Source: Rubrivivax sp. (lineage in GTDB: Bacteria; Pseudomonadota; Gammaproteobacteria; Burkholderiales; Burkholderiaceae_C). From it: a DNA stretch of 62,623 nucleotides. Below, one piece after another: positions 1-62,623 of this stretch (position 1 is the stretch's first letter; every line of letters starts with the position of its first letter). The stretch spans positions 1-62,623 of the forward strand of contig JACZKT010000389.1 of NCBI GenBank assembly GCA_014859905.1, in the 5' to 3' direction. The translations under genes were made by a program, and so were the position numbers. The notes under the pieces were generated by a model that was not told the DNA's origin, searched no databases, and saw nothing but the letters and a program-made list of their open reading frames with translations.

Positions 1-1127
1 CCTGATATTCTTTCATCTATCACTGCACGACCAAGAAAATCATGATTGATGGGCGAAAACGGCTGATCGACCTTGCCGCGCTGCGAAGGTAGGGCTAGGT
101 AGTGGTCGACTTGGCTGAGGTTCATCTCGTCCAAGAGAACCACATAGATGTCACGCGGCCGCTCAGACAGGAAGAGCTTGCGGCTTAGCTCCGTCGCTGC
201 AAGGCCGCCCGATATCTTCTCGTATCCCAGAGCATCGGCTTCGGAGAAATCGCTGCCGATGCTGACCTCGACCAGCGAAACCGAGTTGGCAAAGAACTCG
301 CCGAGGCCCTCAGTGAAAGCGCGGACAAACGCCGTCTTTCCTGTACCGGGGCGGCCAGCAAGCACAACGAGGCGCTGAGCGACCAAAGCGCCATAGAACA
401 CCTGCACGAACCCGACCGGAAGTGTCAGCCCCTCCTCGGCGGTGACCCAGCGCTCCAAGTGTTGAACGAGGTCCGCCTCCGAGCGGCCCATCATTGAGGG
501 CCCCGGGGGCACGCCGTGAACAAGATGGGCGAGTTCCTCTTCGGTGATGGGCACGGGCGCGAAGTATTGCGCCGGAGGTGGGCGGGTGCTGTCGAAGAGC
601 CGCGTGTACTCGGCATCGTTGATTTTAAACTCAGTGCGCAACTTCGCTTCGACCGCGTCGAGCGAGTTCGGCAGGTCCTCATGGCGGTACAGCCAGGCGG
701 CTAGGTCGAACAGCGGAATGCGCTGCCTCTGGCCGTCCGCGCCGACTGGGAGCAGCGCTTCGAGCTTGTCAAGATAGTCCGCGGTGAACGCCCACTCTTT
801 CGTGCTGGGGCGCTCAAGAGCCTCGCGATAGTTGTCGGTCGTGCGGGCGCGTTGAAGGGTGCCACCGGAGTACTTAGCGTTCTTCCAGAACCACGACTCA
901 GGGTCCTTGCGTCCAAAGGGGACGCAGAAGGGCTTGCCTGGAGGCGCCCCCGCGGGCGAGAAGTACCGCCGCAGGAGCGCTTCCTCCTGTTGACCGCCCC
1001 ACGCCGTGGCGGTGCCGACTGCGACGCCGGTCTGCTTCATCGACAGGAAGGTGATGCCGAAGAACGCGTGGAACGCCTGCAACTTCTCGAGTGACCGCGC
1101 TAGCTGACCCGCTGAGATTTGCGCCAA
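1..1127 (-). CDS. McrB-like AAA+ NTPase, truncated by left window edge
   Basis: Reverse-strand translation by eye from TTG at 1127: LAQISAGQLARSLEKLQAFHAFFGITFLSMKQTG..., Walker A 'VVLAGRPGTGKTAFVRAF', Walker B-like 'DIYVVLLDEMNLSQVDHYLA'; frame open to position 1. Absent from the ORF track because no stop lies in the window. Confidence 0.8.
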   Translation of the reverse strand, partial: MAQISAGQLARSLEKLQAFHAFFGITFLSMKQTGVAVGTATAWGGQQEEALLRRYFSPAGAPPGKPFCVPFGRKDPESWFWKNAKYSGGTLQRARTTDNYREALERPSTKEWAFTADYLDKLEALLPVGADGQRQRIPLFDLAAWLYRHEDLPNSLDAVEAKLRTEFKINDAEYTRLFDSTRPPPAQYFAPVPITEEELAHLVHGVPPGPSMMGRSEADLVQHLERWVTAEEGLTLPVGFVQVFYGALVAQRLVVLAGRPGTGKTAFVRAFTEGLGEFFANSVSLVEVSIGSDFSEADALGYEKISGGLAATELSRKLFLSERPRDIYVVLLDEMNLSQVDHYLALPSQRGKVDQPFSPINHDFLGRAVIDERIS

Positions 1128-1375
1128 TTTACCCCCTAGCGTTGTGTTCTGGTCCTCGGCGTTGGCCGAGCCCTCCGCGAGATTCTAGAGGGGCACCCTA
1201 AGCTGCCAGACGAAGTGGGGTCCCCACCTCGTACTCCGCCGCTAGGGCACTAAACCAGCACTGGACTCTGTCCGGCCTATTCATCGCGCGGGCTGAGCAC
1301 CGACGCCGTCGAGAGAAGCCGAGGGGCATCGGCAACCTCGCTCTCGCACCCGCCCGTGGGAACGAAAATCCACCC

Positions 1376-1879
1376 ATGGCCACCTCCCCTCGCCAAGACC
1401 TCCGCCCCGGCGTCACCGAGCCGGTCGTCCTCATGATTTCGCGCCGCGAGGTCGAGGCCGGCGACCTCGCCTCAGTGCTGTCGCGCCTGAAGGCCTTCCG
1501 CGCCACCCGCGAGGACGCTTGGCGCTACCGCGGGCAGATGACCCTGGTCGTGGACGGCTACAACAACGACCCCCGAGAGCTGGTCGACATCCCCAAGGTC
1601 AGAACCCTCCTCCGCAGGCTTGAGTCAGCCTGGCCGTTCTGGGCCTTCTTCTTCAATCAAGTTGATGACAGCATCAAGCTGCTCCTCTCCTGCGCTGCGG
1701 GGCACCGATTCCTCGGGCGCGGCGCGGTCGAGATGGACGCCGAGTTGGTCGCACAGGCACTGTCGCGCGGTTTCGGCGGCATGAACCTCATCTTCGAGCA
1801 GAACGGGTTCCCGGAGAGCGAGCTGGAGGCAATGAGCCGCGGCTTGCTCGAGGTACTGGAGCAGGCCGGGATGGCTTGA
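1376..1879 (+). CDS. hypothetical protein, CRR6 (chlororespiratory reduction 6)-like
   Basis: ORF with 'DGYNNDPRELVDIPKVRTLLRRLESAWPFWAFFF' resembling the CRR6 family motif; family assignment from memory. Confidence 0.6.
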   Translation: MATSPRQDLRPGVTEPVVLMISRREVEAGDLASVLSRLKAFRATREDAWRYRGQMTLVVDGYNNDPRELVDIPKVRTLLRRLESAWPFWAFFFNQVDDSIKLLLSCAAGHRFLGRGAVEMDAELVAQALSRGFGGMNLIFEQNGFPESELEAMSRGLLEVLEQAGMA

Positions 1880-2226
1880 GTGCAGGGCGCCGTTCCTTCG
1901 CTCCTTGACACCGACGGCTACCGCCCGGGAACCTGTCGCGCCTCCGCTGCCGAGGGCGGTACTCTGACGCCGGCCTCGAAGTGGCTGGATGCCGCGTCCA
2001 ACACTCCAGGCCAATGTTCCTCTACACGCACGAAGTGCGGAAGTTGGGGTAACAGGGTAACAGCCAGTACCTGCACGCCTCCCGCCCTCTGGCATGTTGG
2101 CTGGGTCGTACCGTACTCCTGCCAACGTAACTGAACCTGCTCCGTTTGCCTTCGCCTCGCGCTGCTGGCCTGGGCATGCCGCTCTGCCAAACGGGCGGGG
2201 CCCGAAGCGCCCTCGATAATCCGCCC

Positions 2227-2985
2227 ATGAAGAACCTCCGCCCAGAGACCATGGGCATCCTGGAGCGCGTCGAGGCGCTCAGCGGCCGCCCAGTCGAGTT
2301 CAAGCCCGACAGCAGCCTGACACTGCGCGCGACCCTCCAGATAGCCCGCAGCGGGGCCCCTGCGCACATCTTGCGGTACCTCCCGTCCAACGAGCCACTC
2401 GACTACTGGGTGGCCTACCAGGCTGGCTACGCGCTGCGGCTGTTCGAGCTGCCGCCAGCCCAGCGGTTCGACTTCGCCGGCACAGGCACCGCTGCAGGCG
2501 ACGTCGAGACGCTCCTGCGTACAGGCCAGCCCCTTTCAGAGGAAGACAAGGCAACCCTGCCCGAGTTCGCGCAGATGGCGGCTCACTGGGCGTTGCTGAA
2601 CCTTCGGTCCTACGCCACGGGCATGCGCATCGACCAGTGGCTGGCGGACGAACACCCCGGGCTGGGCGACGTGCAGGTGGCGGGCATGGACTTCCTCCAG
2701 CAGGACAACCTGCAGCTGTTGTCCAGGCGATTCGGGAGCCTCTCGGTGCCGGTCCCTCTGCTCGCGCCCGTTGCTGCATACGCCCTGTTCGCCGACAGGC
2801 TGCTCGGCAAGTCGCTCTATGCGATACCGTACCGAGCCGCCGGCGTTCTGGAAGGTGGCCAACAGCTATTGGCCATCAGCGACAGCGTTCCCGCCGACCC
2901 CGCCCATGACCGCGAGCTTGTCGATGCCTGGGCTTCAGCCATCGGCATGAACGGCTGGTACACCTGGGTTCCATACAAGCCCTGA
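2227..2985 (+). CDS. conserved hypothetical protein
   Basis: Long ORF; likely start MKNLRPETMGILERV; 8 nt upstream of the TPR gene. Confidence 0.65.
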   Translation: MKNLRPETMGILERVEALSGRPVEFKPDSSLTLRATLQIARSGAPAHILRYLPSNEPLDYWVAYQAGYALRLFELPPAQRFDFAGTGTAAGDVETLLRTGQPLSEEDKATLPEFAQMAAHWALLNLRSYATGMRIDQWLADEHPGLGDVQVAGMDFLQQDNLQLLSRRFGSLSVPVPLLAPVAAYALFADRLLGKSLYAIPYRAAGVLEGGQQLLAISDSVPADPAHDRELVDAWASAIGMNGWYTWVPYKP

Positions 2986-2993
2986 GACCACAC

Positions 2994-4070
2994 ATGGCGA
3001 CCGAGTTCAAGATTCCGCTGCACCGCTTCGACACGAACCTCCTGCCGCCAGATGCGCGCCAGGTTGGGACCGAGGCATTCAAGACGGCCGTCATGCTTCA
3101 CTTCGCCGCCGAGTACGCGGGCCAAGGGCAGACGGCGATGGTCACAGTGGACGACAAGGACATCACCGTGATGGCCTTCCCCGCCGAGGCCTCTGCGTTG
3201 GATTTCGTCATGCCGATGCTCAAGGCGGGCAAGCTGACAGAGGCGCTGCCATACCTGGAGAGCTTGACCAAGAGCGCGCCCGCGAACGCCGCCGTGCTCT
3301 ACAACTTGGGCATCTGCTACAGCGAGCTCGGCCAGTTTGATGAAGCCATCATCAGGCTCAAGCGCGCAGTTCAGCTCGACCCCGGCCACGCTCATGCCTG
3401 GGTCGGCATTGGCAACGCCTACCACCGGATGCGCAAGCCGGACTTGGCGCTGGCGGCGTTCGAGAAGGCGGCCGAGGCGAACCCGGACGACGGATACACG
3501 CAGCGCAACCTGGGCGGCATCCTCATCGGGTTCAAGCGCATCCCAGAGGCAGTTGACCATCTGCGGAAGGCCCTGGCCCTGCTGCCTGACGACCCGCAAG
3601 CCATCTTCGGACTGGCCACTGCGCTTGAAGCGGTCGGTACTGACCAGGCCGACGAGGAGGCTGACGCCCTCTACCTGCGTTTCATCAATGAGCACCCGAC
3701 GTCCCCGATGGTCGAAGCCGCGGAGAAGGCGCGGACCGCATTTGCGAACAAGAGGCTCAAGTCCCGTTCGGTCGGCGGCTTCCGTCCAGACGTGATGATG
3801 TACATCGCGAGCGCGCTTCAGACGTTCAAGAAGCAAGGACCGAAAGGCCGCCAGGCGATAGCTCTCGAAATCGCGATGCTCGGCCGGACAGGCCTTGACA
3901 TCAACGACCCGACAGACAAGTACACCCTCAAGTCGCTGCCAGGGAAGTACTCCGGGCTGCACCTGCTGGCCATCATGTACACGGCGTTCAAGCAGATTGA
4001 CCCGACGATGGACACAGGGGCGGACTTCTTGGCTGAGTACCAGGCGGCTTTGGAACTGCAGCAGGATTGA
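2994..4070 (+). CDS. TPR-repeat protein
   Basis: Repeats 'AAVLYNLGICYSELGQFDEAIIRLKRAVQLDPGHAHAWVGIGNAYHRMRKPDLALAAFEKAAEANPDDGYTQRNLGGILIGFKRIPEAVDHLRKAL'. Confidence 0.9.
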   Translation: MATEFKIPLHRFDTNLLPPDARQVGTEAFKTAVMLHFAAEYAGQGQTAMVTVDDKDITVMAFPAEASALDFVMPMLKAGKLTEALPYLESLTKSAPANAAVLYNLGICYSELGQFDEAIIRLKRAVQLDPGHAHAWVGIGNAYHRMRKPDLALAAFEKAAEANPDDGYTQRNLGGILIGFKRIPEAVDHLRKALALLPDDPQAIFGLATALEAVGTDQADEEADALYLRFINEHPTSPMVEAAEKARTAFANKRLKSRSVGGFRPDVMMYIASALQTFKKQGPKGRQAIALEIAMLGRTGLDINDPTDKYTLKSLPGKYSGLHLLAIMYTAFKQIDPTMDTGADFLAEYQAALELQQD

Positions 4071-4086
4071 GTAAGCCCCTGCCCTC

Positions 4087-4920
4087 ATGACTGACGACGC
4101 CATCCAGCGCGCTGCGGACCTCATTGGGGACGCCGACGCACTATTGGTGGCGGCCGGCGCAGGGATGGGCATCGACTCCGGCATGCCAGACTTCCGTGGC
4201 CCTGGCGGCTTCTGGGTTGCATACCCCGCGCTTGCCAAACGTGGCCTGGAGTTTCACCGGGTGGCAAGTCCGTGCACATTCGAGACCGACCCCGCGCTGG
4301 CCTGGGGCTTCTACGGACATCGCCTGAACCTGTACCGCACGACCGAGCCGCATGCCGGCTTCGGCATTCTCCGCGGCTGGGGTGAACGCATGCTGTACGG
4401 ATACGGCGCATTCACCAGCAACGTCGATGGTCACTTCCAACGCGCTGGCTTCGGCACGAAACGCTTGGCTGAGTGCCACGGTTCCATCCACCAGCTGCAG
4501 TGCAGCGTGCCCTGCGGCACCGCCATTTGGCCGGCCGACGAGTTCAAGCCCGAGGTCGACGCGGAGAACTGCCTGCTGGTAAATGAGCCGCCAAGGTGCC
4601 CATGGTGCGGTGCTCTAGCGCGGCCCAACATCCTGATGTTCGGCGACGGTGCTTGGCAAGACGCGCGTTCGAGCGCGCAAGAATCCTACCTCCGCAACTG
4701 GCTCGATGGTGTGCAGCGGTTGGTGGTGGTCGAACTGGGCGCGGGCACGGCTGTCCCATCGGTGCGCCACTTCAGCCACGAGCTTGTGGCTTACCACGGC
4801 GCCCGGCTGGTACGCATCAACCCGCGCGAGGCGACCGTACCTATGCGAAATGACGTTTCGATTGCAGGACCTGCGCTAGCGTCGCTGCTGGCAATCGAGG
4901 CCGACCTGCGCCGAAGGTGA
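4087..4920 (+). CDS. Sir2-family NAD-dependent protein
   Basis: 'DALLVAAGAGMGIDSGMPDFRGPGGFW', 'TSNVDGHFQRAGF', 'ECHGSIHQLQC' and CxxxC...CxxC zinc-site pattern. Confidence 0.9.
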   Translation: MTDDAIQRAADLIGDADALLVAAGAGMGIDSGMPDFRGPGGFWVAYPALAKRGLEFHRVASPCTFETDPALAWGFYGHRLNLYRTTEPHAGFGILRGWGERMLYGYGAFTSNVDGHFQRAGFGTKRLAECHGSIHQLQCSVPCGTAIWPADEFKPEVDAENCLLVNEPPRCPWCGALARPNILMFGDGAWQDARSSAQESYLRNWLDGVQRLVVVELGAGTAVPSVRHFSHELVAYHGARLVRINPREATVPMRNDVSIAGPALASLLAIEADLRRR

Positions 4921-5126
4921 CTAAGGGCGCTACCTGCAGTGGTGGTGGTCACCTAGGTCGGATAGTGGTCGCGTGGTGTCTTCGAGCCCACGCCGAGACT
5001 ACTCGACTTGCACCCACAAACCCTCCGTCGCCAGTCGCCCCAGCATTGGTGTCAGGTCCTTGACGTGCCCAGCGATGAGATTGGGCTCTCTGCAGCCGAC
5101 ATCGAAGGTGCATCCAAGCCGCCGCA

Positions 5127-5204
5127 GCGGACAACTAACTCCGCACGGCTCCGAAGCACCACTGAGTTTAGCTCTGGCCCTGCAGTGCATGTAAAGTTGT
5201 CCGC
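5127..5204. promoter_or_regulatory. perfect 10-bp inverted repeat GCGGACAACT...AGTTGTCCGC upstream of WYL gene (candidate operator)
   Basis: GCGGACAACT at 5127-5136 and AGTTGTCCGC at 5195-5204; outer flanks GCAGCGG/CCGCAGC extend similarity. Confidence 0.55.
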
Positions 5205-5258
5205 AGCGCTTCCTTGAGCGGAAAACACAGCAGAAGTGCCTCACAGGGAGGGACTCAA

Positions 5259-6251
5259 ATGTCGAAGGTCAGCATTGAGCGCATGACCAAAATCGTGCGC
5301 TTCATCCGCAAACGCGGTTCCGTCTCCATGGCGCACTTGATGGACGAGCTCGAGACATCGGAGGCCTCCATCAAGCGAGACCTGGTCTTCTTGCGGGACC
5401 GCTTCGGGTGCCCACTGGAGTGGAGCCGCCAGAAGCGCGGGTATGTCATTCGTGACGACCTGGCCGAAGGCGGACGCTTCGAGCTTCCAGGGCTATGGTT
5501 TGATTCATCCGAAGTCTTCGCGCTGCTCACCATGCTTCACCTGGTAGAAGGCGTTCAGCCGGGTCTGCTTGAAGAGCACGTCGGCCCGCTCAAGTCTCGG
5601 CTGCGCGACATGCTTGCCAAGGGAACCCGCTCAGCCAAGCCCATCGAGCGCAAGCTCAAGCTCATCCACTTCGCTCCTCGAAAAGTTGAGCCCAAGCACT
5701 TCCAGGTCATCGCAGGCGCCCTTCTGGAAGGAAAGCGTCTGCACTTGCGGTACCTTAACCGCGACCGGAAAGAGCACTCCGAGCGGGTCATCTCACCTCA
5801 GCAACTCGTTCACTACCGTGAGAACTGGATGCTTGATGCCTGGTGCCACGCGCGGAATGCCCTTCGGTCGTTTGCACTGGAGGCGGTTCAAAGTGTGCGC
5901 GTGCTTGAGGACCAGTCCATAGAAGTGAGCCGCGAGGATATGGAGGAGCACTTCCGCGGTGGATACGGCATCTTCGCAGGGCCTGCCAGGCATCGCGCCA
6001 GGCTGAAGTTCACCCCCGAACGCGCTCAGTGGGTCAGCAAGGAGACCTGGCACCACAAACAGACAAGTTCGTACCTCGACGACGGTGGCTACATCCTGGA
6101 GGTCCCCTACTCCAGCGACGAGGAGTTGGTCATGGACCTCCTGCGCCACAGCCCTGAGGTCGAGGTTCTGCAGCCACCCGAGCTTCGCCAGAAACTCCAC
6201 GCGGCGTTGTGCGCCGCAGCATCAAAGAATTTGCCTCCCTCCATCCAGTAG
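5259..6251 (+). CDS. WYL-domain transcriptional regulator (HTH + WYL)
   Basis: N-terminal HTH 'MTKIVRFIRKRGSVSMAHLMDELETSEASIKRDLVFLRDRFGCPLEW', WYL-like 'KRLHLRYLNRDRKEHSERVISPQQLVHYRENWMLDAWCHARNALRSFALEAVQ'; RBS GGGAGGGA. Confidence 0.88.
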   Translation: MSKVSIERMTKIVRFIRKRGSVSMAHLMDELETSEASIKRDLVFLRDRFGCPLEWSRQKRGYVIRDDLAEGGRFELPGLWFDSSEVFALLTMLHLVEGVQPGLLEEHVGPLKSRLRDMLAKGTRSAKPIERKLKLIHFAPRKVEPKHFQVIAGALLEGKRLHLRYLNRDRKEHSERVISPQQLVHYRENWMLDAWCHARNALRSFALEAVQSVRVLEDQSIEVSREDMEEHFRGGYGIFAGPARHRARLKFTPERAQWVSKETWHHKQTSSYLDDGGYILEVPYSSDEELVMDLLRHSPEVEVLQPPELRQKLHAALCAAASKNLPPSIQ

Positions 6252-6323
6252 GTCGCTATTTGAGCTAGTGCGCTCGCAAGAATGCCTTCCATGCTTGGGA
6301 TAGGTCCAGGCAAGGAGTGCACG

Positions 6324-6602
6324 ATGAGAGTCAATCTCGCCCATATTCGTGAGCGCGCCCAGAGTGGCGGCTGGGTCGACTTCGCGGTTTTCGACGCACG
6401 GGCATCGTCCGGCACGCGCGATGACAACGCACGGCTGCTTGCCCAGCTGACCGCAAAGGCGCGCGGTTCGAACCTCCGCGTCGACCAGTCGGCTCTCGCC
6501 TTCTCGTCCGGCGGTCGCGTCCAGTTCTTCGGCAGTCCTCCTTTGGTGGACTATCTCTCCAAGAGTGGACTCCCTGGCTGGACCCACACCATCGACGCGT
6601 AA
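6324..6602 (+). CDS. small hypothetical protein
   Basis: MRVNLAHIRERAQSGGWVDFAVFDARASSGTRDDNARLLAQLTAKARG...; located between WYL and MAKNAPIG genes, same strand. Confidence 0.6.
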   Translation: MRVNLAHIRERAQSGGWVDFAVFDARASSGTRDDNARLLAQLTAKARGSNLRVDQSALAFSSGGRVQFFGSPPLVDYLSKSGLPGWTHTIDA

Positions 6603-6619
6603 CTCAACAGGAGCCCAAC

Positions 6620-6799
6620 ATGGCCAAGAACGCCCCCATCGGGGACAACGCCCGCCGCGGAGCCGTGCGCGACCGCTCACAAGTTTTCAATCCCACCAAT
6701 CAGACCTGGACCAAGCGCGACACCGGCAGCGGCCAGTTCATGGACCAGAAGAAGGACGGCGACCCGTTCAAAGGTGTCCGCAAGGAACCCAAGAAGTGA
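6620..6799 (+). CDS. 59-aa small conserved-type protein (MAKNAPIGDNARRGAVRDRSQVFNPTNQTWTKRDTGSGQFMDQKKDGDPFKGVRKEPKK)
   Basis: Translated by eye; just below the 60-aa cutoff of the track; RBS AACAGGAG; TGA overlaps the next GTG. Confidence 0.75.
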   Translation: MAKNAPIGDNARRGAVRDRSQVFNPTNQTWTKRDTGSGQFMDQKKDGDPFKGVRKEPKK

Positions 6800-7162
6800 A
6801 CGGCCCTGCTCACCGACTGGTTGCCGGCGCAGCGGTCGGCCTCTACCTCGCCGACCGCGAGAGCACAGACGGGGTTCTGACCCTCAAACCGGTCCCTCAG
6901 CGGCACGGCTGTCGCCCTCTTCACGAATCTGCCAGACATCCTGGAACCAGCCGCCTCCCCGAATCACCGCGCGTTCTTTCACAGCCTCACGATTGCCGCG
7001 CTGCTCGGCGCGGGCCTGCACAAGGTGCACCGGTGGCAACCGGGAACGGAGGCGGATAGGTTCTGGAAGGTCGTCGCGATGTTGGCCGGCTCCGCCTATC
7101 TGATTCACCTGGCGCTGGACTTCACTACCGGAAGGTCCCTCCCACTTATCGGACGCGCTTGA
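6796..7162 (+). pseudogene. YdjM-like (metal-dependent hydrolase) membrane protein interrupted by a 1-nt frameshift
   Basis: Frame 1: VNGPAHRLVAGAAVGLYLADRESTDGVLTLKPV; the continuing product is in another frame: LSGTAVALFTNLPDILEPAASPNHRAFFHSLTIAALLGAGLHKVHRWQPGTEADRFWKVVAMLAGSAYLIHLALDFTTGRSLPLIGRA*. Removing one C from CCC at 6894-6896 restores a 121-aa ORF. Confidence 0.8.
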
Positions 7163-7342
7163 GCTGCACGGGCTCCCGCGTCGGTCCATCCACAAAATTG
7201 ATGAAACGCTATAGCCGCAGATTTTGAGAGACACCCACTTCGAGCGTCAGAGGGCACGCTAAGCTTCCCGAACTCCATCCTGGCTTGCTTGGCGGGGCAC
7301 GTGCCAGAGCCGGCTGATTCTTTTCCAGGGGTCAACTACCGC

Positions 7343-9964
7343 ATGCAAGTCACCTTCGGCCTGAGCCTTGATGCCCGCCAGGGCCCCTCTCCGCAGAGCT
7401 ACTTCAACGCCCCCGTTGTTGGTCGACTCGGGTTCTTGTCGCTGCTGGAGACCTACCTCGGACTGGCTGCGCCTGAGGCGTCGGGCGCACAGCGCGTTGC
7501 GGTCTACATGGGCCACCTGCAGAACTACGACAACGGCAGCCGGTTCTACAGCCAGTCAATGAAGGCCGACAGCGTTGGAACCGCTGCGCGGCTCTTGTCC
7601 TGGCGCGACGAGTGGCGCCTCGGCGGTTGGCGTGGCACGGCCAATCCCAAGCATCCCGCTCGACTTCTAGAACTCGCAACGGTCGAAGCGGCGGCCGTCA
7701 AGTCGATGCCGCCCGGCGAAGGAGAACGCCTGGATTCGGTTGCTCAAGCTCTCGAGGCCACAGGTCCCGGCCCCGTTGCTGCGGTCACCCTCGTTGACCC
7801 CATCGAGGACTTCCCCTTCCTGTGGCGCCAAGTGCTTGCACGCTTGCCTTCGGTCAAGGTCAGCCTGCCAGCGCCTCAAGGCACGGGAGCATTGCGTGGC
7901 CTGCAGGACCAAGCGCTTCTCGCGATGTCTGGCAAGGGAATGCCCGGCAAGATTGCGCCCATCACAGACGGATGCATCCAGGTCGTTCGCGCCCTTTCTG
8001 CGGCGACCGCAGAGCACTGGCTGAGTGGCTATCAGGCAGCTAACCCAGCCGACCGACTGTTGCTCGCAGAGGACCTTGGTGACTCCGTTGACACCACGTT
8101 GGCTGCCACCGGTGGAGTGAATTGCGGCTTTGGGGGTCCAAGCCAGCTTCGTCCTGCCCTGCAAGCCATCGGTCTCGCCTTGGAGTTGTGCTGGGCACCG
8201 CTTGACGTCAGCCGCCTCGTCGACTTCCTGACCCACCCAGTCGGGCCATTCAGCCGGCAGGCGCGAGCCATGCTCGCGAAAGCCGTGGCGGAACAACCCG
8301 GAATCGGCGGACAAGCGTGGACGGACGCAAAGGGCAAGGTCGCCGCTGGGCAGGACGGCGAAGCCTTGGTCGCAGAAGTCGAGTTCTGGCTCGAGTGCGA
8401 CCGATGGCCGCGTGGTGAAGGCGCCCCCGTCGAAGTCTTGCTCGCACGAGTGGACAGGCTCAAGGAGTCGATGCGCCGCCGCCTGTCCGGTGAGCCGGCG
8501 GTCGTCGCGACACTCGCGCCCGCGCATCGCCAGTGCGCAGCCGTCTTAGACAGCTTGACGGAGCTCGCCCGTCAGGGCGTGACCAAGGTGCTGCCACGCC
8601 AAATTGAACAACTCGTCGCCCACGCCACCCCTGGCGGTGCGACCAATCCAGCTGCGGTCTCGCAAGTCGGCTGCATGCGCTCGGCAAGCACAGCGGCGGC
8701 CTGCGTCGAGCCGGCCGACGAAGTCGTCTGGTGGATGCCGGCCACCCCGGTGCTGACGCAGCAGCTCCCTTGGTCGCTGGCCGAAGTACAAGCGCTACAG
8801 GGCCTGGGAGTCGAGTTGCGAGACCCGGCGAAGCAGCTCACATCCTTGGCAATGCAGTGGCTGCGACCGCTGCTGGTCGCACGCAAGCGGTTTGTTCTGG
8901 TCTTGCCTCCACCGGGAGCAGAAGTTCACCCTGTGCGACAACTACTCCAGCAGCTTGTCCCGGACCTGGAATCTGGTGCACTTGACCTGGACATCGCAAT
9001 CGGCGGCCCGCTCCTCGGAACGCTGGCCGAGCAGGTCCCACCGATGCCCTTGCCCGAGGTCCAGCGCTACATCCAGCTGCCGGCGCCTGTGAGGCTGTCG
9101 TCAAATCCGCAGTCCTACACGGCACTCAACGAGCTCTTCAACGCCCCCGCGCTCTTCGCGCTCAAGCGCGTCGCCCTGCTGAGTCCGACGTCCATCCTCT
9201 CCGCAGAAGAGGACAACCGCCTCCTGGGCATCCTGGCCCACCGCGTCTTCGAGAAGCTATTTGCTCACGCCGACGCGCTGGCCTGGTCGAACCAGAAGGC
9301 AACGGACTGGTTCAAGTCACAGGCCGACGAACTGCTACGGACCGAAGGGGCGGTGCTGCTGATGCAGGGCGCTGGCGTGAGCCTGCAGCGCTTCCAGATG
9401 ACCTGTGAAGGCGCAATCTGTAACCTTCTAGACCACCTTCGCTCAGCAAGAGCGGTGCGCGTTCAGACCGAAGCCGAGTTCACTGGCGTTCTTGGCCAAG
9501 TGCCCCTGACGGGCAAGATTGACCTCCTTGTCGAGTTGCACGACAAGAAGACTGTCGCCCTCGACATGAAGTGGCGCGGCGACAACTACCATGCGGGCTT
9601 GCTCAGGGAAGGCGGCCACCTGCAGCTGGCGCTGTATTCCAGCCTCGTCCAGCAGCAAACCGGGACGGCACCAGCAGCGCTCGGGTTCTTCATCCTGGAG
9701 AGCGGCGCACTGTTCCTGACCCATCCAGACCTCTTCCCCCATGCGCAGGTGAGACGGCCGCCAGACGCCGTGACCGTCGCGACCTTGCTCGAGCACGCCA
9801 AGGCCACCTGGACCTGGAGAACTGGCCAGTTCGGTGCGGGCCAGGTTGAAGTCGTGCCGCAGAAGCCCTCCGACGACTACCAAGGCCCGCCAGGCACCCT
9901 GCCAGTGAAGGGGCCCAGCAAATGGGACCGCGACCACCTGGTCTTGCTGGGAGGGTGGGAATGA
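7343..9964 (+). CDS. AddB-like protein with C-terminal PD-(D/E)XK nuclease
   Basis: C-terminal 'SPTSILSAEEDNRLLGILAHRVFEKLF...GKIDLLVELHDKKTVALDMKWRGDNYHAGLLREGGHLQLALYSSLV'; stop overlaps helicase start (ATGATGA). Confidence 0.75.
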   Translation: MQVTFGLSLDARQGPSPQSYFNAPVVGRLGFLSLLETYLGLAAPEASGAQRVAVYMGHLQNYDNGSRFYSQSMKADSVGTAARLLSWRDEWRLGGWRGTANPKHPARLLELATVEAAAVKSMPPGEGERLDSVAQALEATGPGPVAAVTLVDPIEDFPFLWRQVLARLPSVKVSLPAPQGTGALRGLQDQALLAMSGKGMPGKIAPITDGCIQVVRALSAATAEHWLSGYQAANPADRLLLAEDLGDSVDTTLAATGGVNCGFGGPSQLRPALQAIGLALELCWAPLDVSRLVDFLTHPVGPFSRQARAMLAKAVAEQPGIGGQAWTDAKGKVAAGQDGEALVAEVEFWLECDRWPRGEGAPVEVLLARVDRLKESMRRRLSGEPAVVATLAPAHRQCAAVLDSLTELARQGVTKVLPRQIEQLVAHATPGGATNPAAVSQVGCMRSASTAAACVEPADEVVWWMPATPVLTQQLPWSLAEVQALQGLGVELRDPAKQLTSLAMQWLRPLLVARKRFVLVLPPPGAEVHPVRQLLQQLVPDLESGALDLDIAIGGPLLGTLAEQVPPMPLPEVQRYIQLPAPVRLSSNPQSYTALNELFNAPALFALKRVALLSPTSILSAEEDNRLLGILAHRVFEKLFAHADALAWSNQKATDWFKSQADELLRTEGAVLLMQGAGVSLQRFQMTCEGAICNLLDHLRSARAVRVQTEAEFTGVLGQVPLTGKIDLLVELHDKKTVALDMKWRGDNYHAGLLREGGHLQLALYSSLVQQQTGTAPAALGFFILESGALFLTHPDLFPHAQVRRPPDAVTVATLLEHAKATWTWRTGQFGAGQVEVVPQKPSDDYQGPPGTLPVKGPSKWDRDHLVLLGGWE

Positions 9965-12900
9965 TGAACAACATCGAGTTCGTCAGCGCCGGTGCGGGCA
10001 GCGGCAAGACCTACAAGCTGACCGAGACCCTTGCCCAGGCCCTCGAAGCCGGCTCCGCACGACCGCACGCCATCCTGGCCACCACGTTCACGGTGAAGGC
10101 GGCCACAGAGCTGCGCGAACGGGCCCGGTCCTGGCTGCTTGAGAAGGGGCGTATCGACCTGGCGACGGCCATCGGGCAGGCTCGCCTGGGAACTGTGAAC
10201 AGCGTCTGCGGGCAGATGCTCAAGCGGTTCTGCTTCGAGCTGGGCCTGTCTCCCGACCAGACTGTCCTGAGCGAAGGACAGACCAAGCGTCTTCTCGAGA
10301 CATCGCTTGCCGAGACCCTGGATGCGGCGGGACAGTCGGAGCTCGTTCGACTCACTGCCCGCTTCGGCATCGAGCAGGAGGACTGGTCCAAGACCATCAA
10401 GGACGTAGTCAAGGCCGCATTGGACAACGACATCGACGCGCCTGCGCTTCGTCAGATGGGAGCGCGCAACGCTGACCTGATGCTCTCCAACTGGCCCAAA
10501 CCAGCTGCTGGCACCGACCCCACCCCGGCCTTGGTCGCCGCACTCGGCAAGGCACGGCAGGAGGTCACCGACTTCATCGAGCAGCAAATTGCTGCCGGAG
10601 CAAAGGTCGCCAAGAACCTACACGAAGGCCTCGATGAGTTGCAGCGGTTTGAACGCGCCTTCCGCGAAGGGCGTTGGTCTTGGCCCGATTGGATTGGTGC
10701 TGCCGGCGTCGACGCCGGGGCCAAGGTCAAGCAAGTGCTTGAGCCTGTAAAGGCTGCGGCCCAGGCGCATGAGTCTCATCCGCTCTTCCATGCGGAGGTG
10801 CGCAAGTACCTCGAACTGGTGTTCAACCTCTCGGCCGATGCCCTCGATGCCTACGAAGAGGCCAAGACGGTGTTGGGCGCAGTGGACTTCAGCGACCAGG
10901 AGGTACTGCTGCTGCGTGCCATCCGGCAGAGCGCCACCGTACGAGAAGCGCTGGCTGCTGAGCTCGACCTCGTGATGGTCGATGAGTTCCAGGACACAAG
11001 CCCGCTCCAGCTCGCACTCTTCGTCGAATTCGCCAAGCTCGCCAAGCGCTCTGTCTGGGTCGGTGACCCCAAGCAGGCCATCTATGGCTTTCGCGGCACA
11101 GACGCCGGTCTGATTTCTGGCGTCCTGGGAGCCATCAAGATTTGGGGCGGCACCATCGGTCAGCCCCTGACCACATCCAGGCGCTCCACTCCTGCCCTGG
11201 TATCGCTCACCAACGAGGTCTTCGGCTCAGCATTCCTGCCAGACCTGTCGCCCCAGGATGTCGAGTTGCAGCCTTCGCGCAAAGATATCCCTGGTCAACC
11301 GGCGCTTCTGAACTGGGACTTCGAGAGCAGCAAGAACGATTCGGACTATCTCGGACTGGGTCAGGCTGTTCGCGGACTCCTTGCATCCGGCGCACAGGTC
11401 GAAGATAAGGCCAGCAAGGCACTTCGGCCGATACAGCCCGGCGACATCGCAGTGCTCTGCCGTCGCAATGAACAGGTCGAACTGGCCGTCACCTCGCTCA
11501 CCCGCTGGGGCATCCCCTCCGCCAGTCCTCGCTCGGGTCTTCTCGGCACGGCCGAGGCCATCTTCGTGCTTGCCTGCCTGAGGCGAATGCATGACGCCAG
11601 CGACACAGTTGCGTCTGCGCTGGTCCTGACCCTTGCCGACGGCACGCCGGTGGACACGTGGCTCGCCGACCGCCTGGACTACGTGGGCAAGGACGGCGCC
11701 AAGCTCTACGAGTGGAAGACAAGTGGGCAATCGGCTCATCCCCTGCTCGCCCGGCTCGAAGAACTTCGCTCAACCCTCGCATCCCTCACGCCGAGGGAAT
11801 CGCTTCGCATGGCAGCGGCAGAGTCACACGTCGCGCGACTTGCCGGCCAGTGGTCGAGCTCTCCGCACGAAGCTCGCACCCGTGTGGCCAACGTCGAAGC
11901 ACTGGTCGAACTCGGCAAGACCTACGAGAACGAATGCGTCGCTGCGAAGCGGCCCGCGACGGTGAGTGGAATGCTCCGGTGGCTCGACGCAGTCTCACAG
12001 GCTGAAGACGACGGTCGGGCGGCAACAGCGGACAACTCGGTCACGGTTCTCACCTATCACGGCGCCAAGGGCCTGGAGTGGCCGGTCGTGGTGCTCACCG
12101 CCCTCGGCGAGACTGCAAGGAGTGCGCTCTGGAGCGTACGCGCGCGGACGGTCGGCGCATTCGACCCACAACAGCCCCTTGGCAACCGATTCATTCACTG
12201 CTGGCTGAAGACTTGGGGCAAGCGCTCCGCCCCACAGGCGGCCGTCAACGCGGAGGCAAGCGACATCGGCAGGGCCATGCAAAGCGATGCGCTGGCTGAG
12301 AACAAGCGACTGCTCTATGTCGGGCTGACCCGCGCCCGTGACATGAATGTGATTTCGTCTTTTGTGCGGAAGGCAGGACCCAACCGTGGTTGGGTCGAGG
12401 AAATTCCGACTGCAACGCCGGTCCTGTTTGGTGTCACTGCGACGTTGGTGCTGCCCGACGGCCAGCGGCTCGCGAGAGTCTCGAGGGCCTGGAGCAAGGA
12501 CGACTGCGCGCTGCAGCCGGCACCTCAGCCTGCCGTAGACCGCCACTGGTTCGTTCCCCGGCCCCGCGCGACTGCCAAGCCACTGTGGCATCGGCCGAGC
12601 AGCGAAGTCGGCGGGCAGTTCACGGTCGCAGAAACCGAAACTGTGGGCGTTCGCATCGCCCTAGCTGGAAAGCCAGACATGGTCGACCTGGGAACCGCCC
12701 TGCACCTGTGCATCGCGCGGGCGGGTGTTCTCGGAAAGGTCGAGCCCAGCGAGGTCGAGCGAATCCTCAGCAGCTGGGGCGTGGCCAATGCCGTCGACAA
12801 AGCGGCGGTCATCGCCCAACTCACGACCTTCCACGCCTGGCTTGGTAAGCGTTGGCCTGGATGCCCCGTCTTCGTCGAGGTGCCGGTCGAGACCGACGGA

Positions 12901-13137
12901 CCTGAGGGGACGCGCATTCGTGGACGCATCGACCTCCTCGTGGATACGCCACCCGGCTGGGTCCTGCTTGACCACAAGGCCAACCCTGGCGGCTCCGACC
13001 GAGATGAAGACCTTGCGCTAGCGCACGGGCCGCAGCTCGCTTCTTATGCCCACGCCCTGCTGGGCGCGACCGGCAAGCCGGTCGTCGAGCAGTGGCTGTA
13101 CTTGCCCGTCGCTGCCCGCGCTGTGCGTTTGAGTTGA
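9961..13137 (+). CDS. UvrD/AddA-like helicase with C-terminal PD-(D/E)XK domain
   Basis: 'SAGAGSGKTYKLTETLAQAL', 'DEFQDTSPLQLALF', 'VGDPKQAIYGFRG', 'TYHGAKGLEWPVVV', 'LLYVGLTRARD', C-terminal 'GRIDLLVDTPPGWVLLDHKA'. Confidence 0.9.
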   Translation: MMNNIEFVSAGAGSGKTYKLTETLAQALEAGSARPHAILATTFTVKAATELRERARSWLLEKGRIDLATAIGQARLGTVNSVCGQMLKRFCFELGLSPDQTVLSEGQTKRLLETSLAETLDAAGQSELVRLTARFGIEQEDWSKTIKDVVKAALDNDIDAPALRQMGARNADLMLSNWPKPAAGTDPTPALVAALGKARQEVTDFIEQQIAAGAKVAKNLHEGLDELQRFERAFREGRWSWPDWIGAAGVDAGAKVKQVLEPVKAAAQAHESHPLFHAEVRKYLELVFNLSADALDAYEEAKTVLGAVDFSDQEVLLLRAIRQSATVREALAAELDLVMVDEFQDTSPLQLALFVEFAKLAKRSVWVGDPKQAIYGFRGTDAGLISGVLGAIKIWGGTIGQPLTTSRRSTPALVSLTNEVFGSAFLPDLSPQDVELQPSRKDIPGQPALLNWDFESSKNDSDYLGLGQAVRGLLASGAQVEDKASKALRPIQPGDIAVLCRRNEQVELAVTSLTRWGIPSASPRSGLLGTAEAIFVLACLRRMHDASDTVASALVLTLADGTPVDTWLADRLDYVGKDGAKLYEWKTSGQSAHPLLARLEELRSTLASLTPRESLRMAAAESHVARLAGQWSSSPHEARTRVANVEALVELGKTYENECVAAKRPATVSGMLRWLDAVSQAEDDGRAATADNSVTVLTYHGAKGLEWPVVVLTALGETARSALWSVRARTVGAFDPQQPLGNRFIHCWLKTWGKRSAPQAAVNAEASDIGRAMQSDALAENKRLLYVGLTRARDMNVISSFVRKAGPNRGWVEEIPTATPVLFGVTATLVLPDGQRLARVSRAWSKDDCALQPAPQPAVDRHWFVPRPRATAKPLWHRPSSEVGGQFTVAETETVGVRIALAGKPDMVDLGTALHLCIARAGVLGKVEPSEVERILSSWGVANAVDKAAVIAQLTTFHAWLGKRWPGCPVFVEVPVETDGPEGTRIRGRIDLLVDTPPGWVLLDHKANPGGSDRDEDLALAHGPQLASYAHALLGATGKPVVEQWLYLPVAARAVRLS

Positions 13138-13266
13138 GACTTGCGCTCGGCGTCCCTCTGCGGCGAAGGACGCGGTGCAACAATGAAGCGAGCACGTTCG
13201 TGACGGCCATGACGTCCAGCTTGCGCCGTTGAATGGCACGAAGACCATGGAACAGGGACAACAACG

Positions 13267-15522
13267 ATGAACGGCAAGCTCGAGAGCAACGCAGCGCTTA
13301 AAACGCAACTTGACGCGGCTTCCACTGCTGCGGCTACCTCTGGTGGTGCCCAGGACTGGTACGCCAGGCTGGCCAAGTTCCTCCAGGACGTCAAAGCCGG
13401 AGTGCCAGCAAAGCTCCAGGACGCCGACTTCCTCAGGCGCTTGTGGGACGAGAACCCCGTTGCCGCAACAGGCATGGGCTCGGTCAAGATGGCCCCAGCC
13501 CTTCAAGACGCTGACTTCAAGTCCTGGTTTGCTGCTGAGGTAGCAAAACCCTTACCCTCAGAGCCCGCTGAGGCCGAGGCCCATCTCACCGCGCTCTACA
13601 ACGGCCTGCGCGACAGGCTCAAAGACCTGTGCGGCCGCACACCGCGGCTCAAGCTCAATCGTGTGCTGTGCGCGCTCTACCCGGAGCACTTCACGACCGT
13701 CGCCGACCCAGGCAAGCTGCTCTACCTCCACAAGGAGATGGGTGGCGCAGGCAATGACCATCCCGTGCGCGCCCACAAGGCCATCCGGAGCCGCATCGAC
13801 GAGGTGCTCGGCCCGGTCGATGGCTCCAATCAGCTCGAGTTGGTCCGTCGAATGTGCCTGCCTTGGATGGTTTTCGACCGCATCTCTGAGGACAGTGCAC
13901 CTGACGGTACGTCCGACCCTTCAGCGCATGCATCAGCACTGAAGCCTCTGCCAGCAACGCTGCGGCGCAAAGGCCTGACGTCGATGAAGGGCGGTTTCCA
14001 GACGCTACTGGGCTACTTGCCAGAGTTGAGCGAGGGCGTATCGCGCGATGAGTTCGCCGAAATCATCAAGCAGAGCAATCCGGAACTGGCGCCTGGCAGC
14101 CTACCGACATGCATCAATGTTGTCTCCCGAGAATTTGACCTCTGCAAACACGACGGCGACGCCTATCGGCTGAGCGCCCGCGGCATCAACCTGCTTGAGA
14201 CACAGGACCCAGATGAATTTGCGGACCATCTACTGACCAAGATTCTCGGCGTCGACCATGTGCTCAAGACGCTTGAGAAGTCTCCTCAGGTCAAGAGCTT
14301 CCTTATCAGCATGCTGCAGAAAGTTCATCCCGGATGGACCACGGGCTTTGCACCCTCCTCGCTGCTTGGCTGGCTCGTCAGCCTTGACCTCATCGCCATT
14401 AGCGACAAGAAGCTGTTCTCGCTCACCGAACGAGGCAAGCGTTGGGCAGAGTTGGTGACCTGGGAACCTCAAAGCCTGCCCAAGCCGGCTGAGACCGTTG
14501 CCGAAGTCAAGACCGAGGTCTCCGAAGTCGCCACGATTCCGTCCTTTGCCGAACTGTGGACCCGGCTTTCCGGCCTCATCACCGGGAAGCTGGTGCTTGA
14601 GCAGTCACTGGTTGCTCAACTGCATGCCGGGCTGTGGTTCCACCCCGTGCGCCACTTCGCCGTTCTCACGGGCATTTCAGGCTCGGGCAAGACCCAGCTG
14701 GCCCAAAAATACGCGCTGGCCCTGTGCAACCAGACCGAGACCGACCACGACCGAGTCCTCGTCATTCCAGTGCAGCCTGGCTGGTATGACCCGGCACCCC
14801 TCCTTGGCTACGTCAACCCCATCCAAGAGTCGTCATATCGCAGCGCGCCCTTCCTTGACCTGCTGTTGCGGGCTGCGGAGGACCCCGAGCGACCCTATGT
14901 GGCCATCCTCGACGAGATGAACCTCTCGCACCCCGAGCAGTACCTGGCACCGGTGCTATCGGCGATGGAGACGCGAGAGGAGCTCAACTTGCACCAGTTC
15001 GGCGAAGGCAGCACGCCCATCCCAGGGCGTGTCCCCTACCCGGCAAACCTGGCCATCATCGGCACGCTGAACATGGACGAGACCACTCACGGCCTGTCCG
15101 ACAAGGTGCTCGACCGTGCCTACACGCTGGAGTTCTGGAACATCAGCGTGCAGGACTTTCCCGGTTGGAAATCCTCCACCCTGGCGCCAGAACTGAAGGA
15201 GAAGACGCAGGCCGTGCTGACCAAGCTCGTCGAAGCGCTTGAACCTGTCCGCCTGCACTTCGGCTGGCGCACCATCGATGATGTGCTGAGCTACCTCACA
15301 TTCCACGCCGCGCTGTCAGCGACTCAAGACGCCGCGCTCGACAACGTCATCTACGCCAAAGTGCTGCCCAAACTGCGAGGCGAGCGCTCCAACAAGTTCC
15401 AGCAGGCACTCATTGACGCACACAAGGTTCTTGCAGAGCACGGTCTGACCCGCTGCTGCAAGAAGGTCAAGAGCCTTCAAGACGACCTCGAAGCCACCGG
15501 TTCGGCGCGGTTCTGGCGCTAA
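13267..15522 (+). CDS. McrB-like AAA+ ATPase
   Basis: 'AVLTGISGSGKTQLAQKYALAL', 'YVAILDEMNLSHPEQYLAPVLSAMETREEL', 'IIGTLNMDETTHGLSDKVLDRAYTLEF'. Confidence 0.88.
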   Translation: MNGKLESNAALKTQLDAASTAAATSGGAQDWYARLAKFLQDVKAGVPAKLQDADFLRRLWDENPVAATGMGSVKMAPALQDADFKSWFAAEVAKPLPSEPAEAEAHLTALYNGLRDRLKDLCGRTPRLKLNRVLCALYPEHFTTVADPGKLLYLHKEMGGAGNDHPVRAHKAIRSRIDEVLGPVDGSNQLELVRRMCLPWMVFDRISEDSAPDGTSDPSAHASALKPLPATLRRKGLTSMKGGFQTLLGYLPELSEGVSRDEFAEIIKQSNPELAPGSLPTCINVVSREFDLCKHDGDAYRLSARGINLLETQDPDEFADHLLTKILGVDHVLKTLEKSPQVKSFLISMLQKVHPGWTTGFAPSSLLGWLVSLDLIAISDKKLFSLTERGKRWAELVTWEPQSLPKPAETVAEVKTEVSEVATIPSFAELWTRLSGLITGKLVLEQSLVAQLHAGLWFHPVRHFAVLTGISGSGKTQLAQKYALALCNQTETDHDRVLVIPVQPGWYDPAPLLGYVNPIQESSYRSAPFLDLLLRAAEDPERPYVAILDEMNLSHPEQYLAPVLSAMETREELNLHQFGEGSTPIPGRVPYPANLAIIGTLNMDETTHGLSDKVLDRAYTLEFWNISVQDFPGWKSSTLAPELKEKTQAVLTKLVEALEPVRLHFGWRTIDDVLSYLTFHAALSATQDAALDNVIYAKVLPKLRGERSNKFQQALIDAHKVLAEHGLTRCCKKVKSLQDDLEATGSARFWR

Positions 15523-15555
15523 CCCACAGGCCCACAACTCCCCGCAGGCACTCCT

Positions 15556-17106
15556 GTGCTTCGAATCCGCCCGGAAGCCAGCCCCAACGATGGCGCATGG
15601 GTGCAAGTTGAACCAGGTGGCGTGTTAGCCGGCCTCCAGGAGGATTCGGCCTACCTCATCGAGGTCAGCTCCGAGGTCACCGCCATATTCGTCGATGACG
15701 TGCAGCTGCAGCCGGTGTCGCCTTCGGTGTTCTGCTGGTCCCCAGCGCTCTATGCAGGTCGCGTCACCTTTGACGCCGTGCTTGCAACGGGCGGCACACA
15801 GCGCTACTTCCTGGACATCAGCCCAAATCCCAAGAAGAGCGGCCAGGATGAGTTCGATGGCATGGTGGCCGAGATACGCGAGTTCGACCAATCGCTTCTC
15901 AGCGGGACGTCGTCCGCGACCATGGCTTTCGGTCGCGCCGGCCGCCCCGGTCGCTACGAGTGGGACATCTTGCTGTCGCGCCTGCGCGAACACGGGCCAG
16001 CGTTCCTCGATGCCATAGAGACCATCACACGCTCACCACACCGCTTCCTTGCCGCAGACAAGAAAGTCCTTCCGCTCTCCCAGGTTCGTCGACTGCACCA
16101 CAGTGCCTTGCAAGACCGCCGGCTTGCAGCGATTGCAGCCGGGGCCAACGTCGGCATAGCGGACCTGGACACGTTCCAGGTGAACAGCCTGACCTCGTCT
16201 CCGACGTTCGACACACCAGCCAACCGCGCGTTGCTGGCCCTGCTTCGCCGATTCAGTGCCGTGGTCCATTCCGTGGCCGATGCAGTCAGGTCGCTCAAGC
16301 TGGGCGCCCTGCGGGAGGAGCAGGAAAGCCGAACGCCGCGAAGACTCTTGGTCTTGGAGGCGATGCAGCGCAGGGCACAGCTACTGTTGACCGGCCCACT
16401 CTTTCGCGAGGTAGCTTCCGCGCAGACCTCATCTGCCGGACTTACCCAGATTGCAGCCCAACCAGCATACAGCCGTGCCTATCGGCTCGGCTCGCGGGCA
16501 CTAGCCTCACAACTCGATGGCGACGACTCGGCTGACAACCTGCACATCCCGCCGTCGTGGGGCATCTATGAAACCTGGTGCTACCTGACAGTTGTAAAGG
16601 CTGTGTCCGACGTCACTGGATGCCCCGCGGTCGAACGGCCCTCCAGGGCCGTGGCGGCGGACCGCAGTTTGACCTTCGATTTATCCGAGGGGCGGTTCCT
16701 GGAGGTACTTTTTCAGGGGGTCTTCCCAGCACAGACTGCGTCTAACGGCAGACTAGGTTGGAGCATCTCGCGCGAGCGGCGCCCCGACATCGTTCTAGTC
16801 CTGCACTCACCAAACAGAGTGCGAACTGCTGTGTTCGACGCCAAGTGGAGGAGCAAACGAGCCAATGTCCTAGATGCCATGGAGTCCGCGCACATCTATC
16901 ACGACGCGCTACGCCTAGGCGACATCGCGCCAAGTCCCTGCGTCTTATTGCTACCCGGGCAATCTGATGTGCCAGAGCTTGAGGAATCCGAGTTTGTCGC
17001 CGCCCATGGAGTTGGTGCCATCAGCGCGGTGCGAATCGGAGCTGAAGGCCTGCTTCTTTTAGCCAACCTACTCTCTGGCTGGCTGGCAACAGTTCACTCG
17101 TCGTAG
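15556..17106 (+). CDS. DUF2357/McrC-like PD-(D/E)XK nuclease
   Basis: Follows McrB-like gene; C-terminal 'RRPDIVLVLHSPNRVRTAVFDAKWRSKRANVLDAMESAHIYHDAL' (D...DAKW pattern). Confidence 0.75.
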   Translation: MLRIRPEASPNDGAWVQVEPGGVLAGLQEDSAYLIEVSSEVTAIFVDDVQLQPVSPSVFCWSPALYAGRVTFDAVLATGGTQRYFLDISPNPKKSGQDEFDGMVAEIREFDQSLLSGTSSATMAFGRAGRPGRYEWDILLSRLREHGPAFLDAIETITRSPHRFLAADKKVLPLSQVRRLHHSALQDRRLAAIAAGANVGIADLDTFQVNSLTSSPTFDTPANRALLALLRRFSAVVHSVADAVRSLKLGALREEQESRTPRRLLVLEAMQRRAQLLLTGPLFREVASAQTSSAGLTQIAAQPAYSRAYRLGSRALASQLDGDDSADNLHIPPSWGIYETWCYLTVVKAVSDVTGCPAVERPSRAVAADRSLTFDLSEGRFLEVLFQGVFPAQTASNGRLGWSISRERRPDIVLVLHSPNRVRTAVFDAKWRSKRANVLDAMESAHIYHDALRLGDIAPSPCVLLLPGQSDVPELEESEFVAAHGVGAISAVRIGAEGLLLLANLLSGWLATVHSS

Positions 17107-17156
17107 ACCTTGGGCTGCAGGCCCGGTCAATCTCAAATCCGGCTCCCAATTCGTTC

Positions 17157-17375
17157 CTACAGGCGGCCTGCCCGGCTGGCTGCCTTCTCGCTCATGAAGG
17201 CAGCCTCCACCAGGCTCCCATTGACGAACACCCGCCCCTCCTTGACCTCAATGAGCATGCTGCCCCAGCGGCTCTCCCACACATAGCGCAGGACGCCTTC
17301 AGCTGCGAGCGGCAGCTCCGCCTGAGCGTTCTCCCCGCTGAGGACAAGAATTTCTGGAAGCAGTCGCGCGTTCAT
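17157..17375 (-). CDS. small hypothetical protein
   Basis: Clean 72-aa ORF MNARLLPEILVLSGENAQAELPLAAEGVLRYVWESRWGSMLIEVKEGRVFVNGSLVEAA. Confidence 0.5.
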   Translation of the reverse strand: MNARLLPEILVLSGENAQAELPLAAEGVLRYVWESRWGSMLIEVKEGRVFVNGSLVEAAFMSEKAASRAGRL

Positions 17376-17789
17376 GGATTGGTTCGTCCACAGCGGTCCG
17401 GCGGAAGGCCAGCATCGGCAGTGCGTTCAGGGTGAAGCTCAGCACCAGAGCCAGATGCGACGAAGCCACTCCGGGATGCGATTCGGGCGGGGGCGGTAGT
17501 GCTGACGAAGATGGGAGTTCACGGGTACCTCGCTTGGGTGGATACTGTAGTTTCTCACAGTACTGGGTGCAACAACAGATTGCGGTGGGCGCTCAGGCTG
17601 CTGCAGCGCCGCGTGCGGGACTGTCGGTGAGGCGGGCGCCAGGGTTGCGCGCCAGTTGGGCGCGCATCTACCTGCGCCTCTAGCGCGCGAGGCCAACAAG
17701 TGTCCGAGTTCCGCCCGACCTGTGAACTGGCCCGCTTTCGGCCCAGTTGGCGGCCGGTGCGCAGGCCCATGCAGCTGTACGCTGAGGGC

Positions 17790-18053
17790 ATGAGCGATGA
17801 CCTTAGATGCTTCAGGAACCTGCCGTCAGTGGAAGACCTATTCGGCGATGAGGCAGGGCCTCCCCGCCCGAAGTGGGCCAGGCCCCTCCTTGACGCCTTC
17901 TGGCCCGACGTCGGCACGAGCACCAAGGGCCTCTGTCTTATGGCTCCAAAGGACGCCGAGTTGTTGGACGAACTGTGGTCGTTGTTCGGCGTTCCAATGC
18001 GCTGCTACGAAAACACTCCTGCGGTGATTGGCCGGGCGAACGAGGCCCGATAG
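17790..18053 (+). CDS. small hypothetical protein
   Basis: MSDDLRCFRNLPSVEDLFGDEAGPPRPKWARPLLDAFWPDVGTSTKGLCLMAPKDAELLDELWSLFGVP; plausible composition. Confidence 0.4.
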   Translation: MSDDLRCFRNLPSVEDLFGDEAGPPRPKWARPLLDAFWPDVGTSTKGLCLMAPKDAELLDELWSLFGVPMRCYENTPAVIGRANEAR

Positions 18054-18131
18054 ACGAGCGAAGGCCCCGGCCGAAGCGTGAGCCTGTTCATGGCTGCGTG
18101 TGCATTCCATGCCGACTGGAGTCATCGTCTC

Positions 18132-18368
18132 TCATAGACGGTCGCCCAGAAGCACCCCGGGAACTGGGCCGTCATGCCCGGAATTGCAGCTCCAAAGCTC
18201 AAGCACCCAGACGCCGTTCCCGTCCACAGCCCCGAGGTCAACGGCACGCACCTCCCCAGCACCAAGCTTTGCGACAGAGGCGTCGCCGCCGGCTCCGCGG
18301 TCGTGGAGTACGACTATCGCCTTTGGGTTGTGCTGGCTCAAGATGTGGATGAGGTCGGCCACGTTCAT
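18132..18368 (-). CDS. small hypothetical protein (MNVADLIHILSQHNPKAIVVLHDRG...)
   Basis: Coherent N-terminus typical of small plasmid/phage proteins. Confidence 0.5.
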   Translation of the reverse strand: MNVADLIHILSQHNPKAIVVLHDRGAGGDASVAKLGAGEVRAVDLGAVDGNGVWVLELWSCNSGHDGPVPGVLLGDRL

Positions 18369-18479
18369 ACGGGCCCGACTGCTCGTTCTGCCACGCACTG
18401 CTCCGCCGGGCGAGGCACACCCACGGCACACGGGCTTGCTGCTCGGTCCTTCAATGCTGGCCAGGGTCGGGGAGTGAGG

Positions 18480-18743
18480 CTATCCACGGTCATGCACGTC
18501 CCCAATTACTACAGCCTGAAGGGTGCAACCAATCGGGGCATCGCCTTCCAGCGCGAGTACAAACGCCTGCGACGGTCCACCGCATCGAAAGCATCGACGA
18601 TATCGGTCGAGCGACATGCTGGGTGCTCTGCCCTGCGAGATGTCCCACTCGTTCGCAGAGGAGACTGAAGCTTGTGCTTCTGCAAGCGAAATCGAGACAT
18701 GCACCCAACCGCACCGCGGACACTTGACTTCGGGATGCCCCAT
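18480..18743 (-). CDS. small zinc-ribbon-like protein
   Basis: CPRCGWVHVSISLAEA...YRRCFRCGGPSQAFV; two CxxC motifs. Confidence 0.6.
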   Translation of the reverse strand: MGHPEVKCPRCGWVHVSISLAEAQASVSSANEWDISQGRAPSMSLDRYRRCFRCGGPSQAFVLALEGDAPIGCTLQAVVIGDVHDRG

Positions 18744-19172
18744 GTCAGCGCTGCTCCACGAAACACATGTCCCCCGAGCCGCCGAGCGGCGTTTCCATCA
18801 ACTCCCGCAGGAATTCACGCGTCTGCAAGACGGCGCGGGTTCGCTCTTCAGGCATGGTCATTAGTCGGTACCGCCTTGCTCTTCATCGCTGACATTGTGG
18901 TCAGAAACATCGACCCAATGCAATGGATGCTGGCAGTTGTGTGCACCTCTACAGCCAGCTTCGTCGCACCGCTCGACTCCATTTGAGCGGCATCATTGGC
19001 GAGCACGTCAGCTAACGGCAGGGCGACGTTCCTCACACTTCACTTTGCCGCGGGCCAGTGTTCCGCCCGACCACCCCCGCAGAGTTCCGCTTCAACAGAC
19101 AGCTGATTAAACTCGAGAACCAACGCCCCACAAATTAGCCCCACTTCCTACTGCGAAAACGTATAATCGAAT

Positions 19173-20099
19173 TTGGTATCAATCCTGTCATTCAGCCAAT
19201 TCATATTCGACCAACACCAGGAACAGTACCCATTGAATACGTATCTTCCTATTGCCCCAGCTTCCGCCTTCAGGGAAGCCACAGATGCGGAGTTGGCCGC
19301 CTTGAGTAACTCCAGCACTCCGACCCGGGCGCAAAGGCGATTCAATGCGATTTGCGCCATGGGACCCGGATTTCTGCGTGGTATGTTCAAACCTGCGGAT
19401 GCAATGGAATTGACACAGGCAGTCGAACTTGCCATTGCGGCATGGCCACTGCAAGCTGCGAGTCGCGCATTTGCAGGACTCTCGCGAGCGGCAATTTTCA
19501 CCCCCAGCCAAGAGCCGTTCAACACAGAAGCAATCAAGCCCATGACCGGCGAGTCCCTGCTTGCTCACATCGGGAAGCAACGTGCGATTCGCCGCGATGA
19601 CGCCACTAGGCGCGGAAAGCGCACGCGCCTTGAAACGGAGGCTGGTCTGCACTGGCTTGCCCAATGCGGCGCTCGATTCGGAGACGTCATCGAAGTCTCG
19701 ACTCGCCAATACAAAACACTGCTTCTAGTGACCGACTGCGATGTTGAATTCGGCGATATCGGCGGGACGAGAGGAATACCGTATGCGGTAGTCAGCGGCT
19801 TCTTCGGCAAAGGCCCTGCAAAGCCGAGGCTTGCCTGCAACCCACTTGTGCCACCGCGGCTTGTCGCTCGCAACGACAACTCTGATTTCATCGAGCTGCT
19901 ATGGGACGCCGCTGGCTATGGGTGGTGCGACGCCACATATCGCGTCGAAGACGAGAACTTTGCCGACGACCTAAGGTACGGCTGGCGCTCGACCCAGGAA
20001 GACCTTTGCGAGGCTCAGTTGCACCGCTACACCTGCGACGGCCAGTCGTGGTTGAGCGTGCGCGACGAGCCATCCCCAGAGACTCCCATGCCGTTGTAA
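19173..20099 (+). CDS. hypothetical protein
   Basis: 308-aa ORF (TTG start in the track); start uncertain. Confidence 0.55.
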   Translation: MVSILSFSQFIFDQHQEQYPLNTYLPIAPASAFREATDAELAALSNSSTPTRAQRRFNAICAMGPGFLRGMFKPADAMELTQAVELAIAAWPLQAASRAFAGLSRAAIFTPSQEPFNTEAIKPMTGESLLAHIGKQRAIRRDDATRRGKRTRLETEAGLHWLAQCGARFGDVIEVSTRQYKTLLLVTDCDVEFGDIGGTRGIPYAVVSGFFGKGPAKPRLACNPLVPPRLVARNDNSDFIELLWDAAGYGWCDATYRVEDENFADDLRYGWRSTQEDLCEAQLHRYTCDGQSWLSVRDEPSPETPMPL

Positions 20100-20211
20100 C
20101 CCTGCAATCACGCAACGCGCTACGCCTTCACAACGCATCCGCAGGATTACCCAGGGACACGGAACGAGGCGCTCACCCCGCACTGCCCTGCGGACATGGA
20201 CTGAGGCAATC

Positions 20212-20420
20212 TCAGGCAGGTACAGCGTCAACCTCGCAGGGAAGGCCCAGCAGCCCTTTGAGGTCATCGCCCGACAGCACCTCCCGCTCCAAAAGCGCCG
20301 TTGCCATCGCATCGAGCGTCTGGCGATTTGACCCCAGCAGTTGCGCTCATTTGGCCTGCGCCTGCTCGAGACGCCCCCTGACCTCTTACAGCATGGCCGC
20401 CTGCCCTCGGACTCGGCAGC
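20212..20420 (-). pseudogene. FtsH-protease-like C-terminal remnant
   Basis: Reverse translation '...EVRGRLEQAQAK*AQLLGSNRQTLDAMATALLEREVLSGDDLKGLLGLPCEVDAVPA*' resembles an FtsH C-terminal tail but has in-frame stops and no upstream domains. Confidence 0.5.
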
Positions 20421-20757
20421 TCTCTCCTACGGCGTCTTGTCGCTCGCGGCTCCCGGCCGACAGCACGGCTAGCTCCCAACTTCCTGCACTGCGCCAATTC
20501 GTTCACACCTCGCACCCTCCCACCGCCTAGCGCCACCGCCCAACCTCCTATAGAGTCCTCTACATCGCTTCGGCTTCAGCCGCAGCGCCATCACCGGCAA
20601 GGGCAGCGCCCGACGCCACCAGAGGACCTGAACGCCACCAGCGCGTCCAGCCTCGCTCCGGACTCGTTCTGAGTCACGGACGCCCCGCTTGAACCGACAT
20701 CCGAAGTCCGTCTGCGACTTCCGCCAGCTTTCACAGCGCTTTGCGCTTGGCTCGCGC

Positions 20758-20772
20758 CGCTCTTTAACAATT
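20758..20772 (+). promoter_or_regulatory. boxA-like sequence CGCTCTTTAACAATT
   Basis: Near-identical to the rRNA leader boxA-type string (GCTCTTTAACAATT) but located upstream of an accessory CDS. Confidence 0.35.
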
Positions 20773-21015
20773 CGCATGCAACCCACTGACCGGTCGGAGC
20801 CGAACAACCGCCCGACCGGAGTACGTACAAGAACAACAGCTGTCGGTTGCTACGCCCTCGCCCGGAATGCGCGAGGCCCAGCGAGCTGCATGGCAGCCCG
20901 CTGCACACACACTTTCTACTGGCAGACGAGCCCTGCGCGCATGCGGCTGCGGACGAGTCCACCTCCAACACATGACGCCACCTCGCTGTGCCGAGGCTTG
21001 GCAAAAGGAAATCAA

Positions 21016-21561
21016 ATGAACGAACTGAACACCCTCTCCGCCCTCCTGCAAGACGTGCAAGGCAATCTCACCATGGGCAACTTCAAGAACGCCGCTGGCT
21101 ACCTCAAGTCCATCAGCCTCCTGGCAGGTGCGACATCCCGCCAGTGTCAGCAGAAGTTCGAGCTCGGCCTCATCGAAGAGCTGGAAGACATGGCCCCCAG
21201 CACGGATGCGGCCAAAGGCCTGGATACCAAGCGCAAGCTGAACCAGCGCGAATTTGAACTCTGCGACCTCGAGGTCAAGCTCGCCGACTACTTCGCCTGC
21301 GCCAGTTCAGGCTGCTTTGTCGATAGCAAAGCTGCCGCCGAGACCCTGCGGCACCTCGCCAGCGACATCGAAGCACAGGGGGAGACGGCACTGTTCCCCA
21401 AGCCCGCGACGATTGAGGAAGTTAAGGCCTGGGCGGTCAGGGCCGGCATCGAATTTCAAGACGGCGATACCGCCAAGGGCCAGGCGCTATTCGACCGCCT
21501 GGCGAAGTCGGCTGCACGCAAGGGCAGCAAGCGAGGCAGTCCCGCCGCCCGTCGTACCTGA
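21016..21561 (+). CDS. hypothetical protein
   Basis: Preferred start MNELNTLSALLQDVQGNLTMGNFKNAAGYLKS with RBS AAAGGAAATCAA; upstream extension in the track is low quality. Confidence 0.65.
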   Translation: MNELNTLSALLQDVQGNLTMGNFKNAAGYLKSISLLAGATSRQCQQKFELGLIEELEDMAPSTDAAKGLDTKRKLNQREFELCDLEVKLADYFACASSGCFVDSKAAAETLRHLASDIEAQGETALFPKPATIEEVKAWAVRAGIEFQDGDTAKGQALFDRLAKSAARKGSKRGSPAARRT

Positions 21562-21821
21562 GCGGTCAGCGCCCACGCCCACTTCGCTGCAGGCTGCGCT
21601 AGAAGCTCGCCCACGAGGTCTACGCCCTAAGCGCAATCCACCCGCCGGCATCCGCCTTGCACGCGACCCGGAGGCTCGATTGCGCCTTATCGCCTCAGTC
21701 TGAAGGCGACGGCGCCGCAGCGACCTGCCGGCAAGCCAACCCCATTCACCTGCCTGGCTCAGACGGCCGAGCCAGGCATCGCCGTGCCATCGAGGTACCG
21801 CTATGACAAGGAGCAATTTCC

Positions 21822-22472
21822 ATGAAGAAGATTGAGAACCCGAACGCTTACAAAGCAACCAACAGCGAAGTCGACCACGCTCACTGCACCGCGCCGACGC
21901 AGTACGCCATGCGCGCGGAGTGTCAAGCCGACTGCGTCCAGATGCGGTCGGTCGTCGGCCGATGGTTGACCGTTTGGCGCGAAGACCGCTGCTACATCAG
22001 AGGAAGCGACAGCATTTCCCGTCCCATCCCCGACGTCGATATCGTCTTCTCGATGAGCGCCGATGCGCCGCCCCTTGACGAAGTCCGCTGGCTGCTTTGC
22101 TGTTTGGTCGATTGTCACGTCGGCGCAGAGTCCTTGAGCGTCGTCAGCGAGTACTCAGGAGAGCGAGTAAACCATCGGAACATGCCGACGCTGATGCGTC
22201 GTCCAAGCGATGAAGTCATCCGCGAGGCACGCGACTGCGTTCGTCACACAAAGACATGCTTGCGGTCCGACTTCAGTCGACTCGACGATGCGATTGCCCG
22301 CCTGAACGCCGAGCTGGGCTCCGAGAAGACTTACCTTGAGCGGCGCGCTCGTCAACTTGCCCAACTTTGCAAGGACGGACTCGGCCCCGAGGAGGTACGC
22401 AACGATGACGCCAAGGCACTCGCATATGGGCGGCTCATGGCCGAGGTCGAGTGGCGACAGGACCGACAGTAG
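21822..22472 (+). CDS. hypothetical protein
   Basis: 216-aa ORF, RBS GACAAGGAG upstream. Confidence 0.6.
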   Translation: MKKIENPNAYKATNSEVDHAHCTAPTQYAMRAECQADCVQMRSVVGRWLTVWREDRCYIRGSDSISRPIPDVDIVFSMSADAPPLDEVRWLLCCLVDCHVGAESLSVVSEYSGERVNHRNMPTLMRRPSDEVIREARDCVRHTKTCLRSDFSRLDDAIARLNAELGSEKTYLERRARQLAQLCKDGLGPEEVRNDDAKALAYGRLMAEVEWRQDRQ

Positions 22473-22486
22473 GACATTGAGTTCCT

Positions 22487-23020
22487 TTGAGCCAAGGGCG
22501 CGATGAGGCGCCTACCCCATATGGAAGCCAGGCCATGTGGCACCGCATGCGCAGCCCTGCAACACGAAAGCCCTCCCCCGGTGGGTCTTTACCTCCGCCG
22601 CTCCTCAGCCCGGACGCAGTTATGCCGATAGAGATGAAGCGGCGCGCCGCGCTGACCGACGAGAGGACATTGATGGCAGTAAAGAGACCCAAGCTCATCA
22701 CCGCAGACATCTTTGACCCGCAGCGTTATGTCACCGCTGCAGCTGCCCTACTTGCGACGCCCAATGCCGAAGGCCCTGTTTCATGGCTTCGAGTGCTGAC
22801 CTGTGCGGATGCTCGAATTTCGGCCGCACGGCGGTTGATAGCCGTCCGGGCTGAGCTTGATGCCGCGGAACAGTGGGTAGCGGAGGAGGACGTACCGCTG
22901 TCTCGACAGTCGCGCGGGTACGCACGCAGGACGTGGGCACGCCTTGAGCGGCACATGCAGAGGAACGGCCCCTACTACGAATCACTCGGGCAAACCGAGC
23001 TAAAGGAAGAAGGAACATGA
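22487..23020 (+). CDS. hypothetical protein
   Basis: ORF ends with ATGA overlap to the next gene; start uncertain (M at 22623 or 22673 possible). Confidence 0.55.
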   Translation: MSQGRDEAPTPYGSQAMWHRMRSPATRKPSPGGSLPPPLLSPDAVMPIEMKRRAALTDERTLMAVKRPKLITADIFDPQRYVTAAAALLATPNAEGPVSWLRVLTCADARISAARRLIAVRAELDAAEQWVAEEDVPLSRQSRGYARRTWARLERHMQRNGPYYESLGQTELKEEGT

Positions 23021-23772
23021 AACGCGAAGAGCCACACAACCTAGCTGACCCGACGATTGAGCTCGCTGTCCACACTTACTTTCCCCGGGGTATCGAGCAC
23101 GACCTCGCGGAGGGCAGCGACCCGCAGAAGTGGGCCAAACGCTGCAGAGAGCGCGGGGGGTTCGACCCGTTTACGAAGGTGTTCACGCCCCTCTTGTACG
23201 CGACCGCTGACCTGGACGTGTCAGAGGCGCTGGACAACATCACAGCGGCCGTGGAAGCGGGCATCGTCGACAAGAACCGCTGGGCAAGTCAGCTGTTCGC
23301 TGACGATGACGAGCTCGAGGGATTCTTCGAGGGCCTCGCCGGCTATGACGAGTGCTACCGCGTGACCGACCGGTGGTGGCAGGCACTCGCAGCGATGACG
23401 GGGCAGACTGATGAGGAATCTTTCATCACTGGTTCCGAAATAGCAGATGGGCTACGCGCTTCAGTGGGCGCGTGCGAAGAGCGGATTGAGTTCCTGCGGG
23501 CCTGGACCGCGTACAAAGCAAAACACCCGCAGAGGCCAGTGCGCACAACCAACACGCAGCAGTGCGCTCTGTGGGACGCGAGGAGTGTGGCGCTTGCTCG
23601 GGTACGCGCTGAGGGACTCAGTCTAGACATCAGCTGCGAGTTCCCGTTTCAAAACGAGTGCTACGAGGTCAAGGGCAAAGTGCTGTTCAAGCGGGAAGCC
23701 ACTGCTGAGGACATCCAGGCCCTTGCCGCCAAGAACCCCGCCGCTAAGCGCGGGAAGACGAAGCCTGCTTAA
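23017..23772 (+). CDS. hypothetical protein
   Basis: 251-aa ORF with GGAAGAAGGAAC RBS and ATGA coupling. Confidence 0.65.
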   Translation: MKREEPHNLADPTIELAVHTYFPRGIEHDLAEGSDPQKWAKRCRERGGFDPFTKVFTPLLYATADLDVSEALDNITAAVEAGIVDKNRWASQLFADDDELEGFFEGLAGYDECYRVTDRWWQALAAMTGQTDEESFITGSEIADGLRASVGACEERIEFLRAWTAYKAKHPQRPVRTTNTQQCALWDARSVALARVRAEGLSLDISCEFPFQNECYEVKGKVLFKREATAEDIQALAAKNPAAKRGKTKPA

Positions 23773-24341
23773 TCGGCGGAGAGTGCCCGTTTGATGAGGG
23801 GGTGGTGCTCTGCATGCAGGCCCACCCCTTCTCTACATAAGACCACATTGCCTGAGCGGTGCCACGTCGAAGCGGCCAGTCCGGTGCCACTTTCCTCGTC
23901 GTCGAGGATGACGTACGGCTCGCCCTCGTGGTGCTTGCTCATCCACCGCAGGATTGCGGTGGCCCTGTCTTCGCCGTGAAGCTGTTCGGCGTCCCAGTGC
24001 TCGTGCAAGTTCAGCGCGACACAGCCCAGCCCGCCTCGTCCCAGCACCGTTATGGCCATCCTTCGGTCCATAAAGCGTAGCCACGATGTCGTCAGCACCC
24101 ACCTGGGACGAAAGGCCTTATGTACATCGTTGAGCACCTCCACGGCGGGCGGATGGAACAAACGGCGCCAGAGGTCAGGCGGTGGGTCCGGCGCGAACAC
24201 GTCGTACCCTCCGTAGGGGCTGTTGATGCAGCAGACATCATCGAAGTCCAACAGGACGAGCGGGCGGATGAGTGGCAGCGTCAAATCGCCCCCAAGGCGA
24301 CTTGCTCCGGGACTTCGAGTGGTGCGGGGCCCATTGCTCAT
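23769..24341 (-). CDS. HAD-like (Swiss Army Knife-type) protein
   Basis: 'LVLLDFDDVCCINSPYGGYDVF', 'WVLTTSWLRFMDRRMA', 'PYVILDDEESGTGL'; start ATG at 24341 overlaps upstream stop (ATGA). Confidence 0.7.
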   Translation of the reverse strand: MSNGPRTTRSPGASRLGGDLTLPLIRPLVLLDFDDVCCINSPYGGYDVFAPDPPPDLWRRLFHPPAVEVLNDVHKAFRPRWVLTTSWLRFMDRRMAITVLGRGGLGCVALNLHEHWDAEQLHGEDRATAILRWMSKHHEGEPYVILDDEESGTGLAASTWHRSGNVVLCREGVGLHAEHHPLIKRALSAD

Positions 24342-24928
24342 GCCCCGAACGCACTCACCACCTGGAGCGCGCTCGGGGGCTCCGCCTTGGTCGCGTAGTG
24401 CAGAACCTTCGCAGGTTTCAACGCCCGTATGTGGCCAGCACACATGTCGAAGAACTCCTCGGGCGTCGCGGCTTCACGCGCCGATGCTGACCCGAATACT
24501 GGCCACTGGAAGGTCCACGCACGAGGATGAAAACAGAAATCACCAATCATTCGTACGTTCTTCTCACGGGACTCGAGCCATGTCCGCACCTGAGTCTGAA
24601 ACCGCTCGAAGTCCCGGGCGTTCCGGATGCGGCAGGCCCCAAAGCGCTCCAAGGCCTCCCGAACATGCAAGTCCTCCTCGGATACGCCGAGGGTGACCGT
24701 TAGGCGGCTGAAGTCATCGTCAAAACGCGTCGTGTTGATGGTCTCGGCCAGCCAGCGACCGAACTCGGTCTTGCAGTTGCTCGGGTCGAGGGGAAAGTCG
24801 GCGCTGATGGGGCCATTGGGCGTCCACTCCGGGCTGTCGACCAAGTGTTGGGCATAGCGCTTTGCGAACTGCTCTGGCAGCAGGCGCTTGATGGTCGGAA
24901 CGGTGGCGACAAGGTTTACGGTATTCAT
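24338..24928 (-). CDS. hypothetical protein
   Basis: 196-aa ORF, translationally coupled to HAD gene. Confidence 0.6.
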   Translation of the reverse strand: MNTVNLVATVPTIKRLLPEQFAKRYAQHLVDSPEWTPNGPISADFPLDPSNCKTEFGRWLAETINTTRFDDDFSRLTVTLGVSEEDLHVREALERFGACRIRNARDFERFQTQVRTWLESREKNVRMIGDFCFHPRAWTFQWPVFGSASAREAATPEEFFDMCAGHIRALKPAKVLHYATKAEPPSALQVVSAFGA

Positions 24929-25179
24929 GTGGTTCGCATTCGGTAGGGGTTGAGGTTGAGGTTCAAACTCGGGAGTTGGCGCTCTCGTGAGCGCACCTGG
25001 CTGAGCAGGGTTCGGGCGGGTCGCCCTTGCCCTCGAATCGTCTATGAACTCTGTTTAGCCATCGTTGAGCAGTGGGCCAGCTTCGCCACTTCTGAGGACA
25101 AGCCCCTGTGGCGTCGACCACCTTGAAGGCCTTCGAGAGCTCGCTGAGCCTGGGTGGCGGCGAGAGCTCCTACACGGCC

Positions 25180-25201
25180 TGGCGGCCGTTTCCGGCCGCC
25201 A
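25180..25201 (-). terminator. hairpin TGGCGGCCG-TTTC-CGGCCGCCA directly after CDS (no clear U tract)
   Basis: Perfect 9-bp stem, 4-nt loop. Confidence 0.4.
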
Positions 25202-25207
25202 AGGCCT

Positions 25208-25795
25208 TCAACTTGCTTCAACGGAGGTCTCGTCGTCTTCCGGAACGACCTCATCAAGAAGGTTGTTGGCGTGACCTCTCCATACTCTCTCGCAAGTGTC
25301 CACAAGCGCGGCGTTTTGGACGGCGGAGAGGTCGAGGAGCTTCTTGAGGAGTACGCGCAACTCTGAGCCCTCTTTCAGGGAGTCAAGCCTACCGACGCCA
25401 AAGGTGTCGGCGACCATTGAAGCAACGGACATGTACGTGTCCCACTCCCAAATCGGACCGCACGTGGTGTTCAGAATCGTCACAAACTCTTCCTCTGTGA
25501 ATTTGCCGCGCATGGTGCGCTCGGCGTCTGCGACGAGGTAGAAGTAGCGTTCCGCGGCTTGCTCGACGACAAATCGTCCGGACAGCATGCGGTCAGGCTC
25601 CTCTGGGCATCCGACCCTCTTGTTCACCTCGTCGCTGAGGTTGGCATGCCGGACGGGCCACATGAAGTCGCCGCCGCGGCCTTCCCTTCCGACTTCAGCG
25701 CTGAAGAGCATTCGCTCGAACTCGCTTTTGACTGGCCTGTCGCCCTGCTCGTCCGCCTTCGGATGCGCAAGCTGGCTATTGATGATGTGTTCCAT
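25208..25795 (-). CDS. hypothetical protein
   Basis: 195-aa acidic ORF; followed by GC-rich hairpin at 25180-25201. Confidence 0.6.
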   Translation of the reverse strand: MEHIINSQLAHPKADEQGDRPVKSEFERMLFSAEVGREGRGGDFMWPVRHANLSDEVNKRVGCPEEPDRMLSGRFVVEQAAERYFYLVADAERTMRGKFTEEEFVTILNTTCGPIWEWDTYMSVASMVADTFGVGRLDSLKEGSELRVLLKKLLDLSAVQNAALVDTCERVWRGHANNLLDEVVPEDDETSVEAS

Positions 25796-25943
25796 GACTG
25801 ATTCGATTTCCGGTGATTCGTTGAGCGAGGATTCGCGGGTGCAGGCATGTACGCTTGCTTGGACGCAAGTTTACTACATGCAACACGGAATGTCAACGCA
25901 TATTGTGCTAAAGTCGAGCCGTCACCCACGAACGGCGAGTCCT

Positions 25944-26393
25944 ATGTCCCGCACACCAGGCCCCAAGGGGGCCAAGTCCTCGACACTGTCCCTGCGGCTG
26001 ACGCAGCGGGCCCGATATGGCTTGGCCTTGCTGTCCCGCGTCAACCACATGACTCTTGGTCAGGTAGTCGAAGATGCCCTCGAGAACTGCTTCTACGGGG
26101 AAGGTCCGGGCACGCTCGAGCGCCGCCCCGCCGGGAGCCATCAGCGAATCCGAGTTCTCGACCTGACCTGGGACGAGCGGCCCTGGGCACGCCTTGCCAA
26201 GCTCGCGTACCTCATGCCTGAGCTGCTCTCGCGCGACGAGGTCGTACTTTGGGAGCAACTGCGGCAGCAGCAGAAGTACTGGGCTCAGGCCGTGCCGGCC
26301 AAAGGCCTAGACAAGGTTGTCGCCTGCATGGACCACGAAGCCATCGCAGCCGACTGGCCCAAGTTGACTGGCGTGTACGAGGTTGGCATCTAG
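25944..26393 (+). CDS. hypothetical protein
   Basis: MSRTPGPKGAKSSTLSLRLTQRARYGLALLSRVNHMTLGQVVEDALENCFYGEG: N-terminus resembles ribbon-helix-helix-like plasmid regulators. Confidence 0.55.
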   Translation: MSRTPGPKGAKSSTLSLRLTQRARYGLALLSRVNHMTLGQVVEDALENCFYGEGPGTLERRPAGSHQRIRVLDLTWDERPWARLAKLAYLMPELLSRDEVVLWEQLRQQQKYWAQAVPAKGLDKVVACMDHEAIAADWPKLTGVYEVGI

Positions 26394-26682
26394 TAGCTGC
26401 TGCGGCGCATCCGTTCGAGTGCCGTCGGCCGCAGGATGACCCACCGGCTGGCAGGCACCAAGTTTGGGCGGGCCAGCACCGGCGACTGCGTCAATGGCGC
26501 AGCGTGGGACCGCCTTCGGCGTCTGCCTCAGCAAAGTGCAGCTGCCGCGCCGACGCTTGCTGCCGTGTTACCCCGTTACCCGCCCCGCGACACAGAGCAG
26601 ACTCTCAACGGGCACAAGAGCGCGACCAGTTACACGTGGCGATTTCAGCGTGCACCCACCCACAGGCGCCGCACCTGACTCC

Positions 26683-26967
26683 CTAGTCAATTCCCGACCC
26701 CTCCGGTTGACTCGTGGATGCATCGATGGCCGCCTGCACCTGCGGCCCCGCACGCATCCTGCTGAATGGGGGAACCGGACCGAAGACATGGGGAAGCGCT
26801 GTATGGGCTGCTTCAATGTCCGCGTACGTCGGGTAGTGCCGAAGGACCATCTTGGCATGCCCTCGTACCCAGCGAGGCACTCGAGGGCTCTGCTTCGGGT
26901 CGAGCAGCCTCTCCAAGAAGTCCTTTGCCTGAACAACAGACCTTGTCCGCTCAAACGGTATCGTCAT
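26683..26967 (-). CDS. BPSL0761-like small protein
   Basis: MTIPFERTRSVVQAKDFLERLLDPKQSPRVPRWVRGHAKMVLRHYPTYADIEAAH. Confidence 0.65.
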   Translation of the reverse strand: MTIPFERTRSVVQAKDFLERLLDPKQSPRVPRWVRGHAKMVLRHYPTYADIEAAHTALPHVFGPVPPFSRMRAGPQVQAAIDASTSQPEGSGID

Positions 26968-27136
26968 AGGCCTACCTCCAGGTGAAGGCGACTCGCCATA
27001 GCGAAACATGCACCGGAACCGCAAGGCGCTTCGCGAGCCTTCCGTCTCCACTCAATTCCGCAACTGTGCGCGAGCGCTCCTATTCAACGGTCCTGACTCC
27101 GTCCGCCGCCACCCGAAGTGCGTACCGAGCCGCCCA

Positions 27137-27370
27137 TCAACGAACATCGAAACCGGCATCGGCCAACGTTGATTGCAGCACGAGGATTGCGTCTCGCATC
27201 GCGGTCGCCTCCGCCTTGTCGACGGCGTTTCCAACGATTTCTTCCCAACCGACGCGCCGGATGAAAGTTGCCAGCGCCCACGCTTGCGTTGTCGCCGAGA
27301 GCCCGTCGCTGCCCGTGAAGCGAATCGGAATGGTCACCTCGGCGTGCTCTGACTCATGTCGCGTTTTCAT
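27137..27370 (-). CDS. small plasmid-type hypothetical protein
   Basis: MKTRHESEHAEVTIPIRFTGSDGLSATTQAWALATFIRRVGWEEIVGNAVDKAEATAMRDAI. Confidence 0.6.
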   Translation of the reverse strand: MKTRHESEHAEVTIPIRFTGSDGLSATTQAWALATFIRRVGWEEIVGNAVDKAEATAMRDAILVLQSTLADAGFDVR

Positions 27371-27572
27371 GAAACGAATAATAGGTCGTTAGGCGACGAA
27401 AGTGCCATGTATAGCGCGAATTCAATGAGCCCCCGGTGTTCGGCATAAGCTTAGTGAACGCCCTGCGCTGACATGAGCACCGCATCCGCGACAGCGTTCG
27501 GCCACCGGCCATCACGATGACCTGGTCGTATCCCGGCGCTAGGGCAAAGACAGTCGCCACAACGCATTCTCT

Positions 27573-28088
27573 TCACGCTTGAGCAGCCAGGCACGGACGG
27601 CTCCTAGGCGGGCGAATACTGCGGCGAGCACGGCAACTGAAGCGCAGTTCTGATGGCCGCCAAGTGGGCCGTTTGAAGCCCTTGACCTTCAAAGCAAACC
27701 CGCCGACCTTGCACCCGCATCGCCTGCACAGCTCGCTCCAAGTCGTCGTGAAATACACCGTTGCCCCTTTGGACTGAGGCGTCATCTTGTGCAGGTTGAG
27801 CCACAACTGCCGGGCGGCAGGCCAACTGCCGTCCGAATCCAGACGGCTTCCCTCGGGGTCGGCGGCCAGCCGGTCCTGGGCGATTTCGAGAAGTGGAAGC
27901 ACCAGCGTCTGCTCCGGCACACCCAGCGCTTCCTTGCCCCTGAACACGAGCTTGGCGCCACCTGTCGTCGAAACGTAGGTCACGTCCAGGGTTGGTCGCG
28001 GGCCGCGCTGCAGGGGGCAAAAGAGCGTGCTGAGGCCGAACTCAGGACAGCAGCGTGCGACTCGGGCCTCGGACACCGCGCTGCTCAT
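27573..28088 (-). pseudogene. IncQ RepC-like replication initiator, C-terminally truncated/divergent
   Basis: 'LSTLFCPLQRGPRPTLDVTYVSTTGGAKLVFRGKEALGVPEQTLVLPLLEIAQ...ATVYFTTTWSELCRRCGCKVGG' resembles the RSF1010-type RepC N-terminus; similarity stops after KVGG. Confidence 0.6.
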
Positions 28089-28790
28089 GCTGCCCGAGCC
28101 ATTTTGGCCCGCGCCGGCCCTCGCTTCGCAGCAGGACGTTTGTAAGCCTCCGGAGAAGCTGAGAGCTTCGGAACCAGGCGAAGCGCCCCGCCCTGCACGC
28201 GCTGCAGAAGCGCAGTCCGATGCGGAGCCAGGTAGTTGGCCTTCGAGATGTCGGCCCGCACGTATCCGCTCTCCTCGCCGGCGCCCAGGCCGTAGGCGTC
28301 ACAAAGAGCACGCCCAGGGCGCGACAGATTCAACTGCCACCGAACTCCATCGGTGAGGGCCGCCGAGCCGCGCGCCGCACCGGCGGTATCAGCGGTTCCC
28401 ATGTTCGTACACGCGCGGTTCGTGTGGTGGGCGAACAGCACTGCTGCGCCGGTCCGGCTTGCCAGCCGCTGCAGAGTTTGTACGACCGCCGTCATGTTCC
28501 AGGAGTCGTTCTCGTCCCCACGATGGAACTGTCGGATGGCGTCTAGCAGCACAAGACGCGCGCCTTTGCACGCCTCCTCTAGTTCCAGAAATGCGTCGGT
28601 CGGCTCGTGCTCCTCGTCAAGCAGCAGGGTGCTGGGTCGGCCAAGCATTGGGAACACCCGGAAGTTGGCGGACATGAGGTCCAGCATGGCAATCCGCTCG
28701 TCCTGGTTGAGCAAGGACAAACGTAGTGACGCCGCTCGGCGCCAGCTCGCTACACGTAGTTCCAGGACACGTATAGGACAGGACAATGAA
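28085..28790 (-). pseudogene. IncQ RepA-like helicase, N-terminal Walker A region missing
   Basis: 'LSLLNQDERIAMLDLMSANFRVFPMLG...ARLVLLDAIRQFHRGDENDSWNMTAVVQTLQRLASRTGAAVLFAHHTNRACTNMGTADTAGAARGSAALTDGVRWQLNL...ADISKANYLAPH' resembles RSF1010-type RepA; no Walker A upstream. 4-nt overlap with repC-like ORF. Confidence 0.65.
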
Positions 28791-29445
28791 CAACATGGGA
28801 ACCGGGCACCGACTGAAACCGGACGTCTCAACGCGCAATCTGCACTACGGACGCTATGTCGCGATACCGCATTCGAGCCTGCAAACGCGTTTGCTGAAGG
28901 AGCATCCGAAGTGGGTGATTGCCGCAGTACTGCCTCAGTCGCTAAGAAGCGCGCTCGACACCGAGTATCGACCTGTCGTGCGTCTGGCGCGTCTTTGTGT
29001 TGGTGCCGAACTACGCGCGACGCTCGTCACCGTTTCGACGAAACACATAGAAGTGCACTTCGTCTTCGCGCATGGGGACGAGCGCATGCATCACTGGTAC
29101 ATGGAAAGCGCGCGCGTCAACGCTCTCACATTCGTCGTGGTCGTCCCGGGCGACAGTCAGCCCTTCGGAATCCACGCTGATGACTTCGATAGCTTGCAGC
29201 AGTACTGGCCGGCTGCCCCATCGTCTACAGCAGGGACGCTAACCGATGAGGCGCTTCTTGATGCAAGCGCAGATGTGACCGGGATACTGATGGCCAAGCA
29301 CCTCGAGTCCGACATAGGGCAGTCAGACACACCCCGCGACCGGCACTACGTACTGGTCACAAATGGAGCTTTCTCCCTTCAAGCGGGGGTCACGTTGGAC
29401 GCAATAGTCAACGCCTGGCTTGCCTGTCGACCTCGCCCGATTTGA
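28786..29445 (+). CDS. hypothetical protein
   Basis: 219-aa ORF with coherent composition. Confidence 0.5.
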   Translation: MNNMGTGHRLKPDVSTRNLHYGRYVAIPHSSLQTRLLKEHPKWVIAAVLPQSLRSALDTEYRPVVRLARLCVGAELRATLVTVSTKHIEVHFVFAHGDERMHHWYMESARVNALTFVVVVPGDSQPFGIHADDFDSLQQYWPAAPSSTAGTLTDEALLDASADVTGILMAKHLESDIGQSDTPRDRHYVLVTNGAFSLQAGVTLDAIVNAWLACRPRPI

Positions 29446-29631
29446 AACAGCTGGCGAGGTGAGCGTTGTGTGTCGCCTGCTCAGCTCCGCGTACTTGATT
29501 CGAGTTTCGCAGGACCTGAGGCAGTGAGTGATGTGCTCGACAAGCCGGTCAACGCATGGCTCGAGCGCGCGACTGCCTCTGGGGTCTGAACAACAGACCC
29601 AACACAGGGCATCGGGACTGTGATTTCTTCT

Positions 29632-29658
29632 GGGCGGCCTCTGGCCGCCCTTTCTCTC
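29632..29658 (+). terminator. GGGCGGCC-TCT-GGCCGCCC-TTTCTCTCTT
   Basis: 8-bp perfect stem followed by T-rich tract. Confidence 0.75.
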
Positions 29659-29683
29659 TTGGCGTCCGAGGCGTCGCGCTGAC

Positions 29684-29716
29684 AAAGAAAGGGCGGACAC
29701 AAGGTCCGCCCGAAAA
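29684..29716 (-). terminator. GGGCGGAC...GTCCGCCC hairpin, U tract on minus strand
   Basis: Perfect 8-bp stem; minus-strand 3' side reads CCCTTTCTTTG; downstream of 29746-30381 CDS. Confidence 0.65.
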
Positions 29717-29745
29717 GTGTTGATGCCCTCAGCTCACCGTACTAC

Positions 29746-30381
29746 TCACCCACCGAGAACCGAGGTGTCTCCGTGGCCGTAATGCGCCTCGAACTCTGCC
29801 TCGTTGTGGTTCGTCACGGCGCGCTGCAGATACTGAATCATCTTCGGGAGTCCCTGCGCGCCGAACAGGTCGAACTCGGTCGTCTCTGCGAACAGCATGG
29901 CGATGGCCTTCTTCGCCTCTGGTGGCAACGCCGCAATGTCGACCGGAATCGTCTTGCGGACATGCGGGTCATCCATCATCCGCGTGATTGCCCGGTTGAC
30001 GAGCTGCTCCTCCGTCTGCTGAGGCGCCACAAAGTCTCGAATGGAAATCCGGCCGCAAATCACCTTGACCGCAATGGTCGGGACACCGAGGTACCGAGCG
30101 CAGGACTCTGCCATGTCCTGTGACAAATTCTCGGCCGACCTCAGGCCGCTTCGTAATTGGTTGATATAGCCGTATGTAACACCGAGCTCCTTGGACATCG
30201 TGCTGAGGTCATGCTCGCGCCGCCTGGCCTCGTCGAACAGCCAGCCGATAAGCGGACCGCCTCTCGCGGCATAGATGCGCCTGACTCGCTCCGCGGCCGA
30301 CTCGACTGTCTTGACGTCCTTGCTCTTCGGCTTGCTTCCAACAGTGGTCTTGCGGTCAGCCATCGAAATTACCTTGTTCAT
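29746..30381 (-). CDS. XRE/HTH-type regulator
   Basis: 'LIGWLFDEARRREHDLSTMSKELGVTYGYINQLRSGLRSAENLSQDMAESCARYLGVP' is a helix-turn-helix-like region. Confidence 0.7.
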   Translation of the reverse strand: MNKVISMADRKTTVGSKPKSKDVKTVESAAERVRRIYAARGGPLIGWLFDEARRREHDLSTMSKELGVTYGYINQLRSGLRSAENLSQDMAESCARYLGVPTIAVKVICGRISIRDFVAPQQTEEQLVNRAITRMMDDPHVRKTIPVDIAALPPEAKKAIAMLFAETTEFDLFGAQGLPKMIQYLQRAVTNHNEAEFEAHYGHGDTSVLGG

Positions 30382-30893
30382 AGTTGTCCTTGCGAAACGT
30401 CATTTCGTGCAGATGCACACTTCGTATAGCAACAGTGCCATGAACGGGCGTTGCGACTGCTTCCGAGCCTAGGCCGATTGGCATCTGAGCGCAGCGCTTC
30501 GGCCCCGCTGTCGAGAGCCGTGGAAAGTCTCAGCGCGTTCTGAGCTCAGGTCCGACTAGGTCTCGGGCCGTGACAGCGAGTACGACGGTGGCAAACGGGC
30601 CGCTTCACGGCTTCGCGTAGTCCAGGAGTTGCAGGCGGTCGAGGTCGTTGAAGCCGAGTGACAACGCGGGAGAAGGCACCACGCGGCATCCTGTTGCTCG
30701 TCCTTGGGCTGTTCCCGTCAGCAGTTGCAGAGGGCGTCAAGTCCGGATGAGCGCAGGTCCAGAAGGGAAGCTTGGTCCCCGTACGAGTTGCCGTCGAGAC
30801 TGCGACCGAGTCGAGTCGTAGCGGGCTTGCCGCTGAGGACTCTGCGCCGCGTCCGCTCTCCACGCGGCGTCGAACCCGAGGCGACGCCCGAAG

Positions 30894-31520
30894 TCAGCCT
30901 TTCATTTTCACGAACCCGATGCGCTGAAGTGCTCGCATCAGGCTGTCGTCGTTTTCACCAATCAATGCATGGGTGAGCGACAGCCATCGCCGGTACGTTT
31001 TTGTGTCCCGGACTCCCGTTGAGGGAGCTCGTCCGTAGTGACCATCCTGAGCGGCCTTGACCGCCACTCGAATTGCCTTCAACGCGGCGTCCATCGGGTC
31101 CTCAGTCGTCTCGCGTGCGGTCGTCCGACTGCCGCCGGTGAGGACGACACCGCGCAGGGCCTCCGTGAGTTCCACCACGCGGGTTGGCGGCACCGCACTG
31201 ACCAAGCTCAGGCGCGCGGCATCGTTGACGAGCGTCAGCGCCTCGGCCAGACGCCAGCCGGGGTCGGTTACACGTGCCTCATCGTCGGCACGCTTCTGAG
31301 CAGCGCGTCGCTGGGCTGGGGCGACGACACGGCTCATCAGGAGGTCGCGTTGCTCTTTGTTCAACCGCGCGTCGACATCTGGCGGAATGGTGGTGGCGTC
31401 GATGTCAACGCTGCAGACCTGCCGAGGCCGCGTGAATCCGTGGCTGTTGCCCTCCGCGCCCTTCCGCACATACGTCGACTCGATGAGGATGGCGCGCTGC
31501 CCTCGGCGCTTGATTTGCAT
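30894..31520 (-). CDS. conserved hypothetical plasmid-type protein
   Basis: MQIKRRGQRAILIESTYVRKGAEGNSHGFTRPRQVCSVDIDATTIPPDVDARLNKEQRDLL. Confidence 0.65.
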   Translation of the reverse strand: MQIKRRGQRAILIESTYVRKGAEGNSHGFTRPRQVCSVDIDATTIPPDVDARLNKEQRDLLMSRVVAPAQRRAAQKRADDEARVTDPGWRLAEALTLVNDAARLSLVSAVPPTRVVELTEALRGVVLTGGSRTTARETTEDPMDAALKAIRVAVKAAQDGHYGRAPSTGVRDTKTYRRWLSLTHALIGENDDSLMRALQRIGFVKMKG

Positions 31521-32349
31521 GATGGCTCCAGTGGTGGTGTTCGCAGGTGTAGCCACTGGGGCCAGAGCCGACGGACCTACTGAGAGCAGGCTGTCGGGAC
31601 CCACGGGACCGTCGACGACCGGGAGCACCCTCGCCATCGCTCAAAACAGCATCCAAAAACACCCGGCCCGATGGCACCAAACCTCCGCTCTCGATGACAC
31701 CAACGGGAGGACGGGGCGGCGTCCAGCCGCCTGCCTTGGCCAGACTGTTGCCGTGTGCACGGGTCACGGCTACTTTCGACGGCAGGCTCATGGGGAAACA
31801 GTTGCCCGCGACCGGGCCGGCGGAGGCGGTGCAAACCGCCGCCGGTCCAGCGCATGCCAGCCCTTGAGGAGAGGGGCGGACCGCGCAGCGGGTCGCCGAC
31901 TACGGCGAGGGGTCCCCACGTGTCGTCGATGAACATCTGATTCGACACTTTGGGGTAGCCGTGCCCGCTCTGGGCATGCTGGAAGAACAGTTGGCGCAGC
32001 CGACCCCCGGGAGCACATTTGGCATCGATAGGACACTCCGGGACGGCGGCGGTTTGCCCCGGCGCAGCCGGCCGACCGTTCAGTGGCTTTGAGGGACGTC
32101 GCGGTGAAAACGATGACGACGCGCGCCCCAAGCGCGCGAGCCCGTACCTGGGGAAAACACAGTTGCCCCCTGCCCAGGGACAGGCGTGCGGCAGACATTG
32201 ACGAGTCCCAACAGTTGCAACAAGCGGGCGTGGTGTGCAGGCTTTTGCCTGCTGGTGGCACGGTGGCTATACGAGAGAACCCCGCCCGCGCGGCCGATGC
32301 AGTTTGGTGGCAGAGCGGCCTCGAATACGCCAACCACGACGAGACGCGA

Positions 32350-33642
32350 ATGACAAACCCCCAAAACGATGGACGGACCGACGGCCCTCCGAGGGTCAAG
32401 AGACGAATCACATCGATGCCCAAGACTGCACTGAGGAGAGTTGAAGGGACGGACCCAGAAGGCGGCACGACCGTACCGGTCGGCACGAGCGCGGATGCCC
32501 GCTCGGTGCCGGCCAGCAGCACACCTGCTGTCAATGCCAAATGCACTCCGGGGCCTACCCGCGGCATCACTGCGATGGTGTCAACTTCTGCACTACAGAG
32601 AGGCATCCAACATCGCACACTCGTTGTGCTCAACAGGCTACGTGTGATTAGGACGCTGGATGTTGCAGCGTTGTGCTTTCCAGAGCGACCATTCAAGGCG
32701 GCGCTGACGGCCGCGCAGCGCGCCGTTAGGGGCATGGTGAAGGCAGGCCTCATAAGGCGCTACAAAACAGAGCGGTTTCAAACTATCTATGGGCTCGCCC
32801 AGCGAGGTACCGAGTTCCTCGGCGAAGCAGGAATCGATGCCGCGTCGTCGGTTCGAAGAACGAGCGACATGACGAATCCGGAGCACAGACTTTGGCTGCA
32901 GTTCCTGGTGCTTGCGTGTGAGGCGCGGGGCCTGCAGGCGATGACTGAGCAGGAGGTCATGAAGTACGTCAACCGTGGCCGAAGACCCGAAGACCCCATG
33001 GTTCAAGGAATGCTCTCGGTCGAAGTCATCAGGCCCAAGCGGACTGTCAAACAATCGCTCCGCCCGGACGCTGCGGCCATCGAGGCGGACGGAATTACGT
33101 GGTTCGAGGCGGACCGCAGCAAGCGTGGCCCCGACCGCGAAGCCGGACTGGCAGCGCTGGTCCAGGCAATTGGTCGCCCCGCGAACGGCGGTCACCGTTT
33201 GCGCCGCGTCGTCGTCTTCTGCAAGACCGAACGCATCGAACTCCGCGCATTGGGGGTAATGCGGGCAATTGGAAAGGCGAACAACTCCGAGCCACTGACT
33301 GGGACTCGACGTCACGTCCGTGAAGTCGAGCCCGGGGTGTTCGAGGTCTGGGCGGCGCGCACGGTGGAGCTTTCTGATGGCAGGTCGAAGCTCGATGACG
33401 AGCTCGTCGGACACGCCCTTATCCAGCTCCTGCCAACATGGTTGCCGAAAGTACGCGTCGACGCGACAAACAAGCACTCGACGGCGGGATGGTTCAGCGA
33501 GAACTACCTGCCCTACAGGCGTCCCGCGACGAGTGCTCCATGGCCGGCGATACGCTCTCCGCTACTGACGCCCCTACCCGCCCGGACGACGAGATTGACT
33601 GACGTTCCTACACGTGTTGACGGCACTTGGACCGTCGACTAA
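32350..33642 (+). CDS. replication-relaxation-like / mobilisation accessory protein
   Basis: Winged-helix-like 'LDVAALCFPERPFKAALTAAQRAVRGMVKAGLIRRYKTERFQTIYGLAQRGTEFLGEAGI' then conserved 'RPDAAAIEADGITWFEADRSKRG'. Confidence 0.6.
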   Translation: MTNPQNDGRTDGPPRVKRRITSMPKTALRRVEGTDPEGGTTVPVGTSADARSVPASSTPAVNAKCTPGPTRGITAMVSTSALQRGIQHRTLVVLNRLRVIRTLDVAALCFPERPFKAALTAAQRAVRGMVKAGLIRRYKTERFQTIYGLAQRGTEFLGEAGIDAASSVRRTSDMTNPEHRLWLQFLVLACEARGLQAMTEQEVMKYVNRGRRPEDPMVQGMLSVEVIRPKRTVKQSLRPDAAAIEADGITWFEADRSKRGPDREAGLAALVQAIGRPANGGHRLRRVVVFCKTERIELRALGVMRAIGKANNSEPLTGTRRHVREVEPGVFEVWAARTVELSDGRSKLDDELVGHALIQLLPTWLPKVRVDATNKHSTAGWFSENYLPYRRPATSAPWPAIRSPLLTPLPARTTRLTDVPTRVDGTWTVD

Positions 33643-33655
33643 CAGGACATCAGGT

Positions 33656-34231
33656 ATGAGAGCATACGGCAATGTGGCTTCGACACCGATTAGAAAGGAG
33701 TCCAAATCCACAGGCAAGGGCTATTGGGAATTTCGGATTGCTGAGGCCCAGAAGAATGACAAGGGGCGGGAACCAACTTGGTACAGTGTGAGAGTCATGC
33801 GTGACGAGGACCCGAAGCTCAGTAAGGGCGACTTCGTGAAGGTCACGGGCGCTTTGAGGGCGGATTTCTACCTTTCGCGAGCGGGCGCGCCCACAGGAAC
33901 GCTGCTCATCATTGCATTTGAGGCCACCAAGATTGCCAAGCCATCGGTGGCCGCGACAGAGGTGGCGATTCAACCCAACCAGGACGCGCCTGCTGTGTCC
34001 TCAAGGAAGGTGGACTCAGCTTCACTGGCGGCTCAACCACCGCCGGAGGTACAGCTATCGCCGAAGGTGGCTTCAACTTCAGTACCCGTCCAGACTTTGG
34101 CGCAAGCAGCACCGGACGGTCGACCCCCGCAGCAGTTGACGCCGATGCGGACGCTTCCTGCTTTCGCGCTGCCAAGTGCGGTGCCGTCACCCTGGGCGAT
34201 GTCTTTTCACTCACCTTCGCCCATCAAGTAG
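33656..34231 (+). CDS. OB-fold single-stranded DNA-binding-like protein
   Basis: MRAYGNVASTPIRKESKSTGKGYWEFRIAEAQKNDKGREPTWYSVRVMRDEDPKLSKGDFVKVTGALRADFYLSRAG; low-complexity tail. Confidence 0.7.
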   Translation: MRAYGNVASTPIRKESKSTGKGYWEFRIAEAQKNDKGREPTWYSVRVMRDEDPKLSKGDFVKVTGALRADFYLSRAGAPTGTLLIIAFEATKIAKPSVAATEVAIQPNQDAPAVSSRKVDSASLAAQPPPEVQLSPKVASTSVPVQTLAQAAPDGRPPQQLTPMRTLPAFALPSAVPSPWAMSFHSPSPIK

Positions 34232-34252
34232 GTCATCTTCGCTGACTTCAAT

Positions 34253-34283
34253 GCCGCCCCTGTATGGGGGCGGCCTTTCTTTC
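34253..34283 (+). terminator. GCCGCCCC-TGTAT-GGGGGCGGC-CTTTCTTTC
   Basis: Strong stem with T-rich tail immediately after the SSB-like CDS. Confidence 0.8.
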
Positions 34284-34514
34284 TGACATATCTGAGCGCT
34301 GCGAACAAACAACCGATGTTCATTCGGACAGTGAGCTATGTTCGGCTTGCCGACTTCTCTGCGAGAACCAAAGCCAGTGTGCTTTGCCTCGATAGCAATG
34401 CCGCAGCATCTGCATTCCCCGCGTTCGCCACTATCTACGGTCCAAGTCGTTCGAGCAGTCGCTGCCCAACGTAGGCACTTCAGAAGAGCCTAGTCTCGGC
34501 AAACGGGTCAACAG

Positions 34515-36203
34515 CTAGAGTCTGTCTATTCCCTCAAACGGGTCTCTGACATGCAGGTGGCCGAGGTCGAGTCTTCCATAGTGAAACAAGTCCATCGCCT
34601 TGATGAGCTTTGGATAGGGATACTGACGTTGACTCCTGCGCATGTAATTCTTGTTGCCACTTCGCCCACCTTCCCAGTGACCGGCAAGCGCGTCTTTAAC
34701 CTCGTCCCCGATGTCGGACAACGTACAGGTCTGCTTGAAATTGTAACGAAACGAGTGAAAATCCAGTCGGGCATCGGTCAGGCTAAGGTCGTCAAGGTAA
34801 CGCCCAAACCAAGTACCAAATGCACTAGACCAAGTTTCGTTTTCATTGTCGTTTCGAAGTGACGGGAAGAGACGCTCATTACCGGCAACTCGCTGCTCAC
34901 TGACGTACGCCAGAAGGCCGCACTGAATCAGCTCTGTGTGAATCGGTACCCGTCGGAGACTGCCTGGCGTCTTGAGCTTTTGGTGAGGCGCCTGGTCGGT
35001 AAATTTGAGGCACCAACTTCCGTCGACGCGCTGAACATCCGCCACCCGAAGTTGAGCAATCTCCTCGCGTCGGGCACCCGTGAACGCGCCCATGAGCGGT
35101 AGCCAGTACGAGGCCTCCCGTGCTTGCCCACTCGGTCGATAGCCTTGCGTGTACAGCGGAGAGTTGAACAACAATTGCAGCTCATGCTCCTCGAACGGAC
35201 GCCGGTCCTCGTCGGCGCCTGTCTCACGCGCTCCAGCGAAGTCGATGCACTCGAAGGGGTTGTCCTTGAGGCGTTCAACCAGTTCGCGCTGGCCGTGCCG
35301 AAACAAGGTCCCGAGATAGCCAATCTTGTTTTCGATGGTTGCCTTCGTCACGTCGAGCTTGATGAGTTCATCCCGGTACTGGCGCGTGTGGTCCTTGCCG
35401 ATGGCCTCGACAGGAAGCGGCCCATGCAGCCCATGGAACTCAAGCACCGTCCGCTCGAACGTGGCCACGGTCCTCTTCCTGTCCTGACGCCGCCGCCAAC
35501 TTTCGTGCAACGTGAGCAGCGTGGGCAACGACCGAGGCGCAACCGGCTTTGGTGGAGGCTCGTCGGCGACTGCTCCATTCAAGGTTGCAATCAGGGTTTC
35601 GCACTGCTCGATTTCCTGACGCAACAACTCCCGCAGCAACCTACGCCGAGCATCAGACTTCGGCGGCGCATTGAGCTTGGCGGCCTTGAGCAGGAGGGGC
35701 GCGAGGAACTCCATGCCGTCATAGTCGTTCGCCACCGCCATTTCTCGATAGGTTGCGAGGTCGCGTTGTACCCAGGCCTGGAGTTCTTGACGCTGCTCAG
35801 GCGTCTTGTGCAGGGGACGTGCAATGTCAAAGTAGGTCCAAAACTCATGGGCGCGCTGCTTGAGCAGGGGCTCGACGTGCGCCAGCATCAGATACGGCGT
35901 CGTTGCCGCCGCTGACTTCGCAAGCGCGAGACCTCGCTGCACACGCGGCACCTTGGACGCCTTGAAGCGGGTGACCGTTCGCTCGAAGTCCTCCACTGCC
36001 TGAGCCAAGCGCGGGAGGGCTTCGCTCATGTCTTCCGTGTCGAGCGTCTGCCAGACCTGCTCCTTGTGGTCCGGGAAGGCCTGTTCGAGACCAGCAGGGA
36101 TTTTTCGCTTGAAGTAGTAGTGCCGGCCTCGGCGATGCAGGTACATGGGCAGTGGGTCGCCCGCAGTGCCCGAGGCCTCCGAGTCGTTGGTCTGGTGCAT
36201 CAC
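34515..36203 (-). CDS. tyrosine recombinase, DUF6538-type N-terminus
   Basis: 'MYLHRRGRHYYFKRKIPAGLEQAF...'; catalytic 'TGARREEIAQL', 'HSFRYNFKQ', 'LAGHW', 'NYMRR'. Confidence 0.92.
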   Translation of the reverse strand: MMHQTNDSEASGTAGDPLPMYLHRRGRHYYFKRKIPAGLEQAFPDHKEQVWQTLDTEDMSEALPRLAQAVEDFERTVTRFKASKVPRVQRGLALAKSAAATTPYLMLAHVEPLLKQRAHEFWTYFDIARPLHKTPEQRQELQAWVQRDLATYREMAVANDYDGMEFLAPLLLKAAKLNAPPKSDARRRLLRELLRQEIEQCETLIATLNGAVADEPPPKPVAPRSLPTLLTLHESWRRRQDRKRTVATFERTVLEFHGLHGPLPVEAIGKDHTRQYRDELIKLDVTKATIENKIGYLGTLFRHGQRELVERLKDNPFECIDFAGARETGADEDRRPFEEHELQLLFNSPLYTQGYRPSGQAREASYWLPLMGAFTGARREEIAQLRVADVQRVDGSWCLKFTDQAPHQKLKTPGSLRRVPIHTELIQCGLLAYVSEQRVAGNERLFPSLRNDNENETWSSAFGTWFGRYLDDLSLTDARLDFHSFRYNFKQTCTLSDIGDEVKDALAGHWEGGRSGNKNYMRRSQRQYPYPKLIKAMDLFHYGRLDLGHLHVRDPFEGIDRL

Positions 36204-36267
36204 GGGCTTATCGGCCGCTGCTGGGCGCGCTGAAGCACCACAGGCCGGCCAAGAGCGCCGTGCGGGC

Positions 36268-37887
36268 TCAGGTCAGCAAATGCTCCTCGACCCCGGCCAT
36301 GGGGTCATCGACAGCCAAGTGTGACAGACGTAGTCCGTCGTAGCGCAGCAGCCTGATGGCAGCGACCAGCTTGGTGAACGGATACTGCCTTTGTTCACGT
36401 TTCAAGTAGGTGCGTGAGGCATCCCTGCCGTTCAGCCAATGTCCCGCAAGGGCATCCCGCGTCTCTTCCTCAACGTTACAGAGCGAACACTGCTGTTTAA
36501 ACGCATACCGAAATGAGTGGTAATCGAGCCGGCTATCGGTGAGCCCGATGTCCTGGAGGTAGCGCCCGTACCATTTGCCGACCGAGTTGCTGTAGATGCC
36601 GTTTGCGTTGTCGTTGCTCAGCGTCGGGAAGACACGGTCAGCCCCGCTTGCGGCGACCCTGGCCACATAGGCGAGGAAGCCCGCTTTGACGAGTTCCTCG
36701 TGCAAGGGAACCCGACGGAAGCTGCTGGCAGTCTTGACATTCTGGTCTTCGCCGATGTCGCAGATGCGGATGGACCAGACGCCGTTGATGCGCTGAACGT
36801 CGGCCACGCGCAGCTGGCACGCCTCCTCGATGCGCGGGCCAGCGAAGGGGCCGAGCAGGGGCACCCAGTAGGCCGCGTCACTCGCCTGCCCTTTGGGACG
36901 GTATCCCTGCGTGTACAGCTTGCTGGAGAACAGCGTGTTGAGCTCGCTGACCTCATAGGCCCTGCGGTCCTTGGGCGCCCGTAGCCCCTTGGCGCCGTTG
37001 ACGAGGATGCGCTCGAAGGGGTTCGTCGCCAGGTTCTCCACGGTCTCCAACATGCCGTGACGTACGAGCGTGCTGAGGAAGCCAATCGCGTTCTCGACCG
37101 TGCCCTTGGAGAGCTGTCGCTCGATGAGGGAGTCGCGATAGGCTCGGGCATGCTGTCGCGTGATGGTTTCGACCGGCAGCGGGCCATGCAGGGCCCGGAA
37201 CTGCATGACTGCGCGCTGGACCGCGCCGACTGTGCGTGGTCTGGCCTGGTCCAACTTCCAGTGCTCGAACAGGTGCAGCATCGTCGTGCCTGGATACATC
37301 AGCCCTGGCGCGGACGGCGAGGTTATCGCCTTGGCTCGGGGCTTGGGACCTGCGGCGCTGGGCGATGGCGTTGGCGTAGCTTCTGGACGGTTCGCGACCA
37401 GCGCCAGGGGCGACCGAGGAGGGGCCTGAGGGTGCACGCTCAAGGCGTCTGGCTTCTTCCTCATGGCATGCGCCGACGACCGGTTCTCCTGGGCGGCTTC
37501 CGCCGCTTGCGCCCGGGCCGGAACCACGGGTGCTTCCACGCGCTCGGACTGGCCCGGCGGCGAGCCGCTGGTCAATGCCACGAGCTGCGGTTGGCCGTCT
37601 CGTTGGTCGGAAACCGTTCGGAGCGCAGCCTCACGTCGAAGCTGTGCGACTCTCAGGTCGAACTCTGTGATTTCGACCGCGAGCAGCGGCCTGGCCTGCT
37701 CGACGAGGTGGGTCCCAAGGGACTTCCAGACCTGCTCCCTGAACTCCGTGAACCCGTGAGCCACATCGGCCGGAATTCGGCGTTTGAAGTACAGGGCGTT
37801 GCCGCGGCGGATGAGGTACTTGGGCAGCGTGGTGGTCGACTGCTCAGCGCCGGAGATGGGACGCCGAACTGGACGCGATGAGGTCAT
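36268..37887 (-). CDS. tyrosine recombinase, DUF6538-type, paralogous to neighbour
   Basis: 'KYLIRRGNALYFKRRIPADVAHGF...'; 'AGPRIEEACQL', 'HSFRYAFKQ', 'LAGHW', 'TYLKREQRQYPF'. Confidence 0.92.
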   Translation of the reverse strand: MTSSRPVRRPISGAEQSTTTLPKYLIRRGNALYFKRRIPADVAHGFTEFREQVWKSLGTHLVEQARPLLAVEITEFDLRVAQLRREAALRTVSDQRDGQPQLVALTSGSPPGQSERVEAPVVPARAQAAEAAQENRSSAHAMRKKPDALSVHPQAPPRSPLALVANRPEATPTPSPSAAGPKPRAKAITSPSAPGLMYPGTTMLHLFEHWKLDQARPRTVGAVQRAVMQFRALHGPLPVETITRQHARAYRDSLIERQLSKGTVENAIGFLSTLVRHGMLETVENLATNPFERILVNGAKGLRAPKDRRAYEVSELNTLFSSKLYTQGYRPKGQASDAAYWVPLLGPFAGPRIEEACQLRVADVQRINGVWSIRICDIGEDQNVKTASSFRRVPLHEELVKAGFLAYVARVAASGADRVFPTLSNDNANGIYSNSVGKWYGRYLQDIGLTDSRLDYHSFRYAFKQQCSLCNVEEETRDALAGHWLNGRDASRTYLKREQRQYPFTKLVAAIRLLRYDGLRLSHLAVDDPMAGVEEHLLT

Positions 37888-37975
37888 GAGGTGCTCCGCG
37901 ATGGGTTGTCACGGGCCCTTCTGCGCAGCGTTCTGCCTGCCGCCGTCGAAGGTTCGGCGGTCAAGCCGACACCCC

Positions 37976-38021
37976 AACTGCTACACACCGACTGCTACAC
38001 AAACGGACCGACTGTGTAGCA
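37976..38021. repeat. three TGCTACACA units (two direct, one inverted)
   Basis: AACTGCTACACA (37976-37987), GACTGCTACACA (37990-38001), TGTGTAGCA (38013-38021). Confidence 0.7.
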
Positions 38022-38056
38022 CCGTCGCATCGCGAAGCGGGTAGCAGAAAACGAAA

Positions 38057-38110
38057 AAGCCGTTATAAGTCAATGACTTACAACGGCTTCTCAGATTGTT
38101 GGCGGAGTGG
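38057..38110 (-). other. candidate att site: hairpin/terminator plus tRNA-Ser 3'-end-like fragment CCACTCCGCCA (minus strand)
   Basis: AAGCCGTTATAAGTCA/TGACTTACAACGGCTT stem at 38057-38089 with U tract on minus strand; TGGCGGAGTGG at 38100-38110 is the complement of CCACTCCGCCA. Confidence 0.5.
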
Positions 38111-38384
38111 ACGTCCGGGCCTTTAGGCCGTCATAGCGTCTCACTGCATCCAAGATTTCAGTCCGGACTTAGCGGGCAGCGCAAGCGATCACTTCTTAAC
38201 GTCCCACGAATACCCATCAAATCCGCGTCGCATCCGGGGGTTGTAGCGGGGGTCGTCGATTTGGGCGGAGAGCCCTGTAGGGCGGACCATCCCTCCGTCG
38301 AACTGCCGACCCCCGTCATGATGCCACACAGGGCGAGTCGGGCCCCACGCCAAGCCGCCCTGTTGCCTGCTGCACTGGCGATTC

Positions 38385-39668
38385 TCAGGCCGCACTGCGA
38401 GGCTCCTCCTGCTCTGCGGCATCCGTGACTTCAAGCTCCAGTTCACCTCCGGTATCCGAGGCTTCCTCAGCATCCGGCTGAACAACGGCGCACCACGCGG
38501 CCCAGTCTTGCATCAGCGCGCGGCGACGCTCGAAGAGGTCAGAGCGCCGGTAGGCGTTCTCGACGGCGTTCCCCACGGTGTGCGCCAACGAGAGCTCGGC
38601 CAGTTCCTTCGGGTACTGGGTCATCTCCGCCGCCCAGTCCCGGAACGTCGAGCGGAACCCGTGCACGGTCAGATCCGCACGGTTCATACGTCGCAGCACC
38701 GTCAACATGGACATGCTCGACAGCATCTTGTCTTCCCTCGCGCCAGGGAAGACAAGCACAGGGTGCAGGCCACGGAGCTTCTTCAAGATCTCCAGCGCGG
38801 CATCGACCAATGGGATGCGATGCTCCTTGCCGTTCTTCATACGCTCTGGGGGAATGATCCAGACGCGCGCCTTGAAGTCCATCTCGGCCCAGTTCGCCCC
38901 GAGCACCTCACCCGTTCGGCAGGCGGTGAGAACGGTGAGTTCCAGGGCTCGGGCCCCGATGCCCTTCTGCAGCCGCAATCCTTCGAAGAACGCCCCGGTT
39001 TCCCGATACGGCAAGGCCGGGTGATGCTTCACCTTCTTGAGCTTCGCCGGTTTCGGCAGCAGTTCTTCCAAGTGGCCATGCCACCGCGCCGGGTTCTCGC
39101 CTTCGCGATAGCCCTGCTTGGCAGCCCAAGACAAGACGCGCTCCATCCGCTCGCGGATCCGAGAGGCAGTCTCCGTCTTCGTCTTCCAGATCGGCTGCAG
39201 CACCTTCAGCACCAAAGGGGTGTCGATGCGCCGAACGTGGAGCTTCCCAAGGTGCGGCGAGACATACGTGCTCAGCGAGGTCTCCCACTGCTTCTGATGC
39301 TTCTCGTTCTTCCACGCTTCCTTGTGGCTCTTGATGTAGTCCGCCGCACAGCGGTCGAAGTCGAGATTGCTCAGTTGTTCGACCTTGTTGGCGACAACGA
39401 GCGCATTGCGCACCTCGAGCGGGTCCTTGCCTCCGGACAGACAGACCCGTGCGTCTCGCGCTTGCTCCCGCGCCTCGGCGAGGCCCACGGTATGCGTGGC
39501 TCCCAAGCCCATGTAGCGCTCTTTGCCGTCTCGCTCGTACCTGAAGATCCAGCTTTTCACCAAGGCCTTCGTGATCTGAAGGTACAGCCCTTTGCCGTCG
39601 GCGTAGCGACCCGGCTTCGAGAGCCGGGCAACCTTGAGCGCCGTCAGCTTTTCAATTCCGCCTGCCAT
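38385..39668 (-). CDS. P4-type integrase (DUF4102/Arm DNA-binding tyrosine recombinase)
   Basis: 'KLTALKVARLSKPGRYADGKGLYLQI...SWIFRYERDGKERYMGLGATHTVGLAEAREQA'; 'TACRTGEVLGANWAEMD', 'HGFRSTFRDWA', 'LAHTVGNAVENAYRR'. Confidence 0.95.
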   Translation of the reverse strand: MAGGIEKLTALKVARLSKPGRYADGKGLYLQITKALVKSWIFRYERDGKERYMGLGATHTVGLAEAREQARDARVCLSGGKDPLEVRNALVVANKVEQLSNLDFDRCAADYIKSHKEAWKNEKHQKQWETSLSTYVSPHLGKLHVRRIDTPLVLKVLQPIWKTKTETASRIRERMERVLSWAAKQGYREGENPARWHGHLEELLPKPAKLKKVKHHPALPYRETGAFFEGLRLQKGIGARALELTVLTACRTGEVLGANWAEMDFKARVWIIPPERMKNGKEHRIPLVDAALEILKKLRGLHPVLVFPGAREDKMLSSMSMLTVLRRMNRADLTVHGFRSTFRDWAAEMTQYPKELAELSLAHTVGNAVENAYRRSDLFERRRALMQDWAAWCAVVQPDAEEASDTGGELELEVTDAAEQEEPRSAA

Positions 39669-39719
39669 TTCGAGTGTCCTTTCATGCTGCCGGGGACAAC
39701 ATTTCCCGATCCAGTGCGT

Positions 39720-40019
39720 TCATGAAAACATCCGAAATCTCGCCTTCAACCCCCGGAAATTCGGCGCAAAAGCAGCCTCTGCGAGCACGCGCTGACGCGC
39801 GTGCAATCTCTCTCGTATCGCGTCGAACATGAGCATGGATGCCCCACAGCCGCATGCGCAGCGCTGCCACTGCCCGCCACCCAAAGTTGGCTTCGTCAAG
39901 GGCCGGCATCTGCAGCAGCGCTTCAGTCCTGGCGCACTCCGCTTGCGATCCGGTGCCGCCGCGCCTTGAGGAAGGCCGCCGGAGATCGCGGCAAGAACCT
40001 GCTGTACCGATTCACTCAC
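39720..40019 (-). CDS. small Cys-rich ICE-type protein
   Basis: GTG start overlaps stop of 40012-40146 ORF; 'RCCRCRPLTKPTLGGGQWQRCACGCGASMLMFDAIRERLHARQRVLAEAAF'. Confidence 0.5.
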   Translation of the reverse strand: MSESVQQVLAAISGGLPQGAAAPDRKRSAPGLKRCCRCRPLTKPTLGGGQWQRCACGCGASMLMFDAIRERLHARQRVLAEAAFAPNFRGLKARFRMFS

Positions 40020-40146
40020 GCTCGATCAGCGTGTCGGCGTAGGCCATGCCGTGCTGCAGTCGGGTGAACAGCGAACGTGCCGTCTGATGAGATGGAACGG
40101 CGTAGATTTCGGCGAAGCAGATTTGGCTGATCAGTTCGTGATTCAT
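40012..40146 (-). CDS. 44-aa small protein MNHELISQICFAEIYAVPSHQTARSLFTRLQHGMAYADTLIERE
   Basis: Translated by eye; coupled to downstream GTG ORF. Confidence 0.5.
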   Translation of the reverse strand: MNHELISQICFAEIYAVPSHQTARSLFTRLQHGMAYADTLIERE

Positions 40147-40273
40147 GGCTGGCGAGGCCTGAAGCCCGGTGCACGGACGACAAAACCCAGATGCTCACGC
40201 GAATGCGCCGAATGACCCAGGAAGAGAGGCACCAAAGGACGTGGCGTTTCGCAACTAGCCAGCGTGAGACGAC

Positions 40274-40825
40274 CTATCTGGCAAGGCGATCCGGGCAGAT
40301 GGATCGGTAGGCGCAGGTTCGGCACACCCCTACCGAAGCCGCGGGCGTTGGATTGATCCGGCCAGCCAAGATGGCCTCGCGCCGCCTGACCAATGCGACC
40401 ACGGCTTCTCCCGAGGCCAGCTGAACTCGATGGGGCTCGCGCGCGCCGTCCGGCATCTGGGCGACCACATAGCCGTGGTGCGCGACGACTTGCCCGGTCT
40501 TGAGCTCGAGCGCCAGCCTTTGCGCCGACAACTGGATCACATCCGACCGGAACGCGCGATTGACGTTGCGGGTCTTCAGTTCCAAGAGCACGACCAGACC
40601 CGACGGCATCCGATAAGCGCGATCCAGCCTTGTCGAGAGCCGAACCGGCTCCGATATGTCGAACCGCCTTTCCAGACAGATCAGCTCCGCATCCTTCAGG
40701 TCCGAAGGGCGACCGACCCTCTCCATGCGATCAGCCAGCACCGCGCGTCGGCGCCGCAAGGTCACGATCATCCCGAGTGCCAGGGCGAGCGTCAGTAGCA
40801 CCCATGCAGGCCAGTTTGTCGTCAC
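40274..40825 (-). CDS. membrane-anchored Cas4/PD-(D/E)XK-like nuclease
   Basis: VTTNWPAWVLLTLALALGMIVTLRRRR (single TM), 'GLVVLLELKTRNVNRAF', 'DVIQLSAQRLALE', C-terminal 'CRTCAYRSIC'. Confidence 0.65.
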   Translation of the reverse strand: MTTNWPAWVLLTLALALGMIVTLRRRRAVLADRMERVGRPSDLKDAELICLERRFDISEPVRLSTRLDRAYRMPSGLVVLLELKTRNVNRAFRSDVIQLSAQRLALELKTGQVVAHHGYVVAQMPDGAREPHRVQLASGEAVVALVRRREAILAGRINPTPAASVGVCRTCAYRSICPDRLAR

Positions 40826-41145
40826 CCGCTTTCTCCTGGATCTCGAGCCCGACGCCTGCACCCAGCGAGCGAGCGCAGCACAGCGAGCGCAAAGCGCACG
40901 CAGAGCCCCACGAACCACGAAGCGCGCGCGACGCGGCGGCGTCGACTCTCTCCCTCTTTCGCGGCAAGGCCATCGCGATGAAACCGTTCGTGCGCACGCA
41001 GGCCTCGCCACATTCCCCGTCGTTGCGCCGACGTCCGCCGCGTGCCGTGGCGATGTGCCAGCAACACTCTTCGCTCGCACACCCCCATTTCCGCCAGTTC
41101 GGACGCGCTGACCGCATCACGAGGTTGGTTGGCATGCTTCTTCAT

Positions 41146-41439
41146 CTACGCCTCCCCGACCGGCGGCGCTTCGAAGACCTGATTGGTGTGACGGGCGACC
41201 GACGGGCTGACACTCGGCTCGCTCGCCGGGCTTACCAGCGGGCCCATTGCCGCGACACCTTGCGCCGCCATCCAGTGCTGCGCGATCAACCCCTCGTACG
41301 CCAGAAACCGCAGGCGGTTCACCCGCTTCGTGCCCTTGTTGAACCGGATCAGGTCGTCGTACAGGCGCGGGTTGTCGTCACGCGTCATCTCGAACAGCAG
41401 CCGCACCGGCTCTTGGGCACGCTTCGCATCCTGAGTCAT
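41146..41439 (-). CDS. ParR/StbB-like partner of ParM-like protein
   Basis: 97-aa protein coupled (4-nt overlap) downstream of ParM-like gene. Confidence 0.5.
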   Translation of the reverse strand: MTQDAKRAQEPVRLLFEMTRDDNPRLYDDLIRFNKGTKRVNRLRFLAYEGLIAQHWMAAQGVAAMGPLVSPASEPSVSPSVARHTNQVFEAPPVGEA

Positions 41440-42488
41440 GCGCCGCCTCCTTCAGATGCCGTCATGCGCTGCCGGCTCGCAGTGGTCAGCGTCGTGTGCG
41501 CGTAGTTCGTCCCTGCGATCTGGTAGCCGCGCACATTGGCGAACACCGGCTCCTTCACCTCAAGGATCAGGTGGGTGCTGAACGCCTGCTTGACGGCCTT
41601 CTTGAACAGGAAAGCGCCGCCGCCCACCAGGATCACGTGCTGCACGTTGAAGGCGCCGCCAATGCGACGCATCATGGCCGCGACGGCGTCCTTGGCGATG
41701 ATCTCGACCATCGGCCGCATGCGCGCCGGGTTGTACTGTCGCTGGTAGACCGTGAGGGTCTTGCCATTGCGTAGCGCCCAGTCGATGCTGTCCAGGTTCG
41801 TGTAAGCCTGTCCGATCTCCTGGCTGATGTCGTCGGCGACCAGCTGCAGGATGTTCGAGACGCCGCGGTCCACGGAGTAGCTCTGCTTGTACGAGAGCTT
41901 CATGCCGCGCGCGACCAGCCAGTCGAAGGTCCGCGAGCCCGGGTCGATGACCAGGCTCTGTTCATGCTCCATCGCCTCGACCTTGTCGTGTTGCGTGGCG
42001 TAGTCGATCAGCGCGCCGTTGGGCTGCGCCATCGCGAGTGCCTTGTGCACGACCACGGTCTTGCCGCCGCCCACATCGTGGCGGCCGGTCATCAGTTTCT
42101 CGAGGGCTGCCTTCTTGGCCGCGAACGCCGCCACCGGCAGGCCGACCACAAGCAAGTCGACGGCGTCGACCTTCATCATCCGCAGCGCACCGCGTGCCAG
42201 CGCCAGGTACTGCGGCGTCTCGATGTAGTCGCCGTGGATCTCGGTGGCGCGGAAGGCATCGGCCGCCAGCATCACGTCCGGGCCGACCTCGTAGTACAGG
42301 CCGCCGATGGGAATGGCGAAGGTCTTGCGCCCTTCGCTGCCCAATGCTTTCGACGGGTCACGCGGTGTGGGGTAGGCCCTCGACGGGAAGCTGGCGCAGC
42401 GAATGTCGCTGGCACGGCCGCCACCGATGCCGGTGACGAACTTGGTGTTGCCGAATCCGACATCCACCGCTCGGACGATCAATTCCAT
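41436..42488 (-). CDS. ParM/StbA-like actin-family protein (PRTRC protein D-like)
   Basis: 'IVRAVDVGFGNTKFVTGIGG', 'LVIDPGSRTFDWLVARG', 'HVILVGGGAFLFKKAVKQAF'. Confidence 0.8.
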   Translation of the reverse strand: MELIVRAVDVGFGNTKFVTGIGGGRASDIRCASFPSRAYPTPRDPSKALGSEGRKTFAIPIGGLYYEVGPDVMLAADAFRATEIHGDYIETPQYLALARGALRMMKVDAVDLLVVGLPVAAFAAKKAALEKLMTGRHDVGGGKTVVVHKALAMAQPNGALIDYATQHDKVEAMEHEQSLVIDPGSRTFDWLVARGMKLSYKQSYSVDRGVSNILQLVADDISQEIGQAYTNLDSIDWALRNGKTLTVYQRQYNPARMRPMVEIIAKDAVAAMMRRIGGAFNVQHVILVGGGAFLFKKAVKQAFSTHLILEVKEPVFANVRGYQIAGTNYAHTTLTTASRQRMTASEGGGA

Positions 42489-43001
42489 GGGGGGCTCCGT
42501 TTTGTGGTTCACGGTTGGTCAGCATCGACATGCCGATGCGACGCGTCCACGCAGAACACCCCTCCAAAACGCCCGATTTCGCGACCGGCTCGAACCTGGG
42601 TCCGACTACAACGTCATCGACTCGCATCCAAACGCGAGCAGCTCGCTCGTGCGCTTCGGGAGGTTCCTGCATGTCGAGCTACGTTCTCACTCGAATGAGG
42701 CTCGTCAACCCCGCTCACCGCGCAGAGGGCGCCGCCGCCGCCGACCTGCCGGCACGGCCACAAAGGTTCCCCCTTGGACCAGAGGCAGCAAGATTGATTG
42801 TCAACCCCGCATCCAGCCTCGCTCCTGGACCCTTCGGGACAATAAACGCGGCTCACAAGCACATCCCGGCCCTGTTTTCGCCACCATCAATCGCTGCGAC
42901 ATCAAGCCAGTTGCGGCGCCCACGGCTTGACCCGGGCGCAGGCCCAGCGTCAACTATGGTTTCCCGTTGGCCGCCCTGGCCATGCTCCTCACGGAGCCAA
43001 A

Positions 43002-43043
43002 GGCGTCGCAGTCGTTACCTGCCCTTCAAGCCCCGGCCTTCGA
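43002..43043 (+). repeat. GGCGTCGCAGTCGTTACCTGCC box followed by hairpin CCCGGC-CTTCGA-GCCGGG
   Basis: Same 22-nt box at 52572-52593 and (one mismatch) 56180-56201. Confidence 0.7.
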
Positions 43044-43690
43044 GCCGGGACAGCCATCGCCCTTCGAGGCGCTGGCCCCGAGGTCCATTTCGTAGTGCAT
43101 GTGCCCGTGGCCCTGCCGGCGTTCACCGCCGGGCGTTCCTGAAACGCGCCACCGCCTTCGACACCCAGGTCGGCACCCGATGCCGCACCGCTGTTCCCGC
43201 CATCGCTTGAGCACGCGTTCCACGCAGCGCGCGGTCGTGTTTGCCCTGTTGGGCTCCACGCGCGCACCCGCTCACAGACTCGGCACCGCCCTGGACATTC
43301 GGTCAGGGGTGGACCCATGCGAGTCGATGGCGCTACGAATCCAGAACTGATCCACCACGCGCGTGCAAGGCCTGACCTTGCCGCCGATGCCGACCGCCAT
43401 GCCCATGAGGCCGGCGGGCATCACCAACCCCACAGTTGCAGAAATGCACAGGTGGGACGGATCACTCGTTTCATTTTTAAGACCGACCGAGCTGGCCACT
43501 GCGCGTGCAGCGGCCGGCAAACCGCCTGGGTCGGTGCCGCAACGCCGTGGTCGCGTGCGGCGCCGAAGTTCTCGACCACGCACCGGCCAGGGCGACGGAA
43601 TCCGCCCGGCCGATGTCCCGCATCGGATTCCACGTCAACAGCCACCTCAACCCGCCGTTCGGGCGGCGGGTCTCAGTCTGGAGGTCCTCC

Positions 43691-44908
43691 ATGCCCGCCA
43701 TCGATCACCGTGAACCTCATCCCCCGATATCCCGCCGCCGACGTCAGGAGAGTCTCAGCCCAGGGCGGTCCAGTCGGTATCAGCCGACGCGCCGGCAGAG
43801 CTGGGCCGGGAAGTCGCCGAAAGAAATCCTGGCGAGCTACTCGCCGGGCAAGGCTGCGCCTGAGCAGGTGCTCGAAGTGCTCATCGAGCTCTTCAACACG
43901 CTGCACACCTCGCTCGAGAAGACGGTGTCGCACAAGACGCGGCACGAACGCGCGCACTTCCTGCGGCGCTTCTTCCGCGACCTGCGCCTGAAGGCCGGGT
44001 TCAAGACGATGCCCGACCCGCGCAACCTCGGGCAGAAGCACATCCGCGCCATGGTGCAGGTCTGGAAGCAGGATCACCTGGCGCCGGCGACCATCCAGAC
44101 CTACCTGAGCTTCCTGCGCGGCCTGGGCATGTGGATGGGCAAACACGGCTTCGTGCGCAGCCCTGCGTACTACGGCCTGATCGTGGATGAGTACCAGCGC
44201 CACGAGTACGCCCAGCGCGACAAGAGCTGGTCGGCCCAGGGGATCGACATCGACACTTTGATCAACGAGGTGTGCGCCTTCGACTGCCACGTCGGGGCAT
44301 GCCTGCGGCTGATCTGGGCCTTCGGCCTGCGGCGCAAGGAAGCGATGCAGTTCCGGCCTTTCGAGCACGTGCTGCCGTTTGATGAAACGGGCCTGCCGCC
44401 CGACGACAAGGCAGCGGATCGGTATGTGCGCATCAAGGGCAAAGGTGGGCGCGTGCGCTGGCTGGCGGTGGACAGCCCCGCCCGCGTGGTGGCCGTGGCT
44501 TTCGCGCAAGACCAGGTCAGCGGCCAGGATGCCCACATGGGCGATCCCGCACGCGACCTCAAGCGGAATCTCCGCCGATTCGACTACGTGATGGAGAAGT
44601 TCGGCATCACGCTGCGCGAGCGGGGTGCCACCGGGCACGGCCTGCGGCATGAAGTGCTCATGGAAACCTACACCGGCCTCACAGGCGTCAAGCCGCCGGT
44701 GCGCGGCGGTGGGCCGGTGTCGGCCGAGGCGGACATGGCGGCGCGACAGTCCGTGTCGGCGCTGGCTGGCCATGCCCGCATCAGAGCTTCGGGTGCGTAT
44801 TTAGGTGCCGTCCTGCCGAAATTGCGTGGGCGGCCTGCGACGCCGCGCGACACCCCAAAGTCGCAGTCAGCCGGAGACGACGAGGCCCCCGATTCGATAC
44901 CGGCCTGA
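43691..44908 (+). CDS. Integrase_1-type tyrosine recombinase
   Basis: 'SHKTRHERAHFLRRFFRDLRLKAGFKTMPDPRNLGQKHIRAMVQVW...TIQTYLSFLRGLGMWMGK', 'AFGLRRKEAMQFRPFEH', 'GHGLRHEVLMETYTGLTG', 'LAGHARIRASGAYLG'. Confidence 0.85.
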   Translation: MPAIDHREPHPPISRRRRQESLSPGRSSRYQPTRRQSWAGKSPKEILASYSPGKAAPEQVLEVLIELFNTLHTSLEKTVSHKTRHERAHFLRRFFRDLRLKAGFKTMPDPRNLGQKHIRAMVQVWKQDHLAPATIQTYLSFLRGLGMWMGKHGFVRSPAYYGLIVDEYQRHEYAQRDKSWSAQGIDIDTLINEVCAFDCHVGACLRLIWAFGLRRKEAMQFRPFEHVLPFDETGLPPDDKAADRYVRIKGKGGRVRWLAVDSPARVVAVAFAQDQVSGQDAHMGDPARDLKRNLRRFDYVMEKFGITLRERGATGHGLRHEVLMETYTGLTGVKPPVRGGGPVSAEADMAARQSVSALAGHARIRASGAYLGAVLPKLRGRPATPRDTPKSQSAGDDEAPDSIPA

Positions 44909-44981
44909 ACCGCACGACATCGAGCAGCGCACGGTGTTCCCACCCGATGCGCCACTCGCTACCGGTCGTTGCCGTGCAGTG

Positions 44982-47006
44982 CTACGCAGCCAAGGCCTCG
45001 GGTGAAGCTGGCTCCGGCGCATCGTCAAGCGCTTCGTCGGTCGCCGTCTCCACCGCCCGCCGCGTGCGCAGGCATGCGGGCAGCCAGCCCCTTGCCGCCA
45101 CGGTCTGTTCCGCGCCGCTCGCGGCGTCGGCCTTCTTCAGCGCGGCCAATGGGCTGGCCGCGTTGGCATCCACCGCTTCCGTCACCACGTCGAGAATGCG
45201 CGCCTTCGACACGTGGCTGAAGTACGAAGCGCTGGTGGCCGCCCACCACTTGTTCATGTCCAGTCCCAAGGCCGCGGCCAGCGCGTCCGTGCGCTGCCGT
45301 TCAGGCTCGATGCCATAGAGGCCCGTCACGGTCATCGCGACCGCGAAGGTCAGCAGTTGAATCACCGTCGCCTGCTCCTGCGTCAGCAGCCAGGGGAACA
45401 CCTGGTCCATCTCCTGCGGCAGGCGAGCGGCCCACGACGTGCGCTCGGCCTGAACCCTGGCCCAGGCGGCGCTGCCCTGCATGTCTTCGGCCGCGGCCTG
45501 CAAATCGGACTGGCTGTCTGCCGCCGTGATGGCGAAGACCGTCTCCGGCCGCTGGTACCCGCGGGCATCGTCTCGGAAGATCAGCTGCGCCAGTTGCGCC
45601 GTGAGCGCTGCCAGCGCCACGTCGGGGCGGGCCGTCAACTCGGCCTGCACGGCCGCAACGCGGTGGGCGGTGAGGCGCCGGGTCAGTCTCTCGGAGTGCA
45701 CCGGTCGGGTCTTGGCCGAGGGCATCGACACCACTGACTCACCCGCGCCATCCGCTTCGCTGGCCTGCCGCGCGGCGTCGGCCATGCCGCTGCGGTCGTC
45801 CGGCCGGATCAAGCCGTACTTGACCTCGGCCGTTCCCTTGCTGCCCACGAAGACCACGCAGCCAGCCTGGGCCATGAGCTCGGGTGGCCAGACGCACAGG
45901 GCATCCTGCAAGGCCCTCAGTTGGGTTTCCAGCACCTCGGCCTCTGCTTCGAGCTTGAGGAACTCCCGGTCATCGTTCTCATCGTCGCCCTCGTGCTCCT
46001 GCAACGCGTCCATCCGTGACTGCAGGGTGTCGAGTTGGCTCCGCAAGCCCACCATGGCGCCGGCTTCTTCGTCGCTCGGTGTGCGCCTCGTCTTGCGCAG
46101 CTCACCGAACTTGACGAACTCCTCGAAGACATAGCGCGCCCGAACGTCGACCCACTTCCAGCCCTCGGCGGCGACCTGTCTGGCCTTCTTGCGCAGCTTG
46201 TCGGTTGCCAGTGAGTCCAGCAGGGCGGCGTCGAGCAAGTAGGCCTTCCTGTCGTCGTCACTGAACAGGTCGCGCCGCAGCGTGCCACCCGCCTTCTCGT
46301 AGGCCTTGAGCGTGACGTAGCGCGCAACCGGATCGGTGTCGGATTCGATTTCGCCCTGCGTCAGCAACTGGCGCAGGTAGTCGGGTCGGCGGTTCCACGA
46401 CGGCATGCCGGTCCACACCTGCTCCTGACGCGCATGGTCGTCGCACGAGGCCAGCACCATCAGGCAATCCAGCCCGATCTGCCCCTCGCGAAACTGTGCC
46501 ATCAGGCGCGGCGAGACCGCCGCCAGCTTCATGCGGCGCTTCACCACCAGGGGCGTGACGCCGAACGCCGCAGCCACGTCCTCGACCGATTTGCCCGCAC
46601 CGATCAGCTTGGCGAAGGCGACGTATTCGTCGGCCGGATGCATGGGGATGTGGAACACGTTCTCGGCGAGGCTGGCGATGAGCGCCTTGTCGGCGGGCAC
46701 GATCAGCACCGGCACCGGGTAGTTCTCGGGGATGTCATCGGCCTGCGCCAGCGCCGTCAGCGCTTCGAGCCGGCGCCCGCCGGCGCAGACCTCGTGCATG
46801 CCGCGCACGCCCTTCACGACGATCAGGTTCTGCAGCACGCCGCTGTCCTTGATCGAGGCAGCGAGTTCCGCAATGCTCAGCTTGGGCGTGCTGCCTTGCG
46901 GGCGCACCTGGCGCTCCTCCGACAGCACCAGTTTGTTGAGGGGCACCGTCGTGCGCGGGGACGCCGCGATGACGGCTTCGATTTCGGCTTTGGAGAATTT
47001 CATCAA
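44982..47006 (-). CDS. ParB-family protein (PRTRC-type)
   Basis: 'RPQGSTPKLSIAELAASIKDSGVLQNLIVVKG...HEVCAGGRRLEAL...LIASLAENVFHIPMHPADEYVAFAKL..SVEDVAAAFGVTPLVVKRRMKLAAVSPRL'. Confidence 0.92.
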   Translation of the reverse strand: MMKFSKAEIEAVIAASPRTTVPLNKLVLSEERQVRPQGSTPKLSIAELAASIKDSGVLQNLIVVKGVRGMHEVCAGGRRLEALTALAQADDIPENYPVPVLIVPADKALIASLAENVFHIPMHPADEYVAFAKLIGAGKSVEDVAAAFGVTPLVVKRRMKLAAVSPRLMAQFREGQIGLDCLMVLASCDDHARQEQVWTGMPSWNRRPDYLRQLLTQGEIESDTDPVARYVTLKAYEKAGGTLRRDLFSDDDRKAYLLDAALLDSLATDKLRKKARQVAAEGWKWVDVRARYVFEEFVKFGELRKTRRTPSDEEAGAMVGLRSQLDTLQSRMDALQEHEGDDENDDREFLKLEAEAEVLETQLRALQDALCVWPPELMAQAGCVVFVGSKGTAEVKYGLIRPDDRSGMADAARQASEADGAGESVVSMPSAKTRPVHSERLTRRLTAHRVAAVQAELTARPDVALAALTAQLAQLIFRDDARGYQRPETVFAITAADSQSDLQAAAEDMQGSAAWARVQAERTSWAARLPQEMDQVFPWLLTQEQATVIQLLTFAVAMTVTGLYGIEPERQRTDALAAALGLDMNKWWAATSASYFSHVSKARILDVVTEAVDANAASPLAALKKADAASGAEQTVAARGWLPACLRTRRAVETATDEALDDAPEPASPEALAA

Positions 47007-47145
47007 GGGCTCCTGAACGCGGTGAGTGGGCCCGCTCCATGCGGGACCGTGCGTTCAGAATCTCATCCGCGGCCGTGCTTTCAAGTGCGTCGGGGGCGGG
47101 AACGATTCCCAGCCTGCCCCCACGGCCATTCCGCTCCAGCGACGA

Positions 47146-49101
47146 TCAAACGACGCTGTCGCCCCTCGGCCAGTCCTCCGGCATAAACTTCAACCCATCG
47201 CGCCACCGTTCGCGCAATGCGGCTTGGAAGCGAACATCGTCGCTGAAGTCCGGGTGATCGGTGATGAGAACCTGAAAGCGCCCCTGCAGGCTCTCGACCA
47301 CGTCGAAGATGAGCCCAAAGAGTGCCTTCACGGCCTTCCGATCCGAATCCAGCTTCTCCTGCGTCACGCCGTCGCGAGGTGCCGCGTCCGGCGAAAAGTG
47401 AGCCTGCGACAACTGGTCCAGCAACAGGAAGGATGGAACCGGTCGCTGTCGGTTCGCAAACCAAGTGTGCAACGCGAGATGCGCAACGATGTGATAGCCG
47501 ACGTGGTTCTCGCCGCTGCCGATTTCGGACATGGGCACGGGGCGCTCGGGCGTGTCGGCCACGATGGTCAGCGCCCGCGGGTCGAGTCGAAGCGGGCTCT
47601 CTGAATACTCCAGCCCGATCCGCCTGGCGTAGTCGGACAGGTAGCGATTCACGTTCGACAAGCAGGATTCCTGCTTCTGCTGGATCACGTCGGCGCTGAC
47701 GGCCTGGTCAAGCTGCTGCTCCTGCAGTTTCAGTTCGTCAAGCCGGCGTTGCTGCGCCGTGAGGTCCGGCATCTGCGGAATGTTCTCGACGTACAGGCTG
47801 ATGCGGCCGAGCACCATCGCCCGTCGCGCCTCGGTGTCGGCGGCCAGTTGCAGACGTTGGCTTGAGCGTTTGACCGCGGTCAGCAACTCACGGTTGCCGT
47901 CCATGCGGCGCCGAAGCTCGATCAGCTTGCCCTCGACCTCATGAATCGCGGACTCGATGCGAGGGGTGGCCGAGTCCATGGCGCCACTGCGCTCACCGAT
48001 GTACGCCTGGGCGGCGCGCAACTCGCCAATCGACGGCGCACTCGATTCGGCCGGCAAGCCCTGCAGGCAAAGCGGGCACGCATGCCCGTCCACCCCCTGC
48101 TCGAAGACCGACACCGCATTCAGCCGTGCCGCATGCTCCCTGGCCTCCGAGGAGAACCCACGCGAGTTGCCTTCGAAAGCGCGTGCTCGTTCGAGTGTGG
48201 CAACCAAACTGCGCTGCTCGCCGAGCAGTCCGTTGCGTTCGCCCGTCAGACGACGGAACTCCGCGTCGTCCCCACCTTCTGCGAGTGCACTGGGTACTGG
48301 TGAGCTTTGCAGCAGGCGCAGCGTCTCCACCTTCTGCTGCCATGGCGCCCCGTCCTCCAGCGTTGTCAGGCCTGCCGCCTTCGCTTCGGCCAGCAGGGTG
48401 TCCGCGCGCGTCACGCCCTCCCCTCGAATGGCCGACGCCTCCGCCAGCCGGCGCTCGATCTGGCGCAGTTCGGTGCGAACGCGTTTCAGCTCCTGTTGCT
48501 TGGCGACATAGTCGTCAGTCACCGCGCCCAGGAAGTACGGCAGCGTGTCCTTGATCGCCTGGGCCACAAAGCGGTCGCTTGCGCCGTGGAACAGGTGTCG
48601 GCGCTGGGCAATCTCGTTCTGCGATTGCAGGCAGAAGGTCAGCGCATGGCTGATGGTTGCCGCCAGCGGCACCCGCGTTTGGCCCTGGGGCGGTTCATGC
48701 AGGTAGTCCGACATGCCTACCCATGACGCCAGCAGCGACCTGAGCCCCTCCCTGTTCGTGGTCTGACGGAGCTCTGCGTGCGCGGGTATCGACAGTTCCG
48801 AGTCGGTCTTGACGTACACGGCCTCGCTGGACTTGGCATCACCCGCGGGCACTTGCCGCGCGACGAAAACCTGTCCTCGCTCGGTTTGAAGCAGCAGCCC
48901 GAACCAGGAGACGTTTCGGCGCACCTTGCCTTCGGGAACGTCGCACTCGGAGGCACCGAAGCAGTAGTCGATCACCCCCAGCAAGGCGGACTTGCCGGTG
49001 CGCGAGTCGCCCGAGATGATGTTGACACGCCCCGGCTCCATCTGGATGGACCTGGAGCGTCCATCGTGGCTGTACGCCACGATGGCGACGATCTGAATCA
49101 T
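47146..49101 (-). CDS. DUF3732 SMC/Rad50-like ABC ATPase (ABC-3C system)
   Basis: 'GRVNIISGDSRTGKSALLGVIDYCFGASECDVPEGKVRRNVSWFGLLLQTE', coiled coil, 'ESPLRLDPRALTIVADTPERPVPMSEIGSGENHVGYHIVAHLALH'. Confidence 0.85.
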   Translation of the reverse strand: MIQIVAIVAYSHDGRSRSIQMEPGRVNIISGDSRTGKSALLGVIDYCFGASECDVPEGKVRRNVSWFGLLLQTERGQVFVARQVPAGDAKSSEAVYVKTDSELSIPAHAELRQTTNREGLRSLLASWVGMSDYLHEPPQGQTRVPLAATISHALTFCLQSQNEIAQRRHLFHGASDRFVAQAIKDTLPYFLGAVTDDYVAKQQELKRVRTELRQIERRLAEASAIRGEGVTRADTLLAEAKAAGLTTLEDGAPWQQKVETLRLLQSSPVPSALAEGGDDAEFRRLTGERNGLLGEQRSLVATLERARAFEGNSRGFSSEAREHAARLNAVSVFEQGVDGHACPLCLQGLPAESSAPSIGELRAAQAYIGERSGAMDSATPRIESAIHEVEGKLIELRRRMDGNRELLTAVKRSSQRLQLAADTEARRAMVLGRISLYVENIPQMPDLTAQQRRLDELKLQEQQLDQAVSADVIQQKQESCLSNVNRYLSDYARRIGLEYSESPLRLDPRALTIVADTPERPVPMSEIGSGENHVGYHIVAHLALHTWFANRQRPVPSFLLLDQLSQAHFSPDAAPRDGVTQEKLDSDRKAVKALFGLIFDVVESLQGRFQVLITDHPDFSDDVRFQAALRERWRDGLKFMPEDWPRGDSVV

Positions 49102-49616
49102 GCTTGCACCCCCAACATGGCCATCACTGTCGACGGCGTCCCGCCCTTGTTCAACCAGCGCCCCACAAAGTGCGCCTGCCCTGCGCAGTCCCGGACATCG
49201 GCGCTCGATTGCCGCAGGTAGCTGTTGATTCGCCTGGCGGCGCCCGGCTCACCGGCCACGGTGCGGCCCGATATCAACAAGGCTCCATGGTGCGCGCCGA
49301 ACAGCAAGGCCTCTCGCACATATGGACGAAGGATGCCTACGCCTTTGGCCACAGCCGACCGCTCCAGCGGGTGGTCTTGAATCCAGGTTGCGAGCGAAGT
49401 GCGCACGGTGCCCGGCAGTTGGCTGCGCGTCTGCCCGCGCAACACGAAGCTGGCACCGACGAAGGCCAGCTCAACGGGCAGCGCGGCCGTCGCGCCGGCC
49501 ACCGTCTCGGCTTCCGCCCGGTATCCCCTGGCCACCTGCCACAGCACAACGGCGCAGAACGCCGGATTCAGCAGGTTGCGTTGCTCGATCGTTCTGGCCT
49601 GCCAATCGGTGGTCAT
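49098..49616 (-). CDS. ABC-3C middle component
   Basis: 'EQRNLLNPAFCAVVLWQVARGY...' between ATPase and CTD protein, 4-nt overlaps both sides. Confidence 0.75.
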   Translation of the reverse strand: MTTDWQARTIEQRNLLNPAFCAVVLWQVARGYRAEAETVAGATAALPVELAFVGASFVLRGQTRSQLPGTVRTSLATWIQDHPLERSAVAKGVGILRPYVREALLFGAHHGALLISGRTVAGEPGAARRINSYLRQSSADVRDCAGQAHFVGRWLNKGGTPSTVMAMLGVQA

Positions 49617-50827
49617 GGCGCGGCCTCACCGGCGGGCGCATCGAAGATCGCCTGCATGCGAGCCTCGAAGTCGGGATGCCAGCCCAGGCGCCGATCTTCA
49701 GCGAGCATGTGCAACGATCCTCGGCATACCCAGGGGACACTGACTCCAGGTTTGATGGGCAACGGCGCATCCTCCGCCCACTTGAGGATGGCCCGGCCCG
49801 CTTTGGTCATCTCGTCTTCGCCGGCACCTTCACCCAGTTCGTCGCAAACCTGCTCGCGCAACAACGCCCACTCGGTGAGTAGGCGCTGGTCGTACTGCCG
49901 CAGATCGGCATCGAACAACAAGTCATCGCGCGTCCAGGCGGAACGCTGGCGAAACGCCTGCAAGTAGCTCGTGATCGCGTTGCGGATGCGGCGCGGCCCC
50001 GCGCCCACAATTTCAACCTGGCGATAGAACGGCCGGCTGGCGAACTCCGGCAGCTGTTCGAGAGCCACCATCAAGGCATCGATCTCTTCGTCGATGGGCA
50101 ATCCATCGCGCTTCAGCGATTCCTGGACCTCAGAGATTTGGGCGTCAATCTCCGCCCTTGGAATGCCGCCGCCCCCATGGACCAGTTCGAAGATGACCCG
50201 TTTGAACCACCAGCCCTCGATCATCTGAACCGACAGTGCCTGGTGGTGAAGCGACACGTGATACAGCTCAGCCTGCAACTGCGAGTGGATGGCGTCGGCA
50301 TTGGGCTGGCCCGCCACCACGTAGATGCTGCTCAACAGCTGCTGGCGCTCGGCCTCACCCAGCGCGAGGAAGGCCTCGAATGCGTCCTTCAGCTCGGCAT
50401 TCGTCGACGTTGTGCCCGCCTGCTTGAGTCGACTGGACGCGGCTTCGACATCGCGCCCCTCGCCCTCCGGGACCAGCGCTGAACAAGCGGTGCCGGCCGA
50501 TATCACCGACGTGGAGATCAGAAACTTTGCGGCGACGATGGGCACCTCGCCGCTGATGCGGCCGACCATCCAGACTCGCAGCGTCTTCTACAGTTCAGGG
50601 CTGAGATCGCTCAAGCCGGATGTGCTGTGAACCGAGTGCTTGGTCTGAAGCACGGCGATGGGATCGCCGTTCGCCTCGAAACTCACGTCGTCCAGCGTTT
50701 CGACGCTGACCGAGAAGTCCCCGATCCGGCTCTGGCGGATGGCCCAGAGCAATGCCACGCGCACCTGGTAGAGATAGCCCAGCATCGAGGCACCGGCATT
50801 GAACGTCGCGACAGTTGATTCGCCCAT
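49613..50827 (-). pseudogene. ABC-3C system effector/CTD protein with one in-frame TAG
   Basis: MGESTVATFNAGASMLGYLYQVRVALLWAI...KHSVHSTSGLSDLSPEL[TAG 50588-50590]KTLRVWMVGRISGEVPIVAAKF...; 1215 nt, same frame both sides of TAG. Confidence 0.8.
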
Positions 50828-50871
50828 CCTTGCTCCCCCTCTTTCCTCGATTCTTCGACTCCGCCGCCCTG

Positions 50872-51585
50872 TCAGGCACGTCCGGCGACAACCTGCACGC
50901 CGAGCGTGTCCGCCAAGGTCAGCAGTTCCATGTAGGCCGACCCATCGTCGAGCAAAGTCCGCGAAGGCCCTCGCTGCGTCAGCACGCCCGCCCCGATGCG
51001 GTCCCCGAACAGCATCACCGCCATCGCACTGTCGTCCTGCCGCGAGGTCCAGCACAGTCCCTGGATGTGCGCATGCTGCGCGTGGATGGCCGCCGCCCAC
51101 TTGCGGGTCCGGCCGTAGGTGTCCTTCTCCGTGTCGATCAACTGCTTGCGTTCGACGCCCAGCTTGCGCAGCGGCACGTTGCGCAGATCGGCCAGGGTCA
51201 GTGCCGCCGTGGTGGCCAGCACCGAATGCAGTTGCCCTTCGAGTTTGTGCTTGGCAAAGGTCTTCAGCCCGGGTGCGAACGGCACGTCGTGGAAGACGGT
51301 CTCCATCGCCGCGCACTCGAAGCTGGTGCCGCCGTACAGCGTGGGGATCGGTTTTTCGGCGGCGTTGACGATGGGGCTGAACCTGGCGTTCCCCTTGATT
51401 CCTGGGTTGAACGCCTCCGCCGCGTAAACGTCGAGATGAACCCGGTGCAGCGCGGTGCCGGCCGTCCAGGTGGCCGGCGTGATGTGCAGGACCGCCGGCG
51501 GGTCCGGCACGGTGCTGGCCAACGTGACCTTCGCCTTGGACGCGCCGGCGCGCCGCGGACGGCTTGCGCCGGCCGGGTCAGCCAT
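50872..51585 (-). CDS. RES-domain toxin
   Basis: 'LHRVHLDVYAAEAFNPGIKGNARFSPI...IPTLYGGTSFECAAMETVFHDVP' typical RES pattern. Confidence 0.85.
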   Translation of the reverse strand: MADPAGASRPRRAGASKAKVTLASTVPDPPAVLHITPATWTAGTALHRVHLDVYAAEAFNPGIKGNARFSPIVNAAEKPIPTLYGGTSFECAAMETVFHDVPFAPGLKTFAKHKLEGQLHSVLATTAALTLADLRNVPLRKLGVERKQLIDTEKDTYGRTRKWAAAIHAQHAHIQGLCWTSRQDDSAMAVMLFGDRIGAGVLTQRGPSRTLLDDGSAYMELLTLADTLGVQVVAGRA

Positions 51586-52261
51586 GGACTATCTCGGCCA
51601 TTTCATCGGTCGCCGCCGCGAGCACACGGTCGGGCGACTGGGGCAGCACGTCCTGGGGGCGCTTGCCGCCCAGGAAGCTGTTGGCCGAGGCAAACCAGTA
51701 CGCCAGGCCCCAGCCGTCCTTGGCAGCGTCGAAAGCGGCCAGGATCGGCGCCAGAGCCTTCAGGGGCCTGTGGCCCGCCTCGGCATCCAGGCCGTAGGCC
51801 GGAAAGTAGTCAAGGCCCTGGTGGCGGACGGCAAAGATCTGCCCTTCCTTCTTCCACTTGTTCGGCTGCGCGCTGAGGTTCGAGGTGCTGAAACCCGCCA
51901 GCTCGGCCACCTGCGCCGCCGTGAGCCAGTCGCCCGAGGCAAGCACTTCGCTGCGCGCGCGCGCGGTCATACGTGCCTCCGCCATCATGTGCGCCGGCAG
52001 CGGCACGGAGGGCACCAATGCATCAACGATCTTGTCCAGTGCCTCGCGCTGGCCCCGCTTGATCAGGCCCGCCACCATCGGTGCCAGGCTACCCAGCGCC
52101 TCGGCAATCGCGCGCACGGTGCGCTCGCTCTCGTGGGCAAAGGTCAGGGCGATGGCGCGTTCGGCGCCGGAGTGCCGCAACTGCTCGCCGATCTCCCCGG
52201 GCGTGCCGGCCAGCGTTCCCACGCCCGACGGCGCCACCCGCCCATCGTTGACTTCACGCAT
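51578..52261 (-). CDS. Xre/MbcA-like antitoxin of the RES pair
   Basis: Overlaps RES gene by 8 nt; 'LTAAQVAELAGFSTSNLSAQPNKWKKEGQIFAVRHQGLDYFPAYGLD...LAYWFASANSFLGGKRPQDVL'. Confidence 0.7.
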   Translation of the reverse strand: MREVNDGRVAPSGVGTLAGTPGEIGEQLRHSGAERAIALTFAHESERTVRAIAEALGSLAPMVAGLIKRGQREALDKIVDALVPSVPLPAHMMAEARMTARARSEVLASGDWLTAAQVAELAGFSTSNLSAQPNKWKKEGQIFAVRHQGLDYFPAYGLDAEAGHRPLKALAPILAAFDAAKDGWGLAYWFASANSFLGGKRPQDVLPQSPDRVLAAATDEMAEIVHG

Positions 52262-52282
52262 GGCAGCTCCCAAAGTGATGAT

Positions 52283-52293
52283 TGATATTATCA
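52283..52293. promoter_or_regulatory. TGATATTATCA near-palindrome upstream of antitoxin gene (candidate operator)
   Basis: AT-rich interrupted palindrome 22 nt upstream of ATG at 52261. Confidence 0.4.
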
Positions 52294-52571
52294 TGATTTC
52301 TGCATCACCTTCATCACTGAAAGAGGGCTGACACCGGACACGCTGCCGACAGGCCATGCTGCCGCGACCGACCGCCTTGGCAGGCCGCAGGCCGCGGTGC
52401 GCCATCGCAAAGCGACCCGCCCGCGCAGAGGTTTCGGGTGGCATCCGCCCATGGCGTCGGGGGCGGTCTTGAGCTTGCACCCCTGCGCTGCCAGACTGCA
52501 AGGGCTACCCGTGGGCATCGCGCCTGCCAAGCCTTCATCAGAGGCCCCGGCCTCCTGAAGTCCAGTTCGCT

Positions 52572-52782
52572 GGCGTCGCAGTCGTTACCTGCCTTGTAGA
52601 GCCCGGACATCGTTCCGGTTCAGCCGCGACTGTGGCTGTGGATTGAGTTCAGCTCTCGGGCTGAACACCGTGGCCTCGTGCCACAGAAGCGCTCCGCCCC
52701 CCGGCTGGAGCATCCCGAACGGGGAACCCCATGTTCCCCGCCGGGGACAGGTGTTCCCTTTCATTCGATGAAGGAGAACACC
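52572..52782 (+). promoter_or_regulatory. structured leader copy 1 (box + two hairpins ending at start codon)
   Basis: Box 52572-52593; hairpin B CGGGGAAC/GTTCCCCG 52720-52740; hairpin C GGTGTTC (52750-52756)/GAACACC (52776-52782) enclosing AAGGAG; ATG at 52783. Confidence 0.65.
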
Positions 52783-52968
52783 ATGTTCGCTGTCCAAGTG
52801 ACGAGAGTGCTGCGCCCTGTCGGGGTGCTGCTGGGCGGTTCCGGGCGTGCCCGTGAGCTGACCCTTCGCGCGCCGCAAGTCGCCGCGCTGATGAAGCCCA
52901 TTTCGTTTGCGTTCACGCAGGCGTTCGAGGCCGTCGAGAACCGCGTTGCGGAAGGGGCGTCATGCTAA
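52783..52968 (+). CDS. small hypothetical ICE protein
   Basis: MFAVQVTRVLRPVGVLLGGSGRARELTLRAPQVAALMKPISFAFTQAFEAVENRVAEGASC; overlaps next ORF. Confidence 0.6.
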   Translation: MFAVQVTRVLRPVGVLLGGSGRARELTLRAPQVAALMKPISFAFTQAFEAVENRVAEGASC

Positions 52969-53162
52969 CCAACCTGTACCGCAAGCGCATTGCTGCCCTG
53001 GCGATTCAGCTCGCCAAGGACGACCCTCAAGTGGTCAAGGAAGTGATCGCCCGGCTGCGCAAGTCAGGCGAGATCGAGGCCGACGATCTGGTCTATCTGG
53101 ACGAGATCGCCGACCGCTGGATCAGGATTGCCGATGAGAACCGGCAGAAGGCGCGCCGCTGA
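52962..53162 (+). CDS. small hypothetical ICE protein
   Basis: MLTNLYRKRIAALAIQLAKDDPQVVKEVIARLRKSGEIEADDLVYLDEIADRWIRIADENRQKARR. Confidence 0.65.
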   Translation: MLTNLYRKRIAALAIQLAKDDPQVVKEVIARLRKSGEIEADDLVYLDEIADRWIRIADENRQKARR

Positions 53163-53403
53163 CCACCGAGGTCAAACGCGCTGGAGGGTTCACGCCCTTC
53201 ACCTTCGCCAGCTCCGAGACGATCCTGTCCAGCAGATCGGGGCGTTCATCGGCAAGCGTACCGGCCCATGCGGCCAGCGCTTGTTCGATGTCGTCCTGCG
53301 TTCGCACCCCTTCGAAGTCGAGTCCGAGTGATCGGAATTCCTCGATTTCGTCGGGGGTGAACCGTCGTGACTTGCCTGCACGAAGCATCGTGTGGGCCTC
53401 CAT
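53122..53403 (-). CDS. small hypothetical protein (antisense overlap with preceding ORF end)
   Basis: 'SRRFTPDEIEEFRSLGLDFEGVRTQDDIEQALAAWAGTLADERPDLLDRIVSELAKV' has natural composition. Confidence 0.45.
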   Translation of the reverse strand: MEAHTMLRAGKSRRFTPDEIEEFRSLGLDFEGVRTQDDIEQALAAWAGTLADERPDLLDRIVSELAKVKGVNPPARLTSVVSGAPSAGSHRQS

Positions 53404-53449
53404 GTGCGGGGCTGATCAGGTTATCAGCACCGCATGCCTTCGCAACCCT

Positions 53450-53509
53450 CGGGGAGCCCACCGCTTCCCGCCTGGGATGGGTGTTCCCTCTTTCACCGGA
53501 GTCAACACC
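53450..53509 (+). promoter_or_regulatory. structured leader copy 2 (two hairpins ending at start codon)
   Basis: Hairpin B CGGGGAG/CTTCCCG 53450-53470; hairpin C GGTGTT (53480-53485)/AACACC (53504-53509); ATG at 53510. Confidence 0.55.
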
Positions 53510-54028
53510 ATGTTCCCTGAGAAACCCGACAAGGTTCGTCCTCGTGCCAAGCGCTTCGGCGTCGAGTTCGAGGAAGAGCGCGCCTGGGTCAGCTTCTACC
53601 GCCGGGTGCGTCACGACGTGACCCTCGCCACCGAAGTGCTGTCCCAGCTGGAAGCCGACCCCGAGATGAAACGCACGCACCTGGCGCTGGTCCTGTGCTG
53701 CAAGGAATCGCTGCGCGGCCACAAGGCACGCCAGGCCCGCAACAAGCGGATCGGCCAGTTCGTCCGCTGGCTCTGCCACGGACTGTTCGCCGCACCTCTG
53801 CGCATGATGCGCCGCGGTGCCGACATCGCCGTCGAGTGCCTGCCCGAGACCGCCAAGGAACCGGCGGTAAGCCAGGTACGGCGCTTGACGCGCGAAGCTG
53901 AATTCGCCCAGGCGCAGTCAGCCTTCGCACCGAACGCTGGCTCACCCGAGGCGGCACCCGCTGCCACGCAGACCGAGGCTTCACCGCCCCGCTCGCCACG
54001 AGGCCAGACCGCCCGCTCGGCTGCCTGA
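53510..54028 (+). CDS. hypothetical ICE protein
   Basis: MFPEKPDKVRPRAKRFGVEFEEERAWVSFYRRVRHDVTLATEVLSQLEADPEMKRTHLALVLCCKESLRG... Confidence 0.65.
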   Translation: MFPEKPDKVRPRAKRFGVEFEEERAWVSFYRRVRHDVTLATEVLSQLEADPEMKRTHLALVLCCKESLRGHKARQARNKRIGQFVRWLCHGLFAAPLRMMRRGADIAVECLPETAKEPAVSQVRRLTREAEFAQAQSAFAPNAGSPEAAPAATQTEASPPRSPRGQTARSAA

Positions 54029-54277
54029 CCGAGAGCGCCAGGCACTCCAACGCCTGGCCCGGCACCGCAGCGCCCGCTGTGTTGCCTGGATCGTCGAACG
54101 CTCACGCCCACCTCCCCGGTGGCGCGTGACGCGCTCGGCCTTCCTTCCCTTTGCCCTCGTTCCGAGGCAGCCCGGCTGCCTCCGATCTCGGCTCGCGGCC
54201 ACGGCCTCGAGCCCCCGCCTCCCTCCACACCTCGACCTGCCGCCGGCCGGTCGCACCCTCATGAAAGGAACTGTCCC

Positions 54278-54724
54278 ATGGCCAACGCCAATGAAATGCC
54301 ACGTGCCGGCGAGGCGCACGCCCAGATCGCCAGCGCGCGGGAGCTGCGTCAGCTTGCGCACGACACCTTCGGGTTGGCCTTACAGGCCGTCCCCGCGCTG
54401 CCAAGCTACAAGGCCTTCTTCTACGACCGCGAGTACGGCGACCTCACCGATGCCGTCACGACCGACTCTTTCGACGCCGGCGTTCAACTCGTGCGTGACC
54501 GCTTGCCGGTGCAGGCCGACTACGTGGTCGAAGCCACGTGGACACGCGGCATCGGCGAGATGGAAGTCCGTAGCCCGCGAGGCACAGTGGTGGCCCGCGT
54601 CCAGCCTGTCGGCGACACCGATGTCACGGTGCAGCCGCCCGTGACCAAGGCCTGCACGGCGTTGCAGGTGGGCGATGCCGCGCCACTCGAGCATTTGTTC
54701 AGCTCGATGCCGAGAGCCGCGTGA
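54278..54724 (+). CDS. hypothetical ICE protein
   Basis: MANANEMPRAGEAHAQIASARELRQLAHDTFGLALQAVPALPSYKAFFYDREYGDL...; RBS AAAGGAA. Confidence 0.65.
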   Translation: MANANEMPRAGEAHAQIASARELRQLAHDTFGLALQAVPALPSYKAFFYDREYGDLTDAVTTDSFDAGVQLVRDRLPVQADYVVEATWTRGIGEMEVRSPRGTVVARVQPVGDTDVTVQPPVTKACTALQVGDAAPLEHLFSSMPRAA

Positions 54725-54874
54725 CGCGCCACGGCCGTAGGTGATCAACTTGCAATGAGAAGCACGACCCCGCCCTTCCGGGACGGATCGTGCTCTCACT
54801 GCTCTCAAGGGAGGGGAGACTTATGCTCGAAGCCAGGTTTCCGGCGCCGGGAGGCACAAGCGCCTGAAGCCACC

Positions 54875-55642
54875 ATGCCGACATGCCCCCGTGCCGTCAA
54901 GAACATCGTGACCAAGACCTACCTGCTCATCGATCTCGAGAACCGACAACCGGCCCCGGAGCACGTGGCGGCGTGGATGGGACATGACGGCGAGGCGTGG
55001 ATCTTCTACGGCGAGCAGCAGATCAATCTGCTCCCGAACTACTGGCAGCTTGGCGATCAGGTTTCCATCGTGCCCATCTCAAGGGCCGGCAAGAATTCGC
55101 TCGACTTTCATCTGGTTCTCTACCTTGGCTACCTGGTGGCCAAGCGGAAAAAGGGCTCACGGTTCGTCATCGTCGCTGCGGACGCCGACTATGACCCTGC
55201 CGTCGCCCACGCGCGAGCCGAAGGCATTGATGTCGTGCGCCTGCCGGAACTCACAGCGCTTGGGTGCCCAGCGGAGAGGCCCACTCCCGACGCTCTGCCG
55301 CCGCCGGCCGCCAATCGGTCCAGGTCCGGTTCACCGGCACGTAACGCCGCCTCTGTGAAGTCACCGGCCACTGCCACGGCGGTTCGCGAGCGCGGAAAAG
55401 CACCGACCAAGACCACGATCTCCATCTACGCAGGAACGCTGAAGGACATTCGCAGTCCCAATCGGCCGAGGGATCTGCAAGCTCTCAAGAGTCGAATTCA
55501 ATCCCGGATTGGTCAGGGAGCAGCACCACAGCAGGTAGCCGAAGTCATGGCTCGCCTCGCAACGATGGATGTGATTCAGGTCATCAACGGCGAACTGCAC
55601 TACCTGGCCAAAGCGATCGACGAAGGCGGCACGCGCGTTTGA
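54875..55642 (+). CDS. PIN/NYN-like domain protein
   Basis: 'KTYLLIDLENRQPAPEHVAAWMGHDGEAWIFYGEQQINLLPNYW...VPISRAGKNSLDFHLVLYLGYLVAKRKKGSRFVIVAADADYDPAV'. Confidence 0.75.
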   Translation: MPTCPRAVKNIVTKTYLLIDLENRQPAPEHVAAWMGHDGEAWIFYGEQQINLLPNYWQLGDQVSIVPISRAGKNSLDFHLVLYLGYLVAKRKKGSRFVIVAADADYDPAVAHARAEGIDVVRLPELTALGCPAERPTPDALPPPAANRSRSGSPARNAASVKSPATATAVRERGKAPTKTTISIYAGTLKDIRSPNRPRDLQALKSRIQSRIGQGAAPQQVAEVMARLATMDVIQVINGELHYLAKAIDEGGTRV

Positions 55643-55681
55643 TGTTCATGCCGTGGCGGGCCGCTACGGCAGGGCCGCCAA

Positions 55682-55888
55682 TCATCGGCAGCGCTGGTAC
55701 TCGCGGTCAATCAGCCAGTGCAGAAACTGCGTCTCGCGCGACACGCCCCAGTAGTGGGCCTTGCAGTGGGCGATGTAGGCATCGAACGCTGCCGGCGTGC
55801 GCACACCCACCGGCGCGATGCCGGTGATCTTGGTGAAGCGCTCGACCTCCCGGCTGGTGAGTCGAACCTGCTTACCGAGGCGAATCAT
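55682..55888 (-). CDS. small hypothetical protein
   Basis: MIRLGKQVRLTSREVERFTKITGIAPVGVRTPAAFDAYIAHCKAHYWGVSRETQFLHWLIDREYQRCR. Confidence 0.55.
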   Translation of the reverse strand: MIRLGKQVRLTSREVERFTKITGIAPVGVRTPAAFDAYIAHCKAHYWGVSRETQFLHWLIDREYQRCR

Positions 55889-56179
55889 GGTGCGTGCGAA
55901 CCGCTTTCGCACGCTATCTTGGCCGCGTCGCAAGCACTTGTGGTGGGTTGGACCCGCGCTTTGCGAAAGATTTCCAGAACGTGAATCCAGTGTCGGGCGA
56001 GTCTCACTACAACGAGAGCAGCGCCTCTCCGGCCGTAGCGGCGCCGCCACGCGCAACCGAAGCCGCTCTCCATCGCTTCGACATGGCGTCGCCGGCCCTG
56101 GCCTTGCCGCCGCCCGGCAGTCGCCGCAGACTGCTCCCTCCCTTGTGCATTTCCCAGCGAAATGCCTTCCGGCAAAGCC

Positions 56180-56303
56180 GGCGTCGCAGTCGTCACCTGC
56201 CTTGTCATCAGCATGGGCCATCCGGCCCATGCATCCCGAGCGGGAACCTCGTTCCCGGGTCGGGTTCGGCGTTCCCGCTTTCACATTCATGAAGGAGAAC
56301 GCC
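56180..56303 (+). promoter_or_regulatory. structured leader copy 3 (box + hairpins ending at start codon)
   Basis: Box 56180-56201; CATGGGCC-ATCC-GGCCCATG; hairpin B CGGGAAC-CTC-GTTCCCG 56241-56257; hairpin C GGCGTTC (56268-56274)/GAACGCC (56297-56303); GTG at 56304. Confidence 0.65.
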
Positions 56304-56885
56304 GTGGACATGTCCACCCTTTCAAGGTCCGAGCTGGTCGGCGCGTTGCTCGCGCACGACCGCCGGTTTCTTCCCGATAACCGCTTCCACGTCGCCGACG
56401 GTGAGCCATTCAACGGGCCCGTCATCGCGCAACAGACGCTGCTCGACCAGAAGCTGAGCGCCGCGCGCGAGCTGATCCTGCGCGACCTGCAGACCCGCAT
56501 GCGTGGCGCCCCGGTGATGAACTCGCCGCAGACTCTGCGTGAATGGCTGCGGCTGTACTGCGCCGGCCTGGAGCACGAGGTCTTTCTGGCGCTGTACCTC
56601 GACGCGCACCATGCCTTGATCGGCACCGAGCAGCTGTTCCGTGGCACGCTCACGCAGACCTCGGTGTACCCGCGCGAGCTCGTCAAGGCGGCGTTGGCCC
56701 GCAACGCGGCGGCGGTCGTCGTCGCGCACAACCACCCCAGCGGCAACGCCGAACCCAGCCGCGCCGACGAGTTCCTGACGCAGACCCTGAAGTCCGCGCT
56801 GGGCCTGGTGGACGTTCGCTTCCTCGACCACTTCGTCGTCGCCGGCGACCAGGTCGTGTCGTTCGCCGAACGCGGGCTGGTCTGA
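56304..56885 (+). CDS. RadC-like JAB-domain protein
   Basis: 'SPQTLREWLRLYCAGLEHEVFLALYLDAHHALIGTEQLFRGTLTQTSVYPRELVKAALARNAAAVVVAHNHPSGNAEPSRADEFLTQTLKSALGLVDVRFLDHFVV' (HxHPSG). Confidence 0.95.
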   Translation: MDMSTLSRSELVGALLAHDRRFLPDNRFHVADGEPFNGPVIAQQTLLDQKLSAARELILRDLQTRMRGAPVMNSPQTLREWLRLYCAGLEHEVFLALYLDAHHALIGTEQLFRGTLTQTSVYPRELVKAALARNAAAVVVAHNHPSGNAEPSRADEFLTQTLKSALGLVDVRFLDHFVVAGDQVVSFAERGLV

Positions 56886-56890
56886 ACGCG

Positions 56891-57070
56891 ATGTCCGCCA
56901 CTCCTGCACCGCGCTGTCCCCTGTGCCCCGGGAACGGCGTGCCCCTGGGCACGCTGGGCCGCCTGCGCTGGTACCGCTGCCGCGACTGCGGCATGGACTT
57001 CAACCGGCCGGCGCCCAGCCGCCACGCCCCGAGTCCCCCACCCCAACGAGGAGGAGTTCACCTTGAATAA
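56891..57070 (+). CDS. 59-aa zinc-ribbon-like protein
   Basis: MSATPAPRCPLCPGNGVPLGTLGRLRWYRCRDCGMDFNRPAPSRHAPSPPPQRGGVHLE; two CxxC; below track cutoff; overlaps next TTG start. Confidence 0.6.
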   Translation: MSATPAPRCPLCPGNGVPLGTLGRLRWYRCRDCGMDFNRPAPSRHAPSPPPQRGGVHLE

Positions 57071-57371
57071 CTCCACGGCCAAGAACCTGCTGCAGCACGT
57101 CGGTCCGATGGCCGAGCTGTCGATCACGCACCTGACCGCGAGTACGCGCCAGAAGCTGGCCGCCGATGACCTGTCGGTCAACGCCTACCCCAACGAGTAC
57201 GGCGGCTTCATCTATGTCGGCGCGCCGCGCTACAGCGTGCCGACGGAAGCCGACCTGGCCGCGATCTTCGACGTGGCCGAACAGGCCTGCATCGTGTGGC
57301 TGAAGTTCGACAGCGACGCCGCCGCCATCGACGGCCTGACGATCTACGAGGGCGAAAGCCCGATCTCGTAG
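57063..57371 (+). CDS. DUF5983-like small protein
   Basis: TTG start after AGGAGGAG RBS; 'STAKNLLQHVGPMAELSITHLTASTRQKLAADDLSVNAYPNEYGGFIYVGAP'. Confidence 0.65.
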   Translation: MNNSTAKNLLQHVGPMAELSITHLTASTRQKLAADDLSVNAYPNEYGGFIYVGAPRYSVPTEADLAAIFDVAEQACIVWLKFDSDAAAIDGLTIYEGESPIS

Positions 57372-57503
57372 GGCCCCAGGTCGGACCACCGGACCACCGC
57401 GCCACCGACCGGTGGCACCCAGCCCCGCAGGGCGTCGCGCCGCAAGGCCGACGCCCTGCTCTCTTTGGAGCATTCACATGCACACACCCCTGGAGGACAC
57501 CCC

Positions 57504-58183
57504 ATGAAATCGGTGACTCTCAACCACGAGCAACGTCTGTACGTCATCGCCCACGACGGCGGCTACAGTTGCCTGGGCTTCGACAACGCGCGCAGGCACG
57601 CCGACCAGATCGCGCGGCGACTCGGGCAGCCCGACCTGGCATTCATGGCAGAGGAACACGACACCCTCGCCGGCTACCGCAAGTACCAGGCTGCGACGCG
57701 CGCCTGGGGCCAGTCGCCACGGACCCGCGACACCTACCTCGACCCCGGCACCAGCCCCGAGGTCACCAGAGTTCTGGAGGCGTGCCGCAAGACACGCTGC
57801 CAGGTGCGCCTGATCTTTGGCGACACGACGAGCGGGCAACCCTGGTTCGATGAGTTCGACGTGGTCGGCCGTATCGTCCGTTCCACGGGCTGGCTCAAGG
57901 TGCCCCTGTTGATCGAGGAGGGCGAAGCCGGCGGTGGGGCCATCCTGACCGCCTGTCTGCTCTGCGTCATCGACTGGCGCTCCTGCGAGGTGCTGTACAC
58001 GCACCCCGCCTACCAGGTGCCGGAGCTGCGATTGGTGCCGACCGACGACGCTGGCCTGCCGTGGGGTGTCGAGCATCAACAGAACGAACTTACCCGGCTT
58101 CACGGCTTCACGATATCGGCAAGGCCGGCGCTTACCTCGCGTTCATGCGCGGCGAGTGCATCGAGCCGAGGGGCTTTCGCTGA
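57504..58183 (+). pseudogene. conserved ICE hypothetical, frameshifted by 8-bp tandem duplication
   Basis: CGGCTTCA duplicated at 58095-58102 and 58103-58110; collapsing one copy gives ...NELTRLHDIGKAGAYLAFMRGECIEPRGFR* (223 aa, stop 58181-58183). Confidence 0.75.
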
Positions 58184-58248
58184 CGCGCGTTGCGTCTCGG
58201 CGGTGGGCCGAGCTTCCCTTCGGGGCTCGGCCCCGCGACCCGCGTCGT

Positions 58249-60726
58249 TCAGGCCACCGCGTTGGCGGGCGGCGCAGACGCGCCGGCTTGCAGCGCATCC
58301 AGGTCGATCACCGCGTCGGCCATCGCGGTCAGCTCCGGCGTCTGCGACACGAAGAACTCGCGTTCGTAGCCGCCGAGCCGCAGCACTTCGCGCTTCATGG
58401 CCATGAACATGCGCTTGCGATCCGGGTCCAGCGCGCCGTCCGCTTCGTCGCTGAACAGCGTCGTGTAGCGCCGGCCCGAATGCTGCGCCAGGTACAAGGC
58501 CACTGCGCGGGTCAGGCATTCGTTGATCCACACCCGTTCCCCGCCGCTCATCAGCCCCACGCTCTTGCTCTCACCCCATTCGCCGTCGTGCACCACGATG
58601 TCGAAACCTTCCCTCTGCTCGCCCTTGCCCGTCTCCACTAGCGTGTGAATGGACACTGTGAAGCGTGGCCCGTAGCACGCCAGCAGCAGGTCATTGGCAA
58701 GGCCCGACAGCGTGGGCCCCGCGTCGTCGATGGCCAGCGCGATCAGTCCGTCGTTGCTCATGCAGCGCGCAAACAGGTTCCAGCCGCCAAGTTCGGTTTC
58801 CACATGCGCGACGCGTGCTTCAACCTGCACGCGCCGGTCCGCCAGCGCCTGCATCTGCCGCGACAGGCCCTCCAGCGTCTGGGCATCGCGCACGGCGGCA
58901 AGGTGAGCCCGGTCTGCCGTGGCCACCGCCTGGCGCGAGTCCGCCACGGCCTGTGCGGTGGCCGCCAGGCGGCGTTCATCGAAGGGTGCCGGCAGCGCCG
59001 CCAGCAGCCCGTCGATCCGGCTCAGACCTTCCTGCAGGCGCTGGGCGTGCCGCTTAAGCTCGTCGCCCAGTTCCAGCCGTGCCGTGGCGATGCATTGGCG
59101 CTCGGCCTGCTCATCGGGCGTCTCCGGGCTGCTGCAACCCGCCGCACTCACGTCCAGCGCCGCCAGTTCCTGGTCGACCGTGGCAAGCATGGACTCCGCC
59201 CGCGCGACCTCGGCAGCCTTGCCAACAAGCACCGCGATCCGGGAGGCGCGCGACCGTGCTGCCTCTTCGCACCGCTCGGCACGCTGCAGCCGTTGTGGCG
59301 CATCCCGCAGCGCATCTCGCTGTTGCCGGATCGCCAACAGTTCGCTCTGCACCTGCGCCTTCTGCTGGGCCAGCGCGGCGATCTGGCGGTTTGCGCTGGG
59401 AGTCAACGACTGCGCCTCGCGCGCGTCGCCGAGCAACTTGCACTGGCCTTGCAGCGCGGTCCCCGCGCAGGGCACCTCGCGCGTCAGCCCGAATCGGTGG
59501 GCGAGTTCTTCAGCGCGCAATGCGGCCTTTCCGGCTTCACGGTCGATGCCCAGCAGCTTCTGTTCGGCCAACTGCCCGACCGCTTGACACTGCGCCAGGC
59601 GCTGTGCCTGCTGGCGAAAGGCCGCGGTGCGGGCGACGCGCAGCGCCAGCAGGCGCACGGCCAGCGGCTCGCGTCTGGCGGCACGCCCGACAAGCCTCGA
59701 CAGGTCGAGCGCGGCAAGACATTGGCGCCGCGACTGCTGCAGGGTTTGCCACCGAACGTTCGCCTGCGCACGGCGTTGAGCGATGCGCTGCTCCAAAGCT
59801 TGAAGGCGCTGACCCTCGCTGCGCTCCCGGCCCTGAAGAGCCTGGGTCGACTCGGTGCCGCGTTCCAGCAGCAAGCGGCGCTCCGCATGCAACTGCGCGC
59901 GGCGCGTCTCGGTGCCCATCGACTGGTCGCGTTCGGCCACCACGGTGGTGTGCCGGGCCTGGCCGGCTTCCAACGCCGACTGCGCCGTACGCAGTGCGGC
60001 CACGGCCTGCACGACCCGCGACGCCGCACCGTTCAGCCGAAGCCGTTCGGCCGCGAGGCGGTCGCGTTCCACGTCCAGACCGGACGCCTCCTGCCGGATC
60101 GCGACAAGCCCTGCCTTCAAGAGCCGCGCCGTCTCGCTCGCCTTCTGCCCAATGACCCGGATCTCCTCCTGGCCCAGCAGGTCGGCGAGCAAGGTCTTGA
60201 TCTCGGCATTGCGGTAGGTGCTGAACTGCCGCTTTCCCTGGGCCGAGAACACTGAGGTGAAGAACGTGTCCGCCGGGCCGCAGAGGGCTTCGACGCAGCG
60301 CGCGTAGGTGTCGACCTTGCCGTCGGAGACCGTGCCGTCAGCGAGCGCGACCGGCACCCACGCGCCGTGCTCCGCCAGGATGAACAGGAAGGCCTCGGTC
60401 TTGCGCCGGCCGTTGAGGCGGATGACCACCTGCGAACGGTAGCTGCGGCCTTCGTGTGCCCAGATCAGATCCTTCTCGCTCTCGGGCAGGCAGACATGAT
60501 CGTAGTAGGAGAACCCACCCGGCCCCGCCACCGCCGCCCGCGATGGCATGGTCAGGTAGGGGTGCATGTTGTCCATAGCGGTCGTCTTGCCACGGCCGTT
60601 GGCGCCGGCGATGGCGACTAGCTGCGCGCGGTCGGCGAGGCGCTCGAAGTCCAGGCTGAGCGTGTCGAGGCCCAGGCCGTCGCGGATGCCGCGGAAACCC
60701 TTGAGGGTGAGGCTGAGTGGTTGCAT
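58249..60726 (-). CDS. SbcC/Rad50-like AAA ATPase
   Basis: 'LVAIAGANGRGKTTAMDNMHPYL', coiled coils with mid-chain 'VPCAGTALQGQCKLL', C-terminal 'SVGLMSGGERVWINECLTRAVALYLAQHSGRRYTTLFSDEADGALD'. Confidence 0.85.
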   Translation of the reverse strand: MQPLSLTLKGFRGIRDGLGLDTLSLDFERLADRAQLVAIAGANGRGKTTAMDNMHPYLTMPSRAAVAGPGGFSYYDHVCLPESEKDLIWAHEGRSYRSQVVIRLNGRRKTEAFLFILAEHGAWVPVALADGTVSDGKVDTYARCVEALCGPADTFFTSVFSAQGKRQFSTYRNAEIKTLLADLLGQEEIRVIGQKASETARLLKAGLVAIRQEASGLDVERDRLAAERLRLNGAASRVVQAVAALRTAQSALEAGQARHTTVVAERDQSMGTETRRAQLHAERRLLLERGTESTQALQGRERSEGQRLQALEQRIAQRRAQANVRWQTLQQSRRQCLAALDLSRLVGRAARREPLAVRLLALRVARTAAFRQQAQRLAQCQAVGQLAEQKLLGIDREAGKAALRAEELAHRFGLTREVPCAGTALQGQCKLLGDAREAQSLTPSANRQIAALAQQKAQVQSELLAIRQQRDALRDAPQRLQRAERCEEAARSRASRIAVLVGKAAEVARAESMLATVDQELAALDVSAAGCSSPETPDEQAERQCIATARLELGDELKRHAQRLQEGLSRIDGLLAALPAPFDERRLAATAQAVADSRQAVATADRAHLAAVRDAQTLEGLSRQMQALADRRVQVEARVAHVETELGGWNLFARCMSNDGLIALAIDDAGPTLSGLANDLLLACYGPRFTVSIHTLVETGKGEQREGFDIVVHDGEWGESKSVGLMSGGERVWINECLTRAVALYLAQHSGRRYTTLFSDEADGALDPDRKRMFMAMKREVLRLGGYEREFFVSQTPELTAMADAVIDLDALQAGASAPPANAVA

Positions 60727-60922
60727 GGCGCGTACCCCGTAGACTTGGTCGAGAGAGTCTCGCGCGGGCTATTGCCGGGTCAAGGCGATCGATGACCTGG
60801 TCAACACGGCCGCAGTGGGCAGCTCAGCAGGCGGCCAATAGCAGAGCCTTACCTTGCGGATCTGGCTATGAACTGACCTGAACTAACCTTCCGCTCCGCT
60901 TCTTTGGTGCCCGCTCAAGACT

Positions 60923-62618
60923 GAGGCCGTGTGAAAACCTAGGCAGGCGCGCGATCCTGGAGCTTGTTGAGTTTGGGGCGCTACATCTTCCTTCGTTGGC
61001 CCATAGTGGTCCACAGTAACCCACACAGCCTGATATTCGAGCTGGAGTGGTTCTGACGCGTCTCCGGGCTTCTATTTCGCATAAAGAGGCGCTCATGCGC
61101 CCACCAACTTCATCGCCTTCATCGTCTTGGCAATGCCAAGGATGTTCATTACGCGCTTGAGGTTGTAAGCCAACACGTGAAGGCTCATTTCAGTCGCGAC
61201 GTTCGGCAGCCGTCGAGTCAGGAAGTGCGCTGAGCCCATCCAGTACTTGAATGTTCCGAAGACGTGTTCGACGGTTCGCTTTCGCACCGTCATCGCAGTC
61301 GGCCTCCGATCCAGTCGGCGTTGCACCTTGTCGAGTACGGCCTCATGTTCCCAGCGGGAGATGCGCCTGTAGTGACCCGTCGTGCACTGCGCTTTGATCG
61401 GACACTGCGGGCACGCGCTGCTCCAGTAGCGACGGATCTGCAGGCCGCGCTCGTCCCGGGTGTAGCGGTAGATCGCGCGCTGCCCGGCCGGGCACTTGTA
61501 TTCATCGTCGCGGGCGATGTAGATGAAGTCAGACTTGTCGAATCGTCCTTCGGCCTTGGCATTGGATGTCATTGACTTCGGGACGTAGGCCGCGATCCCC
61601 GCGTCGTCGCATGCCTTGAGTTCTATGCTGTTGTAGTAGCCGCGGTCGGCATGAGCTTGCAGCCTGACCTTGCCCATCGCGTCGCGCGCCGCCAGCGCCA
61701 TCGCGCTCAGCTGGGACCTGTCGCTGCTGTCGTTGGTAACGTTATGCGCAACGACCAGATGGTGCTTGGCGTCTACAGCCACTTGGACGTTGTAGCCCAC
61801 GATCCCCGAGCCCAGCCGGCTGGTGGCCATGGAGCGCGCATCTGCGTCAGTCAACGACAGCTGTTCGTCTGGCTCGGACTTCAACTGCGTCTTCAGCACG
61901 TCCAACTCACGCATTCGCTTGCGCAGCTTCTTGATCTTCTCCTGCAACCGATCGGTCTTGTTCTGCAGACCAACTGGCTGCGTGCGATCGGCAGTCTCCA
62001 GCGTGTCCAGGTAGCGCTGGATACTGTGCGCGACCTGCTGCTGGAATCGGTCGATCTTCACCTCTGTGAAGTTCCGATCCCGGTTGTTGACCGCCTTGAA
62101 CTTGCTACCGTCGATGGCCACGATGGCCTGCGAGAAGAGTCTCAGTTCGCGGCACAGGACAACGAATCGCCGGCAGACGTTCTGGATGCCGTTGCCACTG
62201 TCACGCCGGAAGTCGGCAATGGTCTTGAAGTCCGGGGCCAGCCTCCCCGTCAACCACATCAGCTCGAGATTGCGCTGGCACTCGCGCTCCAAGCGCCGGC
62301 TGGACTGAATGCGATTCAGGTAGCCGTAGATGTAGATCTTCAACAGCACCGCCGGGTGGTACGACGGACGGCCTGTCGCCGCGGGCGTCAGACCATCGAA
62401 GCCCAAGGCCTTCAAGTCGAGTTCACCAATGAATGCGTCGATGACCCGGACCGGGTTGTCTTCACCGACGAAGTCGTCAAGACAATCGGGCAGCAACGCA
62501 ACCTGGCATCGCTCTTCGCCTTCAATGAATCGCGCCATTTGCAGCCTCCGTTTGCCGCGTTGGCTCGTCACTCTACGCAAGCAATCGGCGACCTGTCAGG
62601 GGGTTTTCACACAGCCTC
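60923..62618 (-). mobile_element. IS1182-family insertion sequence
   Basis: Terminal inverted repeats GAGGCCGTGTGAAAACC (60923-60939) and GGTTTTCACACAGCCTC (62602-62618), 16/17 match, flanking transposase. Confidence 0.85.
61093..62538 (-). CDS. IS1182-family transposase
   Basis: MARFIEGEERCQVALLPDCLDDFVGEDNPVRVIDAFIGELDLKALGF...'IDGSKFKAVNNRDRNFT...' '...RKRTVEHVFGTFKYWMG'. Confidence 0.92.
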   Translation of the reverse strand: MARFIEGEERCQVALLPDCLDDFVGEDNPVRVIDAFIGELDLKALGFDGLTPAATGRPSYHPAVLLKIYIYGYLNRIQSSRRLERECQRNLELMWLTGRLAPDFKTIADFRRDSGNGIQNVCRRFVVLCRELRLFSQAIVAIDGSKFKAVNNRDRNFTEVKIDRFQQQVAHSIQRYLDTLETADRTQPVGLQNKTDRLQEKIKKLRKRMRELDVLKTQLKSEPDEQLSLTDADARSMATSRLGSGIVGYNVQVAVDAKHHLVVAHNVTNDSSDRSQLSAMALAARDAMGKVRLQAHADRGYYNSIELKACDDAGIAAYVPKSMTSNAKAEGRFDKSDFIYIARDDEYKCPAGQRAIYRYTRDERGLQIRRYWSSACPQCPIKAQCTTGHYRRISRWEHEAVLDKVQRRLDRRPTAMTVRKRTVEHVFGTFKYWMGSAHFLTRRLPNVATEMSLHVLAYNLKRVMNILGIAKTMKAMKLVGA

Positions 62619-62623
62619 GACTG

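Follow-up and report, generated by a model that had tools for sequence, protein, structure and literature searches.

A repeated two-hairpin RNA leader flush with start codons in conjugative elements of Proteobacteria and its putative bistable fold

Locus and features

The DNA analyzed here (the window) is the whole stretch of 62,623 nucleotides of Rubrivivax sp. contig JACZKT010000389.1. Three of its genes, starting at 52783, 53510 and 56304, are each preceded by a leader made of two hairpins, P1 and P2. An earlier sequence-only reading had described these leaders (its hairpins B and C are P1 and P2, respectively), and they are present where it placed them. The features are given below, with the matches of the covariance model R1 which was built for the leader.

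52569..52596, + strand, upstream motif before leader 1, GCTGGCGTCGCAGTCGTTACCTGCCTTG, common to leader 3 and to the leaders of relatives
52714..52782, + strand, leader 1; R1 match 52717-52785
52714-52716 / 52744-52746, + strand, leader 1 P1a, CCC with GGG
52720-52727 / 52733-52740, + strand, leader 1 P1b
52722..52758, + strand, leader 1 alternative helix, GGGAAC 52722-52727 with GUUCCC 52753-52758, followed by U-rich UUUCAUUC
52750-52756 / 52776-52782, + strand, leader 1 P2; upper P2 52758-52764 / 52768-52774
52771..52776, + strand, leader 1 Shine-Dalgarno AAGGAG within P2, read from the sequence
52783..52968, + strand, gene 1, 61 aa, with leader 1 in front
52962..53162, + strand, open reading frame of 66 aa, its ATG overlapping the end of gene 1, without a leader of its own
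53446..53509, + strand, leader 2; R1 match 53447-53512
53446-53448 / 53474-53476, + strand, leader 2 P1a, CCC with GGG
53450-53456 / 53464-53470, + strand, leader 2 P1b
53480-53485 / 53504-53509, + strand, leader 2 P2; Shine-Dalgarno GGAG 53498-53501
53510..54028, + strand, gene 2, 172 aa, with leader 2 in front; its relatives have EEERAWVGFY in common
56178..56205, + strand, the same upstream motif before leader 3, GCCGGCGTCGCAGTCGTCACCTGCCTTG
56235..56303, + strand, leader 3; R1 match 56237-56306
56235-56239 / 56260-56264, + strand, leader 3 P1a, CCCGA with UCGGG
56241-56247 / 56251-56257, + strand, leader 3 P1b
56241-56247 / 56271-56277, + strand, leader 3 alternative helix
56268-56274 / 56297-56303, + strand, leader 3 P2; Shine-Dalgarno AAGGAG 56292-56297
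56304..56885, + strand, gene 3, RadC-like JAB-domain protein, 193 aa, GTG start (PF04002, 1.2e-41)

Searches of Pfam and NCBIfam gave no match for gene 1 or gene 2. Relatives of gene 1 (MFA..VLLGGSG) carry the leader in many genomes, and the frame of 66 aa behind it is likely its second cistron.

The 3′ arm of P2 abuts the start codon in each case (ATG, ATG and GTG in leaders 1, 2 and 3), and the Shine-Dalgarno lies inside P2, as had been read. The U-A to C-G change noted in this hairpin (52752-52780 in leader 1 against 56270-56301 in leader 3) is indeed compensatory. The linker of 9-10 nt between the hairpins is not a plain single strand, since a conserved CCC lying 5′ of P1 is a possible partner for its GGG, by which the P1 hairpin would be lengthened. 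P1 occurs in all three copies as claimed, but in leader 2 it is imperfect and the predicted minimum-energy fold lacks it. RNA folding makes leaders 1 and 3 far more stable than shuffled sequence (z-scores of -4.6 for both) and leader 2 moderately so (-2.4); in leader 1 the 12 nt before the start have a mean pairing probability of 0.91.

The flush hairpin on its own was rejected as evidence: with an arm of 7 bp it occurs 14 times in the window counted on both strands, against 1-10 times per Markov-shuffled copy counted on one strand. As such hairpins are common by chance, the case rests on the shared two-hairpin plan and on homologues.

Homologues and distribution

The R1 search returned no good further copy of the leader elsewhere in the window, and two further copies were found on other contigs of the source genome (C486:23502-23573 and C232:9791-9859). 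In two Janthinobacterium plasmids the relatives of gene 2 and radC stand in the same order with the leader before both, and six further leaders, each before a RadC-like gene, came from a loose DNA pattern run over 299 genomes of the order. R1 was built from 14 leaders, and the covariance-model search that the earlier reading had called for yielded 183 distinct copies over two surveys, training copies included, often with several clustered per element. At E<=1e-3 it was positive in 27 of 369 genomes of the class and in 8 of 299 of the phylum, counts that include the source genome of the window.

A pattern for P2 only, applied to named genomes, gave 61 loci, mostly of Betaproteobacteria; most of the matched leaders have P1 as well, and R1 counted 120 copies in this survey. 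One viral contig fits the P2 pattern without an R1 match there, and several pattern matches outside Proteobacteria were not confirmed by R1. The conserved module is about 70 nt long and its hosts are Beta- and Gammaproteobacterial ICEs and plasmids, among them ICEHin1056, pUM505, pSGI4 and pPATH. Copies are common to the genes of an element, and 180 of 183 end in ATG, GTG or TTG, a count that is partly built in because R1 contains start-codon columns.

The families downstream, in a sample of 60 copies, were RadC (11), DUF3577 (10) and DUF6573 (4), together with DUF3275, DUF932, SSB, ArdA, ArdC, RecT, DUF3150, helicase and methylase; DUF3577 is STY4534 among the leader-bearing genes. As a check independent of R1, DUF3577 genes were found by protein alone; the leader was present at the starts that could be read, and 14 of 15 DUF3577 genomes were R1-positive. 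Several of these families would fit a group of genes acting on newly arrived DNA.

Comparison with known RNAs

The sequence-only reading had recognised no named element, and Rfam 15 likewise has no model for the leader, relaxed thresholds included; the literature search found no paper describing it. The closest case is the radC RNA (RF01754; Weinberg 2010, PMC2864571), which is also a cis-regulatory RNA of proteobacterial mobile elements but is an upstream domain of 149 positions that has different hairpins and stops short of the start codon. RF01754 (gathering score 40) had no match in the window at E<=5, nor any in 28 related loci, and in 13 leader-holding records none of its matches overlaps the leader. 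It was over its cut-off in 11 of 34 records, where it sits upstream of the leader. A same-strand R1 match starts within 40 nt of the radC end in 28 of 33 radC RNAs examined, as counted by hand from coordinates, several of the R1 matches being weak and four overlapping the last 25-28 nt of radC. A further RF01754 search of 143 genomes gave no match, with its own controls silent too. The comparison here is with Rfam's version; according to PMC7657543 the radC alignment of ZWD is not the same, and it may extend over the leader, which is the main risk to novelty.

STAXI (RF01728) lies 50-70 nt upstream of the leader in pSGI4 and pPATH. It has a similar gene context but consists of tandem pseudoknots with UUCG loops, of other sequence and with no flush hairpin at the ribosome-binding site (RBS); its Rfam model left the leaders unmatched, the STAXI matches being separate and upstream. 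By Rfam, the upstream parts in the window are neither radC nor STAXI. EGeRS1 of Bacillus pLS20 plasmids (Firmicutes) is set apart by its description, being 420-750 bp against about 70 nt for the leader and folding into a branched structure of about 325 nt that adjoins the RBS of establishment operons (PMC8708921).

Covariation of the two hairpins

The covariation claimed from three copies holds, as both hairpins covary strongly by pair counts and under a tree-based null. Double changes numbered 206 against 74.5 +/- 6.5 for shuffled data in the first alignment and 198 against 64.5 in the second, about threefold in both, and slid structures scored far lower. Under the tree-based null, of the column pairs that covary most, 9 among the best 10 belong to P1b or P2 in the first set and 10 among the best 12 in the larger one, in alignments which were fitted to R1 and are thus biased towards the model; single pairs are mostly significant only if testing is confined to the proposed structure. 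A sequence-only MAFFT alignment was set aside, the signal being lost there because the G-runs shift. Nearest-neighbour contrasts among 93 more divergent leaders, none used in building R1 and some common to the first survey, gave 31 against 1 for P1b and 36 against 4 for P2. The leader is a real and widespread cis-regulatory RNA module, and the earlier proposal of a repeated cis-acting RNA of conjugative elements is borne out by many further copies, strong covariation and the lack of an Rfam match; the coordination of translation that the earlier reading saw in it is a putative role.

The same data bear on a possible element at the level of DNA, either an operator bound by a protein dimer or a hairpin formed in the single strand of DNA during transfer, such as an Frpo-like promoter. 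The palindromes, the likeness of the downstream genes to establishment genes and the radC and STAXI motifs nearby would suit it, and single-stranded DNA was considered for STAXI by Weinberg 2010 (PMC2864571). However, the arms vary with pairing kept and the loops vary in size, unlike a dimer operator; G-U exceeds A-C (127 against 51), as is expected of a sense-strand RNA; and the 3′ arm, which holds the Shine-Dalgarno, is fixed in its position at the start codon. We therefore regard a DNA element as very improbable.

Alternative helix

The 5′ arm of P2 has complementarity not only to its own 3′ arm but also to the 5′ strand of P1, a pairing that is absent from R1. The earlier structural account was right in the two hairpins but missed this pairing, the U-rich tract, the extension of P1 and the upstream radC and STAXI RNAs. 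For the description, the strands are numbered from 5′ to 3′: 1 is CCC, 2 is GGGGA with the loop, 3 is UCCCC, 4 is GGG, 5 is the 5′ arm of P2, and 6 is its 3′ arm, which contains the Shine-Dalgarno and reaches the start codon. State A would then hold P1 (1:4 and 2:3) and P2 (5:6), with the ribosome site hidden, and state B would be one long hairpin (2:5, with 3:4 inside) that leaves strand 6 free.

Across the 183 copies, a leader's own pairing of 2:5 exceeds that with shuffled partners (z 15.6), and control strand pairs show hardly any effect or none. As this test takes no account of descent, contrasts between nearest neighbours were made; these gave 36 against 18 in the first set (p 0.01), with no signal in the closest half, and 32 against 4 in the 93 divergent leaders (p 9.7e-7), with three control strand pairs null and conservation on a par with P1 and P2. 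The R1 alignments are unbiased towards the alternative helix since R1 does not contain it. A column-wise covariation test of this helix was negative, probably as its register moves with the length of the G-runs. The leaders that were annotated in ten named plasmids are consistent with it, in an annotation where the automatic P1 finder mis-assigned some leaders, and it reaches 10-11 bp in ICEHin1056 and pPATH. Judged by comparison of the copies, the mutually exclusive helices 2:3, 5:6 and 2:5 are all conserved by compensatory change with controls null, more weakly for 2:5 in the first set, and the leader looks bistable.

When the transcript is truncated ahead of strand 6, the predicted minimum-energy fold is state B in 107 of 180 copies, leaders 1 and 3 among them, and at full length state A is better by 7-9.5 kcal/mol in the window and by 2.7-5 in three relatives. 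It is because cut transcripts favour state B and full length favours P1 with P2 that a switch of ribosome access is proposed. The preference of cut transcripts for state B would also suit a transcription attenuator, in which state B with the U-rich tract would be the terminator, P1 the antiterminator and P2 a second translational lock on read-through RNA. In the 8 nt that follow strand 5 the share of T is 54%, against a background of 21%, at least 5 of these 8 are T in 46% of copies, and a terminator scan flags leader 1, and that leader only. The U-rich tract after the alternative hairpin fits a terminator equally well, which makes termination a rival to be taken seriously, and the two mechanisms could operate together. 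Nevertheless, more than half of the copies lack a strong U-tract, the stretch rich in U doubles as the P2 loop and might serve ribosomal protein S1, and termination alone gives no account of P2 covariation up to the start codon; we consider the attenuator unlikely, if the strongest of the rivals.

Proposed mechanism

With modest confidence we favour the leader as a cis-acting bistable RNA switch that sets the access of ribosomes to the start of each gene. On the growing transcript state B could form first and give a short window of translation, after which the full-length RNA would settle into the more stable state A; alternatively, a factor encoded by the element or an upstream RNA domain could hold one state. 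We infer that states A and B differ in expression, and likewise the trigger. Opening the ribosome site in state A has a median predicted cost of 9.6 kcal/mol, a strong sequestration that counts against a switch.

A hairpin which only blocks read-through translation, comparable with the fold-back inhibition of transposase mRNA, would also be flush with the RBS on a mobile element, and native transcripts would then start inside the leader. Some leaders do lie behind another hairpin (the upstream 50 nt have a median z of -1.37 against -0.30 for a control stretch). Yet no sigma-70-like promoter was found near the leaders, and passive insulation leaves the conservation of P1 without a reason and the conserved alternative helix without a role, which makes it improbable.

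Other readings were dropped: CsrA, by inspection only, for want of a consistent GGA loop; an RNA thermometer, also by inspection only, with no FourU; and translational coupling to the upstream gene, the distance from the upstream stop to P1 ranging over 8-392 nt. No conserved loop nucleotides hint at a ligand-binding aptamer. The proposed switch has mutually exclusive helices, both conserved and one of them hiding the Shine-Dalgarno, much as in RBS-sequestering bistable leaders (translational riboswitches; metastable toxin mRNAs, PMC6733600), but it has no evident ligand domain and one leader is reused across unrelated genes of an element.

Value of the data

The provided leaders are a route to a shared regulon of conjugative elements, including the poorly known DUF3577, DUF6573, DUF3275 and DUF932. 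The module looks like a shared, undescribed on/off switch of genes handling incoming DNA. For radC and STAXI, catalogued in 2010, no known mechanism was found in the literature; most radC RNAs checked and the STAXI RNAs seen lead into the module, which gives both a testable output. More tentatively, this undescribed bistable module of about 70 nt might be the expression platform that the several genes of a regulon share in ICEs and plasmids of Proteobacteria, reused downstream of two or more orphan RNAs (radC and STAXI), with a brief early expression of DNA-establishment genes that refolding then shuts off.

As a separate observation, the hairpin before leader 2 looks, by eye, like the first hairpin of the radC RNA.

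Upstream flanking regions of the leaders

The 5′ flanking regions of leaders 1 and 3, two of the two-hairpin RNA leaders lying flush with start codons, carry a conserved motif, GCYGGCGTCGCAGTCGTNACCTGCCT, at window positions 52569-52596 and 56178-56205, and the leaders of relatives are likewise preceded by it. It may represent a further RNA domain 5′ of the leader, occupying the position taken elsewhere by radC RNA or STAXI RNA. The following feature was found upstream of leader 2:

53401-53437, CATG..GGGCTGATCAGGTTATCAGC..CATG, 5′ of leader 2

By eye it is similar to hairpin 1 of radC RNA (RF01754); there is no Rfam match.

Observations in other genomes and elements

Three matches to DUF3577, a gene family preceded by such leaders, have identical scores in a single genome, G543 (L164, L174 and L176), and the reading of each contains one in-frame TAA. 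RNA-OUT (RF00240) is the antisense RNA of IS10/Tn10; a match to it at 10244-10313 of the ICEHin1056 sequence (L183) lies inside or adjoins the leader-bearing gene 9887-10366.

Other genes of the window

Genes for a ParM-like actin, a ParB-like (PRTRC-related) protein and an integrase are located at 41436-42512, 44982-47006 and 36268-39668, and the Janthinobacterium plasmid relatives retain a PRTRC gene and an integrase next to the leader genes. On the minus strand, an in-frame TAG (50588-50590) interrupts an apparent CTD7 gene of an ABC-3C system, whose upstream part stops at 50588 and whose downstream ORF (49613-50569) continues in the same frame; MC3 and DUF3732 genes are its neighbours.
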